Virus record (IMG/VR): IMGVR_UViG_3300033145_000449
Span: 1 to 30,337 of that record
Source: a virus
Reading direction: 5' to 3' (one strand)
Length of the DNA: 30,337 bases
Part shown: piece after piece, positions 1 through 30,337 of the stretch
How the letters are laid out: every line of letters starts with the position of its first letter
How positions within the stretch are numbered: the stretch's first letter is position 1
The notes under the pieces: generated by a model
Databases searched by the model: none
Seen by the model: the letters and a program-made list of their open reading frames with translations, nothing else
What the model was told of the DNA's origin: nothing
Made by a program: the position numbers and the translations under genes

Positions 1-217
1 CAAATGCTTTTTCTAATTCTCTTTGATTTGTTTCGGCATAATCATCTCTTTTTTGTTCCTCGGCAGTTTCTTGTTTTAATTCTTCTCGTTTTTTTTCTTG
101 CTCTGCCATTTTTTCTATTTTATGGAATTGTTCTTGTAAAGAATCTAAACTGTGGGCGGAAATCTTACCCAATAGTTCTCCCCCCTCTTCTGTTTTTAAT
201 GTTGTTTCTAAATACAT
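1..217 (-). CDS. Charged coiled-coil protein, C-terminal part cut by window edge
   Basis: An open frame runs leftward from ATG at 217 to the window edge without a stop, giving 72 visible residues beginning MYLETTLKTEEGGELLGK. After a short start it becomes very rich in Glu, Lys and Gln (for example QEQFHKIEKMAEQEKKREE), which fits a long helix or coiled coil. I do not recognise a family. The start is supported by a promoter whose -10 box ends 6 bases before the ATG, so the message may be leaderless. The C-terminus lies outside the window. The opposite-strand frame over the same bases is Leu/Phe-rich and looks like its shadow. Confidence 0.7.
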   Translation of the reverse strand, partial: MYLETTLKTEEGGELLGKISAHSLDSLQEQFHKIEKMAEQEKKREELKQETAEEQKRDDYAETNQRELEKAF

Positions 218-223
218 ATTTAT

Positions 224-251
224 AGTTTATCAGATAGAATCTAATTGTCAA
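224..251 (-). promoter_or_regulatory. Sigma70-like promoter, leftward
   Basis: On the minus strand TTGACA (246-251), a 16-bp spacer ending TGA, and TAAACT (224-229) form a -35 and extended -10 pair. The predicted transcript start is about 217, exactly at the ATG of the edge gene. The promoter at 1921-1948 has the same boxes, the same spacer length and the same TCCGCCCACATT block upstream. Confidence 0.7.
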
Positions 252-280
252 GTTATAATGTGGGCGGAACATAGATTAGT

Positions 281-652
281 TTACTTGTCAATACAATCTC
301 CTTCCGAATCAAAAGTTATCAATTTTTCCCACTCACATATCTCAGATGATGTCCTCATTATTGTTTCAGCAAACTCATCTATGCTCTCAAAGGAAGAAGG
401 ATAATGATAATCCCAAATTATAGTGTTGCCCAATTTCTTGGAGTAATATTCTGCTTGCAACCAATAATCATCTCCACTCCAACTGCCACGAACTTCTAAA
501 CAAAAATTAATATTTTCATTTTCTTCAAGAATATTAGCTAACTTAGAGATGTCTTCCCTGTCTGTTAAATCTAAACACAAATCTCTCACTTCTTTTTCTA
601 TTTTTGGGATAATTGGTTTGTAACCCTCTTTATTTTTTGTTTTCATAATCAT
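281..652 (-). CDS. Hypothetical acidic protein
   Basis: A 123-residue frame. I do not recognise the family. The N-terminal third is basic (MKTKNKEGYKP), the rest acidic and aromatic, with a WSGDDYWLQAEYYSKK segment in the middle that suggests a folded alpha/beta domain rather than a linker. No signal peptide, membrane segment or Cys pair is seen. Two in-frame ATGs lie at 652 and 646. The second gives MKTKNK, the same opening as several neighbours (MKTKKC, MKTKIG, MKIKTI), so it may be the real start. It is the last gene of the leftward unit whose promoter is at 1921-1948 and follows the HTH gene by 25 bp. Confidence 0.65.
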   Translation of the reverse strand: MIMKTKNKEGYKPIIPKIEKEVRDLCLDLTDREDISKLANILEENENINFCLEVRGSWSGDDYWLQAEYYSKKLGNTIIWDYHYPSSFESIDEFAETIMRTSSEICEWEKLITFDSEGDCIDK

Positions 653-677
653 AATAAATATAATTTATAATTAACTT

Positions 678-995
678 TTAAGATTGCTTAAGATTTCTTA
701 TTCTATCTTCTTCTACATATTCCTTATAGGTTTTGGCTTGTGGTTCACCCAATTTATTTATTTTGTGATTGAATTTCAAAGACATATCAGGTTCATAAAT
801 TGTTCTATCTTTTGATAACACTTTTTCTCCTTGTCGGGGCAAACTTCTAACATCTTTTATATGATAACTAACTAATTGTGTGCTAATAGAAAATATCTTT
901 GATAATTCTCCAACAGTGAATCTCCTCAAATATAATCTTTTAATCTCATTTTTCTGGGCAGAGTTTAATTTACCGCATCCTATTATCTCTTGCAT
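678..995 (-). CDS. Small helix-turn-helix DNA-binding protein
   Basis: A 105-residue frame. Residues about 9-48 fit a helix-turn-helix: LNSAQKNEIKRLYLRR, then FTVGELSKIFSISTQLVSYH, with the usual small residue at the turn and polar recognition helix. The C-terminal half is charged and ends AKTYKEYVEEDRIRNLKQS. It lies 15 bp downstream of the sliding-clamp gene and 25 bp upstream of the next gene, so all three are probably one transcript. A role in early gene control or in replication initiation is possible; the target is not known. The HTH call rests on pattern only. Confidence 0.6.
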   Translation of the reverse strand: MQEIIGCGKLNSAQKNEIKRLYLRRFTVGELSKIFSISTQLVSYHIKDVRSLPRQGEKVLSKDRTIYEPDMSLKFNHKINKLGEPQAKTYKEYVEEDRIRNLKQS

Positions 996-1010
996 AATAA
1001 AATGAATTAT

Positions 1011-1601
1011 CTATTTAATGCAAGGCATCACCAATGCCACTACATTTTGTCCGTTAAAATCGGCTTTTGCCACAATTGGTTTGCTCTCATCTCTAATTTC
1101 TAAATCAATATAATTTCTTCCGTTCTTAATCCAAAAATCCAAAACTTTTTTAAGATATTTAACATTCACCCTCACTGTTACTTTTGGTTCTGTCTTTGGA
1201 ATAATCTGGTCTGTCTCGGGATATTTACCGTCCACAACTTTTGTCTTGACAGAATTTGCTATTTCTAAATCAGTTGTAATAAATTCTGCATCATTTTCAC
1301 TTGCTCTCACAAAGGCAACATTTTCAATTATTGGCAATTTTGAATTCTTTGGAATATTACTTACCATCTTTTTTACAGCATTGGCTGGGATAATAATATC
1401 TTTTGTCATCTCTTCAAACTTAACATCTGGTATAGAAGGATAATCCACTCTATCAACTTTGGGAGTTTCCACTTCTATTAAAACAAAACTATCTGTTGCT
1501 ATGGTTTTATTTTTTGTAAATAGAACCGAAGACAATTCTGGTCTTACAGAATCTTTACTACAAAAATCTGTAATTGATAGATTTAATTTATTATATAACA
1601 T
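1011..1601 (-). CDS. dnaN-like: Short DnaN-like DNA polymerase sliding clamp
   Basis: A 196-residue protein that would encircle DNA and hold a polymerase. Three DnaN signatures appear in order: an ATDSF segment (residues 36-40) like the VATDGHRL region; VVDGKYPETDQIIPK (about 122-136) like VDGRFPDYRRVLPK; then VNVKYLKKVLDF (about 145-156) like NVSYVLDVLNAL, with the chain ending VALVMPCIK like YVVMPMRL. Bacterial clamps are about 370 residues in three domains. This one matches domain 2 plus the second half of domain 3, so it holds only about two domains' worth. A two-domain clamp would have to form a trimer, as T4 gp45 does; that is inference. The ATG at 1601 follows the displaced tail copy of the upstream gene by 6 bp. 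Confidence 0.75.
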   Translation of the reverse strand: MLYNKLNLSITDFCSKDSVRPELSSVLFTKNKTIATDSFVLIEVETPKVDRVDYPSIPDVKFEEMTKDIIIPANAVKKMVSNIPKNSKLPIIENVAFVRASENDAEFITTDLEIANSVKTKVVDGKYPETDQIIPKTEPKVTVRVNVKYLKKVLDFWIKNGRNYIDLEIRDESKPIVAKADFNGQNVVALVMPCIK

Positions 1602-1607
1602 ATATTT

Positions 1608-1663
1608 TTATCTTAACTCACTAATAAAATCCTTTTATTTTATTTCAACTCTGAAATAAAATC
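1608..1663 (-). repeat. Duplicated gene tail with hairpin (tail echo)
   Basis: On the minus strand the last eight codons of the 1640-1873 gene (1663 to 1640) read D-F-I-S-E-L-K-stop. Thirty-two bases on, at 1631-1608, a second stretch reads D-F-I-S-E-L-R-stop. The copies differ at TCA/AGT (Ser), TTG/TTA (Leu) and AAA/AGA (Lys/Arg). Between them AATAAAAT is the inverted complement of the ATTTTATT present in both copies, so a hairpin can form with either. The second stop lies 6 bp before the clamp ATG, the normal gene spacing in this genome. Confidence 0.8.
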
Positions 1664-1873
1664 CTCTAATTCATCTTTATCTTCATCTTCTAAACTATCG
1701 TAAAACTCTTGCCCCTCATCTTCCAAACAAATCCAACTATCTTCATCACTGCACGAGTTAGATTCAGAGAACCAAGTTTTAGATATTTCTAATTCTGTTC
1801 CATCTACATCTAACACAAAGTATTTGGTTATGGAACGATTTGTTGTATCTACACTTATTGTTTTTATTTTCAT
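1640..1873 (-). CDS. Hypothetical small acidic protein
   Basis: A 77-residue frame with a lysine-rich start (MKIKTISVDTTNR) and a strongly acidic C-terminal half full of Asp and Glu (LEDEGQEFYDSLEDEDK). Acidic proteins of this size are often DNA mimics or inhibitors, but nothing here shows that. The promoter at 1921-1948 gives a leader of about 41 bases, and the gene heads the leftward unit that includes the sliding clamp and the HTH gene. Its last codons are repeated after the stop (see 1608-1663). No family recognised. Confidence 0.7.
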   Translation of the reverse strand: MKIKTISVDTTNRSITKYFVLDVDGTELEISKTWFSESNSCSDEDSWICLEDEGQEFYDSLEDEDKDELEDFISELK

Positions 1874-1920
1874 AATAAGTTAATCTGTTAAAATAATAAT
1901 ATACATACGACTATGTTTAT

Positions 1921-1948
1921 AGTTTATCAAAGGATATATTTATGTCAA
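1921..1948 (-). promoter_or_regulatory. Sigma70-like promoter, leftward, before the clamp operon
   Basis: On the minus strand TTGACA (1943-1948), 16 bp ending TGA, and TAAACT (1921-1926). Boxes, spacer and extended -10 match those at 224-251. The predicted start is near 1914, 41 bases before the ATG at 1873. A DnaA-box-like GTGGATAA (1 mismatch) and the 13-bp motif at 2001-2013 lie just upstream. Confidence 0.75.
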
Positions 1949-2000
1949 GAGTGGATAACTCTATAATACAATGTGGGCGGATTGTCAAGTATGTGTAGTT

Positions 2001-2013
2001 TTGGATTATCCAA
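2001..2013. promoter_or_regulatory. 13-bp quasi-palindrome TTGGATTATCCAA
   Basis: A quasi-palindrome of two 6-bp arms (TTGGAT and ATCCAA) around one central base. Identical copies lie at 5548-5560, 14304-14316 and 30116-30128, and an 11-bp copy at 3333-3343. This copy is about 50 bp upstream of the promoter at 1921-1948, as an operator or activator site would be. Confidence 0.55.
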
Positions 2014-2041
2014 AAGAAAAAACTTTCTTCCTATTTAGGAA

Positions 2042-2080
2042 TAAAGAAAAACCACCACACCCTTTCGGTTAAGTGATGGT
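2042..2080 (-). terminator. Rho-independent terminator, leftward
   Basis: On the minus strand ACCATCAC pairs with GTGGTGGT (one G-U pair), with an inner ACC-GAAAG-GGT stem, and is followed at once by a T run. It ends the transcript carrying the 2149-2448 gene and separates it from the clamp operon promoter. Confidence 0.8.
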
Positions 2081-2148
2081 CTAACTTCGGGACGAGTTTA
2101 AATCTCCGCCCCAACGAAACTATCAAAGTGTATTATACATAAAGTGAA

Positions 2149-2448
2149 TTAAGATGCAAGCAAGTTCTCCATCGCGGATTCATACTGAAAGTAATCCTCC
2201 TGAATCTTTTGTTTGTATTCATCAGAGAGAATGATTTTGTTTTTATCCTCATAAAATAAACTGCCACATTTAGGGCAAAACTTCCACTCAGAATAATAAT
2301 AACTTTTCTTAATAAGTTTGATAGGCAATAGAAAGGAATCATTATTATGACCTTTGTATTTTCTTAATTCCAAAAGACCACCACAATTGCTACAAGGTAT
2401 ATTGGTTGGTATAATGTTTATATATTTTTGTGTTTTAGTTTTATTCAT
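2149..2448 (-). CDS. Small protein with two Cys pairs (zinc-ribbon-like)
   Basis: A 99-residue frame. Cys19-x2-Cys22 (PCSNCGG) and Cys58-x2-Cys61 (FCPKCGS) are the two knuckles of a zinc ribbon, about 35 residues apart. The N-terminus is basic (MNKTKTQKY) and the C-terminus is helical and acidic. The family is not recognised; zinc-ribbon proteins of this size in phages often bind DNA, RNA or host RNA polymerase, which is only a suggestion here. It is alone in its unit, with tandem promoters about 500 bp upstream and a terminator 70 bp downstream. Confidence 0.7.
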   Translation of the reverse strand: MNKTKTQKYINIIPTNIPCSNCGGLLELRKYKGHNNDSFLLPIKLIKKSYYYSEWKFCPKCGSLFYEDKNKIILSDEYKQKIQEDYFQYESAMENLLAS

Positions 2449-2449
2449 A

Positions 2450-2826
2450 AATATATATTTTAGTTTAAGTATCTTTTGTTTAACTTTGTAATACTTTTAG
2501 TTATTCCCTTTAGATTACTGTTTCTATCCTCTCTATAATTATAGATTCCCCTGCTATCATTAATAAGATATACAGTGGTGAGGTATTCAATTGTCTGATA
2601 TATAATAAGTTAAGTTTAATTCTTCCGTTTATACCAATTTAATGGTGGCTTCGGGTTGCATTCCTTATATTCTCTGTGCCGTTGCTTTGCTCAAGCCCTT
2701 GTTATATTATATTTTCTGTTCTTTATATTCCCTTTGAGTTACGACCATTTGAGCTGGACGCCCTCTTCTAAGTTATTTTTGAGTAGCACTTAGATAAATC
2801 CTCACTACTATTATTGTGTATAAAAC
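2450..2826 (-). other. Gene-poor leader with possible decayed coding pieces
   Basis: No start-to-stop gene is convincing here. On the minus strand a 49-codon open stretch without ATG (2609-2460, containing TTVYLINDSRGIYNYRED) ends 11 bp before the 2448 ATG. In the same frame upstream, after in-frame stops, lies a 24-codon piece at about 2690-2616 (ending PPLNWYKRKN). These could be remnants of a broken gene, a gene with an unusual start, or chance. The stretch is also the long leader of the 2149-2448 gene if the promoters at 2929-2996 are used. Confidence 0.3.
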
Positions 2827-2900
2827 AAAAAGGCACTCGGCAAAATTGCATGAGTGCTGAGTGCTTTTTTGTTCACTATTATCTCTCATGCACAATAATA
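2809..2900 (+). ncRNA. Candidate structured RNA or terminator with pseudoknot potential
   Basis: Three nested or crossing helices can be read. An outer stem pairs TATTATTGTG (2809-2818) with CACAATAATA (2891-2900). A 15-bp stem pairs 2827-2841 with 2856-2870 (core GCACTCGGC with GCTGAGTGC) and is followed by T6. TGCATGAG (2847-2854), in its loop, pairs with CTCATGCA (2885-2892) beyond it, an H-type pseudoknot. The two wobble positions of the main stem are G-U on the plus strand but A-C mismatches on the minus strand, so a plus-strand RNA is favoured. No good plus promoter was found, while two leftward promoters sit just to the right. At minimum it is a hairpin terminator. Confidence 0.45.
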
Positions 2901-2928
2901 ATGAAACTTATTTAGTTTTACTAAAACT

Positions 2929-2957
2929 ATCCTATCATATAACGATATAAAAGTCAA
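2929..2957 (-). promoter_or_regulatory. Sigma70-like promoter, leftward (proximal of two)
   Basis: On the minus strand TTGACT (2952-2957), a 17-bp spacer ending TGA, and TAGGAT (2929-2934). It points into the structured element at 2809-2900 and the leader of the 2149-2448 gene. Confidence 0.65.
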
Positions 2958-2967
2958 GTATTTTTAT

Positions 2968-2996
2968 AGTATAACACAGTTCTTATTATTTGTCAA
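2968..2996 (-). promoter_or_regulatory. Sigma70-like promoter, leftward (distal of two)
   Basis: On the minus strand TTGACA (2991-2996), a 17-bp spacer ending TGT, and TATACT (2968-2973). This is close to consensus with an extended -10. It stands in tandem with the promoter at 2929-2957, 39 bp apart. Confidence 0.75.
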
Positions 2997-3401
2997 GTGC
3001 TAAGCCTAAAATAAAAAGGCGTAAAATACATTCCGCCCCCATTCTCCATTATTTAATATATTTGCGTTGTTCAGTAATTTGCTAATCCGCACCCCGTCTA
3101 ACTCTGAAAATCAGCATTTCTTTTCTCTCATTTTTCAATCAATTACACCACCATTTTTGCCCCCCTGTCAAGTATAGAAAAAAGTCTATTTTTCCCTAAT
3201 TTTTGAGCCCCAAAACTGCCCCAGAATGAAAGAAAATCTCAGGGTGGTGTATTGTATCCTTTTCCCTTTTTTTTCGCCTTAAATCGCAAATTTCAAAAAA
3301 CGACCTCTAAAATATCCTTATTTATAGCCCTCGGATAATCCAAAAAAACGCCCTTTTGTTTTTCCTCCCTCCCTAAAATAGATAGATTCAAAGTTATTCT
3401 A
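2997..3401. other. Intergenic stretch without a recognisable gene
   Basis: No frame with a credible start and protein-like content is seen on either strand. It holds runs of C on the plus strand (CCCCC at several places), a 9-bp inverted repeat TACACCACC / GGTGGTGTA about 90 bp apart (near 3144 and 3243), and the partial 13-bp motif at 3333-3343. The leftward promoter at 3402-3430 would transcribe it. Confidence 0.5.
3333..3343. promoter_or_regulatory. Partial copy (11 bp) of the TTGGATTATCCAA motif
   Basis: The minus strand reads TTGGATTATCC followed by G, so 11 of the 13 bases match. It lies about 60 bp downstream of the promoter at 3402-3430. Confidence 0.4.
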
Positions 3402-3430
3402 ATGATAGCATATTATTGACAAAAAGTCAA
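3402..3430 (-). promoter_or_regulatory. Sigma70-like promoter, leftward, without an evident gene
   Basis: On the minus strand TTGACT (3425-3430), 17 bp ending TGC, and TATCAT (3402-3407). It starts just past the terminator at 3445-3483 and points into about 400 bp with no gene found. Confidence 0.65.
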
Positions 3431-3444
3431 GTAAATGGGACAAT

Positions 3445-3483
3445 AAAAAAACCACAAAATAATAAATAGTATATATTTTGTGG
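3445..3483 (-). terminator. Rho-independent terminator, leftward
   Basis: On the minus strand CCACAAAATA and TATTTTGTGG form a perfect 10-bp stem with a 12-base loop, followed by six or more T. It ends the transcript of the 3518-3763 and 3754-4119 genes. Confidence 0.9.
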
Positions 3484-3517
3484 CTTTATGCGTTTTTGGG
3501 AGCGTCTGGCACCCCGT

Positions 3518-3763
3518 TTATTGCTTTTTGCCTCTTCTTTGTTTTTTATTCCAATCATCCCAGGGAATCCTTAAAATATCCGTTGTGTATCTATCATAAT
3601 CAATCCGTAATCTGTAAAGTCCATTGATAAGTTTAGTGTTGATTGATACCCAGGCAATTGTCTGTTTTTTCTCGTCTGTGATTTTTATTGCGATTTTTTC
3701 ATTTCCGCCTTGCCCTTTGCTCGCCCTTTCGCTTTCTACTTTTGCGTACAGTTTCATAGCCAT
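3518..3763 (-). CDS. Hypothetical small basic protein
   Basis: An 81-residue frame starting MAMKLYAKVESERASKGQGG and ending in a basic tail (WNKKQRRGKKQ). The middle alternates hydrophobic and polar residues (IAIKITDEKKQTIAWVSI, YRLRIDYDR), which suggests a small beta fold. The basic tail would suit nucleic-acid binding. Its start overlaps the end of the upstream gene by 10 bp, so translation is probably coupled. MKLYAK, two codons in, could also be the start. A strong terminator follows 35 bp after the stop. No family recognised. Confidence 0.65.
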   Translation of the reverse strand: MAMKLYAKVESERASKGQGGNEKIAIKITDEKKQTIAWVSINTKLINGLYRLRIDYDRYTTDILRIPWDDWNKKQRRGKKQ

Positions 3764-4119
3764 TCATCAATCATGTAATAATCAGCGACTAAATCTAATT
3801 CGGCTTGTGATAACTCAACCTCTTCATAGCATCCCCAATCTTCCCAGTAATAAACGCCCCCAGTAATACCAGAACCATCAGCAGTAAACTTAAAACCATC
3901 ACCATCGCCCCCCGTTGATAATTGAATCTTGATAACTTTCTCAATGCTAATGCCTAACGGCTCCCGATAATTCTCACTTTCATTATCGCTTTCAATCTTT
4001 CCACTCTCCATTTCCGCCCCTACCTTCTTAATATCCTTCATCTCGTCATTTTTACGATATAAAGCATATGCTCGCAAACTTTCAGGCGTTGCGTGTCCTT
4101 TAATGTTCGGATTTTCCAT
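3754..4119 (-). CDS. Hypothetical acidic protein
   Basis: A 121-residue frame. The N-terminal third (MENPNIKGHATPESLRAYAL) and the next segment are charged and probably flexible. Residues about 60-121 look folded: a Gly-rich stretch (STGGDGDGFKFTADGSGITGG), then YYWEDWGCYEEVELSQAELDLVADYYMIDEWL, which is acidic, aromatic and probably helical. No family recognised. It is first in a two-gene unit and overlaps the next gene. An inverted repeat and a weak promoter lie directly upstream. Confidence 0.65.
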   Translation of the reverse strand: MENPNIKGHATPESLRAYALYRKNDEMKDIKKVGAEMESGKIESDNESENYREPLGISIEKVIKIQLSTGGDGDGFKFTADGSGITGGVYYWEDWGCYEEVELSQAELDLVADYYMIDEWL

Positions 4120-4126
4120 ATAAATT

Positions 4127-4171
4127 GAAACAAATCTTATTTTTTCAATTTGTTTCTTATTAAATTGTCAA
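4127..4171 (-). promoter_or_regulatory. Weak promoter with overlapping inverted repeat
   Basis: On the minus strand a perfect TTGACA (4166-4171) has only a poor -10 17 bp on (TTGAAA, 4143-4148). A perfect 9-bp inverted repeat, GAAACAAAT (4127-4135) and ATTTGTTTC (4148-4156), covers the -10 area and the space up to the ATG at 4119. This fits a repressor site on a weak promoter, or a hairpin that hides the start. The 4172-4287 remainder of this gap shows only a hairpin (CCCTGATT / AATCGGGG on the minus strand). Confidence 0.4.
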
Positions 4172-4287
4172 ATAACTAATAAATTAAATGGAGTCAAAAC
4201 GACATTTTGCCCCCTTTTGGCGTGCTTACTATTCTAACACCCTCTTTATTGCCCCCGATTCAATAAATCAGGGACAAAAACAAAATG

Positions 4288-4611
4288 CTAAACTTCTTTG
4301 TTCCTGTTCATTTCTGCCCCCTCATTTTCTGGCAAAAAATCCCCCTCATTTACTCTGTCCAGTGCTTCTTGTTCGTTTTCTGCTTTGATTGTTACACTGT
4401 GCCTTTCGTCCCAAGTAACCACAAATGTTTTTTTATTCATAATTGTATTAAGATAGTTTTTATATTCTTCAATAATTCTCAGTCTGTCCTGCTGGTGTTC
4501 CTTGTCAATATCATAGCCACCATCAGCCTTTAACTGCTTTATCGTTTTTTGCAACTCTTTTACCTGTGTTTTAACTGGTAATTCTTGTAATTTTTCTAAA
4601 TATGTTTTCAT
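4288..4611 (-). CDS. Hypothetical two-part protein
   Basis: A 107-residue frame. Residues 1-57 form a charged, helical segment with heptad-like leucines (MKTYLEKLQELPVKTQVKEL, KQLKADGGYDIDKEHQQDRL). From about residue 58 a small alpha/beta unit follows, MNKKTFVVTWDERHSVTIKAEN then EQEALDRVNEGDF, a pattern I associate with small phage proteins of unknown role. Because this second part has its own MNKK start (ATG near 4440), an internal start giving about 50 residues is possible. It starts 3 bp after the 4615-4812 gene. Confidence 0.65.
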   Translation of the reverse strand: MKTYLEKLQELPVKTQVKELQKTIKQLKADGGYDIDKEHQQDRLRIIEEYKNYLNTIMNKKTFVVTWDERHSVTIKAENEQEALDRVNEGDFLPENEGAEMNRNKEV

Positions 4612-4614
4612 AAT

Positions 4615-4812
4615 CTATGTTATTGCTATTTTATAAAGTGTCCTGATTCCGTTTTTGTCTTGTATTTCAATCATTATTTTATCATAATCCAGTGAGATAT
4701 TTTTTCCTTCAATAATCTTGTCAAGGACTCTCCCCCCGTCATCTTTCCATTTTGTCTGATTGATAATTTCATAGAGTGCTTCGATTAACTTTTGTTTTCT
4801 TGTTTTGTTCAT
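4615..4812 (-). CDS. Hypothetical small protein
   Basis: A 65-residue frame, MNKTRKQKLIEALYEIINQT to the end. A basic start, an amphipathic helix, then a short charged beta-like stretch (YDKIMIEIQDKNGIRTLYKIAIT). No family recognised. It lies 2 bp downstream of the membrane microprotein gene and 3 bp upstream of the next gene, so it is an internal member of the tight leftward operon 5400-4288. Confidence 0.65.
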   Translation of the reverse strand: MNKTRKQKLIEALYEIINQTKWKDDGGRVLDKIIEGKNISLDYDKIMIEIQDKNGIRTLYKIAIT

Positions 4813-4814
4813 AA

Positions 4815-4982
4815 TTAAATTAAACTACTAACTAATAAAATAACCGACCGATAATGATTCGACAACATATCAGTCCCGCCCCCGCCTAACGCATAATGGA
4901 CAAGGCAAAACACCAACCCTGCTAACCATATAACAAACAATAAACTTAACACCTCAACTACTGCACCTATTTTTGTTTTCAT
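4815..4982 (-). CDS. Small single-span membrane protein, 55 residues
   Basis: A short frame read directly from the minus strand: ATG at 4982, stop at 4815-4817, 55 residues. It opens MKTKIGAVVEVL like its neighbours' MKTK starts, then has one hydrophobic segment (about residues 9-31: VEVLSLLFVIWLAGLVFCLV) followed by a Gly-rich turn (GGGGTD) and a second weakly hydrophobic stretch at the C-terminus. The stop lies 2 bp before the next ATG. A membrane role (holin-like, superinfection exclusion) is possible but not shown. Confidence 0.6.
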   Translation of the reverse strand: MKTKIGAVVEVLSLLFVIWLAGLVFCLVHYALGGGGTDMLSNHYRSVILLVSSLI

Positions 4983-5000
4983 AACTTTTAATAAATTAAA

Positions 5001-5019
5001 GGACGGGACAACCCCGCCC
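5001..5019 (-). terminator. Hairpin, possible weak leftward terminator
   Basis: On the minus strand GGGCGGG and CCCGTCC pair over 7 bp with one G-U pair and a 5-base loop, followed by CTTTAATTT. It sits between the Cys-rich 5030-5212 gene and the membrane protein gene and may only attenuate. Confidence 0.4.
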
Positions 5020-5029
5020 CTGTTAATAA

Positions 5030-5212
5030 TTACAACCTCATCATCACGTCTTCCAAACCTGATAACCGCGGTTCCTCGTTTTGCAATTCATCCTGTAAAC
5101 AATTGTCTTCGTAGTCTTTTTGAGCACAATCGCAACAGCAGAATCTATCGTCACCGCTCCACCCGCCATCTGTTATCTCTTTATCGCAAAACAAACATTT
5201 TTTTGTTTTCAT
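5030..5212 (-). CDS. Cys-rich putative zinc-finger microprotein
   Basis: A 60-residue frame. Cys6-x2-Cys9 (KCLFCDKE) is followed by a Cys cluster at 25-29 (FCCCDCAQKDYEDN), the spacing of a treble-clef or zinc-ribbon finger. The C-terminal half is acidic and ends LSGLEDVMMRL. Small zinc proteins of this form in phages are mostly uncharacterised. It lies 26 bp downstream of the 5239-5400 gene and probably shares the promoter at 5449-5476. Confidence 0.65.
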   Translation of the reverse strand: MKTKKCLFCDKEITDGGWSGDDRFCCCDCAQKDYEDNCLQDELQNEEPRLSGLEDVMMRL

Positions 5213-5238
5213 TGTTTTATTCTTTTTAATTTATAAAC

Positions 5239-5400
5239 TTATATATTTAACATTTTCACAATTTCCCTTTTTCTAAAACTGAATGCTTTGCCATCCGCTT
5301 CAACCGTGTAACTCCCATCTTGTATTTTTGTGATAATTCCATTAAGTTTAGAAAAATAATAATTGACTTTCACTTTATCACCGATGTTTATTTTTTTCAT
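5239..5400 (-). CDS. Small SH3/KOW-like protein, 53 residues
   Basis: A short frame read from the minus strand, ATG at 5400 to stop at 5239-5241. It reads MKKINIGDKVKVNYYFSK, then GIITKIQDGSYTVEADGKAF, then a basic SFRKREIVKMLNI end. The run GDKVKV, then G-I-I-T-x-I, then YTVE, then a charged strand, is typical of small SH3-like barrels (KOW or Tudor type) that often bind nucleic acid. It is the first gene of its leftward operon, with a predicted leader of about 42 bases from the promoter at 5449-5476. Confidence 0.6.
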   Translation of the reverse strand: MKKINIGDKVKVNYYFSKLNGIITKIQDGSYTVEADGKAFSFRKREIVKMLNI

Positions 5401-5443
5401 AACTTTTTTATAAACTACTTAATTATTAAATGACCTTTATTGC

Positions 5444-5476
5444 TTGCAATTATATCAGCGCCAGAGTATAATGCAA
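5444..5476. promoter_or_regulatory. Dyad-symmetric two-way promoter
   Basis: The near-perfect inverted repeat GCTTGCA-ATTATA / TATAAT-GCAAGC carries promoter boxes on both strands. Leftward: TTGCAT (5471-5476), 16 bp ending TGA, TATAAT (5449-5454). Rightward: TTGCAA (5444-5449), 17 bp, TATAAT (5467-5472). The two promoters occupy the same DNA and should exclude each other. The leftward one serves the operon starting at 5400. Confidence 0.6.
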
Positions 5477-5478
5477 GC

Positions 5479-5502
5479 GTTTACGGTGTAAACTGTGGAT
5501 AA
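5479..5502. promoter_or_regulatory. Palindrome GTTTAC-GGT-GTAAAC next to a DnaA-box-like 9-mer
   Basis: A perfect 6-bp palindrome (5479-5493) abuts TGTGGATAA (5494-5502), the complement of the DnaA box TTATCCACA. The half-site GTGTAAAC recurs in the 17-bp array at 30157-30337. Its position in the divergent region suggests an operator or part of a replication origin. Confidence 0.45.
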
Positions 5503-5547
5503 GTTTCAGACACAACATAAAATAACAAATCTGTCAAATACAACTCT

Positions 5548-5560
5548 TTGGATTATCCAA
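5548..5560. promoter_or_regulatory. 13-bp motif TTGGATTATCCAA, second copy
   Basis: Identical to the motif at 2001-2013. It contains the stop codon of the 5553-5711 gene on the minus strand and lies about 55 bp from the DnaA-box-like 9-mer. Confidence 0.5.
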
Positions 5561-5711
5561 ATAACCAAGCGGAGGCGATAAATCCTGTTAAATCTCCATT
5601 TTTCGCCCCAGAACGTAAATCTGCCCACAAACCAAATATCCAACACAATACACCTATACAGAATATAAACCCGTTACAACTCAATTTCAAGCCACAAATA
5701 TCAATAAACAT
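5553..5711 (-). CDS. Small membrane protein, 52 residues
   Basis: A short minus-strand frame, ATG at 5711, stop at 5553-5555. It reads MFIDICGLKLSCNGFIFCIG, then VLCWIFGLWADLRS, a polar GAKNGDLT loop and GFIASAWLFG, so two hydrophobic segments (about 13-30 and 41-52) flank a charged loop. No promoter of the usual type was found directly upstream; a 26-residue hydrophobic frame with a TTG start (5813-5733) precedes it and may be coupled. Coding status rests on composition alone. Confidence 0.4.
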   Translation of the reverse strand: MFIDICGLKLSCNGFIFCIGVLCWIFGLWADLRSGAKNGDLTGFIASAWLFG

Positions 5712-5978
5712 TGAAAAATAACACCATATCAATCAAAATCCCGCCCACCGACTATAAAAACCTCTATATAAAGCACAAAGTAGAATAACACTTATAAGAC
5801 AAACACCAAACAATACCTATTATAAGAGTAGTGGGTATATACTCATAACCCTATAATGGTATAGAATATACATAAAATAGAGAAATGATTCAATCAACCC
5901 CGTGCTATGTATGTACATCCCTCCCCCTCAACCCTTCCAAAAGGATTCCCCCCAAGTGTTTTCTTTCAATAGCATCAC
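5712..5978. other. Divergent intergenic region, left part
   Basis: No convincing gene. AT-rich with several TATAAT-like boxes (near 5852) lacking good -35 partners, and C-rich runs near 5925-5955. A 26-codon leftward frame with a TTG start at 5813 is the only protein-like piece. Confidence 0.4.
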
Positions 5979-6007
5979 TTGACATTATAATCAATCTATG
6001 GTATTAA
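5979..6007 (+). promoter_or_regulatory. Sigma70-like promoter, rightward, distal late promoter
   Basis: TTGACA (5979-5984), 17 bp ending TGG, and TATTAA (6002-6007). The predicted start is near 6014. The resulting leader carries a run of eight G at about 6040 followed by GGGG, which could fold or pause polymerase. Confidence 0.65.
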
Positions 6008-6144
6008 CACAAATAACTAAATTTGTCAATATCAACAGGGGGGGGCGTATGGGGACCATTTGTCTTATATTAATATATATACCCCCACCAAATTTTATAC
6101 TATTCTACTATAATGTAATACAATATATATAATAAGAATATCCC

Positions 6145-6173
6145 TTGACTTTTAAACTAAAGTATGATAAAGT
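6145..6173 (+). promoter_or_regulatory. Sigma70-like promoter, rightward, proximal late promoter
   Basis: TTGACT (6145-6150), 17 bp ending TGA, and TAAAGT (6168-6173). The predicted start is about 6180, 3 bases before the TTG start of the small terminase gene, so its message would be nearly leaderless. Confidence 0.7.
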
Positions 6174-6182
6174 AGTAATACT

Positions 6183-6749
6183 TTGAAAACTCTATCGATA
6201 GAACAAAAGACTGGTTTATTTATGATGCTTGAAAAGAAAGACCTTTATAAGGTCGGACTTGAGTATGAGTTTGATAAACACTATAAGGATGCTAAAGCCG
6301 TAAAGGGGGCGGTTTATCGTATTTATAGTGATGTTAAGAATCACCCCGATAAATATGGTATTCAACCTATTACTTATAATAAAGTTGTGAATGCTATGTC
6401 TTCTAGGTCTATACAAGGAAAGGCGGTTGACCAAAAGGTTAGTTTGAGAGAAGAGTTAGAAGATTTTGATATAAAGAAGATGGTGTTGTCTAATAGAGAT
6501 AAGGCGGCACTTTTGGTAAGTAGGAAATTAGATAGTATTGGTAAGAGTAAGAAGAAGTTAGATGCTATATCTTTACCTCAATTATCTTTAACTCTTTGTC
6601 AGTTGTTTGATAAAGGACAGATAGTTCAGGGTGAGGCTACTGAACATATAGCACATCTTGCTAAGATTGAAGAAGGATTAAGTGCTAAAGATTTATTAGA
6701 AGCTGTTATTACACAGAGGGAATCTACAATAATTAAGAAGAATAAGTAG
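6183..6749 (+). CDS. terS: Terminase small subunit (probable)
   Basis: A 188-residue protein at the head of the late operon, two genes before the large terminase, where the DNA-recognising small subunit usually lies. Residues 1-60 are helical (IEQKTGLFMMLEKKDLYKVG, then AVKGAVYRIYSDVKNHP) and fit a DNA-binding helix-turn-helix. The middle and end are helical (REELEDFDIKKMVLSNRD, AHLAKIEEGLSAKDLLEAVI), as in oligomerising small terminases. The start used is TTG at 6183, directly behind the -10 box; an in-frame ATG at 6222 is the alternative but would remove part of the helical domain. The tail (KKNK) and stop are repeated twice downstream. Confidence 0.6.
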   Translation: MKTLSIEQKTGLFMMLEKKDLYKVGLEYEFDKHYKDAKAVKGAVYRIYSDVKNHPDKYGIQPITYNKVVNAMSSRSIQGKAVDQKVSLREELEDFDIKKMVLSNRDKAALLVSRKLDSIGKSKKKLDAISLPQLSLTLCQLFDKGQIVQGEATEHIAHLAKIEEGLSAKDLLEAVITQRESTIIKKNK

Positions 6750-6821
6750 ATTCTTCTTAATCCTATTATTAAGAAGAATAAATAGATTCTTCTTAATCCT
6801 ATTATTAAGAAGAATAAATAA
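6732..6821 (+). repeat. 36-bp tandem hairpins repeating the terS tail and stop
   Basis: Period 36 bp, 2.4 copies starting at 6732, 6768 and 6804. Each full unit is a perfect 12-bp stem (ATTAAGAAGAAT / ATTCTTCTTAAT) with a 6-base loop, then CCTATT; the last lacks its right arm. Each left arm and loop spells K-K-N-K-stop, as the gene end does: AAG TAG, AAA TAG, AAA TAA in order. As 36 is a multiple of three, reading through the two TAG codons would stay in frame until TAA. The right arms can pair with the left arm on either side. Confidence 0.9.
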
Positions 6822-6838
6822 AATCGACCAAAAAAGAA

Positions 6839-7171
6839 GTGAAGAAGAATTTTGATGTTTTTAAGAAAGAATGTCTTTATTGGCAAAAGAAGTTAGAGTT
6901 GGGTAATTATGATATAGAAATTAAACTTGGCACGGATAAGGATTTCTTTTCTGCTTGGTGTTCTATATATGCAGATTATAATGCTATTGTTTGGATGGAT
7001 GAAACTTATAAGTTTTCTTCTTTACAAGAAGTAAAAGATGCTGCTAAACATGAAATGGTGCATATACTAGTTGGGAGATTAGTAGATAATGCCCGTGCCC
7101 GATATATAAATAAAAATGAAATAGATGAAGCCTTAGAGGAACTTGTAAGAAAATTAACTAAACTAATATGA
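6839..7171 (+). CDS. Putative zinc metalloprotease-like protein (HExxH)
   Basis: A 110-residue frame with a GTG start. It contains a zincin motif, KHEMVHILVGR (His71-Glu72-x-x-His75), preceded by a strand-rich segment (YDIEIKLGTDKDFFSAWCSI, YNAIVWMDETY) and followed by a helical end with acidic residues (NEIDEALEELV) that could supply a third zinc ligand. This arrangement resembles the SprT/WLM-type small metalloproteases, and similar small HExxH proteins are seen next to phage terminase genes. A role in capsid maturation is possible but unproven. It ends in an ATGA overlap with the large terminase gene. Confidence 0.6.
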   Translation: MKKNFDVFKKECLYWQKKLELGNYDIEIKLGTDKDFFSAWCSIYADYNAIVWMDETYKFSSLQEVKDAAKHEMVHILVGRLVDNARARYINKNEIDEALEELVRKLTKLI

Positions 7172-8856
7172 CAACTGAGTTGGATAAAGAAAATACAGCA
7201 TTAGCTGTTGAAGAATCAAGACTTACTGTCTTAAAGAAGAAAGAAATGCTCCGTAGAGAGAGAGTCTTTAAGGAGTATTTGGAATCTGACGTCTATCGGG
7301 ATAAGATAGAGATTAGAGCCAAGATATTTGATGCTTGTCAGGATAATAGGAGAGAGTTCATTCTTTCAAGAGGAAGGGTGTATCAATTATGTTCGGGGCA
7401 AGGTATTCAGAATCCCACTAATAATGATTTGGCGGAAGCATGTATCTTTTTTATAGAGAACTTTGGTTGGACTTTCTCACCCAAGACTGACCCTAAACAT
7501 TTACCTTTTATTCTATTTGATTTTCAGAAGAAGATGATTAAATGGTTAATTGATAAGATAGAGAAAGGAGAGGATGGTTTCTTGGAAAAGTCAAGGGAAA
7601 TGGGTGCCTCATGGATTGTATTTGTGTATGTATCTTTGTGGTATTGGTTATTCAGAGATGGGGCGAATATTCTATTAGGTTCTTATAAGGAAATGTTGGT
7701 AGATGATAAAACTTCAGACAGTTTATTTGGTAAGATAGATTATGCTTTAGAAGCAATGCCTAAATGGTTGATGCCCAGAAAGTTTAATCCAAATAAGCAT
7801 AGAACTAAATTAAGGTTAATGAACCCAGAAAATGGTAATTTAATATCAGGAGATACAATGAACCAAAACTTTGGTAGGGGTTCTCGTAAGACTGCTATTA
7901 TGTTTGATGAGTTAGGATTTTGGGACTATGCGAAAGATGCTTGGGAGGGTGCGGCAGATTCAACTAACTGTCGGATAGCCAACAGTACGCCATGCGGGTA
8001 TAATTTCTATGCTATGTTAAGAGAGTCTGGAATTGACATCCATACAATGCATTGGCAAGACCACCCTTTCAAAGATAATGAATGGTATGAGTATGAGAAG
8101 GAAAGAAGAACAGAAGAGTCTTTGGCTCAAGAGGTGGATATATCCTATTTGAAATCTCTCGAGGGTAGGGTATATCCTGATTGGAATGAAGAGTTTGTTG
8201 AACAGGGTAAATTTGAATATGATTATAATCTACCATTATATGTTGGGTGGGACTTTGGTTTTGATGATGATACTGCTATAATTTGGGCACAACCTAATAA
8301 AGGTAAATTAAGAATTATAGATACTTATAGAAATAATTATAAATTGATAGATTTCTATATTCCTTTTGTTACAGGTATTACTCCATCAGATGCTATTAAG
8401 TATAGTTCTAAAGATTTAGCGAAGATTGCTTCACATAAAACTTGGAAGAAAGGTGTTCATTTCGGCGACCCAGCAGGGAGATTTGGTAATCAAGTAGTAA
8501 ATACAACAGTAGTAGAAGAGTTAAGAAATAGCGGTATAGAGATAAACTTCAAAGATGCTTGGAAACACTTTGATAGAAGAAAGACTGCTTTAAGATTGCT
8601 TATAAGAAATGGTATAGAATTAAATATGAACTCTGATACCAAATACTTTAATCTATGTATGATTAACTCTGCCTATCCGAAAGTTAAACAACATGGAGTA
8701 GATGAGGTTAGGTCAATTAAACCACTACATAATTGGTCTTCGCATTATAGGTCGGCAGCTGAATACATGTCCCTTGGTTTATCAGAACTCCGCCCCACCA
8801 AAAGAACTATTAAAGATAAGATTAAACCACGGGGTAGGGGAAGTGTAAGATATTAA
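7168..8856 (+). CDS. terL: Terminase large subunit
   Basis: A 562-residue packaging ATPase and nuclease. Residues about 141-149 (KSREMGASW) are the Walker A-like motif of this family, AIMFDE (243-248) the Walker B with the catalytic Glu, and NSTP (272-275) the coupling motif. The nuclease domain begins at YVGWDFGFDDDTA, with an acidic residue at 362, and continues with HFGDPAG (Asp434) and further acidic positions. The length is usual for the family. It starts in an ATGA overlap with the previous gene. It acts at the portal to cut and pump DNA into the prohead. Confidence 0.93.
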   Translation: MTTELDKENTALAVEESRLTVLKKKEMLRRERVFKEYLESDVYRDKIEIRAKIFDACQDNRREFILSRGRVYQLCSGQGIQNPTNNDLAEACIFFIENFGWTFSPKTDPKHLPFILFDFQKKMIKWLIDKIEKGEDGFLEKSREMGASWIVFVYVSLWYWLFRDGANILLGSYKEMLVDDKTSDSLFGKIDYALEAMPKWLMPRKFNPNKHRTKLRLMNPENGNLISGDTMNQNFGRGSRKTAIMFDELGFWDYAKDAWEGAADSTNCRIANSTPCGYNFYAMLRESGIDIHTMHWQDHPFKDNEWYEYEKERRTEESLAQEVDISYLKSLEGRVYPDWNEEFVEQGKFEYDYNLPLYVGWDFGFDDDTAIIWAQPNKGKLRIIDTYRNNYKLIDFYIPFVTGITPSDAIKYSSKDLAKIASHKTWKKGVHFGDPAGRFGNQVVNTTVVEELRNSGIEINFKDAWKHFDRRKTALRLLIRNGIELNMNSDTKYFNLCMINSAYPKVKQHGVDEVRSIKPLHNWSSHYRSAAEYMSLGLSELRPTKRTIKDKIKPRGRGSVRY

Positions 8857-8859
8857 AAT

Positions 8860-9249
8860 ATGATATTTAGAGATGCATACTCAAACGAGGGGAGTCTATG
8901 GTTTAGAAGACTTCTAAAAGATTGTAAAAAAATAAGTTCACATATAAGAGTGAAACGTATTAAGAATGGATTTTTTAGAATTTATTATAAACAAGCATAT
9001 ATACATGAGATTTATAAAGAAGCACCAATGATAGGATATACTATGGATAGTCTTGACCCTAGATTTGAATCTAAAAAGTTTTGGGAAAGTAAAGAAGACC
9101 GTGCCGATTTAACCCGACAAGTAAAGAATTATATAGAGGGATATTGGGATTCACTGGATAGGATAAGAACTCGTATGTATATGTTTAGAAATAATTATGA
9201 GTTTTATAAAACAGCAGTAGATGGATATAAGACGCTTGTTATAAAATAA
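8860..9249 (+). CDS. Hypothetical protein between terminase and portal
   Basis: A 129-residue frame, 3 bp after the large terminase stop. It is basic and rich in Tyr, Arg and Lys (KDCKKISSHIRVKRIKNGFF, YKQAYIHEIYKEAPM) in the first half, and probably helical at the end (KEDRADLTRQVKNYIEGYWD, MYMFRNNYEFYKTA). No family recognised. Position and charge would fit a DNA-contacting packaging accessory, but nothing in the sequence proves it. The portal promoter starts 4 bp after its stop. Confidence 0.7.
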   Translation: MIFRDAYSNEGSLWFRRLLKDCKKISSHIRVKRIKNGFFRIYYKQAYIHEIYKEAPMIGYTMDSLDPRFESKKFWESKEDRADLTRQVKNYIEGYWDSLDRIRTRMYMFRNNYEFYKTAVDGYKTLVIK

Positions 9250-9252
9250 CAC

Positions 9253-9281
9253 TTGACAAATTAAATCATATATGATATGAT
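9253..9281 (+). promoter_or_regulatory. Strong sigma70-like promoter before the portal gene
   Basis: TTGACA (9253-9258), 17 bp ending TGA, and TATGAT (9276-9281), near consensus with an extended -10. The predicted start is about 9288, leaving roughly six bases before the portal ATG at 9294 and no room for a Shine-Dalgarno sequence. Confidence 0.85.
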
Positions 9282-9293
9282 TAAAACAAATTT

Positions 9294-11327
9294 ATGTCTA
9301 AAGTTAAAAAAGTTTTGAAGGAGTTTGTGCCAAAGGAATTGGAATATGATTATGAACCCACCGATGTAGAAAGGGTGGTTATTAATGATGTATTTGCTCG
9401 CTTCACAAATGCGGAGAGTGTGAGAAATGCATCTTATCAATATCTTGATGGTAGAAATATAATTACATATATAAATGATTCCGTTAGAAGATTTACCACT
9501 AACATAGATGAACGGGATTATATTGAAGATTGGCAGGCAAGAGTGCATGTCCAAACAACAAGGAGTAAAACACTTGCTATTTTAGGTAAGTTGGTTTCTG
9601 TGCTCCCTATTGCAGAGTTTAAAGGAAGAGGTGAGGAAGATGTTAGAAAAGGGGTGCTTATTACAAATTTATATGAATACGCCGAAGAAGTAGATGATTA
9701 TGAAGAGTTTATGACCTTTATGCTTTTGGAGGCTATTGTTAAAGGCACAGCTATTGGTTATGAGGGTTCTGAAGTTAAGACACGGAAAATAAGAAATGTC
9801 AAGGGTGTTAATGATGATATTACTATCCAAGAAGTAAAAGAGAAGAAAACAACACTTCCTGGTAAGATTATTCCTTTGGAAGATTTTTACCCTTCCTCAG
9901 TTGGAGTGAGAAAAATTAAAGATATGCCTTTCTGTTTTTGGAGAAGTGAAATATCTTATGAAGAATTTATACAGAACTGGTCAATGTATAAACGACATAC
10001 ATTAGTCTGCCCGCATTCTTCACAATTTAATTCAGAAGAGAAACAACCTTTTTATAGAGATTATATAAGTAATCTTACTAATGATGGTAATGTTGAGATA
10101 TTGAGATATTATGATAGAGAGAATGACCAATATGTAATAATGGCAAATGGTATTTGGTTGAATCCATTAAAAGATAAGGAAGGAGAATTTATAGTTAGTC
10201 CTTTACCTTTTAATCATAAAGAACTTCCTTTCTGGGATATTAAGTTTGATTTCTTTGGGGCAGATTTCTTTTATGGGAAATCTTTACCAGACAGACTTAA
10301 ATCAATGCAAGATGTGTTGAATGTTCTTACTAATATGTCATTAGACCAATCTTTCCTAACCATATTCCCACCAATTCTTACGGCAGGATTTGATGATATT
10401 GAAGATGACTATTTGCGACCAGGGAGAAGGATACCAGTAGATACAGGTGTATTACCTTTGAATCAATCCTTTATGAAGTTAGACCCTGGCACACCGTCAG
10501 GCTGGCACCAATTTATATTAAACTATACAAGAGATTTGATGGAAGAGGCATCTGTTGATAAAGTTCAACAAGGTATGGCTGGTGGCGGAGATAGAACTAC
10601 TGCAAGAGAGATAGGTGTTGCCGCAGAAGGAGTAAGTGCTGTGTTAGGTTTATTTGGGAGAATGGTAAATTCAGGTCTTAAAAGAAAAGCATATCTTAAG
10701 GGAGCAAATATACTTCAATTCTGGACAGACCCTAATAATCCAATGATAGTTAAACTTGGGGGCACAACTGGTAAGGAAGACTTAAAGAAAGCATTTAATA
10801 CTATCCAAATAGATAATACAGTTCTTACAGATGGACAGAGAGGATTAAAGATAATTGAGTTTTACAAAGACAAGAAATCTATCCCAAACAAAACAGAAAT
10901 TAAAGTTCGTTCTAAACTTGCTAAATTAGAAAGAAATAAAGAAGTAGAGATATTTGCTGTCCCACCAGAGTATCTACGAGATTATTTGTATGATATTACA
11001 ATGGTTATGAATCCAAAGAGTGCGGGTTCAAAAGATTTGGATAAAGCTATGCAACTTGAAAAGGTAAGAGTATATTTAAGTTTCTTCCCTGAATTAGTTG
11101 ATAAAGTAGAGTTGGCAGCACAGACAGCAGAGAAAATGGGAGATGACCCAACCAAGATATTAAAACCAGATGTATTAAATCCTCAACCTATGGAAGAAAA
11201 TAACGAATTAGATAGTGGAATAAGCCAACAGCCAACAGAGAATGTGGCTAATAATATGATAAGGAGTGCTCGTGGGGGTGAGGGTGCGGCACAAATGGCA
11301 CAAATTCAAGGTGCGATGCAAGGATAG
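9294..11327 (+). CDS. Portal protein
   Basis: A 677-residue protein directly after the terminase block, the standard place of the portal ring through which DNA enters and leaves the head. The length matches the large P22-type portals. Features include an acidic N-terminus, a strand-rich wing region (about 90-330), the MQDVLNVLTNMSLDQSFL helix followed by FPPILTAG, an ASVDKVQQGM segment and a GGGDRTTAREIGVAAEG helix typical of portal clips and stems, and a Gln/Asn-rich C-terminus (NELDSGISQQPTENVANNM) like the barrel or tail of podovirus portals. Identity rests on order, length and these segments. Confidence 0.85.
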   Translation: MSKVKKVLKEFVPKELEYDYEPTDVERVVINDVFARFTNAESVRNASYQYLDGRNIITYINDSVRRFTTNIDERDYIEDWQARVHVQTTRSKTLAILGKLVSVLPIAEFKGRGEEDVRKGVLITNLYEYAEEVDDYEEFMTFMLLEAIVKGTAIGYEGSEVKTRKIRNVKGVNDDITIQEVKEKKTTLPGKIIPLEDFYPSSVGVRKIKDMPFCFWRSEISYEEFIQNWSMYKRHTLVCPHSSQFNSEEKQPFYRDYISNLTNDGNVEILRYYDRENDQYVIMANGIWLNPLKDKEGEFIVSPLPFNHKELPFWDIKFDFFGADFFYGKSLPDRLKSMQDVLNVLTNMSLDQSFLTIFPPILTAGFDDIEDDYLRPGRRIPVDTGVLPLNQSFMKLDPGTPSGWHQFILNYTRDLMEEASVDKVQQGMAGGGDRTTAREIGVAAEGVSAVLGLFGRMVNSGLKRKAYLKGANILQFWTDPNNPMIVKLGGTTGKEDLKKAFNTIQIDNTVLTDGQRGLKIIEFYKDKKSIPNKTEIKVRSKLAKLERNKEVEIFAVPPEYLRDYLYDITMVMNPKSAGSKDLDKAMQLEKVRVYLSFFPELVDKVELAAQTAEKMGDDPTKILKPDVLNPQPMEENNELDSGISQQPTENVANNMIRSARGGEGAAQMAQIQGAMQG

Positions 11328-11333
11328 AAATAT

Positions 11334-11648
11334 ATGATATTAAAAAAAATACCAACAGAAGAATTAGAACAAGAACTATTAGAGAGAATAGGAGATTTTG
11401 ATAATCATATCATTGACCCCAAAGCAGAACAGTTGGTCTTAAAAGAATTAAGAAAAGTTGAAGGATTGAGTAATTATTTACAAGGTTTACTTGTCAAAGA
11501 AGTTATTAGAGGATTTGTTGTTGATACAGATAAACAAAGGTGGCACGCAAAAGGGGCACATAATACAATATTTAGATTACAACAAAAATTAAGAAAGCCT
11601 AAAAAGAAAGCAAGCAAAACTAAAATGGAGAATAAAAGATATGCATAA
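11334..11648 (+). CDS. Hypothetical basic protein after the portal
   Basis: A 104-residue frame, 6 bp after the portal stop. It is helical throughout, starting ILKKIPTEELEQELLERIGD and with a strongly basic end (RLQQKLRKPKKKASKTKMEN). The segment YLQGLLVKEVIRGFVVDTDKQ looks like a helix packed against a charged surface. No family recognised; the place between portal and scaffold suggests a head-assembly accessory. Its final 11 bases including the stop are repeated exactly 25 bp downstream. Confidence 0.65.
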   Translation: MILKKIPTEELEQELLERIGDFDNHIIDPKAEQLVLKELRKVEGLSNYLQGLLVKEVIRGFVVDTDKQRWHAKGAHNTIFRLQQKLRKPKKKASKTKMENKRYA

Positions 11649-11673
11649 TTTTTGATTATGCTGATATGCATAA
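11638..11673 (+). repeat. Duplicated gene tail with hairpin (exact copy)
   Basis: GATATGCATAA, the last 11 bases of the 11334-11648 gene including TAA, recurs at 11663-11673. Between the copies TTATGC is the inverted complement of GCATAA. This is the same tail, inverted tail, tail order as at 1608, 6732, 20173 and 20424, but the copy is identical, and it ends 1 bp before the -35 box of the next promoter. Confidence 0.7.
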
Positions 11674-11674
11674 C

Positions 11675-11703
11675 TTGACATTTTGATAGAGATATGATAT
11701 ACT
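11675..11703 (+). promoter_or_regulatory. Strong sigma70-like promoter before the scaffold-capsid genes
   Basis: TTGACA (11675-11680), 17 bp ending TGA, and TATACT (11698-11703), close to consensus with an extended -10. The predicted start is near 11710, giving a leader of about 213 bases, unlike the very short leaders of the other late promoters. Confidence 0.85.
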
Positions 11704-11709
11704 AACAAA

Positions 11710-11922
11710 AGGTGCTAACGTTGATATATACACGAGTTGTGTGTGTAGGGAGTATCGGTCGATATACTCCTTACACAGACCATTTGTGGAGATAAGTTAT
11801 CTTAACATTGGTTACATAAGTTTGCAAACTTAGGTGGACTCAACCACCAAAAAACTACGTGGGCTCAACCACGATATAAAAAGGGAAGTTTTTATTAAAA
11901 AGGGAAGTAATCATAAACTATT
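11710..11922 (+). ncRNA. Highly structured leader RNA before the scaffold gene
   Basis: About 213 non-coding bases with five local hairpins. A 13-bp stem (11743-11755 with 11764-11776, one G-U pair). GATAA-G-TTATC (11791-11801). A perfect 16-bp palindrome TAAGTTTGCAAACTTA (11817-11832). Two sister hairpins: GGTGG-ACTCAA-CCACC (11833-11848) and CGTGG-GCTCAA-CCACG (11858-11873), where the outer pair is swapped G-C to C-G while the CTCAA loop is kept. Then AAAAAGGGAAGT occurs twice (11878-11889 and 11897-11908). No T run follows any stem, so these are not simple terminators. The role is unknown: translational control, message stability or a packaging-type RNA are possible. Confidence 0.6.
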
Positions 11923-12612
11923 ATGGAAACACCTGAAAAGGTAGAGAAGGTAGATGAGAATACCATTACTCTTTCGAAAGAAGAGCATAAAAAATTAGTT
12001 GAAGAAAAAGCTAGTTTATCTCAAGACAAAAGTAATCTTGTCAATGAAATCAAAGAGATTCGTGAGAAGAAATCATTATCAGAAGAACAAGTAAAGGAAC
12101 TTACTTCAAAAGTTGAGGAACTTAAATCTATGGCGGGAGATAATTCCAACATAGACGTTAAGGAACTTGCTGAGAAGACTGTTAAGGAATTTTACAAAAA
12201 GCAACAAACTGAAGCACGTGAAAGTGCAAAGCAGGATGCTATGAGTAAATTCTTATCAGATAATCCTGAATTTTCTCCTGAAAATGATGAATTGGGACTA
12301 AAGAAATCCGCCTTTGAAAAGAAATTAGGTAAATTTAATTTATCTAACCTTTCCAAAGAAGAGGACTTTATATCAGTTTACAACGATGCTCTTAGTTTAA
12401 TGGGTAGTAAAAAAGTAGTTGAAGATAATAGTAATCCTATGGATATACAACCATCTTCAAATGCTAATCCTGCTGAAGCAAAAATTGATTCTCTCAATGC
12501 CAAAGAACTTAAAGTTATTGACCAGTTCATGGGCGGCGACAAAGAAGCATTTTTGAAGAAGAAGGCTAAACATCCAGATTTTATTGATTCTTTGATGACT
12601 TCTGTCAAATAA
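11923..12612 (+). CDS. Capsid scaffold-like protein
   Basis: A 229-residue, highly charged, helical protein lying directly before the capsid genes, as scaffolding proteins do. Residues about 15-75 form a coiled coil (EEHKKLVEEKASLSQDKSNL, EEQVKELTSKVEELKSM). The middle is Lys/Glu-rich with helical segments (AEKTVKEFYKKQQTEARESA) and a Pro/Asn-rich linker (NSNPMDIQPSSNANPAE). The C-terminus is basic with a helix-turn-helix look (GGDKEAFLKKKAKHPDFIDS), the usual coat-binding end of scaffolds. It would be an internal core for prohead assembly, lost on maturation. Its message begins with the structured leader. Confidence 0.75.
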   Translation: METPEKVEKVDENTITLSKEEHKKLVEEKASLSQDKSNLVNEIKEIREKKSLSEEQVKELTSKVEELKSMAGDNSNIDVKELAEKTVKEFYKKQQTEARESAKQDAMSKFLSDNPEFSPENDELGLKKSAFEKKLGKFNLSNLSKEEDFISVYNDALSLMGSKKVVEDNSNPMDIQPSSNANPAEAKIDSLNAKELKVIDQFMGGDKEAFLKKKAKHPDFIDSLMTSVK

Positions 12613-12637
12613 TTATTAATTTAATTCAAAGAAAATA

Positions 12638-13156
12638 ATGTCTTTTACATTACACGGAAGTTTAGACACACATGGTGCTCCTATTCTTAAGCGTGAAATC
12701 ATAACCAACTCTCAAGAAACGACAGAAATGGATTCAGAGAAATTGGCGTCAGGTTTTGCTGCTTCAGGAACAGCGGGAGTAAATGTCTTTGGTCATGTTG
12801 TTTCAATAGCAACTGCTAAAGGTATGGGTGTGGAGTCTACGGGTGTTGCTGGTGCTGCTATAGGTTCTTTTGCGGGAACTTTCACAGCTGCTTCTGACAA
12901 CCAAACAGTAGCTAAAGTAGTTGCTGTGTGCGATGTTTCACAATACACGTTATATTCTGCTGAAACTGATGATACAATCGGAAGCACGACAGGGTCAGAC
13001 CTATCTGGTTACCGAATGGATTTGGTAGATGAAGATACACTAGATGAATCTTCAGCCGCTACAACCACAGCACAATATGGAACTTGGGGTCTTGACCCTA
13101 ATAATTCCGCACGAGCGATTGTGAATATCTTTGAATCAACTGTCTTTACAGCATAA
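12638..13156 (+). CDS. Head decoration-like structural protein
   Basis: A 172-residue protein rich in Ala, Gly, Thr and Ser with few Lys or Arg (SGFAASGTAGVNVFGHVVSI, GTFTAASDNQTVAKVVAV), which suggests a beta-rich virion surface protein. It lies between scaffold and major capsid protein, where head stabilisation or decoration proteins of phages with a separate small capsid protein are often encoded. The C-terminal SARAIVNIFESTVF resembles the end of such proteins. The stop is 5 bp before the capsid ATG. Function is inferred from position and composition. Confidence 0.6.
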   Translation: MSFTLHGSLDTHGAPILKREIITNSQETTEMDSEKLASGFAASGTAGVNVFGHVVSIATAKGMGVESTGVAGAAIGSFAGTFTAASDNQTVAKVVAVCDVSQYTLYSAETDDTIGSTTGSDLSGYRMDLVDEDTLDESSAATTTAQYGTWGLDPNNSARAIVNIFESTVFTA

Positions 13157-13161
13157 ATATT

Positions 13162-14130
13162 ATGGTAGAAAATAGAGCAAAATGGGGAGGTTTAATCCCT
13201 GATACAGGTCTAAAATTCCTTGAAGTCTATGACCAAGGGGATGACCTTTATACTCCAGGAATATTCAATGTGTTGAACAAAGCAACAGGTGATGTCGCAC
13301 AAAAGAATTTTACTGGAAAAACTGGATTTGGTGAAGTTAAAGAGTTTGCTGAAGGAGATAATATTCCTGAAGCATCTCGATACAAAACTTATACTACACA
13401 ACCTGCGTATAAAAACTATGGTTTGTCAGTATCGGTTACAGCTAACCAAATTGCAGATAGAGATTTCGGCACGGAATTGAATGAGATGAAAGACCATTCA
13501 CGAAGTATCAACTATGGTGTTGATAAATCTGGTATGCAGTTGTATAATGGTGGTTTTGCCACAACTACATCTGTAAACGGATATACCATGACTTGGTATG
13601 GAGATGGTGTTCCTCAGTATTCAACTATCCACCCAACTGTCGTTCCTGGCGAAAGCACACAATCTAATGCTAGTTCAACTGGTATTACTTTGGGGCACGA
13701 CAATTACGAAACAGGTCGATTAGCACTTAACCTACAAACGACTGACAATGGTATGGCTATGGCATTTGCTGGTAAATTGCAATTGATTGTTCCTTTGGCT
13801 TTAGAGAAAAAAGCAAAAGAAACTCTTGATTCTGATTTGACACCAGAAGATGCTAATAACTCCATTAACGTTTTCAAAGGTTCAACTGATATTGTTTCCG
13901 CTATGTTCCTAGATTCAGGAAATGGTGGTTCTAATACAGCATGGTTCTTGCAAAATGCGGGTGACCACAAACTTTATCATGACACACGTCAAGAAAAAGC
14001 TTTGAACCAAGATGTAGATATTAAGTCTAAAACGGTTACTTATACGATTGACGCACGTTGGATGAACTACTCAAAAGAGTGGAGAGCAACGTGGGCATCG
14101 AAAGGAGATTTAGCCACATATAGTTCTTAA
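13162..14130 (+). CDS. Major capsid protein
   Basis: A 322-residue protein following scaffold and decoration-like genes; length and order fit an HK97-fold capsid protein. The N-terminal arm is extended, then come NFTGKTGFGEVKEFAEGDNI and PEASRYKTYTTQPAYKNYG, the typical E-loop and its strand, and the spine helix region with TANQIADRDFGTELNEMKDH. The rest has beta strands (LQLIVPLALEKKAKETLD) and ends TVTYTIDARWMNYSKEWRAT, like the C-terminal P-domain strands of this fold. No cleaved prodomain is evident. It would form the head shell. Confidence 0.85.
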   Translation: MVENRAKWGGLIPDTGLKFLEVYDQGDDLYTPGIFNVLNKATGDVAQKNFTGKTGFGEVKEFAEGDNIPEASRYKTYTTQPAYKNYGLSVSVTANQIADRDFGTELNEMKDHSRSINYGVDKSGMQLYNGGFATTTSVNGYTMTWYGDGVPQYSTIHPTVVPGESTQSNASSTGITLGHDNYETGRLALNLQTTDNGMAMAFAGKLQLIVPLALEKKAKETLDSDLTPEDANNSINVFKGSTDIVSAMFLDSGNGGSNTAWFLQNAGDHKLYHDTRQEKALNQDVDIKSKTVTYTIDARWMNYSKEWRATWASKGDLATYSS

Positions 14131-14142
14131 TTGAAACAGTTT

Positions 14143-14165
14143 GCATACTCTGAGCAAAGGTATGC
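14143..14165 (+). other. Small intergenic hairpin after the capsid gene
   Basis: GCATAC (14143-14148) pairs with GTATGC (14160-14165) over 6 bp with an 11-base loop. No T run follows, so it is not a standard terminator; it may protect the capsid message or lower read-through into the endonuclease gene. Confidence 0.4.
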
Positions 14166-14211
14166 CTCGCACAATTTAATCTCTCTTCTCCGAGGTTAAA
14201 AATCAAGAGTA

Positions 14212-14505
14212 ATGAGAAGAAACTTAAGTAAGAAAAATTCGACACTCTCCGAAAGGATATTCCACGAATGTTTGAAAGAAATGCATATTCCTTTCAAGCA
14301 CCGTTGGATTATCCAAGGAAGAGAAATAGATTTCATTGTGGGGGATTATGCTATTGAATTAGATGGGCATAACCAAGACCCTATAAAGAATCACATGTTA
14401 TTAAAGGAAGGATATACTCCTATACATTTTAATAACAAAGAGATTATAACTAATAAACAATTAATAAAATTATGTCTGGAACAAATTTTTTTACAGAAAC
14501 AGTAA
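14212..14505 (+). CDS. Vsr/DUF559-like endonuclease, probable homing gene
   Basis: A 97-residue protein with a PD-(D/E)xK-type core: Glu14 (TLSERIFHECL), then REIDFIVGDYAIELDGHNQD with Asp40, Glu49, Asp51, His53 and Asp56, then LLKEGYTPIHFNNKEI, the usual final strand of very-short-patch-repair and DUF559 nucleases. The ExD...DGHxxD spacing also resembles the EDxHD homing endonucleases. At under 100 residues it is short and has no evident DNA-binding extra domain. It sits alone between the capsid and the next virion gene and overlaps that gene by 34 bp, which suggests an inserted homing gene. The 13-bp motif lies inside it. Confidence 0.7.
   Translation: MRRNLSKKNSTLSERIFHECLKEMHIPFKHRWIIQGREIDFIVGDYAIELDGHNQDPIKNHMLLKEGYTPIHFNNKEIITNKQLIKLCLEQIFLQKQ
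14304..14316. promoter_or_regulatory. 13-bp motif TTGGATTATCCAA, third copy
   Basis: Identical to the motif at 2001-2013, here inside the Vsr-like gene where it encodes part of RWIIQG. At 30116 the same bases encode LDNP on the other strand, so the conservation is not of protein. Confidence 0.5.
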
Positions 14506-15272
14506 ATGCAGATGGAAATACTGAATATGTTGCTTTAACAGACAAAAGTGGGAATCCTACTTTTGTTAGAGGAACTACTGTGCCAACAACAGGTACTTAT
14601 GCAAAGGGTTGCATCTTTATAAAAACAGATGCTTCAGAAGGAACAAAAGCAATTTATGAGAATCAAGGAACAACGGCTACACCGTCTTTCAACTTAGTTG
14701 GAGAGATAACAGCTGGTGAAATTACACTAGCAGAAGGTAATGCTTTGATAGGTAATTCATCTGGTGTTGGTGTTGCTCTTGATATTGGAGCAACTGATGC
14801 TGGTATTGCTATCGGTAATGGAACAACCGCAACTATTGCTACTTTATCAGGTGATATTACTATGACGAATGCGGGGGTAACTACAATCGGTGCTAAGAAA
14901 GTAGTAACTGCTGATATCGCAGATGCTGCTGTTACACAAGCACAGATGAAAACTAAGGCAGTCGTAGCGTTAAGTGATGCAGATGCAACATTAACAGCGA
15001 CACAGATGATTGATAGTGGAATTTTCACAATCACACCCACTGTCACACGAACATTAACAACTGATACTGCTACTAATATAATTGCGGGTCTTGCTGACCA
15101 ACAAGTAGGGACTTGGTTTGATATAACAATCCAATGTTTAGCTGCTTATGCAGTAACTCTTGCGGGAGGAACAGGTGTATCTCTTTCGGGTAGTGCTGTG
15201 GTTAATAATGTATCAGGAACATGGAAGTGTAGAATTGACAGTGCAACAGAATTGACAATCTACAGAACTTAA
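14472..15272 (+). CDS. Virion appendage protein with Gly/Ala/Thr repeats
   Basis: A 266-residue protein, low in charged residues and rich in Thr, Ala, Gly and Ile. The middle has repeat-like strands (GVALDIGATDAGIAIGNGTT, TLSGDITMTNAGVTTIG), as in phage fibres that form beta-helices or triple spirals. The C-terminal third (TWFDITIQCLAAYAVTLAGG, WKCRIDSATELTIYRT) resembles the C-terminal end of the 17086-18522 fibre (residues about 420-478), so both may share a tip or a trimerising domain. It starts within the 3' end of the endonuclease gene. It is a head fibre or tail fibre; which one is not clear. Confidence 0.6.
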   Translation: MSGTNFFTETVNADGNTEYVALTDKSGNPTFVRGTTVPTTGTYAKGCIFIKTDASEGTKAIYENQGTTATPSFNLVGEITAGEITLAEGNALIGNSSGVGVALDIGATDAGIAIGNGTTATIATLSGDITMTNAGVTTIGAKKVVTADIADAAVTQAQMKTKAVVALSDADATLTATQMIDSGIFTITPTVTRTLTTDTATNIIAGLADQQVGTWFDITIQCLAAYAVTLAGGTGVSLSGSAVVNNVSGTWKCRIDSATELTIYRT

Positions 15273-15279
15273 ATAGTTT

Positions 15280-15301
15280 AGCGAGTACTATAAAACTCGC
15301 T
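15280..15301 (+). other. Small intergenic hairpin
   Basis: AGCGAGT (15280-15286) and ACTCGCT (15295-15301) pair perfectly over 7 bp with an 8-base loop, 8 bp after the preceding stop. No T run follows. It may be a message-protecting or weak pausing hairpin. Confidence 0.45.
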
Positions 15302-15337
15302 GCCCACAAAGGCTTTATTAATTAAAAAATTAAAATA

Positions 15338-15655
15338 ATGATTGTAAAAAATCCAACAAAAGAAGATATTACAGTTCAACTTAAAGGAGTTAAATATACC
15401 GTTAAGGCACAAGATAGTCTTGAGGGTGTTCCTGAAGAACAGGCTGTATATTGGAAAAGACAACTACATAACTTTATAACACTTTCGGCGGAAAAGAAAG
15501 TCCAAGAAGTAAAAGAAGAAAAGGAAGAAATAAAAGAGGAAGTTAAAGAGGAAGTTAAAGAGGGAGAAGTAGAAGAGGAAAAAGAAGAAGTTAAAGAAGA
15601 GAAATCTGAAAAGAAATCTCTAAAAGAGAAGATTAAAAAAGTAATTACAGGATAA
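15338..15655 (+). CDS. Small protein with Lys/Glu repeat tail
   Basis: A 105-residue frame. Residues 1-50 look folded (MIVKNPTKEDITVQLKGVKY, then a helix EEQAVYWKRQLHNFI). From about residue 50 the chain is a low-complexity Glu/Lys/Val repeat (EVKEE and similar units) ending in a basic SLKEKIKKVITG. The front half resembles the small domain found at the N-terminus of phage head-completion or fibre-associated proteins, but I do not recognise it with certainty. The repeat may be a rigid charged helix. It sits among virion genes. Confidence 0.6.
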   Translation: MIVKNPTKEDITVQLKGVKYTVKAQDSLEGVPEEQAVYWKRQLHNFITLSAEKKVQEVKEEKEEIKEEVKEEVKEGEVEEEKEEVKEEKSEKKSLKEKIKKVITG

Positions 15656-15659
15656 AACT

Positions 15660-16322
15660 ATGAGTTTAAGTTACGAAATACAAACAAAATTAACACTGAT
15701 GGGGTCAAAGACTTCTGCTGGTGTTACTACGGGCGAAACTCTTACAGATTACTATAACTTTGATGGAGATACTACTAAGTATTTTAGTACTGGTGGTATG
15801 TCAAGACTTGAATTTATTGGTATTTATACCGCAGGTGCGGGCGAAACAGCCAATTCTATTCAGTTAAAAGTAGAAGCTAGTGAAGATGGTGTAAATTGGT
15901 TCTCATTACTAAATGAATCTATTTCAGATGGAACATCTACATTGACAGAGAGAGAGTTTACTTTGACACAATATACCAATTATGGGACACTTGCTTATGA
16001 TGCACAGTCAGCCAACTTTACAGCAGGACTTAAAGTAACTGGTGGCACATCAAGTGCAACTGGTTATATTGAATCAGATGTAGATGATGGTGCTACTGGA
16101 ACTCTTACACTTTCAAATGTAAGTGGAACATTCCAAGATGGAGAAACTATTACAGATTCAAGCACAGGTTCGGCGACATCAAATGGTATATTGACATCAA
16201 TAACCAAATTCGCACTACCATTAGATATTCAAAATAAGTATATTCGTGTTTCCGCAAAAGAAACGGGCAAGGCTTCTAATTTTGGAAATATCTATATGGA
16301 AGTAGAAGTAAGTGGTAGGTAA
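15660..16322 (+). CDS. Beta-rich virion protein with inserted repeat domain
   Basis: A 220-residue protein starting 4 bp after the previous gene. The first 110 residues are beta-rich (SRLEFIGIYTAGAGETANSI, LKVEASEDGVNWFSLLNES), a jelly-roll-like pattern. Residues about 115-180 look like an inserted unit: GLKVTGGTSSATGYIESDVD, then GATGTLTLSNVSGTFQDGE, which matches a common phage and marine-virus surface motif (G-x-TSGAT...GTLTLxNVxGxFxxGE). The C-terminus returns to the first fold (IQNKYIRVSAKETGKAS). Probable head or tail surface protein. Confidence 0.65.
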   Translation: MSLSYEIQTKLTLMGSKTSAGVTTGETLTDYYNFDGDTTKYFSTGGMSRLEFIGIYTAGAGETANSIQLKVEASEDGVNWFSLLNESISDGTSTLTEREFTLTQYTNYGTLAYDAQSANFTAGLKVTGGTSSATGYIESDVDDGATGTLTLSNVSGTFQDGETITDSSTGSATSNGILTSITKFALPLDIQNKYIRVSAKETGKASNFGNIYMEVEVSGR

Positions 16323-16332
16323 TTAAAGGAGA

Positions 16333-17076
16333 ATGCAAAAGCCCAAAACACAAGTTAAGCACGACAATCTTGTTGCCCAAATTTCTGTTTTGAAAGGAGA
16401 ATTAAATACAGTTAATAAAGAATTAACTAACAAGATTAAAGAAAGAAACTCACTCAAAAATGAGTTGATTTCTGGTAGAAAAGAACTTGACAAGATTAAG
16501 GGTGAGTGTCATAAGATAGACAAACAATCAAAGGTTCGGGCAGAGGAACTTGATAACAAAGAACTATTATTGGAAAGTCGAGATAAAAAAATAATCAAAA
16601 CAGAACTTGCTTTCATAAAAAAAATGAAAGTTGATAAGAAGAGTTTTGATGATAAAATCAGTCTTTATAGTAATACTGTTCTTGATTTACAAGGGAAAAT
16701 ACAGTTAAGGAAACAAGATTTAGAGATAGAAATAGATAATGTTAAACATTACACGGATTTATCCAAAGAATTAAAGAAAGAAGTTAATGTTCTTTCACAA
16801 GAGAGAAATATTTTAGAGAATGATATTCAAAAATTAAACAAACAAACGATAGAAGAATTATCTGATTTTGACGCACAATTAGAAAGAAGAGAAAACAAAT
16901 TAAAAGAAATAGAAGAGAATATTTTAATAGAACAAGAAAAGATAAAATTACCGGAAAAGAGTATCAGAGAGAAAGAGAAAGAATTACAAAGAAAGAAAAA
17001 GAATTTAGATATAATAATTAGAAGATTTAATAAAAAATTTAAAGAGAAATTTCCTTTACAGGATTTAAAACTTTAA
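16333..17076 (+). CDS. Long coiled-coil protein
   Basis: A 247-residue, almost wholly helical protein with heptad-like spacing of Leu and Ile from residue 10 to the end (AQISVLKGELNTVNKELTNK, LKEIEENILIEQEKIKLPEK). The N-terminus is basic (MQKPKTQVKHDN) and the C-terminus ends KEKFPLQDLKL. No catalytic motif is seen. It has one of the few good ribosome sites in the window (AAAGGAGA directly before the ATG). Lying between virion genes, it may be a fibre shaft, a chaperone for fibre assembly or an internal scaffold; this is inference. Confidence 0.7.
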   Translation: MQKPKTQVKHDNLVAQISVLKGELNTVNKELTNKIKERNSLKNELISGRKELDKIKGECHKIDKQSKVRAEELDNKELLLESRDKKIIKTELAFIKKMKVDKKSFDDKISLYSNTVLDLQGKIQLRKQDLEIEIDNVKHYTDLSKELKKEVNVLSQERNILENDIQKLNKQTIEELSDFDAQLERRENKLKEIEENILIEQEKIKLPEKSIREKEKELQRKKKNLDIIIRRFNKKFKEKFPLQDLKL

Positions 17077-17085
17077 TAAACCATT

Positions 17086-18522
17086 GTGAGCCAACTATTA
17101 AAACAAACACCAGGAATCGGCGGGTTAGATGAAATAACAGATGCAGAAGAACAATTTCTGCAAAATATATCAGGATTATCTTATTCTGCTGGTGATTTAC
17201 TTTATCACAATGGAAGTGATTTGGTTAATTTAGGGATAGGAACACCTTCACAAGTTCTACAAACAAATGCAGAAGCAACAGCACCTGAATGGTCTGATAG
17301 TGGCGCAGCGGGTGAAGCTAATACAGCTTCTAATACAGGCACTCTTGGCACGGGTATATTCAAACAGAAAGTTGGTGTTGATTTAGAACTATATAAAATA
17401 GCTTCAGCAAATAATAGATTGACTGTTGCATTGTCTGGCACCGATTATCTTAATTTAACTTTAGTAGAAGCAAATATAGACCATGATGCATTAACTAATT
17501 TTGTTGCAGGAGAACACTTTTTACAATCTGCGATAACCACAGTTGGCATAATTGGAACTGGAGAGTGGCAGGGAACTGCAGTAGCAGATACTTATATTGC
17601 TTCGGCGGCAACTTGGAACGCTAAACAAGATGCTCTTCCTGTTGTAGATACACAGACAATAATCAAAGGTAGTGTTGATGCTACTAAACTTGTTAGATTT
17701 GAAGTAGATGGTCTTACAACTGCCACAACAAGAATACTAACCGTTCCTGACAAAGATATTACAATAGCAGATAATGCAGACTTACATAGTGCAGTGACAA
17801 TAGGAACTGCTAATGGATTAAGTCTTTCTACTCAAGCTTTAAGTTTAGCGTTAGCAAGCACTAGTGCAACAGGGGCATTAAGTGATACTGATTGGAATAC
17901 TTTTAATGATAAAGCAGAAGCTGACCAAACAATGTATATTGGAACTACTGGTGTAGCTATAAATAGAGCAAGTGCAGCATTGACATTAGCAGGTATTACT
18001 TTAACAACTCCTGATATTGGGACTCCAAGTGCTGGTAATTTAGCAAATTGCACATTTCCAACTCTTAATCAAAACACGACAGGAACAGCTGCAGGGTTAT
18101 CATCTACATTAGCAATAGCAAGTGGTGGGACAGGTTCTACAACCCTAGCAGGAGCAAGTATTCCTACATACACAAGCACAAATACATTCACAAATAAAAG
18201 GATTACATCAAGAGTTGGAACAGTAGCAGATGCAGCGACAATAACTCCTGTAGGAGATAGTAATGATTTATATACTGTTACAGCATTAGCACAGGCAGCA
18301 ACAATAGCAGCACCTAGTGGAACTCCTACAAACGGACAGAAACTAATTATAAGAATTAAAGACAATGGAACTACACGAAGTTTGACTTGGAATGCAATTT
18401 ATAATGTTGTAGGAGTAACATTACCAACAGACACAACAGCAGGTAAAACTCATTATATTGGTTGTATGTACAATACTGCTAATACAAAATGGGATGTTTT
18501 GGCAATAACTGAGGAAGCATGA
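17086..18522 (+). CDS. Tail fibre or receptor-binding-type protein
   Basis: A 478-residue protein with a GTG start. Composition (Thr, Ala, Ser, Gly, few charges) and repeats such as TWNAKQDALPVVDTQTII, LTLAGITLTTPDIGTPSAGN and GTAAGLSSTLAIASGGTGST are characteristic of phage fibres. An N-terminal segment (LKQTPGIGGLDEITDAEEQF) may be the virion-attachment part. The C-terminal end (TNKRITSRVGTVADAATITP, then LIIRIKDNGTTRSLTWNAIY) is a known fibre tip pattern. It would bind the host surface. The ATG of the next gene overlaps its stop. Confidence 0.75.
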   Translation: MSQLLKQTPGIGGLDEITDAEEQFLQNISGLSYSAGDLLYHNGSDLVNLGIGTPSQVLQTNAEATAPEWSDSGAAGEANTASNTGTLGTGIFKQKVGVDLELYKIASANNRLTVALSGTDYLNLTLVEANIDHDALTNFVAGEHFLQSAITTVGIIGTGEWQGTAVADTYIASAATWNAKQDALPVVDTQTIIKGSVDATKLVRFEVDGLTTATTRILTVPDKDITIADNADLHSAVTIGTANGLSLSTQALSLALASTSATGALSDTDWNTFNDKAEADQTMYIGTTGVAINRASAALTLAGITLTTPDIGTPSAGNLANCTFPTLNQNTTGTAAGLSSTLAIASGGTGSTTLAGASIPTYTSTNTFTNKRITSRVGTVADAATITPVGDSNDLYTVTALAQAATIAAPSGTPTNGQKLIIRIKDNGTTRSLTWNAIYNVVGVTLPTDTTAGKTHYIGCMYNTANTKWDVLAITEEA

Positions 18523-18728
18523 TTATGATTGAAAACTTACTAAAAAACAAAACAGTGCTTGGTCGCTTAGAACAAGCAACCTCAAAACGAAAAGCCAAAA
18601 TCAAATCTAAAGAATTGGCTAAATTTTCTATGAAATTTTCAGATTATTGGCATAAGGAAATTTGTATTTTAATTCCAATTATAGTCGTCTGGACTGTTTT
18701 ATTAGTTATGATTTATTTTAAGATATAA
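18519..18728 (+). CDS. Small single-span membrane protein
   Basis: A 69-residue frame with a basic cytoplasmic-looking front (RLEQATSKRKAKIKSKELAK) and one C-terminal membrane segment (about 48-66, ICILIPIIVVWTVLLVMIYF). The gene overlaps the fibre gene by 4 bp; a second in-frame ATG lies 6 bp on. A lysis or entry role is possible; it could be a holin-like or spanin-like part, but no lytic enzyme is seen in the window. The HNH gene begins at its last base. Confidence 0.6.
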   Translation: MIMIENLLKNKTVLGRLEQATSKRKAKIKSKELAKFSMKFSDYWHKEICILIPIIVVWTVLLVMIYFKI

Positions 18729-19216
18729 TGGCAAAAAAATGGATATGTAAAAAATGTGGGAAAGTTGAGTATTTGAAATACAAAACCTTTTGGTATAGAA
18801 AACATATTGGAACTGGTATGTGCCAGAGTTGTTCAAATCTTGGTAAAAGAGGGGGTTTTGCTAAGGGTTGTATCCCTTGGAATAAAGGTTTAATTGGTTT
18901 TTTGGGTGGTGATAAACATTATAACTGGCAGAATAAAAGAGATGAAAGAATTACTAATCATTATTTGAGAAATAATCGTGAAGCCAAGGATTGGAAAAGA
19001 AAAGTATTTGAAAGGGATGGTTTTAAATGTCTTGATTGTGGTTCTAATAAACAATTAAATGCACACCATATTACATCATTTAAAGAAGATGAAAACAGAA
19101 GATTTGAAATTAATAATGGAATTACTATTTGTAGTAAATGTCATAAAAAAACTTATTGCAAAGAAGAACAATTTGAAACAGTATATTATTCATTAATACC
19201 ACAATATCATGGCTAA
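18728..19216 (+). CDS. HNH homing-type endonuclease
   Basis: A 162-residue protein. Zinc-binding pairs Cys7-x2-Cys10 and Cys32-x2-Cys35 lead, followed by GCIPWNKGLIG (NUMOD3-like linker, about 47-57). The HNH nuclease follows at about 90-142: WKRKVFERDGFKCLDCG (Cys101, Cys104), NAHHITSF (His113, His114), NNGITICSKCHKK (Asn129 or Asn130, Cys135, Cys138). All key residues are present, so it is probably active. It overlaps both neighbours (1 bp and 8 bp) and is not part of a virion function; it is a free-standing homing gene as in T4-like phages. Confidence 0.85.
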   Translation: MAKKWICKKCGKVEYLKYKTFWYRKHIGTGMCQSCSNLGKRGGFAKGCIPWNKGLIGFLGGDKHYNWQNKRDERITNHYLRNNREAKDWKRKVFERDGFKCLDCGSNKQLNAHHITSFKEDENRRFEINNGITICSKCHKKTYCKEEQFETVYYSLIPQYHG

Positions 19217-19907
19217 TGTCGCATCAATAGACCTCGAACTTGATAGTTCACAATATCTTTCAAAGACAGATACGGCTTCTTTATCTATTATTGGGGATTT
19301 AACTTTAGAAATGTGGGTTAAATTTGAGAGTATAACGGGCACTAACAGATTAATATCAAAATATATTTATAATGCAAGTGATGATAGATCTTATGCTTTT
19401 GATAATAGTGCAGATACAATAAGACTTGTAATAAGTGATGATGGAATAGGAATAACTACAGTATCTGTTAGTTGGACACCTTCATTAGCTACTTGGTATC
19501 ATATGGCAGTAACTTATGATGCAAGTGCTGGTAGTGCCACTTTTTATATCGATGGTGTTCAACAAGGGGCAACACAAACAGGATTGGATACAAGTATTTA
19601 CGATGGAACAGCACCATTTGAAATAGGTGCAGTAGACAACGGAGGAACAATAAATTTTGACGGTCTTATAGACGAAGTCCGAGTATGGAGCGACATCAGA
19701 ACAGCCACTGAAATATCAGATAATTATCAAAAAGAATTAACAGGAAGCGAAGCAAACCTTGTAGGATATTGGAAATTAAATAATGACCTTTTAGACGAAA
19801 CTTCAAACAACAATGATTTAACGAATAATAATTCAGCGACATTTAGCACAGATGTTCCCTTTAGTGGAGCAGCATCAGGAAATTCTAACTTCTTCCAATT
19901 CTTTTAA
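19209..19907 (+). CDS. LamG/concanavalin-like carbohydrate-binding virion protein
   Basis: A 232-residue protein. Residues about 8-180 match the LamG (laminin G, jelly-roll) pattern: DLTLEMWVKFESITGTNRLI, then TWYHMAVTYDASAGSATFYI and DGVQQG, INFDGLIDEVRVWSDIRTAT, and LVGYWKLNND. Such domains bind glycans, so this is likely a surface-adhesion or receptor-binding protein. The C-terminus is Asn/Thr-rich (ETSNNNDLTNNNSATF) and ends FFQFF. It follows the HNH gene with an 8-bp overlap, so the endonuclease may have been inserted directly before it. Confidence 0.75.
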   Translation: MANVASIDLELDSSQYLSKTDTASLSIIGDLTLEMWVKFESITGTNRLISKYIYNASDDRSYAFDNSADTIRLVISDDGIGITTVSVSWTPSLATWYHMAVTYDASAGSATFYIDGVQQGATQTGLDTSIYDGTAPFEIGAVDNGGTINFDGLIDEVRVWSDIRTATEISDNYQKELTGSEANLVGYWKLNNDLLDETSNNNDLTNNNSATFSTDVPFSGAASGNSNFFQFF

Positions 19908-19912
19908 TATCT

Positions 19913-19953
19913 ATTCAATTTATGAATTAAATTTCATTTACATTCAATTTATG
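19913..19953 (+). repeat. Duplicated ribosome-entry segment before 19951 gene
   Basis: ATTCAATTTATG occurs at 19913-19924 and again at 19942-19953, 29 bp apart, the second containing the start codon of the next gene. The first ATG is followed by AAT TAA and codes nothing. ATGAA and TTCAT between them form a small stem. This looks like a start-side counterpart of the tail duplications. Confidence 0.55.
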
Positions 19954-20196
19954 CAAAAAGACATTAACAATTTAAAAATATCTATAATGAAGATAGAAAC
20001 AAATTATGAGCACATCTTAGAGGCTTTAGATGATAACAAAGAGCAACACACAGAGATAATGCAGAAAATGGAAGACTGGATAAAGGCTTCTGAAAAGAAA
20101 TTCGCAAGTAAATGGACAGAGAGAGTTTTGGTGTGGGCGGGAATGGCAATCGGTGGAACATTAATAGTAGCATTATTATCGTTGATTATTAAATAA
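19951..20196 (+). CDS. Coiled-coil plus membrane-anchor protein (XhlA-like)
   Basis: An 81-residue protein from ATG at 19951. An N-terminal helix (DINNLKISIMKIETNYEHIL, EQHTEIMQKMEDWIKASEKK) is followed by one membrane segment (about 58-79, VLVWAGMAIGGTLIVALLSL) and a short tail. The layout matches XhlA/holin-associated small proteins of lysis cassettes. A longer frame opening at 19852 overlaps LamG coding bases and is unlikely. The gene's last codons are repeated 43 bp downstream. It forms a pair with the next membrane protein. Confidence 0.65.
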   Translation: MQKDINNLKISIMKIETNYEHILEALDDNKEQHTEIMQKMEDWIKASEKKFASKWTERVLVWAGMAIGGTLIVALLSLIIK

Positions 20197-20239
20197 TGAA
20201 TCAACAATAATTACATTATTAGAATTAATTATTAAGTAA
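20173..20239 (+). repeat. Duplicated gene tail with hairpin (tail echo)
   Basis: The last codons of the 19951-20196 gene read L-L-S-L-I-I-K-stop (20173-20196). A second stretch at 20216-20239 reads L-L-E-L-I-I-K-stop, ending 1 bp before the next ATG. TTG/TTA and AAA/AAG differ silently. Between the copies AATCAAC is the inverted complement of GTTGATT in the first copy, with pairing extendable to 13 positions with one mismatch. Spacing is 43 bp, not a multiple of three. Confidence 0.8.
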
Positions 20240-20240
20240 T

Positions 20241-20438
20241 ATGAAAATTATATCAGAAGAAAATAAAGTTATCCTCCTAAAGAGAATAAAAAGTTTTGGA
20301 TGGAGGATAGGTATGGTGGTAGTTGTAGCAGGACTTAACTTCGTGGCGGCGAACTTAAACCTATTTAATCTACCAACAGAAGTAATAGTAGTAGTATCTT
20401 TGGTTCTTTCAGAGATAACAAAACAACTAAATAAGTAG
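20241..20438 (+). CDS. Small two-span membrane protein, holin-like
   Basis: A 65-residue protein with a basic N-terminus (ENKVILLKRIKSFGWR), a hydrophobic segment (about 23-37, IGMVVVVAGLNFVAA), an Asn/Leu turn (NLNLFNLPTE) and a second hydrophobic segment (about 47-60, VIVVVSLVLSE), ending Lys-rich. Size and layout match class II holins, and the preceding XhlA-like gene supports a lysis cassette, though no endolysin is seen in the window. Its tail QLNK and stop are repeated twice downstream (20453-20496). The start lies 1 bp after the tail copy of the gene before. Confidence 0.6.
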   Translation: MKIISEENKVILLKRIKSFGWRIGMVVVVAGLNFVAANLNLFNLPTEVIVVVSLVLSEITKQLNK

Positions 20439-20496
20439 AAATACTTATTTTGCAACTAAATAAATAGTAATATTTATTTTGCAGTTGAATAAATAA
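20424..20496 (+). repeat. 29-bp tandem hairpins repeating the holin-like gene tail
   Basis: Period 29 bp. Three stretches spell Q-L-N-K-stop: CAA CTA AAT AAG TAG (20424), CAA CTA AAT AAA TAG (20453), CAG TTG AAT AAA TAA (20482). All differences are silent or swap stop codons. The first two are followed by an inverted arm (AAATAAGT / ACTTATTT, then AAATAAAT / ATTTATTT), so the stems change together. The third stop is 3 bp before the next ATG. As 29 is not a multiple of three, each copy is in a different frame. Confidence 0.9.
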
Positions 20497-20499
20497 TTT

Positions 20500-21321
20500 A
20501 TGGAAGATGAAAGAATAGAACAACAGAAATATAATCCAAGGGATTCTATTTCCCAATTAGAACAAAAGGTAGAAGACCTTACTAACAAACTAAATGAACA
20601 GTCTAGGGAGTTTGAGGAGTTTAAAAAATTATATGAGTTACACCAACATAATGGATATGATGATACAACTAGATTAAGTGGGACATTAGAAATAAAAGAT
20701 GGTAATTTTATAAATTTAGGAAATACTTATAGAGCATCACTAAATCAGTGGGCAGGAACAGCATCAGAAGAGAATAAATTTATACTTGCAGTAGGAAATG
20801 ATGGAACTACTGGATTTAGTAAATCAACTTCTAATACACAATTTGAAATAATAAACCAACCAGGAACTAACGGAAGTACAAATCAATCATTTATACAAGC
20901 ATTTAGAAGTCCTGTATATGCTAACGAAGGAATAGCAATAACTTCTGGCTCAGCTACAGTAACAGATGGTTTCTTTACTTGGGATACTAATGAATTAGCA
21001 GGAGCTTATATAGCATTATTCGATACAGATGGTCACTTAAAAGAAACTTATACAATCTCATCTAATACAGCAAACGCTATAACAATGAGTAGTAATGCAA
21101 CATTTACAGATTCAGATGCCTCTTATACAGTATTTATGCCAGTTTATTTTGGCTCAGCAGCATTTCCTTTTAGAAGACTTTATACAAGTGAAGGAACTGG
21201 AGGTGGTATAAGAATAGGTCAAGGACCGACTGCTGGAGGACAAAACGGATTATTATATATGGATTCTTCGGGAGATTTATATTGGAGGAATACAGGAGGG
21301 TCAGCAGTTAAATTAAATTAA
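20500..21321 (+). CDS. Fibre or baseplate-type virion protein
   Basis: A 273-residue protein. An N-terminal coiled coil (about 17-45, SQLEQKVEDLTNKLNEQSRE) leads into LHQHNGYDDTTRLSG (about 46-60), a motif seen at the start of phage fibre knobs (H-x-H-N-x-x-D). The remainder is beta-rich with Gly/Thr/Ser repeats (FFTWDTNELAGAYIALFDTD) and a Gly-rich end (GQGPTAGGQNGLLYMDSSGD). It is probably trimeric and surface exposed. It follows the holin-like pair and precedes a large beta protein, so it may be part of a tail-tip or appendage set. Confidence 0.65.
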   Translation: MEDERIEQQKYNPRDSISQLEQKVEDLTNKLNEQSREFEEFKKLYELHQHNGYDDTTRLSGTLEIKDGNFINLGNTYRASLNQWAGTASEENKFILAVGNDGTTGFSKSTSNTQFEIINQPGTNGSTNQSFIQAFRSPVYANEGIAITSGSATVTDGFFTWDTNELAGAYIALFDTDGHLKETYTISSNTANAITMSSNATFTDSDASYTVFMPVYFGSAAFPFRRLYTSEGTGGGIRIGQGPTAGGQNGLLYMDSSGDLYWRNTGGSAVKLN

Positions 21322-21353
21322 AATTATGAATAAACCAATAACACAAGCATAAC

Positions 21354-22928
21354 ATGAAATTACAAATAGATTTATCAGGAAGAGCAGGATTAGCACCACA
21401 TTATTGGGGTGATTTAGACTATTTCGATTCCCCTTGGAGAAGGATATTAGGTTCTGACGGTCAGATGGCTCAAGGATACTTTAATCCGACAATGAGATAT
21501 GGGTATCTTGGTGCTGCCAGTAATACTTTCACTAATATAACAGCCGCCTCAGGACAACCTGCCAATAATTTTAGTTGCACTTCTTTATGTTCCACTAATG
21601 GTTATGCTTTATTTGGCGAGAAAGGACAAAAGATATATTATGGATATTGGAATGCTACAGATTTAACACTATCTTTAGACTTGGGAGCAGGTGCTATATT
21701 ACACGATATGCAAATATACCAAATAAATGGTGTTGAAAAGATGTTTTATTCTTACGAAGATGCTTCTGGTAATTTAGAGGTCGGATATGCTGGGTCTGAT
21801 AGATTGCTTACATCACCAAATAACGATTGGTTGACAACAGACGCCACTGGTAACTTTACAAGAACACTTACAAATAGGTCTTTTATGGAAGTCGCAGATG
21901 ATGGTTTTATGTATTTGTTTGCAGATGGTGCTGTTCACAAAATTGATGGTAGAGGGGTAACAGGATTACCAGGAACTATTACAGAAGATATTTTGAAGTT
22001 TGCAGACAATTGGCAAATTACAGATGCTATAAACTATAGAGGTAATATTTATATAGCTATTAGACAGGATACTAAAAACCAACTTGGTAGACTTTCACAG
22101 AACTTTGTAAATAGTCCCAATATCGGTATATTTGTTTGGGATAAAATTTCAACTGTAGTGAGCATGAGAGATTATATTAAGATTCCAGGAATACAAGAGA
22201 TAAGAAATATATATATTAGTCCGCAAGGTGATTTGAGAATAATGACAAGAACTACTAATAAATATTCACAAATAAGAAGTTTTACAGGTTCATCTTTCAA
22301 AGTTATACAAGACTTAGGTTATTATGCTTCCCCTTTCTATCCAGATGCTGTTACCACTTATGATTTATTAACTATTTGGTTGAGCAGAAGTGGAACAATT
22401 TATGCACACGGACAACTATCGGGTCAAGATAAAGAAGCATTGTATTTTTTAGGGCAAGCTATCCCTCTTACGGGTTATAATCGAATGAATACAGGTGCTA
22501 TAGTAAGTTCAAATATACCTAGTGAAAATATTGTATTTTCTTATCAAGATGATAGTGATGTTTATCAGATAAAGAGATTTAAACTTCGTAGTGGTACACA
22601 ACACAAAGGTAATGTATTTACATTAGTAAAGATGTTACCAACCATGTCTACTGTAAATTATATAGATATATACTGTTTACCACATGGTAGTGGAGCAGGA
22701 ACTGTTGCAACAATTAAGCCTTATTTTAATCAATCATCTACTGCTTGGGCTTCTAAAGCAATAACAGGAGCTGAAAGTGCGAGAGGATATTATAGAATAG
22801 ATGTAGATAAGCCTTATATAAATGCAGTTCAGTTAGAGATAGAATTTGCGGAAGTTGCAATAAGTAATAATAACTTTGCACCATCTTATGCTATCATAGA
22901 TTATACACCAACCAAAACAAAGGGATAG
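21354..22928 (+). CDS. Large beta-rich virion protein, possible beta-propeller
   Basis: A 524-residue protein. Repeated short strands with turn-like Gly/Asp (GFMYLFADGAVHKIDGRG, RGNIYIAIRQDTK, IYISPQGDLRIMTRT, TIWLSRSGTIYAHGQ) suggest about five to seven propeller blades. The N-terminus (SGRAGLAPHYWGDLDYFDSP) and C-terminus (ESARGYYRIDVDKPYINAVQ, SYAIIDYTPTKTKG) look like separate attachment domains. No enzyme motif is recognised. Position in the structural block suggests a tail hub or receptor-contact protein. A hairpin and a promoter follow. Confidence 0.65.
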   Translation: MKLQIDLSGRAGLAPHYWGDLDYFDSPWRRILGSDGQMAQGYFNPTMRYGYLGAASNTFTNITAASGQPANNFSCTSLCSTNGYALFGEKGQKIYYGYWNATDLTLSLDLGAGAILHDMQIYQINGVEKMFYSYEDASGNLEVGYAGSDRLLTSPNNDWLTTDATGNFTRTLTNRSFMEVADDGFMYLFADGAVHKIDGRGVTGLPGTITEDILKFADNWQITDAINYRGNIYIAIRQDTKNQLGRLSQNFVNSPNIGIFVWDKISTVVSMRDYIKIPGIQEIRNIYISPQGDLRIMTRTTNKYSQIRSFTGSSFKVIQDLGYYASPFYPDAVTTYDLLTIWLSRSGTIYAHGQLSGQDKEALYFLGQAIPLTGYNRMNTGAIVSSNIPSENIVFSYQDDSDVYQIKRFKLRSGTQHKGNVFTLVKMLPTMSTVNYIDIYCLPHGSGAGTVATIKPYFNQSSTAWASKAITGAESARGYYRIDVDKPYINAVQLEIEFAEVAISNNNFAPSYAIIDYTPTKTKG

Positions 22929-22933
22929 TATAT

Positions 22934-22961
22934 TTGATACTACAAATGTTTGAAGTATCAA
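22934..22961 (+). promoter_or_regulatory. Inverted repeat just upstream of a promoter
   Basis: TTGATACT (22934-22941) and AGTATCAA (22954-22961) form a perfect 8-bp inverted repeat with a 12-base gap, ending 4 bp before the -35 box at 22966. No T run follows. It may be an operator or an activator site, or a message end hairpin for the gene before. Confidence 0.5.
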
Positions 22962-22965
22962 CCAT

Positions 22966-22994
22966 TTGACTTTTACCATTTAATATGTTATATT
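22966..22994 (+). promoter_or_regulatory. Sigma70-like promoter before the adaptor gene
   Basis: TTGACT (22966-22971), 17 bp ending TGT, and TATATT (22989-22994). The predicted start near 23001 leaves about four bases before the ATG at 23005, another nearly leaderless message. Confidence 0.75.
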
Positions 22995-23004
22995 ATAAAC
23001 AATT

Positions 23005-24213
23005 ATGTCATTAACAACCGCAACAATTCAAACAATTACAAATTCTATTATAGGTGATGATAGCACTGACCGCATTTCTGCTGCCGAAAGACTGGAAGCA
23101 ATGTCAGAAGCTACAGTCTGGGTGCAAGAGGAATTAGGTAATGACCTACAAAACTATACACAAGAGATAGAGTATTTTGATACTGTAAATTATTATAAAG
23201 TAACTACTGATATTGCAGATTTGTTAGAAGGGGGCGATTTAAGGCGTTCTAAAGACGAACAGGATAAATCATTCACACACAAGTCTTCTCGTGAATTAGC
23301 GGAAGAAATAGGGCAAGGTTCAGGTGAATCTTCTTGGACTATTGAGAGAAGGGATACTGATACCTTTGTGGGTATAAATCACGGTTCTAAATATACTGCT
23401 AATATAATAGAGAATTGTGATTCTTTAACTAATAGTGGAACGTGGGCGGTAGATGCAACCAATTCTGATGCTAAAAATCTTACTTTAGATGAAGAAGAGT
23501 TTAAGACTGGCACGGGTTCATTTAACTTTGATTTAGATGTAAGTCAATCAGCAAATCACTATGCTACTATCCAAAATACGACAATGACGGCAGTAAATCT
23601 TACTGAATATGAAGATATTTCTTCTTGGTTATTTCAAGTTTATATTCCTGACTCTACTTATACTACTTCATTTACTCTTTACTGGGGAGATGACACTTCT
23701 AATTATTGGTCAGCTACAGCTACCACAGATATAGATGGTTCTGCTTGGGCGGACGGTTGGAATAGGGTTAAGATAAAATGGGAAGATGCCACAAAGACAG
23801 GGACTCCTGCGGTAGCAAGTATGAATTATGTTGGTATTAAAATGATTTACAACTCCTCACAGGGAGATGATACTGATTATAGAATAGATGATTTGATACT
23901 ATGTCGCCCAGAGAAACTTATATTTCATTATATAACTTGGAAACTTGGTGTAGATGATTCAGGTGACGATGTATTTGTTTTTGGAGCAACAACAGATGTC
24001 CCTTACTTTTCAGGTATGTATGACCAACTTAAATATCCAGTAGCACATAAAGCGGCATCTCTTTTATTCAGAGCATTAAGATTAAAGAATGAAGCCGATG
24101 AAGAAGAAGACGAAGCATATAAATCACTAAAGAAGATTAAAAGACTAATACCATCATCTAAAACCAAAGAAGTTAAAAGCTTTAAGATTTTAGGCAACAA
24201 TTTAAATAAATAA
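23005..24213 (+). CDS. Head-tail adaptor with inserted carbohydrate-binding-like domain
   Basis: A 402-residue protein. The N-terminal 110 residues are helical (ISAAERLEAMSEATVWVQEE, FTHKSSRELAEEIGQGSG), and the end is helical as well (PVAHKAASLLFRALRLKNEA, EDEAYKSLKKIK), the pattern of podovirus connectors that sit under the portal. Between, residues about 132-300 form a beta-sandwich-like unit (DSLTNSGTWAVDATNSDAKN, WLFQVYIPDSTYTTSFTLYW, WNRVKIKWEDATKTG, YRIDDLILCRPEKL) like carbohydrate-binding modules. Adaptors are usually shorter, so I read this as a domain insertion. Function of the insert is not shown. Confidence 0.65.
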   Translation: MSLTTATIQTITNSIIGDDSTDRISAAERLEAMSEATVWVQEELGNDLQNYTQEIEYFDTVNYYKVTTDIADLLEGGDLRRSKDEQDKSFTHKSSRELAEEIGQGSGESSWTIERRDTDTFVGINHGSKYTANIIENCDSLTNSGTWAVDATNSDAKNLTLDEEEFKTGTGSFNFDLDVSQSANHYATIQNTTMTAVNLTEYEDISSWLFQVYIPDSTYTTSFTLYWGDDTSNYWSATATTDIDGSAWADGWNRVKIKWEDATKTGTPAVASMNYVGIKMIYNSSQGDDTDYRIDDLILCRPEKLIFHYITWKLGVDDSGDDVFVFGATTDVPYFSGMYDQLKYPVAHKAASLLFRALRLKNEADEEEDEAYKSLKKIKRLIPSSKTKEVKSFKILGNNLNK

Positions 24214-24214
24214 T

Positions 24215-25417
24215 ATGGACAAAGATAAAATAGCACAAATGCAAGACACTCTTGCTGGAATGAAAACAAAAGCAGAAGGAGTAAAGTCTGGTTTAGTTGA
24301 TGTGGGTAAAACTACTTCTCACTCCACACAACAAAGTGTTTTAGATGTTTTAACTAAAAAAATGTTAGGTGATGGTGGGGCGGTTTCTTCTGCTGATACG
24401 GGTATTGACAAGTTTTTAAGAGAAACAAAGGCTTCTGCCGAGGCTTTAAGAGAATCCAGTGCATCAAGAATAGAGATGGAAGCCGAAGAACAAGCTGGTT
24501 TAATTAGCAAAGCAGGTGAACAAAGATTAACTTCTGCCCAAGAAAGGAGAGGTGCTATGGGTTTCAATCCCGCCGCACTTAAAGCAATTCAAGACAGCAC
24601 TAAACAACAACTTGCCGACCTAGATAAAAGAAAAGACCAAGCTCTTTTAGAGAACAATACAGCTTTGCACGACAAATATACTAACCTACAATTAAAGGCT
24701 TATGAGTTCCAACAAAAAGCAGAACAACAACAGTTTAGTAATATGTTGGGGATAGGAAGATTGGTGGCTGATATTGGTAAAGAAGAAAGAATGGAGAGTC
24801 AGTTTACACAAAATCTTAATTTACAAAAAGAACAATTAGAAAGAAATAAACAGAGTGATATGGCTGATATTTATTTGGAATATGGTTTAACTCCACAGGA
24901 GGGCGACACATTGGGAGACGTTGTTAAACGAGCACAACCCAAAGCGGATGCCAAAAGGAGAGCCGAATTAGCAAAATTACTTAAAAACACGGAGGAAACT
25001 GAAGTTGAAGTTAATTTAAGTTCTCGTATAGAAGAATTTATGACAGTTCCAGATGAGGATGGTAATGTAATGACGGCTTCTGAAGCAGCAGAAATGGCAG
25101 TTGCTTATATGGAAGGTCTCGGTTTGAAAGCAACAGTATCAGATTTAACACGTTTTCAAATACAAGCGGTAAATATACAAGCTCGTCTAGATGCTGAAGC
25201 GAAACAAAGAGAAGCCGAACAAAAATTAAAGGTTGCAGAAGTAGAAAAGAGTGCTACTTTCTGGGAAGATGTCGGTGGTTACTTTGATTCCCAAAAAGCC
25301 AAAGATAAAACAGGACAAACACAAAATTTTAGTGAATGGTTGTCTGAAGCATCCGAGATAAAAACTCCTGTTGATAGTGCGGCTAAATTCTTTAGTAATA
25401 TATTTTCAACAGAATAA
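24215..25417 (+). CDS. Internal virion protein, Ala/Gln-rich helical
   Basis: A 400-residue protein one base after the adaptor gene. Very rich in Ala, Gln, Lys and Glu with long helices (AGLISKAGEQRLTSAQERRG, NLQLKAYEFQQKAEQQQFSN, LDAEAKQREAEQKLKVAEVE) and few aromatics. No catalytic motif or signal peptide. In podoviruses such proteins are packed in the head and ejected with the DNA. The C-terminus becomes more hydrophobic (VDSAAKFFSNIFSTE). It precedes a very large protein with which it may form the ejection complex. Confidence 0.65.
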   Translation: MDKDKIAQMQDTLAGMKTKAEGVKSGLVDVGKTTSHSTQQSVLDVLTKKMLGDGGAVSSADTGIDKFLRETKASAEALRESSASRIEMEAEEQAGLISKAGEQRLTSAQERRGAMGFNPAALKAIQDSTKQQLADLDKRKDQALLENNTALHDKYTNLQLKAYEFQQKAEQQQFSNMLGIGRLVADIGKEERMESQFTQNLNLQKEQLERNKQSDMADIYLEYGLTPQEGDTLGDVVKRAQPKADAKRRAELAKLLKNTEETEVEVNLSSRIEEFMTVPDEDGNVMTASEAAEMAVAYMEGLGLKATVSDLTRFQIQAVNIQARLDAEAKQREAEQKLKVAEVEKSATFWEDVGGYFDSQKAKDKTGQTQNFSEWLSEASEIKTPVDSAAKFFSNIFSTE

Positions 25418-25420
25418 TCT

Positions 25421-28400
25421 ATGGATATAGAAAATCGTTTCAAAAGAATAGATACTATAAAAGAACAAATCAATAGAAGGATAGATACCAAATTAGGTTC
25501 TCGATTACAACGATTAGATAAAAGATTGGTGCAGATGGGAGTAAAAGAACCTGATTTAGACACTTCTTATGGTTTATATGACATTTCTGTAAAAAGTGGT
25601 CTTAAACCACAGGCTGATAAAATTCTTAAAGCCCACGCAGGAGAACACCCTAGAGAGTTCTGGTCTGGTGGATTTATTAGTGATACTTTTGATACCCTAA
25701 ATGCTTTGCAATATGGGGTTGTTGGTGTGCTTAAAGGTAAGAGTTTTAATGAGGGTGTTTTATCAAGAGAATCATTTACTGATAAAGATTCTTTAGGGCA
25801 GTATGGGTTGGCTGGTATTGTTGGAGGTTTGGCTTTAGATATTGCTTTTGACCCACTTACTTATGTAGCACCTTGGACTATTTTGAAAAAAGTGCCTGGT
25901 CTTACTAAAGGATTAAAGGCTACAAAAGAATGGACTTTTGGGAAGATGGCAACAGAGATGGTAAGCGAGGGAAAAACTTACCAAAAATTAACTGGGGGGA
26001 CTAAAATTGGTAGACATTTAGCCGAGAAGTTTAAGTATGCTTTTGGTCAAGACCCTGTTTATAAGGCAATGGCAAAACAGAAAGATATAAGTGTGGGTAT
26101 CGCTACTAATAAAGTAATTAAAATGGGGCAAAGTTTGCATAAAGTTCCAAATGAGGAACTTGTTAAGAAAGTTATTACAAAAGATGAATTTGGTGCATTT
26201 ATAAGAAAACCAATTAAACAATTACAAGAAGAATTATCTCCTGAAGATTTCAAACAAGTTGGTGAATCAATGTCTTTTTTTGATACAGAATTAAAGAAAG
26301 TAGGGCGAGAGATGGTTGATTTGGGTTTGTTAGATAAGAGAACTTTTGAGAAAAACTTTGATTCATTTCTATCACAATATTATATGCACTATGACGAGGT
26401 TGGAAGTAAAATTATGGCTTCTACCAAAGCGGGTATTAAAGGTGGGCGGAAAAGATTGTCCCACGAAGAAGTTATTAAAAATTATGTATCTCATTTAGGA
26501 GATGAAGCAAAGAAATTACACCCTGAATTATATGATAAAATGGGTAAGTTGTCTATTAAGAAACTTGAAGAAACCAATCCAGAGAAATTTGCTGAATTAG
26601 CTAAGAAAGGTAGAGAAGCAATGCAAGAAGTTTTGGGTGGTATTGAAAGTCCTGCTTATCTTTTAACAAAGACTTTGACCAAAATGATATATGATGTGGA
26701 AAATGCTAAATTTTTTCAGAAAATTAATAAATCTTACGGTTCAGATATTGCACAAGAAGGATTAAAACAATTACCAAAGGGCAATAGACTTGATATAAAC
26801 AAAGCTAAAAGGATAGAAGTTGGTGCAGGGATTAAGGATATAAATAAAACTATTGGTAAAGAAATAAAGAATTTACAAAATACATTTAAAGGTGATAAGA
26901 AGATACTTAAACAAATAGATAGTTTAGACAAAGATGTTCTTAAGATGTCAGACGATTTAACTGATGATTTGGGTAGATTTATTTCAGATATAAAACATCC
27001 TATTAAAGGGGTTTCTATTACTGCACGCAAACTTGGTATAATTCCTGAAAGACTTAATAATATCGCAAACCAAATAAAGAAATTCACAGATTATGATACT
27101 ATGCTTAAATCAAAATCTGGTATTGCTTTGGAGAAGTTAGAAATGGGTGGAGATTTGCAACGACATGGTTATAAATCTATGAGAGAATTTTTTGATAATG
27201 TTAAGAAACCATTTAAGAAAGGAAAAGAAGAATTGATAGATGATGCAACTAAGATAAGAGGAGAACAATTAGTTAAATTACAATCCAAAGTAGAAAAAAC
27301 TAGAGATAAATTATCTAAAATTAAGGATATTGATAAGAAATCTTTAGACAATTCGTTTATTCATTTAGAAAAGAAAATAAATGATTTAAGATTTTATAAG
27401 GAAGATTTGGTAGAAGATTTGGGGAAACTTCGTTTAGGTAATCTTGCTGGTAAATATGTGCCAGAGAGTATTTATAATGACTTAACAGAAATGGGTAAAA
27501 TAACTGACCCTAATTTTGGTCAGAAGTTAATGGCAAAATTTAAGTATGGTCATGTTATTCTTAATCCTGCCACACAAATAAGAAATATAGTATCGAATAG
27601 GCTACTTAACTGGTGGAAATTAGGTATCGGTCCTTGGAGAGTTGATATAGACTTAAAGGTTATTAAAGCGATGAAAGAGGGTGTGGGAAATAAATATATT
27701 AAACTTGCAACAAAAGAGGGTTGGGGAATAGACACCATGGTATCTCAAGAAATTAGAAACTTTGCCGACCCACTTCAAAGATTAAGTTGGGGTAAAGGTG
27801 GATTAAATACAGGAAAAAAGATTCTAAATAAGTTTGCTGATTTATATCAAGGTTCAGAAAACTATGCTAAATTATCTGCTTTTATATATAAAGTAGATAA
27901 AGGTATTAGTCCCGCAGAAGCATGGAAATTCGCAGAAAGTGCTACCTTTAATTATTCAGAAGTAACACCCTTTATAAGACAATTAAGAACTTCTGCTTTT
28001 GGTTTCCCATTTATTACTTTTACAACTAAAGCGACACCGATTGCTATTGAAACTGCATTCAAAGCACCACATAGAATATCTGCTATTGGTAAAGTAAAAA
28101 ATACTATTGAAAATCAAGCTGATATAAAAATAACAAAAAGAGAACGTGCGGCGGAAGCTCCTTGGATTAAGGATGGTTTTTATATTAAATTACCACACAA
28201 GGATTCTGACGGCAGGTCTATGTATTTTGATTTAACTTATATACTTCCTTTTGGAGATTTGATGTCGGGTGAATTTTTCCAAAGAAGCGTTGTTAAGCAA
28301 ACAGGAACGGTTGAGCCTTGGTTTTTAGGAGTTGCGGGAAAAAGTCCGTTCATCAATGCTGTAAAAGAACTATCAAGAAATCAAGACTTCTCTGGAAGAA

Positions 28401-28747
28401 GAATATGGAAAGACTCAGATTCTACTGCTGGGGTGGGTGCAAATATAATGAGATATTTAACAAAGGTGATGATGCCTCCTGTAATTGCTGACCAAATACC
28501 TGGTGGTTTTAATGATAAAGGTGTCCAAGCAGAAGCTGGTTTTAAGCGAGCCATTGGTGAAAAAGAAGGGACACAACAAAGAAATCTAATGCAAGAAATG
28601 TTAAAACATGTAGGGGTTAAAATTCAACCTATAGATGTTGGGATAGCAGAATCAATGCAAGATTGGAATATAAAAAAAGGATTAAGAACGATGTTAAAAG
28701 ACAATACTGTGGTTAAAGATTTCTCTTCTACTTATATTCCTAAATAA
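25421..28747 (+). CDS. Very large internal (ejection) virion protein, LPD38-like end
   Basis: An 1108-residue protein closing the structural block. A charged N-terminus is followed by a Gly-rich hydrophobic stretch (about 128-155, GLAGIVGGLALDIAFDPLTY) that may insert into membrane, then long helical segments (DKRTFEKNFDSFLSQYYMHY, KNLQNTFKGDKKILKQIDSL). From about residue 711 the pattern ILNPATQIRNIVSNRLLNWW, later YSEVTPFIRQLRTSAFGFPF, resembles the large polyvalent protein-associated domain LPD38 of phage ejection proteins. I see no transglycosylase or lytic motif. It likely forms a channel or conduit after DNA entry. Confidence 0.7.
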   Translation: MDIENRFKRIDTIKEQINRRIDTKLGSRLQRLDKRLVQMGVKEPDLDTSYGLYDISVKSGLKPQADKILKAHAGEHPREFWSGGFISDTFDTLNALQYGVVGVLKGKSFNEGVLSRESFTDKDSLGQYGLAGIVGGLALDIAFDPLTYVAPWTILKKVPGLTKGLKATKEWTFGKMATEMVSEGKTYQKLTGGTKIGRHLAEKFKYAFGQDPVYKAMAKQKDISVGIATNKVIKMGQSLHKVPNEELVKKVITKDEFGAFIRKPIKQLQEELSPEDFKQVGESMSFFDTELKKVGREMVDLGLLDKRTFEKNFDSFLSQYYMHYDEVGSKIMASTKAGIKGGRKRLSHEEVIKNYVSHLGDEAKKLHPELYDKMGKLSIKKLEETNPEKFAELAKKGREAMQEVLGGIESPAYLLTKTLTKMIYDVENAKFFQKINKSYGSDIAQEGLKQLPKGNRLDINKAKRIEVGAGIKDINKTIGKEIKNLQNTFKGDKKILKQIDSLDKDVLKMSDDLTDDLGRFISDIKHPIKGVSITARKLGIIPERLNNIANQIKKFTDYDTMLKSKSGIALEKLEMGGDLQRHGYKSMREFFDNVKKPFKKGKEELIDDATKIRGEQLVKLQSKVEKTRDKLSKIKDIDKKSLDNSFIHLEKKINDLRFYKEDLVEDLGKLRLGNLAGKYVPESIYNDLTEMGKITDPNFGQKLMAKFKYGHVILNPATQIRNIVSNRLLNWWKLGIGPWRVDIDLKVIKAMKEGVGNKYIKLATKEGWGIDTMVSQEIRNFADPLQRLSWGKGGLNTGKKILNKFADLYQGSENYAKLSAFIYKVDKGISPAEAWKFAESATFNYSEVTPFIRQLRTSAFGFPFITFTTKATPIAIETAFKAPHRISAIGKVKNTIENQADIKITKRERAAEAPWIKDGFYIKLPHKDSDGRSMYFDLTYILPFGDLMSGEFFQRSVVKQTGTVEPWFLGVAGKSPFINAVKELSRNQDFSGRRIWKDSDSTAGVGANIMRYLTKVMMPPVIADQIPGGFNDKGVQAEAGFKRAIGEKEGTQQRNLMQEMLKHVGVKIQPIDVGIAESMQDWNIKKGLRTMLKDNTVVKDFSSTYIPK

Positions 28748-28750
28748 TCT

Positions 28751-28796
28751 AAAACAGTTATGTTTTATAACTCAAAACAGTTATATTTTATAACCT
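28751..28796 (+). repeat. 23-bp tandem hairpins after the late operon
   Basis: AAAACAGTTAT-x-TTTTATAAC occurs twice in a row (28751-28773, 28774-28796), differing mainly at one loop base. Each holds a 5-bp stem GTTAT / ATAAC. Unlike the other arrays they do not repeat the upstream gene's final codons. They lie between the last late gene and its terminator. Confidence 0.75.
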
Positions 28797-28802
28797 AAAA
28801 TA

Positions 28803-28879
28803 GCCCCAGCACGGGACTATTGTTGGAAAGAGGATGCACCCTACCAGTTAGGGTGTTTTTTTCATTCTGGGGCATTTTT
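28803..28879 (+). terminator. Double terminator closing the late operon
   Basis: An inner hairpin CACCCTA (28837-28843) / TAGGGTG (28849-28855) is followed by T7. An outer pair GCCCCAG (28803-28809) / CTGGGGC (28867-28873) encloses it and is followed by ATTTTT. Two successive stops on the plus strand are therefore possible, after roughly 22 kb of rightward genes. Confidence 0.85.
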
Positions 28880-28960
28880 GATTTCAGATGAGCCTTATTT
28901 AGAGCCATATATTAGGGGGGCTACTTTTCTCTATTTTATTTCCTCCCTCCGTTTTTCTCC

Positions 28961-29092
28961 TTATTTCTCCCTGTGGGCGATTAACTGTGCCACCCTCTTT
29001 TTACAGGCTTTAAGAGTTAGATATAGTTTGGGTAATAGTCGCCCCGATTCTAGGCGAATTTGAAATCCATATTTTTTCTTGATACAAGTCAT
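28961..29092 (-). CDS. Basic 43-residue protein coupled to the HNH gene
   Basis: A short minus-strand frame, ATG at 29092, stop at 28961-28963, lying 3 bp after the HNH stop. It reads MTCIKKKYGFQIRLESG, then RLLPKLYLTLKACKKR, then VAQLIAHREK: strongly basic with an amphipathic helical end. It is too short for a known nuclease and is not recognised. Its tight coupling to the homing gene suggests a co-expressed accessory such as a DNA-binding or inhibitor peptide; this is only inference. Confidence 0.45.
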   Translation of the reverse strand: MTCIKKKYGFQIRLESGRLLPKLYLTLKACKKRVAQLIAHREK

Positions 29093-29095
29093 TTT

Positions 29096-29629
29096 TTACT
29101 GATTGAAATTAACGCCAAAACTCTCTGTCTTTTTATGACAATCTCGACATAAGGTTTGACCATTATCTAGATTCCACAATTCTGCACAATTGATTGCTTC
29201 TTGATATGTTTTGATATCATTATCTCCCATTATAGATGAAAAAGATTTTATGTGGTGGGCATTTAATATTATTCTCTCCTTCGTTTCTTTATTCCAACCA
29301 CCTCTTTTATTACACATTTGGCATGTAAAATTGTCTCTAACAAAAATATTCATTCTCCACATTTTATATTCTACCAAACTTTTTACATGTTTGTTTATGG
29401 GGGTTATTCCACCTTTCCAAAATGTGCATTTTTCACCTCTGTGTGCATCACCAATCTTTCTTCTTGCTTCCTCTGAAAACTGTTTTCCTTTATTTGCTTC
29501 ACTAATTTTTCTGCGATGTTCTTCTGACTGTCTCCCTGATTTTTTTCTGTTTGGAAATTTAATCTTACCAATTAAACCCCTATTCCATGGCTTGAATCCT
29601 TTAATGAATTGTCCTTTTTTGTTTCTCAT
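29096..29629 (-). CDS. NUMOD3-HNH homing endonuclease
   Basis: A 177-residue protein. N-terminal GFKPWNRGLIG (about 11-21) is followed by two NUMOD3-type DNA-binding repeats (SEEHRRKISEANKG about 35-48 and SEEARRKIGDAHRG about 52-65). The HNH core is complete: NIFVRDNFTCQMC (Cys103, Cys106), ILNAHHIKSF (His125, His126), LDNGQTLCRDCHKK (Asn156, Cys161, Cys164). A promoter directly upstream gives a leader of about 7 bases. It shares the PWN-x-GLIG segment with the HNH protein at 18728, so the two are probably related. It is a free-standing homing gene. Confidence 0.85.
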   Translation of the reverse strand: MRNKKGQFIKGFKPWNRGLIGKIKFPNRKKSGRQSEEHRRKISEANKGKQFSEEARRKIGDAHRGEKCTFWKGGITPINKHVKSLVEYKMWRMNIFVRDNFTCQMCNKRGGWNKETKERIILNAHHIKSFSSIMGDNDIKTYQEAINCAELWNLDNGQTLCRDCHKKTESFGVNFNQ

Positions 29630-29642
29630 TGATTTATGTTAT

Positions 29643-29671
29643 ATAATAACACAAATCATAAGAAAAAGCAA
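29643..29671 (-). promoter_or_regulatory. Sigma70-like promoter before the HNH gene
   Basis: On the minus strand TTGCTT (29666-29671), 17 bp ending TGT, and TATTAT (29643-29648), an extended -10. The -35 is poor, but the predicted start near 29636 sits 7 bases before the ATG at 29629. Confidence 0.5.
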
Positions 29672-29700
29672 CCCCTAACCCTGTTTGTATTTTTTGCAAG

Positions 29701-29964
29701 TCAAATTATTGTTTTATAATAATGAATTGTTAGTGAAAGGGAATATCCAAATAGTTCAATTTGTATTCCCCCAACAAGAATGGTTTGTCCATTTAAGTAT
29801 TCAATATTCAATCCAAATAAAGGCACGTGGTAAAGAGGATGACTATACTTGAAAGGAATTACCTTTCCTAATTTGATAATTCCGCTTGCACTTTTCCGCC
29901 AACATTGGGCACTTTCTATATAGAAGTATAATTTATTTTTTATTATTTTTATTGTTTTAATCAT
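29701..29964 (-). CDS. Hypothetical beta-rich protein
   Basis: An 87-residue frame from ATG at 29964. It reads MIKTIKIIKNKLYFYIESAQ, then GKVIPFKYSHPLYHVPLFGL and a strand-rich end (QIELFGYSLSLTIHYYKTII), a small beta fold with no recognised motif. I prefer this start because its ATGA overlaps the stop of the upstream gene exactly; the longer frame from 29979 would overlap by 19 bp. No family recognised. Confidence 0.55.
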   Translation of the reverse strand: MIKTIKIIKNKLYFYIESAQCWRKSASGIIKLGKVIPFKYSHPLYHVPLFGLNIEYLNGQTILVGGIQIELFGYSLSLTIHYYKTII

Positions 29965-30155
29965 TGTTTTATTATCCACTTTAATAATTCTTCTTTTTCT
30001 TTTCCTCTTCTATAATCATTCTTATCTACTAGTTTATCAAAGTATTTTCTTATATATGGGGCGGAATAAAACCTACCTCTAATAGTCTTGATAAAACAAA
30101 CCAATGATGAAAGTCTTGGATTATCCAAAGTTATTTTATTAAATTCTATTCGCAT
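29961..30155 (-). CDS. Hypothetical basic protein at the repeat array
   Basis: A 64-residue frame, MRIEFNKITLDNPRLSSLVC to a basic, helical end (YIRKYFDKLVDKNDYRRGKE, then LLKWIIKQ). Composition would suit a small DNA-binding protein, but no HTH spacing is clear. The 17-bp array begins one base before its start codon, so the last repeat provides the whole ribosome-binding region (GAGATAAAC). It overlaps the next gene in an ATGA. A repeat-binding or autoregulating role is possible from position. Confidence 0.55.
   Translation of the reverse strand: MRIEFNKITLDNPRLSSLVCFIKTIRGRFYSAPYIRKYFDKLVDKNDYRRGKEKEELLKWIIKQ
30116..30128. promoter_or_regulatory. 13-bp motif TTGGATTATCCAA, fourth copy
   Basis: Identical to the motif at 2001-2013. 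It lies inside the 29961-30155 gene, about 30 bp from the 17-bp array, and encodes part of LDNP on the minus strand. Confidence 0.5.
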
Positions 30156-30156
30156 G

Positions 30157-30337
30157 TTTATCTCTGTGTAAACTTTATCTCTGTGTAAACTTTATCTCTG
30201 TGTAAACTTTATCTCTGAGTAAACTTTATCTCTGTGTAAACTTTATCTCTGAGTAAACTTTATCTCTGAGTAAACTTTATCTCTGAGTAAACTTTATCTC
30301 TGAGTAAACTTTATCTCTGAGTAAACTTTATCTCTGA
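30157..30337. repeat. 17-bp tandem repeat array, cut by the window edge
   Basis: Ten full units of TTTATCTCTGTGTAAAC or TTTATCTCTGAGTAAAC and an 11-base partial unit run from 30157 to the window end. Units 1, 2, 3 and 5 have GTG, units 4 and 6-10 GAG; otherwise they are identical. As 17 is not a multiple of three the array cannot be one repeated peptide. Direct repeats of this size resemble replication iterons or a set of repressor sites. The half-site GTGTAAAC also occurs in the control region at 5486-5493. The far end of the array is not visible. Confidence 0.95.

What the first reader, a model, noticed from the sequence alone, without database searches (positions are those of the whole stretch)
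1608..1663. Gene tail repeated after its own stop with silent codon changes
After D-F-I-S-E-L-K-stop the sequence has a hairpin arm and then D-F-I-S-E-L-R-stop, with TCA replaced by AGT, TTG by TTA and AAA by AGA. The two serine codon families differ in all three bases, so simple slippage or pairing constraints do not explain the match; protein-level history does. The second stop sits 6 bp before the next start, normal spacing here, as if the second copy were the ancestral tail and a hairpin-bearing segment with a replacement tail had been placed before it. Candidate explanations are recombination between related phages, a very small mobile element that rebuilds the gene end, or a recoding (bypass or frameshift) signal.
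Basis: partly seen in the sequence, partly recalled or inferred. Interest (0 to 1): 0.85.

Follow-up and report, generated by a model that had tools for sequence, protein, structure and literature searches.

The report
Gene ends copied after stop codons
In this uncultured phage the last few codons and the stop of several genes are repeated right after the gene, usually around a small hairpin and mostly with only silent changes, so the phage seems to have repeatedly rebuilt its gene ends without changing its proteins.

Summary
On the minus strand, ...EDFISELK* (stop 1640-1642) is followed head-to-tail by a second 32-nt unit ending ...KDFISELR* (stop 1608-1610), 6 nt before the ATG of a sliding-clamp-like gene.

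It is not a one-off. A DNA-only screen and a gene-end permutation test find the same anatomy at several other gene ends of this phage: 6749 (IIKKNK* three times), 20438 (QLNK* three times), 20196 (LLSLIIK*/LLELIIK*), and weaker at 11648 and 28747. It is almost absent from about 1 Mb of related phage DNA, from T4 and from 300 shuffles. Codon differences between first and last copies are 9 of 13 silent.

At two sister sites (6749, 11648) related phages lack the insert. No relative of the gene at 1608-1663 was found, so its own junction is untested.

Best explanation: local tail duplications (replication slippage or template switch at hairpins) that include the stop, sparing the protein. Rival: a related phage's tail joined ahead of the native one, as in fungal C-terminal gene hybrids. 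Recoding is unlikely: the first copy is already complete.

The parts
1640..1671 (-). Site C (the finding), first unit: translated gene tail ...E-D-F-I-S-E-L-K-stop
   Evidence: 24/32 identical to the second unit
1608..1639 (-). Site C, second unit: ...K-D-F-I-S-E-L-R-stop, out of frame with the first, stop 6 nt before the next ATG
1637..1662 (-). Perfect 11-bp hairpin (ATTTTATTTCA-GAGT-TGAAATAAAAT) lying inside the first tail copy and its stop
1640..1873 (-). 77-aa acidic protein gene whose tail is copied; no database relative
1011..1601 (-). Next gene: sliding-clamp-like (DNA polymerase processivity factor) 196 aa
   Evidence: phrog_947 E 3.4e-11, phrog_3007 E 2.9e-16; no Pfam match
6714..6821 (+). 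Sister site A: gene 6183-6749 tail I-I-K-K-N-K-stop three times (36-nt period), 12-bp hairpins; insert absent in L002/L003/L019
20410..20496 (+). Sister site B: gene 20241-20438 tail Q-L-N-K-stop three times (29-nt period), last copy CAG TTG versus CAA CTA; two 9-bp hairpins with a compensatory pair change
20154..20239 (+). Sister site D: gene 19852-20196 tail LLSLIIK-stop and LLELIIK-stop (43-nt period), last stop 1 nt before the next ATG
11624..11673 (+). Weaker sister site E: GATATGCATAA copied around a GCATAAT/ATTATGC hairpin; absent in L002/L003
28738..28806 (+). Sister site F: 23-nt units with hairpins starting at the stop of gene 25421-28747; coding tail not clearly copied
30156..30337 (-). 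Possible site G: about 10.6 units of 17 nt (TTT ACT/ACA CAG AGA TAA = FTQR-stop) flush with the ATG of gene 30155-29961; contig ends inside the array
   Evidence: upstream gene not visible, tentative

Best explanation
The finding is one of a set of short head-to-tail duplications of gene 3' ends peculiar to this phage lineage. Each unit is 17-43 nt, contains the last codons and the stop, and is associated with a palindrome. Shown: the anatomy, its recurrence at gene ends, its rarity in relatives, and its absence from relatives at two sites. Inferred: copies arise at hairpin-forming gene ends when the replicating strand slips or switches template, producing a tail, a reverse-complement arm and a second tail. 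Such events survive at gene ends because the first copy keeps the protein intact and the last copy keeps the native spacing to the next start. Later slippage changes the copy number and can delete units, exposing any unit as the working tail. That, together with hairpin-maintaining change in the translated copy, would keep the copies encoding the same peptide and so leave mostly silent differences. The first copy is what ribosomes translate; the last copy is the old native tail.
For: Same anatomy at A, B, C, D by DNA alone, with E and F weaker. 1 of 300 shuffles has any comparable hit; none of score 14 or more with arms of at least 8 in 472 kb of relatives, and three with arms of at least 7 in all fetched loci, about 1 Mb with overlaps. 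Permutation of gene ends: 4 observed versus 0.13. Units are head-to-tail and differ in copy number (2, 3, 3, about 10.6), as slippage predicts. The reverse-complement arm matches the first copy's own sequence at A, B, D, E. Empty sites in sister phages at A and E. Inserts share no sequence between genes. Template switching is known to create such reverse-complement arms (PMC8794818).
Against: The excess of silent differences (9/13) is not predicted by duplication plus neutral decay of the last copy; it needs repeated exposure of the last copy to selection, which is not shown. At C the first copy cannot come from the second by a single template switch, because both hairpin arms differ. At B and E only part of each unit resembles the gene's own preceding sequence. 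Why only this phage does it is unexplained. No population data.
Confidence: 0.48

Rival explanations
1. Foreign tail: illegitimate or homing-type recombination joined the tail of the same gene from a related phage (first copy plus its hairpin) ahead of the native tail (last copy), as endonuclease-bearing elements do in fungal mitochondria. Copies above two came from later slippage.
For: Divergence between copies (C 5/21 nt, D 8/30, B 4/12) equals that between orthologous tails of sister phages (3-10 of 21 nt at seven correctly aligned ends versus L002, many silent, with a TCT/AGT switch). The last copy matches the native junction at A. Two free-standing HNH endonuclease genes in the window. 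Precedent with mostly synonymous differences in Glomus/Allomyces (PMC3630166).
Against: No endonuclease gene in any insert; no donor with the first-copy tail plus hairpin seen in about 1 Mb of relatives; the insert arm being a reverse complement of the same tail at A, B, D, E is not expected; several independent sites are needed.
Confidence: 0.25
2. RNA switch between two genes: the inverted arm can pair with either tail copy, so a ribosome ending on the first copy changes which hairpin forms and thereby access to the next start; the copies resemble each other because both must pair with the same arm.
For: Alternative pairings exist (1637-1647/1652-1662 versus 1623-1630/1637-1644; for A, B, F, z -5.5, -3.0, -3.4); a compensatory pair change between units of B; last copies sit 1-6 nt from the next ATG at B, C, D.
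Against: Second-copy codons S-E-L-R at C are outside any pairing yet still match; folding of D is no better than shuffles (z -0.3); sites E and F have no closely following start; no Rfam family.
Confidence: 0.13
3. Recoding: ribosomes bypass from the first to the last copy (T4 gene 60 type).
For: Matched sequence at take-off and landing (GGATTTTATT), stop and hairpin after take-off, direct repeats.
Against: The first copy already completes the protein, so bypass gains nothing; no frame preference; inserts lie at gene ends only; A and B repeat the unit three times.
Confidence: 0.04
4. Chance or assembly artefact in AT-rich DNA.
For: AT-rich (66%) window; direct repeats of similar identity occur elsewhere in it, though mostly at other gene ends and one low-complexity region.
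Against: Shuffles, permutations and relatives of similar GC (L019, L024) do not show it; silent codon differences are not an artefact pattern.
Confidence: 0.04

Closest known systems
Fungal mitochondrial C-terminal gene hybrids made by mobile endonuclease ORFs (Allomyces atp6; Glomus atp6, atp9, cox2, nad3; PMC3630166)
   Same: A replacement gene tail is placed ahead of the native tail; tails differ largely by synonymous changes; native copy is left downstream; several genes in one genome.
   Different: Here the insert is 25-72 nt with no endonuclease gene, carries a hairpin, keeps a stop in each copy, and is tandemly repeated.
Template-switch mutations that create or perfect hairpins (PMC8794818)
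   Same: Local reverse-complement copies forming perfect stems; compensatory changes.
   Different: Here the inverted copy is followed by a second direct copy of the gene tail and the events recur at stop codons.
Phage T4 gene 60 bypass cassette with mobA (PMC5009743)
   Same: Short hairpin-bearing insert containing a stop, flanked by matched sequence, in a phage with HNH endonucleases.
   Different: T4's insert interrupts a gene and must be bypassed; here the gene is complete before the insert.
Coding palindromes in Nematomorpha mitochondrial genes (PMC6649704)
   Same: Protein sequence and perfect inverted repeats are kept together.
   Different: No tail duplication after a stop.
Minisatellite-type tandem repeats
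   Same: Head-to-tail units with variable copy number.
   Different: Units re-encode the host gene's own C-terminus and stop.

Membership tests
Fungal-type C-terminal gene hybrid (mobile endonuclease ORF) | Second copy of the C-terminus lies downstream and is the native one | tested here: inconclusive
   Supported at sister sites A and E by empty sites in L002/L003/L019; no relative for site C
Fungal-type C-terminal gene hybrid (mobile endonuclease ORF) | Insert carries an endonuclease ORF | tested here: not met
   Inserts are 25-72 nt; HNH genes lie elsewhere, at 18728-19216 and 29096-29629
Fungal-type C-terminal gene hybrid (mobile endonuclease ORF) | Copies differ mainly by synonymous changes | tested here: met
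   9 of 13 codon differences silent
T4 gene 60-type translational bypass | The gene is incomplete without bypassing the insert | tested here: not met
   First copy ends the protein with the same tail, K versus R
T4 gene 60-type translational bypass | Nascent-peptide signal and observed fusion product | not testable with these tools
   Needs translation assays
Template-switch hairpin mutation | Inserted arm is a reverse complement of adjacent sequence | tested here: met
   Sites A, B, D, E
Template-switch hairpin mutation | At site C, first copy derivable from the second copy by one switch | tested here: not met
   Both hairpin arms of the first copy differ from the second copy (units)
Tandem repeat (minisatellite-like) | Head-to-tail units of constant period | tested here: met
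   TRF at A, B, F, G; direct repeat at C; unit listing for C and D
Intrinsic terminator | GC-rich stem followed by a U run | tested here: not met
   No terminator-like site at A, C or E in the scan of 1-12500; stems at B, D, F are AT-rich by inspection
Known structured RNA family (Rfam 15) | Covariance-model match | tested here: not met
   0 matches in the window

The most novel reading that the evidence does not exclude
A phage-borne process or very small non-coding element repeatedly inserts at stop codons and rebuilds the end of whatever gene it enters, copying the local tail (tail, inverted tail, tail) so that the protein is untouched and the native tail stays ready for precise loss of the insert: a sequence-independent, protein-neutral 3'-end element.
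Probability: 0.15. Interest if true: 0.85.

Novelty: new variant of a known kind. Interest (0 to 1): 0.62.

Why it matters
If duplications that include a stop codon are invisible to the protein, gene ends are a place where hairpins and tandem arrays can be born and evolve freely. This phage would show that happening at several genes at once, with both copies still readable. It gives a testable case for how intergenic hairpins, gene-end mosaics and possibly bypass cassettes such as T4 gene 60 begin, and a bacterial-virus parallel to fungal C-terminal gene hybrids.

Tried and rejected
Searches for relatives of the two genes flanking the finding in IMG/VR, the phage collection, and 22 records found through the terminase found nothing; exact-pattern search for the second tail found none; genes at sites D and F also gave no IMG/VR relatives by single-protein scan, and a distant homologue of the site B gene (L034, 39% identity) had no array visible at its end. 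A bacterial genome scan with the capsid alignment found no relative, so the host stays unknown. Rejected: read-through/frameshift (offsets 36, 29, 32, 43, 25 and a stop before the copy), intrinsic terminators, a shared mobile sequence (inserts unrelated between genes), known RNA families. The copy of the 24215-25417 tail (score 14) lies inside the next gene and is probably chance. The start-codon repeat near 19907 was considered and judged within chance by a rough estimate of mine.

Full report
What is there. The window is a 30,337-base virus record from an uncultured tailed phage: terminase at 7168-8856, portal/connector-like protein at 9294-11327, capsid at 13162-14130. On the minus strand, a 77-aa gene (1873-1640) ends GAT TTT ATT TCA GAG TTG AAA TAA. 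It is followed directly by AATAAAAG GAT TTT ATT AGT GAG TTA AGA TAA, then AAATAT and the ATG of a sliding-clamp-like gene. Read as units, these are two head-to-tail 32-mers (1640-1671 and 1608-1639), 24 of 32 identical (25 of 32 in the register used), each ending in a stop and each encoding D-F-I-S-E-L-K/R. A perfect 11-bp hairpin sits inside the first copy.

It is a family, not a single site. Tandem Repeats Finder placed strong arrays at other gene ends, and a dump of all gene ends showed tail copies at A (6749; IIKKNK* three times), B (20438; QLNK* three times, the last as CAG TTG instead of CAA CTA), D (20196; LLSLIIK*/LLELIIK*), E (11648; GATATGCATAA) and, without a clear coding copy, F (28747). 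A DNA-only screen for perfect hairpins with a nearby direct repeat of the arm region returned ten hits of 14.5 or more, all at A, B, C, D. In 472 kb of relatives no hit with arms of at least 8 reached 14. With arms of at least 7 over all fetched loci (about 1 Mb, partly overlapping), three unrelated sites reached 14 or more. One of 300 dinucleotide shuffles had any hit of 14.5 or more, and none exceeded 16.0; site C scores 16.5. T4 1-50,000 had a best score of 10.

Tail-copy tests. By peptide score, C, D and A rank first to third of 510 gene ends in the window and 22 relatives. Randomly re-paired ends reached 28 or more 0.05 times per 510; the single exceedance, a score of 79, probably came from near-duplicate contigs. 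Within the window's 39 gene ends, 4 score 14 or more against a permutation mean of 0.13; one of those four (25417) lies inside the next gene and may be chance.

Protein-level signal. Comparing first and last copies at A-D, 13 codons differ and 9 of the differences are silent. With the same number of nucleotide changes per codon at random, 20,000 simulations never reached this. The loci were picked by DNA repeats, although the extent of the alignment at D was set by the peptide. The size of the divergence equals that of orthologous tails between this phage and L002, which include a TCT/AGT serine switch at the 12612 end (the row for 13156 in that table is misaligned and not used).

Empty sites. 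Relatives were fetched with terminase, capsid and tail-region queries. L002/L003 (78% identical terminase, about 77% identical DNA) and L019 lack the insert at A and E. At A, L019 reads AAGAATAAGTAAATGATACTAAAAATCGACCAAAAA, and the window's third copy reads AAGAATAAATAAAATCGACCAAAAA. At E, L002 reads GATATGCTTGACA and the window GATATGCATAA-insert-GATATGCATAACTTGACA.

How it probably works. Every insert resembles its own gene end and no other, so this is not a transposed sequence. At A, B, D and E the new arm is a reverse complement of the tail. Template switching during replication is known to make such arms (PMC8794818), and head-to-tail units in 2, 3, 3 and about 10.6 copies point to slippage. 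Duplications that include the stop are harmless to the protein, which would explain why they are seen at gene ends. I therefore favour local duplication with later slippage and selection on the translated copy (0.48). The main weakness is the silent excess, for which the foreign-tail model (0.25), with its fungal precedent (PMC3630166), is the natural alternative. An RNA switch role is possible and compatible with either origin (0.13). Recoding is unlikely because the gene is complete before the insert.

Limits. The silent excess rests on four loci and 13 codons. No population data or host is available. The 17-nt array at the contig end (30156-30337) fits the pattern (FTQR* with a silent ACT/ACA change, flush to a start) but its upstream gene is off the contig. 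An unexplained detail is that A and B show the same series from first to last unit: AATAAGTAG, AATAAATAG, AATAAATAA.

Noticed in passing
30156-30337: About 10.6 copies of a 17-nt repeat at the contig end, flush with the ATG of gene 30155-29961; reads FTQR-stop with silent ACT/ACA variants on the minus strand.
   Followed up: partly
18728-19216 (+) and 29096-29629 (-): Two free-standing HNH endonuclease genes, the kind linked to homing in phages.
   Followed up: partly
11876-11917; L002 5466; L003 6210; L019 about 14800: A conserved duplicated leader AAAAAGGGAAGT-TTTTATT-AAAAAGGGAAGT before gene 11923-12612, kept in relatives: probably a doubled ribosome-binding region.
   Followed up: no
L022 4941-5600: In a relative, gene end KYRR-stop is followed 16 nt later by QYRR-stop (AATATCGTCGATAG repeated), a possible independent tail copy.
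   Followed up: no
6714-6821 and 20410-20496: Sites A and B show the same change series from first to last unit (AAG TAG, AAA TAG, AAA TAA).
   Followed up: no
6839-7171: Small protein with an HExxH-like motif (HEMVH), present here but not at this place in L002 or L019; the site A array lies just before it.
   Followed up: no

Follow-up and report, generated by a model that had tools for sequence, protein, structure and literature searches.

The stretch of DNA analysed here, referred to as the window, covers all 30,337 nucleotides of the IMG/VR record IMGVR_UViG_3300033145_000449 and represents part of the genome of an uncultured tailed phage. Rightward late genes begin at 6183 with a TerS-like gene, a name inferred from its position ahead of the terminase; among those that follow are the genes for the large terminase subunit (7168) and a head-tail connector protein (9294). 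The genes left of about 5400, one of which is related to a DNA polymerase processivity factor, read leftward and are presumably early, and the GC skew switches sign at the junction of the leftward and rightward genes near 5500. No RNA families or tRNAs were detected in the window. The relatives are all metagenomic, and the best full-length one, G018 (51 kb, 64% terminase identity), is syntenic across the late genes. For the leftward genes of the left arm, no homologues were found among the relatives compared, and the clamp-like gene, used as a probe for conservation of the region around 2001, retrieved no relatives. A host assignment based on a terminase relative located on a 3.8-kb low-coverage contig of an “archaeon” MAG was rejected as too weak; that assembly gave no match to a DnaA domain.

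Several other features were recorded along the window and in its relatives. The contig ends within a tandem array at 30157–30337, in which a 17-bp unit (TTTATCTCTGAGTAAAC, 98% matches) is present in 10.6 copies. The array lies immediately upstream of the small leftward gene containing copy 4 of the word described below; its unit length is iteron-like, and it is probably the reason why the assembly stops there. At about 6040–6100, 100–200 bp upstream of the TerS-like gene, a G-rich run, a stretch of alternating AT and then a C-rich run succeed one another (GGGGGGGCGTATGGGGAC ... ATATATATACCCCC), and a similar element, a candidate cos or pac site, is present in L006, L048, L008 and G018. A 36-bp tandem repeat with an inverted repeat in each unit (6732–6820, 2.5 copies) lies just past the TerS-like gene. 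The window contains two free-standing HNH endonuclease genes (18728–19216 and 29096–29629), the second of which has a relative in L008. G018 encodes an MT-A70 methyltransferase as well as a DnaB-like helicase whose gene (18165–20684, L035/L036) is interrupted by an intein that has Hint and LAGLIDADG-type homing domains.

The first-pass annotation had reported a 13-bp quasi-palindrome in four exact copies and one partial copy, with far less than one copy expected. A scan of the window recovered TTGGATTATCCAA exactly at 2001, 5548, 14304 and 30116 (Table 1), a count that applies to the 30-kb window, which lacks part of the early region present in G018. The partial copy exists too, with a corrected extent: instead of 11 bases at 3333, it spans 3331–3343, reads TCGGATAATCCAA on the plus strand and matches the word at 12 of 13 bases on the minus strand. 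Sites with exactly two mismatches to TTGGATNATCCAA do not occur in the window. Markov models of orders 0–4 predict 0.001–0.003 copies of TTGGATTATCCAA and 0.001–0.006 copies of TTGGATAATCCAA, or about 0.002–0.009 exact copies, depending on the order, when both centre bases are pooled, in agreement with the earlier estimate. None of 100 third-order Markov simulations produced a 13-mer with four copies, and outside the terminal 17-bp tandem array TTGGATTATCCAA is the only 13-mer in the window that reaches this number. The recurrence of the word is therefore real and beyond chance expectation. All four exact copies have the same plus-strand form with a central T, whatever the direction of the gene, and the perfect palindrome is longest at 2001, followed by 5548 (Table 1), and measures 13 bp at both 14304 and 30116. 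The best-supported sites are the intergenic ones at 2001, 5548 and 3331; the ORFs that overlap the copy at 5548 look spurious.

Table 1. Copies of the palindromic word in the window, with the neighbouring promoter-like sites and DnaA-type boxes.
Feature	Position	Strand	Context
Copy 1, 17-bp perfect palindrome TTTTGGATTATCCAAAA	1999..2015		Intergenic; leftward promoter-like site 1948-1921 lies downstream
Imperfect copy TTGGATTATCCGA, one mismatch	3331..3343	-	Intergenic
Copy 2, 15-bp perfect palindrome TTTGGATTATCCAAA	5547..5561		Divergent region between leftward early genes and rightward TerS-like gene
Copy 3	14304..14316		In nuclease-like gene; encodes RWIIQG
Copy 4	30116..30128		First codons of small leftward gene 30155-29961; encodes LDNP
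Promoter-like TTGACA-16-TAAACT	1921..1948	-	Reads leftward; consensus match only
Promoter-like TTTACA-16-TATACT	5465..5492	-	Reads leftward; consensus match only
DnaA-type box TTATCCACT	1950..1958	-	Immediately upstream of promoter-like site at 1948
DnaA box TTATCCACA	5494..5502	-	Upstream of early leftward promoter-like site

A look near promoters had been suggested as a check, and the copies at 2001 and 5548 indeed each have a leftward, early promoter-like site, as judged by consensus, a short distance downstream. On the minus strand, TTGACA occurs 12 bases past the palindrome at 2001 and 10 bases past the one at 5548. Recurrence near promoters, which is the mark of a phage operator, was thus found for these two copies by consensus promoters and not for those at 14304 and 30116. 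Both palindromes are also accompanied, at a distance of about 50 bases, by a TTATCCAC(A/T) box that abuts the promoter-like site. The word TTATCCAC occurs three times in the window (1950, 5494 and 29972), each time less than 150 bp from an exact copy of the palindrome; the chance of this clustering is near 1e-4 by a rough estimate for a pattern that was noticed post hoc.

The DnaA box is TTATCCACA, and promoters regulated by DnaA include lambda pR. The half-site of the palindrome, TTATCCA(A/C), is also that of the DnaA box, although the palindrome of the window deviates from the exact consensus, as it contains TTATCCAAA, which is one base off TTATCCACA. The exact box is found inside those copies of the related record G024 that have A/T at the centre and inside the copy of L048, whose syntenic element TTTTGGATTATCCACAG consists of one half of the window palindrome and one half of a perfect DnaA box. 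In the phage family, TTATCCACA, which precedes the best promoter-like sites, is over-represented about five times (29 vs. 5.95 expected), a ratio exceeding those of all 150 words drawn from its permutations, compared with 29 vs. 24 expected in other phage loci. Among the boxes examined, 17 are intergenic, although only about 14% of the positions are, and seven of these 17 have a promoter-like site (at least 10/12) no more than 45 bp downstream, as opposed to 3.4% of random intergenic places. Many relatives have boxes of this type on the leftward strand upstream of the TerS-like gene, even some that lack the palindrome, such as L006, which keeps a TTATCAACA box. A search on DnaA boxes with phage early promoters found nothing relevant in the literature covered.

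Conservation of the word itself is restricted to a subset of relatives. G018 carries the exact word at 34825, in the region matching the divergent region of the window and at a similar distance from the TerS-like match (657 bp vs. 635 bp in the window), and syntenic versions with one mismatch are present in L008 (TAGGATAATCCAA at −756) and L048 (GTGGATAATCCAA at −474). In a scan of 49 upstream regions, five records contained the word when one mismatch was allowed, in three cases exactly, whereas 59 letter-permuted palindromes used as a control gave a mean of 0.36 and a maximum of 2 records, and the 15 best of these controls included no exact match. The exact copy of L075 was rejected as a syntenic site because it lies inside the TerS coding sequence, which leaves four records, the window included. 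The spacing between palindrome and promoter is not alike in the window and G018. The count in relatives, also suggested earlier, gave a mixed result: the word is kept in the nearest full-length relative and has a G/C-flanked variant in G024, but it is absent from most relatives, including L006 with 78% terminase identity.

Among thirteen records of the family, only the window (TTGGAT-N-ATCCAA) and G024 (GTGGAT-N-ATCCAC) contain at least three copies of one palindrome. Their words have the core TGGATNATCCA in common, which occurs 12 times in the thirteen records against 0.77 expected but shows no excess across 2.1 Mb from other phage loci (5 vs. 3.9 expected). For pairs of the form TGGA-Nk-TCCA, a gap of three bases is the commonest, mainly through the window, G024, G018 and L008. 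Scans of the collection for TGTGGATNATCCACA and TTTGGATNATCCAAA gave nearly always single copies among the matches listed, and no further multi-copy group appeared among them except for L326 with two copies. In this phage contig, TTTGGATTATCCAAA is found at 3792–3806 and 6047–6061, within 2.3 kb. Literature searches on the word and its core returned only unrelated papers.

Based on these sequence features, we propose, with a probability of roughly one half, that the word is the binding site of a sequence-specific protein that controls leftward, early transcription. A repressor or activator site was among the candidates named in the first-pass annotation, and for the intergenic copies it is supported by the promoter-like neighbours and by the synteny in G018, L008 and L048. 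The palindrome can be read as a pair of TTATCCA(A/C) half-sites in inverted orientation with a central overlap (TGGAT-N-ATCCA), to which a dimer or two protomers could bind. The palindromes at 2001 and 5548 are located a few tens of bp upstream of the early promoter-like sites, a placement that favours activation, and across the family a single TTATCCACA box lies upstream of the −35 element of such sites. Since palindrome and box have the half-site in common, one protein may read both. The simplest candidate for this protein is host DnaA, and a phage regulator binding as a dimer to a similar half-site would be the alternative. Among the proteins scanned, no clear gene for a cognate regulator was recognised; ORF 678–995 matches a DNA-binding-like N-terminal domain only weakly, and most of the early region lies outside the window.

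Three known systems come closest to the element. With the DnaA box it shares the half-site TTATCCA, and exact TTATCCACA boxes lie upstream of the early promoter-like sites of the family, but the DnaA box is an asymmetric 9-mer, whereas the site described here has two-fold symmetry and, in the window, the outer base A instead of C. Like the operators of lambda-type repressors and activators, it is a short palindrome in several copies near divergent early promoters; it differs from them in that no repressor gene was found among the proteins scanned, that copies also lie in genes and that it is limited to a subset of relatives. The stoperators of mycobacteriophage L5 are asymmetric 13-bp sites in tens of copies that are oriented with transcription. 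Sites of 13 bp dispersed along a phage genome are found here as well, but with 4–6 near-symmetric copies, several of them in genes, and the word of the window is a near-perfect palindrome with four copies.

The copies inside genes require separate consideration, since the first-pass annotation had concluded from their different residues that selection acts on the DNA. For the intergenic copies, promoter proximity and the synteny in G018, L008 and L048 agree with this, whereas the argument from the coding copies is weaker. The peptide RWIIQG at 14304 is conserved, is written TGG ATA ATC CA(A/T) in L005, G018, L054 and L055, and its codons give TGGATAATCCA in several homologues, so that this copy needs little beyond protein conservation. 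At 30116, the DNP of LDNP is kept in the G018 homologue of the gene. Conserved peptides thus account for part of both copies, which may be coding by-products or accessory sites. It is also conceivable that the recurrence is mostly coincidental, with one or two real intergenic sites and coding copies that result from such peptides in the codon set of the genome. Two findings fit this view: the exact copy of L075 and one of the G024 copies coincide with the same TerS peptide (VLDNP and VVDDP, respectively), and all 51 kb of G018 contain just a single exact copy. However, both records with repeated palindromes share one core, and synonymous permutation within each genome and shuffling of codon order yield far fewer coding copies. 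Under synonymous permutation, 0.017 were expected in the window against 2 observed, and in G024 0.07 copies of GTGGATNATCCAC against 5 observed, all of them in genes and read in frames giving VDDP, GSST, GLST, VDYP and VDNP. We therefore consider coincidence rather unlikely. The excess over the shuffles leaves room for a DNA-level signal inside genes, and the case for a control site is independent of that signal.

A replication-origin element, in which paired DnaA-type boxes at the divergence of leftward and rightward genes load the replication machinery, would explain why boxes and palindrome occur together near 5500 at the change in GC skew, and copy 4 adjoins the tandem array with its iteron-like unit length. 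On the other hand, the skew change also tracks gene direction, and the boxes are dispersed across the early region and go with promoter-like sites instead of forming a single cluster, which makes an origin unlikely. The several frames in which the G024 gene copies are read would suit a dispersed signal for genome organisation, partition or packaging that is kept within and between genes, but the copies are few and missing from most relatives, a packaging site should occupy a single conserved position, and no partition protein was recognised among the proteins scanned. The partition or packaging site proposed earlier found no support, and this explanation is very unlikely. The same is true, to an even greater extent, of a target for methylation, restriction or a homing endonuclease, for which the HNH genes of the window and the MT-A70 methyltransferase of G018 might speak. 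A genome is expected to avoid restriction targets instead of accumulating them, and a homing target is usually long and occurs once, which counts against both; the copies have no fixed position relative to the HNH genes, and no support was found for the methylation target or the homing site named previously. This last group of functions appears highly improbable.

Returning to the control site for early transcription, a more specific version is conceivable, which is speculative and probably does not hold in full. The element would be a symmetric site made of two overlapping DnaA-type sites, with T/A or G/C on either side of TGGATNATCCA. It would serve the family as a signal by which host DnaA and early transcription are coupled and would have been retained at dispersed positions within genes as well, the outer base pair differing between members as if the specificity of the reader were drifting. 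For a phage family represented here by metagenomes alone, the word offers a control element that can be tested, and the family-wide presence of DnaA-type boxes before early promoter-like sequences suggests that these phages may sense the replication state of the host at the start of their early programme.

Follow-up and report, generated by a model that had tools for sequence, protein, structure and literature searches.

A triplicated gene tail with perfect inverted copies behind a putative terS gene of an uncultured phage is probably a template-switch scar

The window analysed here, 30,337 bases long, is an entire linear IMG/VR virus record from an uncultured phage, in which a rightward terminase-portal-capsid block starts at 6183. 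The first gene of this block is named as the small terminase gene (terS) by its position before the large terminase gene (terL) only, and its identity stays putative and unconfirmed, without family, PDB or fold support: its product had no PHROG match and no PDB match, Foldseek gave nothing at E <= 0.001, Pfam gave one sub-threshold, unrelated match only, and the structure model reached pLDDT 73.6 and pTM 0.41. The locus contains the following features.

6183 to 6749, plus strand: putative small terminase gene (terS), 188 aa, ending KKNK-TAG
6732 to 6743, plus strand: tail arm 1, ATTAAGAAGAAT
6744 to 6749, plus strand: loop AAGTAG, holding the first stop, TAG (6747-6749)
6750 to 6761, plus strand: inverted arm 1, ATTCTTCTTAAT, the perfect complement of the tail arms
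6762 to 6767, plus strand: spacer CCTATT, which is the loop in the alternative register
6768 to 6785, plus strand: tail copy 2 with loop AAATAG, holding the second TAG (6783-6785)
6786 to 6797, plus strand: inverted arm 2
6798 to 6803, plus strand: second copy of the spacer CCTATT
6804 to 6821, plus strand: third tail copy; its final TAA (6819-6821) is in no loop
6820 to 6834, plus strand: AAAATCGACCAAAAA, a 15-nt match to the 5' end of an accessory gene at the same place in the relative L023
6839 to 7171, plus strand: 110-aa gene with a GTG start 17 nt past the TAA and an HExxH motif (HEMVH, by eye)
7168 to 8856, plus strand: large terminase gene, terL (PHROG 2, E 4.2e-22)

Of main interest is the array at 6729-6821, where the gene tail occurs three times at a period of 36 nt with two 12-nt inverted tail copies between. 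Each 36-nt unit consists of the tail, a 6-nt loop, the 12-nt inverted tail copy and a 6-nt spacer; the tail arms (6732-6743, 6768-6779, 6804-6815) and the inverted arms (6750-6761, 6786-6797) are all perfect 12-mers, and copies 1 and 2 have 94% identity across 36 nt. The frame translates as ...STIIKKNK-stop, ILLNPIIKKNK-stop and again ILLNPIIKKNK-stop, with the in-frame stops TAG, TAG and TAA, which bears out the original prediction of three in-frame tails at a 36-bp period with stops in that order. Exact tail/inverted-tail/tail motifs with arms of at least 8 nt were found within the window only at this array, in none of six shuffles and nowhere in 292,830 bases of relatives. An exact search of IMG/VR with the hairpin unit gave no matches, and Rfam gave none in the window.

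We examined 24 loci with terS and terL and scored 35 relative terS ends (near-duplicate records included), calling a tail repeat where the direct-repeat score at the stop was at least 11. None of the 35 ends carried one (best direct-repeat score 7.5), and the array is absent from relatives with 55-65% identical TerS. The original prediction had named absence of the arrangement from relatives with the same terS as the result that would speak against it, and this is largely what was found. In the closest relatives, L003 and L004 (65% identity in terS, 78% in terL), terS ends in one tail, ATTATTATTAAGAAGAATGAATAG, and terL follows 28 nt behind with no gene between. The terS end of L065 (201-260) has an 8-bp AT-only hairpin over the stop and then a short tail-like piece before terL, possibly a compact form of the same tail/hairpin plan.

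Phage pac or cos sites are often found within terS or next to it, and the array, directly behind the putative terS and with repeated inverted arms on the DNA, could be a packaging start site whose inverted repeats are bound by the small terminase. Its absence from relatives with such similar TerS argues against this, as do the similar array far off at 20424 and the putative standing of TerS itself, and we regard a packaging role as very unlikely.

The relatives also bear on the claim that reading through both TAGs would add two ILLNPIIKKNK units to the TerS C-terminus. Programmed, hairpin-stimulated read-through would agree with a period of 36 that preserves the frame, with TAG used twice before TAA and with structure at and after the stop. 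However, TAG ends 7 of the 38 window genes and is an ordinary stop, and the portal gene ends in TAG where the aligned end in L003 has TAA. The relatives encode no extension and show no conserved extension frame; their homologues end at, or close to, the first TAG of the window, and no shifted or extended stops were seen among them. No tRNA gene was found in the window, a record that may be incomplete, and in the second array, at 20424, read-through would change the frame because the period there is 29 nt. The read-through claim is thus unsupported, and we consider it highly improbable.

The gap between terS and terL is an insertion hotspot in the relatives, varying from overlap to ~4 kb. In L023 an accessory gene lies behind terS; the match of AAAATCGACCAAAAA to its start is 15 nt long, against a longest match of 12 in 300 shuffles, and judged from this match the piece at 6820-6834 is probably a remnant of an older gene. 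Since AAAATCGACCAAAAA is shared with the L023 accessory-gene start, the array lies at a mosaic junction, and the gene that comes right after it here is another one, of 110 aa. This gene is absent from L003 and L004, has no Pfam match above cut-off and no relative found in viral contigs, and no obvious ribosome-binding site was seen by eye before its GTG at 6839. Different small HExxH proteins (motif by eye) occupy the terS-terL slot in the window (6839-7171) and in L023 (9615-9995), with no Pfam family above cut-off.

It had also been proposed that the same plan recurs at other gene ends. By the same threshold, tail repeats occur at 5/38 window gene ends, compared with 1/38 mirrored gene starts, 47/3000 random coding positions and 5/522 gene ends from the relatives (34 contigs). 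When a single ORF caller was applied to window and relatives alike, the counts were 5/40 and 5/522 (Fisher p 0.0003), two of the five window matches in this comparison being one repeat counted from both strands. Inverted-arm motifs (10 nt, 1 mismatch) lie at four places in the window: three gene ends, namely terS, 20427 and 1663 (minus strand), and 4120, just upstream of the start of a minus-strand gene. The expectation is 2 in 10 shuffles for one strand, and 0.26 per window length and strand in the relatives. Looser scans, allowing 1 mismatch in 8 nt or 2 in 10 nt, gave no clear rise over shuffles, the former finding 19 plus-strand places in the window versus 10-17 in shuffles, and the weaker sites do not exceed chance individually. 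Apart from terS, the sites are as follows.

20424 to 20495, plus strand: a further array where gene 20241-20438 ends, made up of two 29-nt units (9-bp stems; loops GAAA and GTAA) followed by a partial third tail; a clear case
1606 to 1669, minus strand: end of gene 1640-1873(-); the stop lies within the stem of an 11-bp hairpin, and 32 nt on comes a second, diverged tail copy; a good case
11638 to 11675, plus strand: tail GATATGCATAA, then TTTTTGATTATGCT, the tail again and then a promoter TTGACA; short arms; a weak case
20154 to 20239, plus strand: an imperfect inverted arm separates the copies of a diverged 43-nt tail repeat; fold no better than shuffles; a weak case

The proposal therefore holds for the clear and the good case, is weak at two sites and does not rise above chance at a further gene end, 28744-28800. 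In the array at 20424, units 1 and 2 differ at three places, which amount to a compensated change in the stem (G-C to A-T) and a loop base whose change retains the GNRA form; when three changes were placed at random, 0.9% of trials ended with a compensated perfect stem. For the 65-aa gene at 20241, a first search of viral contigs found no relatives; its one distant homologue (~39-40%) lies in G012, where a TGA/ATG overlap precedes it and the short spacer that follows has no tail repeat. The gene at 1640-1873 was found in 0/16 records, hence the site at 1606-1669 is without an outgroup. The arms at 11638-11675 are not above chance taken alone. At this gene end (11648), L003 and L004 have GATATGCTTGACA; in the window, two tails flanking an inverted piece precede the same TTGACA, so the window shows the derived state relative to L003 and L004.

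In a window of low GC (0.34), where short weak cases also turn up in shuffles, the arrays might be plain tandem duplications in an AT-rich spacer with chance palindromes, or artefacts of assembly or amplification; amplification chimaeras can produce inverted joins. We find this improbable: it is opposed by the 12-nt perfect arms, by the exact motifs of at least 8 nt that shuffles and relatives lack, and by repeats at several gene ends. The array copies are also not one read error, because they have diverged by substitutions.

As RNA, the array can fold in more than one way. The single hairpins of the tail/arm and arm/tail registers have energies of -10.7 and -10.2 kcal/mol, so the two competing registers that had been proposed are indeed near-equal, but the most stable fold is a third one: a long hairpin of tail 1 with inverted arm 2, enclosing inverted arm 1 and tail 2 (-25.1 kcal/mol, z -4.85, equalled by 0/200 shuffles). 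Similarly, of the stops said to lie each in a hairpin loop, the two TAGs do so in the tail/arm register only, and the TAA lies 3' of the last arm. These folds, together with the perfect stems, the place between two genes, the lack of an obvious ribosome-binding site before the GTG and the compensated pair with GNRA loops at 20424, would fit a selected RNA element, in which stop-codon hairpins shield the terS message, take part in its processing or control how the GTG-started gene is translated. Tail 1 would be opened by a ribosome standing at the first TAG, which would move pairing to the other register, and the untranslated message would take the long hairpin. Yet none of the 35 relative terS ends has the repeat, and conservation with compensatory change is not seen among relatives, the one compensated pair being found only between the 20424 units; such pairs are also produced by template-switch correction. 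A group-wide excess of hairpins at gene ends was rejected, arms of at least 8 nt being found at 12/420 gene ends versus 50/1620 random positions. The array is moreover without a terminator-like site. Overall, we consider a selected RNA element rather unlikely. An intrinsic terminator was rejected as a candidate at 6729-6821 by a test for a G+C-rich stem followed by a T run; the array shares with intrinsic terminators and intergenic mRNA hairpins a hairpin at a gene end, but its stem is AT-rich and no T run follows.

We favor a different origin, and think it probable that the terS-end array is the scar of a replication template switch at the gene end, later doubled by slippage. During copying of the terS tail, the nascent strand would have folded back at its 3' end, or crossed to the other strand, and ~12 nt of the tail would have been copied as reverse complement before the strand returned to its own template slightly upstream of the point of exit. 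One such event would yield both the hairpin and a re-copied tail, stop codon included, and ordinary slippage would afterwards have doubled the 36-nt unit. Because a return upstream of the exit point re-copies the tail, the terS end would stay intact and the upstream context of the following sequence would be kept; with both neighbors whole, the insertion would be near neutral. Near neutrality would in turn explain the survival of such marks at gene ends.

This account draws on the array anatomy, the absence in relatives, the junction trace and the fit of a single four-point event; the order of events, the polymerase step and the near neutrality we infer. It is also favored by the compensated pair at 20424, the derived state at 11648 and the excess of tail repeats at window gene ends over those of the relatives. 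The fit was obtained with a single switch-and-return on a short flank-joined proxy ancestor (the nearest relative being 78% identical, in terL), compared with eight shuffled inserts per site. With switch-and-return, the edits fell from 36 to 5 at the first terS unit (11-15 for shuffled inserts), and at the 20424 unit they fell from 29 to 4 (9-15 for shuffled inserts); at both sites one four-point event thus does far better than chance. Both also hold a reverse-complement copy of adjacent sequence, a perfect arm of 12 nt at terS and an arm of 9 nt at 20424, and an ancestral state without the insertion, represented by the proxy, agrees with the 35 relative terS ends free of tail repeats. The three bases CCT of the spacer are not explained by the tail; their sole local inverted match is AGGATTAAG, ~60 nt upstream. 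A later function is compatible with a template-switch origin, and selection might keep the perfect stems.

The array resembles template-switch or quasipalindrome-associated mutagenesis in its one-event inverted copy of nearby sequence, perfect stem, compensated pairs and GNRA loops. It differs in that the return point is upstream, so that the gene tail is duplicated too, in the later doubling of the unit and in the occurrence at several gene ends of one genome. One paper describes template switches as making perfect stems in one event and correcting them, with GNRA loops enriched at the corrections (PMC8794818), and another traces the proposal of such a process for bacteriophages to Ripley 1982 and also cites Schultz and Drake 2008 (PMC8604942). 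Slipped-strand tandem duplication accounts for the doubling of the 36-nt and 29-nt units but alone cannot create the inverted arm. In the literature searches made, no listed paper described arrays of the tail/hairpin/tail kind where phage genes end. The best account is a template-switch scar, retained through its duplication of the gene tail, as one form of a process that phages have long been known to show.

Promoter-early stem-loop (PeSL) elements are mobile cassettes of T4-type phages, and they too place hairpins between genes at gene-exchange sites. Here, in contrast, no sequence is common to the sites, the arms are made from each gene's own tail, and the terS array is without a promoter. 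One could also imagine that the phage repeatedly builds gene-end modules from the tail of each gene (tail, inverted tail, tail) and keeps them as RNA hairpins that switch register and so uncouple a downstream gene, newly arrived, from its neighbor. We give this idea little credence; if true, such modules would provide RNA spacers at gene-exchange sites whatever the sequence of the gene.

If the template-switch account is right, the array would be a clean natural example, from a DNA phage, of a perfect hairpin created by a single copying error that leaves the genes on either side intact. It suggests that intergenic hairpins can arise at once and without selection, and it advises caution against reading repeated in-frame stops in hairpins as recoding. 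The clustering at gene ends of one genome would make the retention filter, neutral through the duplicated tail, testable by population sequencing.

Several other features of the window may be recorded. Before terS, the non-coding stretch 6038-6110 has a G-run (GGGGGGGCGTATGGGG) and a C-run, and the matching place in L019 has G-runs and a direct repeat of ~45 nt. At 11675-11922, a promoter-like TTGACA-17-TATACT and a structured leader precede the gene at 11923, with hairpins around GGACTCAACC and two AAAAAGGGAAGT boxes. This leader recurs in L003, L023, L007 and L065 and partly in L016; in an alignment of six sequences, one row partial, 7/27 predicted pairs change on both sides, and the covariation term is weak (+1.34). 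Two HNH endonuclease genes, at 18728-19216 and 29096-29629(-), the second with NUMOD3, are possibly homing endonucleases. Finally, a 17-nt tandem array of TTTATCTCTGAGTAAAC at 30157-30337 comprises 10.6 copies and reaches the contig end.

Follow-up and report, generated by a model that had tools for sequence, protein, structure and literature searches.

Gene-tail echoes with stop-spanning hairpins in a phage genome, and fold-back template switching as their probable origin

We found that several genes of an uncultured phage are followed by an echo of their own last codons and stop codon, with an inverted copy of the gene tail lying between the two. Such echoes occur in excess over shuffled controls, they are nearly absent from related phages, and at two junctions relatives carry a single tail. 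Our data suggest that the echoes are small inverted triplications, which probably arose by fold-back template switching during replication and were tolerated because they fell at gene ends.

Echoes of gene tails

We analyzed a virus record from public metagenome data (30,337 bases; 34% GC) over its whole length, referred to here as the window. PHROG matches place terminase large subunit, head, and tail-type genes on its + strand, and many of its genes are spaced 1-10 nt apart. Two small membrane-type genes lie next to each other (Table 1), and their proteins of 81 and 65 aa matched no PHROG family at E<=0.001 and no Pfam family over its curated cut-off. We call both genes lysis-type, a presumptive label based only on their size and layout, which resemble those of such genes. 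As queries against the viral_contigs set, both proteins gave no confirmed match, and the 65-aa protein gave no match against the phages set. Among 22 terminase relatives, the 65-aa gene was present in one and the 81-aa gene was matched in none; relatives sought through the 524-aa gene were not found. A scan of genome_contigs returned a single 3.8-kb contig, in a MAG labelled as an archaeon, which we set aside as a host clue because the promoter-like sites read as bacterial.

The 81-aa gene ends in LLSLIIK-stop and the 65-aa gene in QLNK-stop. According to the original prediction, the first of these tails returns as LLELIIK-stop 43 bp on and ends one base ahead of the next ATG, and this is what we observed: the two 43-nt copies abut head to tail with an ungapped identity of 72%, and they end in TTA TTA TCG TTG ATT ATT AAA TAA and TTA TTA GAA TTA ATT ATT AAG TAA, respectively. 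As had been claimed, the Leu (TTG/TTA) and Lys (AAA/AAG) changes are silent; the Ser/Glu codon carries three base differences. The inverted tail copy expected between the echoes is likewise present, as a 13-nt pair about the stop codon. The echo had been placed at 20173-20239; it is real, but the similarity extends farther upstream than 20173, and a local alignment of tail to echo covers 34 nt.

Independent echoes of different sequence had also been proposed for two neighboring gene ends, and the end of the 65-aa gene indeed carries an array with a unit of its own (Table 1). Each strong-echo site reads tail, inverted tail, tail. This order (A, A', A) is common to the sites, the sequence is not. 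The echo spacings at five sites are 25, 29, 32, 36, and 43 nt with no unit in common, and sequence and unit length differ among all five echoes and also from those of a weaker sixth array at 28744-28800, which overlaps its gene by 4 nt only and, with an echo score of 4, falls below the threshold used here. The arrays comprise about 2-2.5 copies that are 72-98% alike, and at four sites the last echo's stop lies 1, 3, 6, or 17 nt upstream of the next start.

Table 1. Coordinates of the membrane-type genes, the echoes, and the arrays in the window
Feature	Position	Strand	Remarks
81-aa membrane-type gene	19951..20196	+	ORF; relative L024 has a gene of the same length (81 aa) at the same position, 21% identical
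65-aa membrane-type gene	20241..20438	+	44% identical to L024:1486-1665
First 43-nt copy (gene tail and stop)	20154..20196	+	Repeat analysis
Second 43-nt copy (echo)	20197..20239	+	Stop at 20237-20239; one base upstream of ATG at 20241
Inverted pair about the stop codon	20175-20187 / 20199-20211	+	13 nt, 92% complementary
29-nt unit x2.5, three QLNK-stop copies (20424, 20453, 20482)	20424..20496	+	End of gene 20241-20438
36-nt unit x2.5, three IIKKNK-stop copies, 12-bp stems	6732..6821	+	End of gene 6183-6749
32-nt echo, DFISELK-stop / DFISELR-stop, 11-bp stem over stop	1608..1665	-	End of gene 1640-1873
25-nt echo GATATGCATAA x2, inverted GCATAAT/ATTATGC in between	11638..11673	+	Precedes promoter-like TTGACA
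23-nt unit x2.5 from the stop of gene 25421-28747	28744..28800	+	Alternating layout alike; fold z -2.67

At all gene ends separated from the following gene by 20 nt or more, we searched downstream for sequence that matches the tail of the gene and closes with a stop codon, in the window (22 ends), in loci related by terminase or neighboring genes (321), and in other phage loci (222); ends less than 20 nt from the next gene were excluded (25 in an earlier peptide-echo scan). At an echo score of at least 11, five of the window's 22 ends carried an echo compared with 0.02 expected from 40 shuffles, while related phages had 1/321 (0.08 expected) and other phages 0/222 (0.15 expected); window and kin differ with a Fisher value of 3.9e-6. 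The five ends are 20196 and 20438 together with 6749(+), 11648(+), and 1640(-), the last three being additions to the original prediction. That prediction held that a process rather than a particular sequence recurs, which stands for this genome, where the sites differ, but not for its relatives, and named as its refutation AT-rich controls equally rich in echoes. This was not seen: no strong echo was found at the 96 gene ends of control loci below 36% GC, and a score of at least 11 was reached in none of the 462 combinations that set a tail against the region downstream of a different gene. The sole strong tail echo among the 321 related gene ends (L022, end 5576, repeat at 5563-5594) is a 16-nt exact tandem repeat across the stop with a 5-bp stem.

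When the 80 nt downstream were compared with the tail at 23 ends, each against 200 dinucleotide shuffles, p was 0.005 at 20196 (the floor, the score being unmatched in all 200 downstream shuffles), 0.01 at 20438, and 0.015 at 11648. The end at 25417 also reached p 0.01 and was treated as chance (a 3-nt gap, no hairpin, one of 23 ends). Short peptide echoes of two to three residues, taken individually, were at the shuffled level, in a scan whose greedy gene calls lacked the ends at 20196 and 20438. At gene starts the same test gave 0/22 head echoes at a score of at least 11, and the preference of echoes for tails over heads (p 0.048) is likely, not firm. A 22-nt repeat at 19903-19953, considered as a head echo, was at the shuffled level (one at a score of at least 10, 0.72 expected), and head scores of at least 14 in the other phage loci were mostly internal protein repeats (L036).

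Inverted copies and junctions in relatives

All five echo ends have a hairpin across the stop codon with a stem of 7 bp or more, and the 17 other ends have none (p 3.8e-5); the perfect stems measure 12 bp at 6749, 11 bp at 1640, 9 bp at 20438, and 7 bp at both 20196 and 11648. Across the whole window, perfect stems of 9 bp or longer number 10 versus 1.9 in shuffles, several of the 10 being overlapping readings of the same arrays. Exact direct-inverted-direct triples of 7-mers, a scan too strict for diverged sites, numbered three in the window against 0.75 expected, and two of the three lie at gene ends, which supports the layout weakly. The region scanned for intrinsic terminators (a GC-rich stem with a T run), 19800-20700, contained none, and the arrays had no Rfam match at E<=1. 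The 20424 array forms hairpins at 20429-20450 (loop GAAA) and 20458-20479 (loop GTAA), and two of the three differences between its units 1 and 2 amount to a compensatory change from G-C to A-T. In its third QLNK copy, the change from CTA to TTG is also base-paired with CAAC of the first copy in the 20400-20510 fold. Translation of the echoes as mini-ORFs or by readthrough was rejected, as copies 2 and 3 of this array have an in-frame stop just upstream and no ATG.

The copies kept their amino acids in 27 of 32 codons, versus 21.0 with the same changes placed randomly (p 0.0001), in a post hoc test on five pairs chosen for similarity. Such retention is not expected of neutral copies; part of it would follow if only the first copy were constrained.

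At the 6749 junction, behind a small-terminase-type gene, relatives L002 and L003 have a single tail (..IIIKKNE-stop) and then the next gene. L019 has one tail there, followed by a stretch containing AAAAATCGACCAAAAA, and the same stretch follows the window's last copy, as does AAAATCGACCAAAAA, which is found in the region behind L019's single tail. At the 11648 junction, L002 and L003 again have a single tail, whose stop overlaps TTGACA, whereas in the window TTGACA comes after the second copy. The single tails indicate that the copies arose in the window's lineage, and the match of the edges to the relatives' setting indicates that the window acquired an insertion whose two edges keep their ancestral surroundings; this polarity applies to 6749 and 11648, the other three sites being without a comparable relative. 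L024, the only relative with both lysis-type genes, has them overlapping and without an echo, and it is too distant (44% and 21% identical) to serve as a before-and-after pair at both lysis junctions. As a separate observation, the window has a small gene with a GTG start at 6839-7171, between terminase-type genes, where L002 and L003 have no gene; it had no tblastn match in the compared loci and no Pfam match.

Origin of the echoes

We reasoned that a nascent strand may stall close to a gene end, fold back on itself, and copy the tail in reverse; it would then rejoin the template upstream of the tail and copy the tail a second time, and later slippage could add one further unit at some sites. 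An insertion of this kind across a stop would be harmless, the first copy ending the protein and the last preserving the bases before the next gene, while the same insertion elsewhere would break a coding region. A duplication spanning the stop keeps both the protein and the next gene's upstream bases, which explains the short spacings to the next start. From the scars we infer this mechanism, the sequence of its steps, and a rate that is elevated in the phage or in its host; on our reading one simple fold-back does not account for all loop and spacer bases. The site at 20196 is the most diverged of the echo sites and folds no better than shuffles (z +0.57), as expected of a decaying scar. Fold-back followed by a return upstream yields precisely this order of copies, and geometry and model agree with published ones: PMC5677150 explains insertions in rad27 deletion yeast by fold-back of the nascent strand and its return upstream, and PMC13334657 proposes fold-back and rejoining of the template for small inverted triplications. 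On the - strand at 4122-4156, two overlapping 9-bp inverted repeats lie just upstream of gene 3754-4119 and may represent a start-side scar of fold-back.

We also asked whether the hairpins are functional RNA that couples or insulates the translation of neighbors, or protects or cleaves the mRNA, with multiple copies outperforming one. Selection would yield the strong folds of two arrays (z -3.56 at 20400-20510; z -3.63 at 6700-6840), and together with the retained codons and the compensatory change in the 20424 array, whose two loops we take to fit GNRA, these keep selection a live rival. Nevertheless, we consider functional RNA unlikely to be the explanation: besides 20196, the fold at 11648 (z +0.31) is no better than shuffles and that at 1640 is weak (z -1.41), the hairpins are absent from the compared junctions of relatives, and 19800-20700 holds no terminator-like site. 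Furthermore, template switching can itself restore pairing, as described in PMC8794818, so the change from G-C to A-T does not separate the models. A combined reading, in which a process of this lineage repeatedly plants a stop-spanning hairpin and re-creates the last codons, with the products then selected for insulating or coupling the neighbors and the peptide kept by a joint constraint on coding tail and RNA arm, appears doubtful to us.

Ordinary slipped-strand tandem duplication over the stop, with palindromes incidental to AT-rich sequence, fits copies that abut head to tail and a gene left intact when its stop is spanned, and Borg tandem repeats act likewise according to PMC9879509. Yet the perfect association of echo and stem (5/5 versus 0/17) is not predicted by plain tandem duplication, and the lack of head echoes (0/22) also speaks against it; we regard it as slightly more doubtful still. 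Chance in AT-rich sequence would suit the short peptide echoes and the end at 25417, which lacks a hairpin, but it is refuted for the five sites jointly by their excess over expectation, the low-GC controls, the swapped pairings, and the shuffles at 20196, and we give it almost no credence. A mobile palindromic mini-element that brings along a tail copy when it integrates at a gene end would agree with the insertions seen against relatives at two junctions. REP-like mobile palindromes are one palindrome family at many sites, whereas here the units differ per site, each with its own sequence. No exact copy of the 24-nt core from the 6749 array occurred in viral_contigs, and the phages set, searched by blastn with 6690-6850 and 20100-20560, returned only weak partial matches (the best listed at E 0.04 and about 0.1), so that a mini-element is highly improbable, if less so than chance.

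Fold-back template switching also has parallels among known systems. The echoes appear to work like the small inverted triplications (DUP/INV/DUP) of rad27/FEN1-deficient yeast and cancer genomes, which share the direct-inverted-direct order with spacers and form hairpins (PMC13334657). Direct copies flank an inverted copy at all five echo ends, and an insertion into a single-copy ancestor is seen at the 6749 and 11648 junctions. By size the echoes are not members of that class: the triplications have medians of 148/160/148 bp, with a flank range that begins at 7 bp, whereas the units here are 25-43 nt rather than near 150 bp. Moreover, they come from cellular genomes and the cited text reports no link to gene ends, while ours lie at phage gene ends. 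In rad27 deletion yeast, palindrome extension with amplification similarly proceeds through fold-back to an inverted repeat and a short duplication (PMC5677150), although those are new mutations under a known defect and the window's echoes are known from scars alone. Borg tandem repeats, too, have independent origins, with about half of them lying between genes or starting inside gene ends; they consist of perfect, many-copy units, with no palindrome rule in the portion of PMC9879509 cited, while the window has two to three imperfect copies plus an inverted arm. Hairpins of RNA genes made by template switching come from a single event that creates a stem and can restore pairing, as proposed here, but the cases in the cited part of PMC8794818 are rRNA and microRNA genes without a gene-tail echo. 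We found no account of tail echoes or stop-spanning inverted triplications in phages in the literature searched. By analogy with yeast rad27 mutants and Borg repeats, stop-spanning tail echoes in phage may be a variant of a known mutational kind.

Neighboring features and implications

The leader at 11674-11922, ahead of gene 11923-12612, contains promoter-like TTGACA/TATGAT, a tandem pair of hairpins with the pattern NNN-GG-ACTCAA-CC-NNN, and after these two AAAAAGGGA repeats ahead of the ATG. The first hairpin is present in 13/13 aligned phages (the window and 12 relatives) with 98.5% of cells paired and a covariation of 0.713 compared with 0.162 when shuffled. The leader had no Rfam match and is likely an undescribed phage regulatory RNA. 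At the contig end, 30157-30337, a 17-nt repeat (TTTATCTCTGAGTAAAC) occurs 10.6 times immediately ahead of ORF 29961-30155 on the - strand and is iteron-like, and the gene at 29096-29629 (-) is of homing type, with Pfam matches to an HNH endonuclease and to NUMOD3 motifs.

Our findings suggest that packed phage genomes can acquire intergenic space and hairpins through copying errors tolerated across stops. Errors that are lethal inside genes would survive at stop codons because both neighbors keep what they need. The finding also cautions against taking every stop-codon hairpin or C-terminal peptide echo for a regulatory element. With scars at five of 22 gene ends compared with one of 321 in its kin, this lineage is a natural place to seek defective replication or a polymerase that switches templates.
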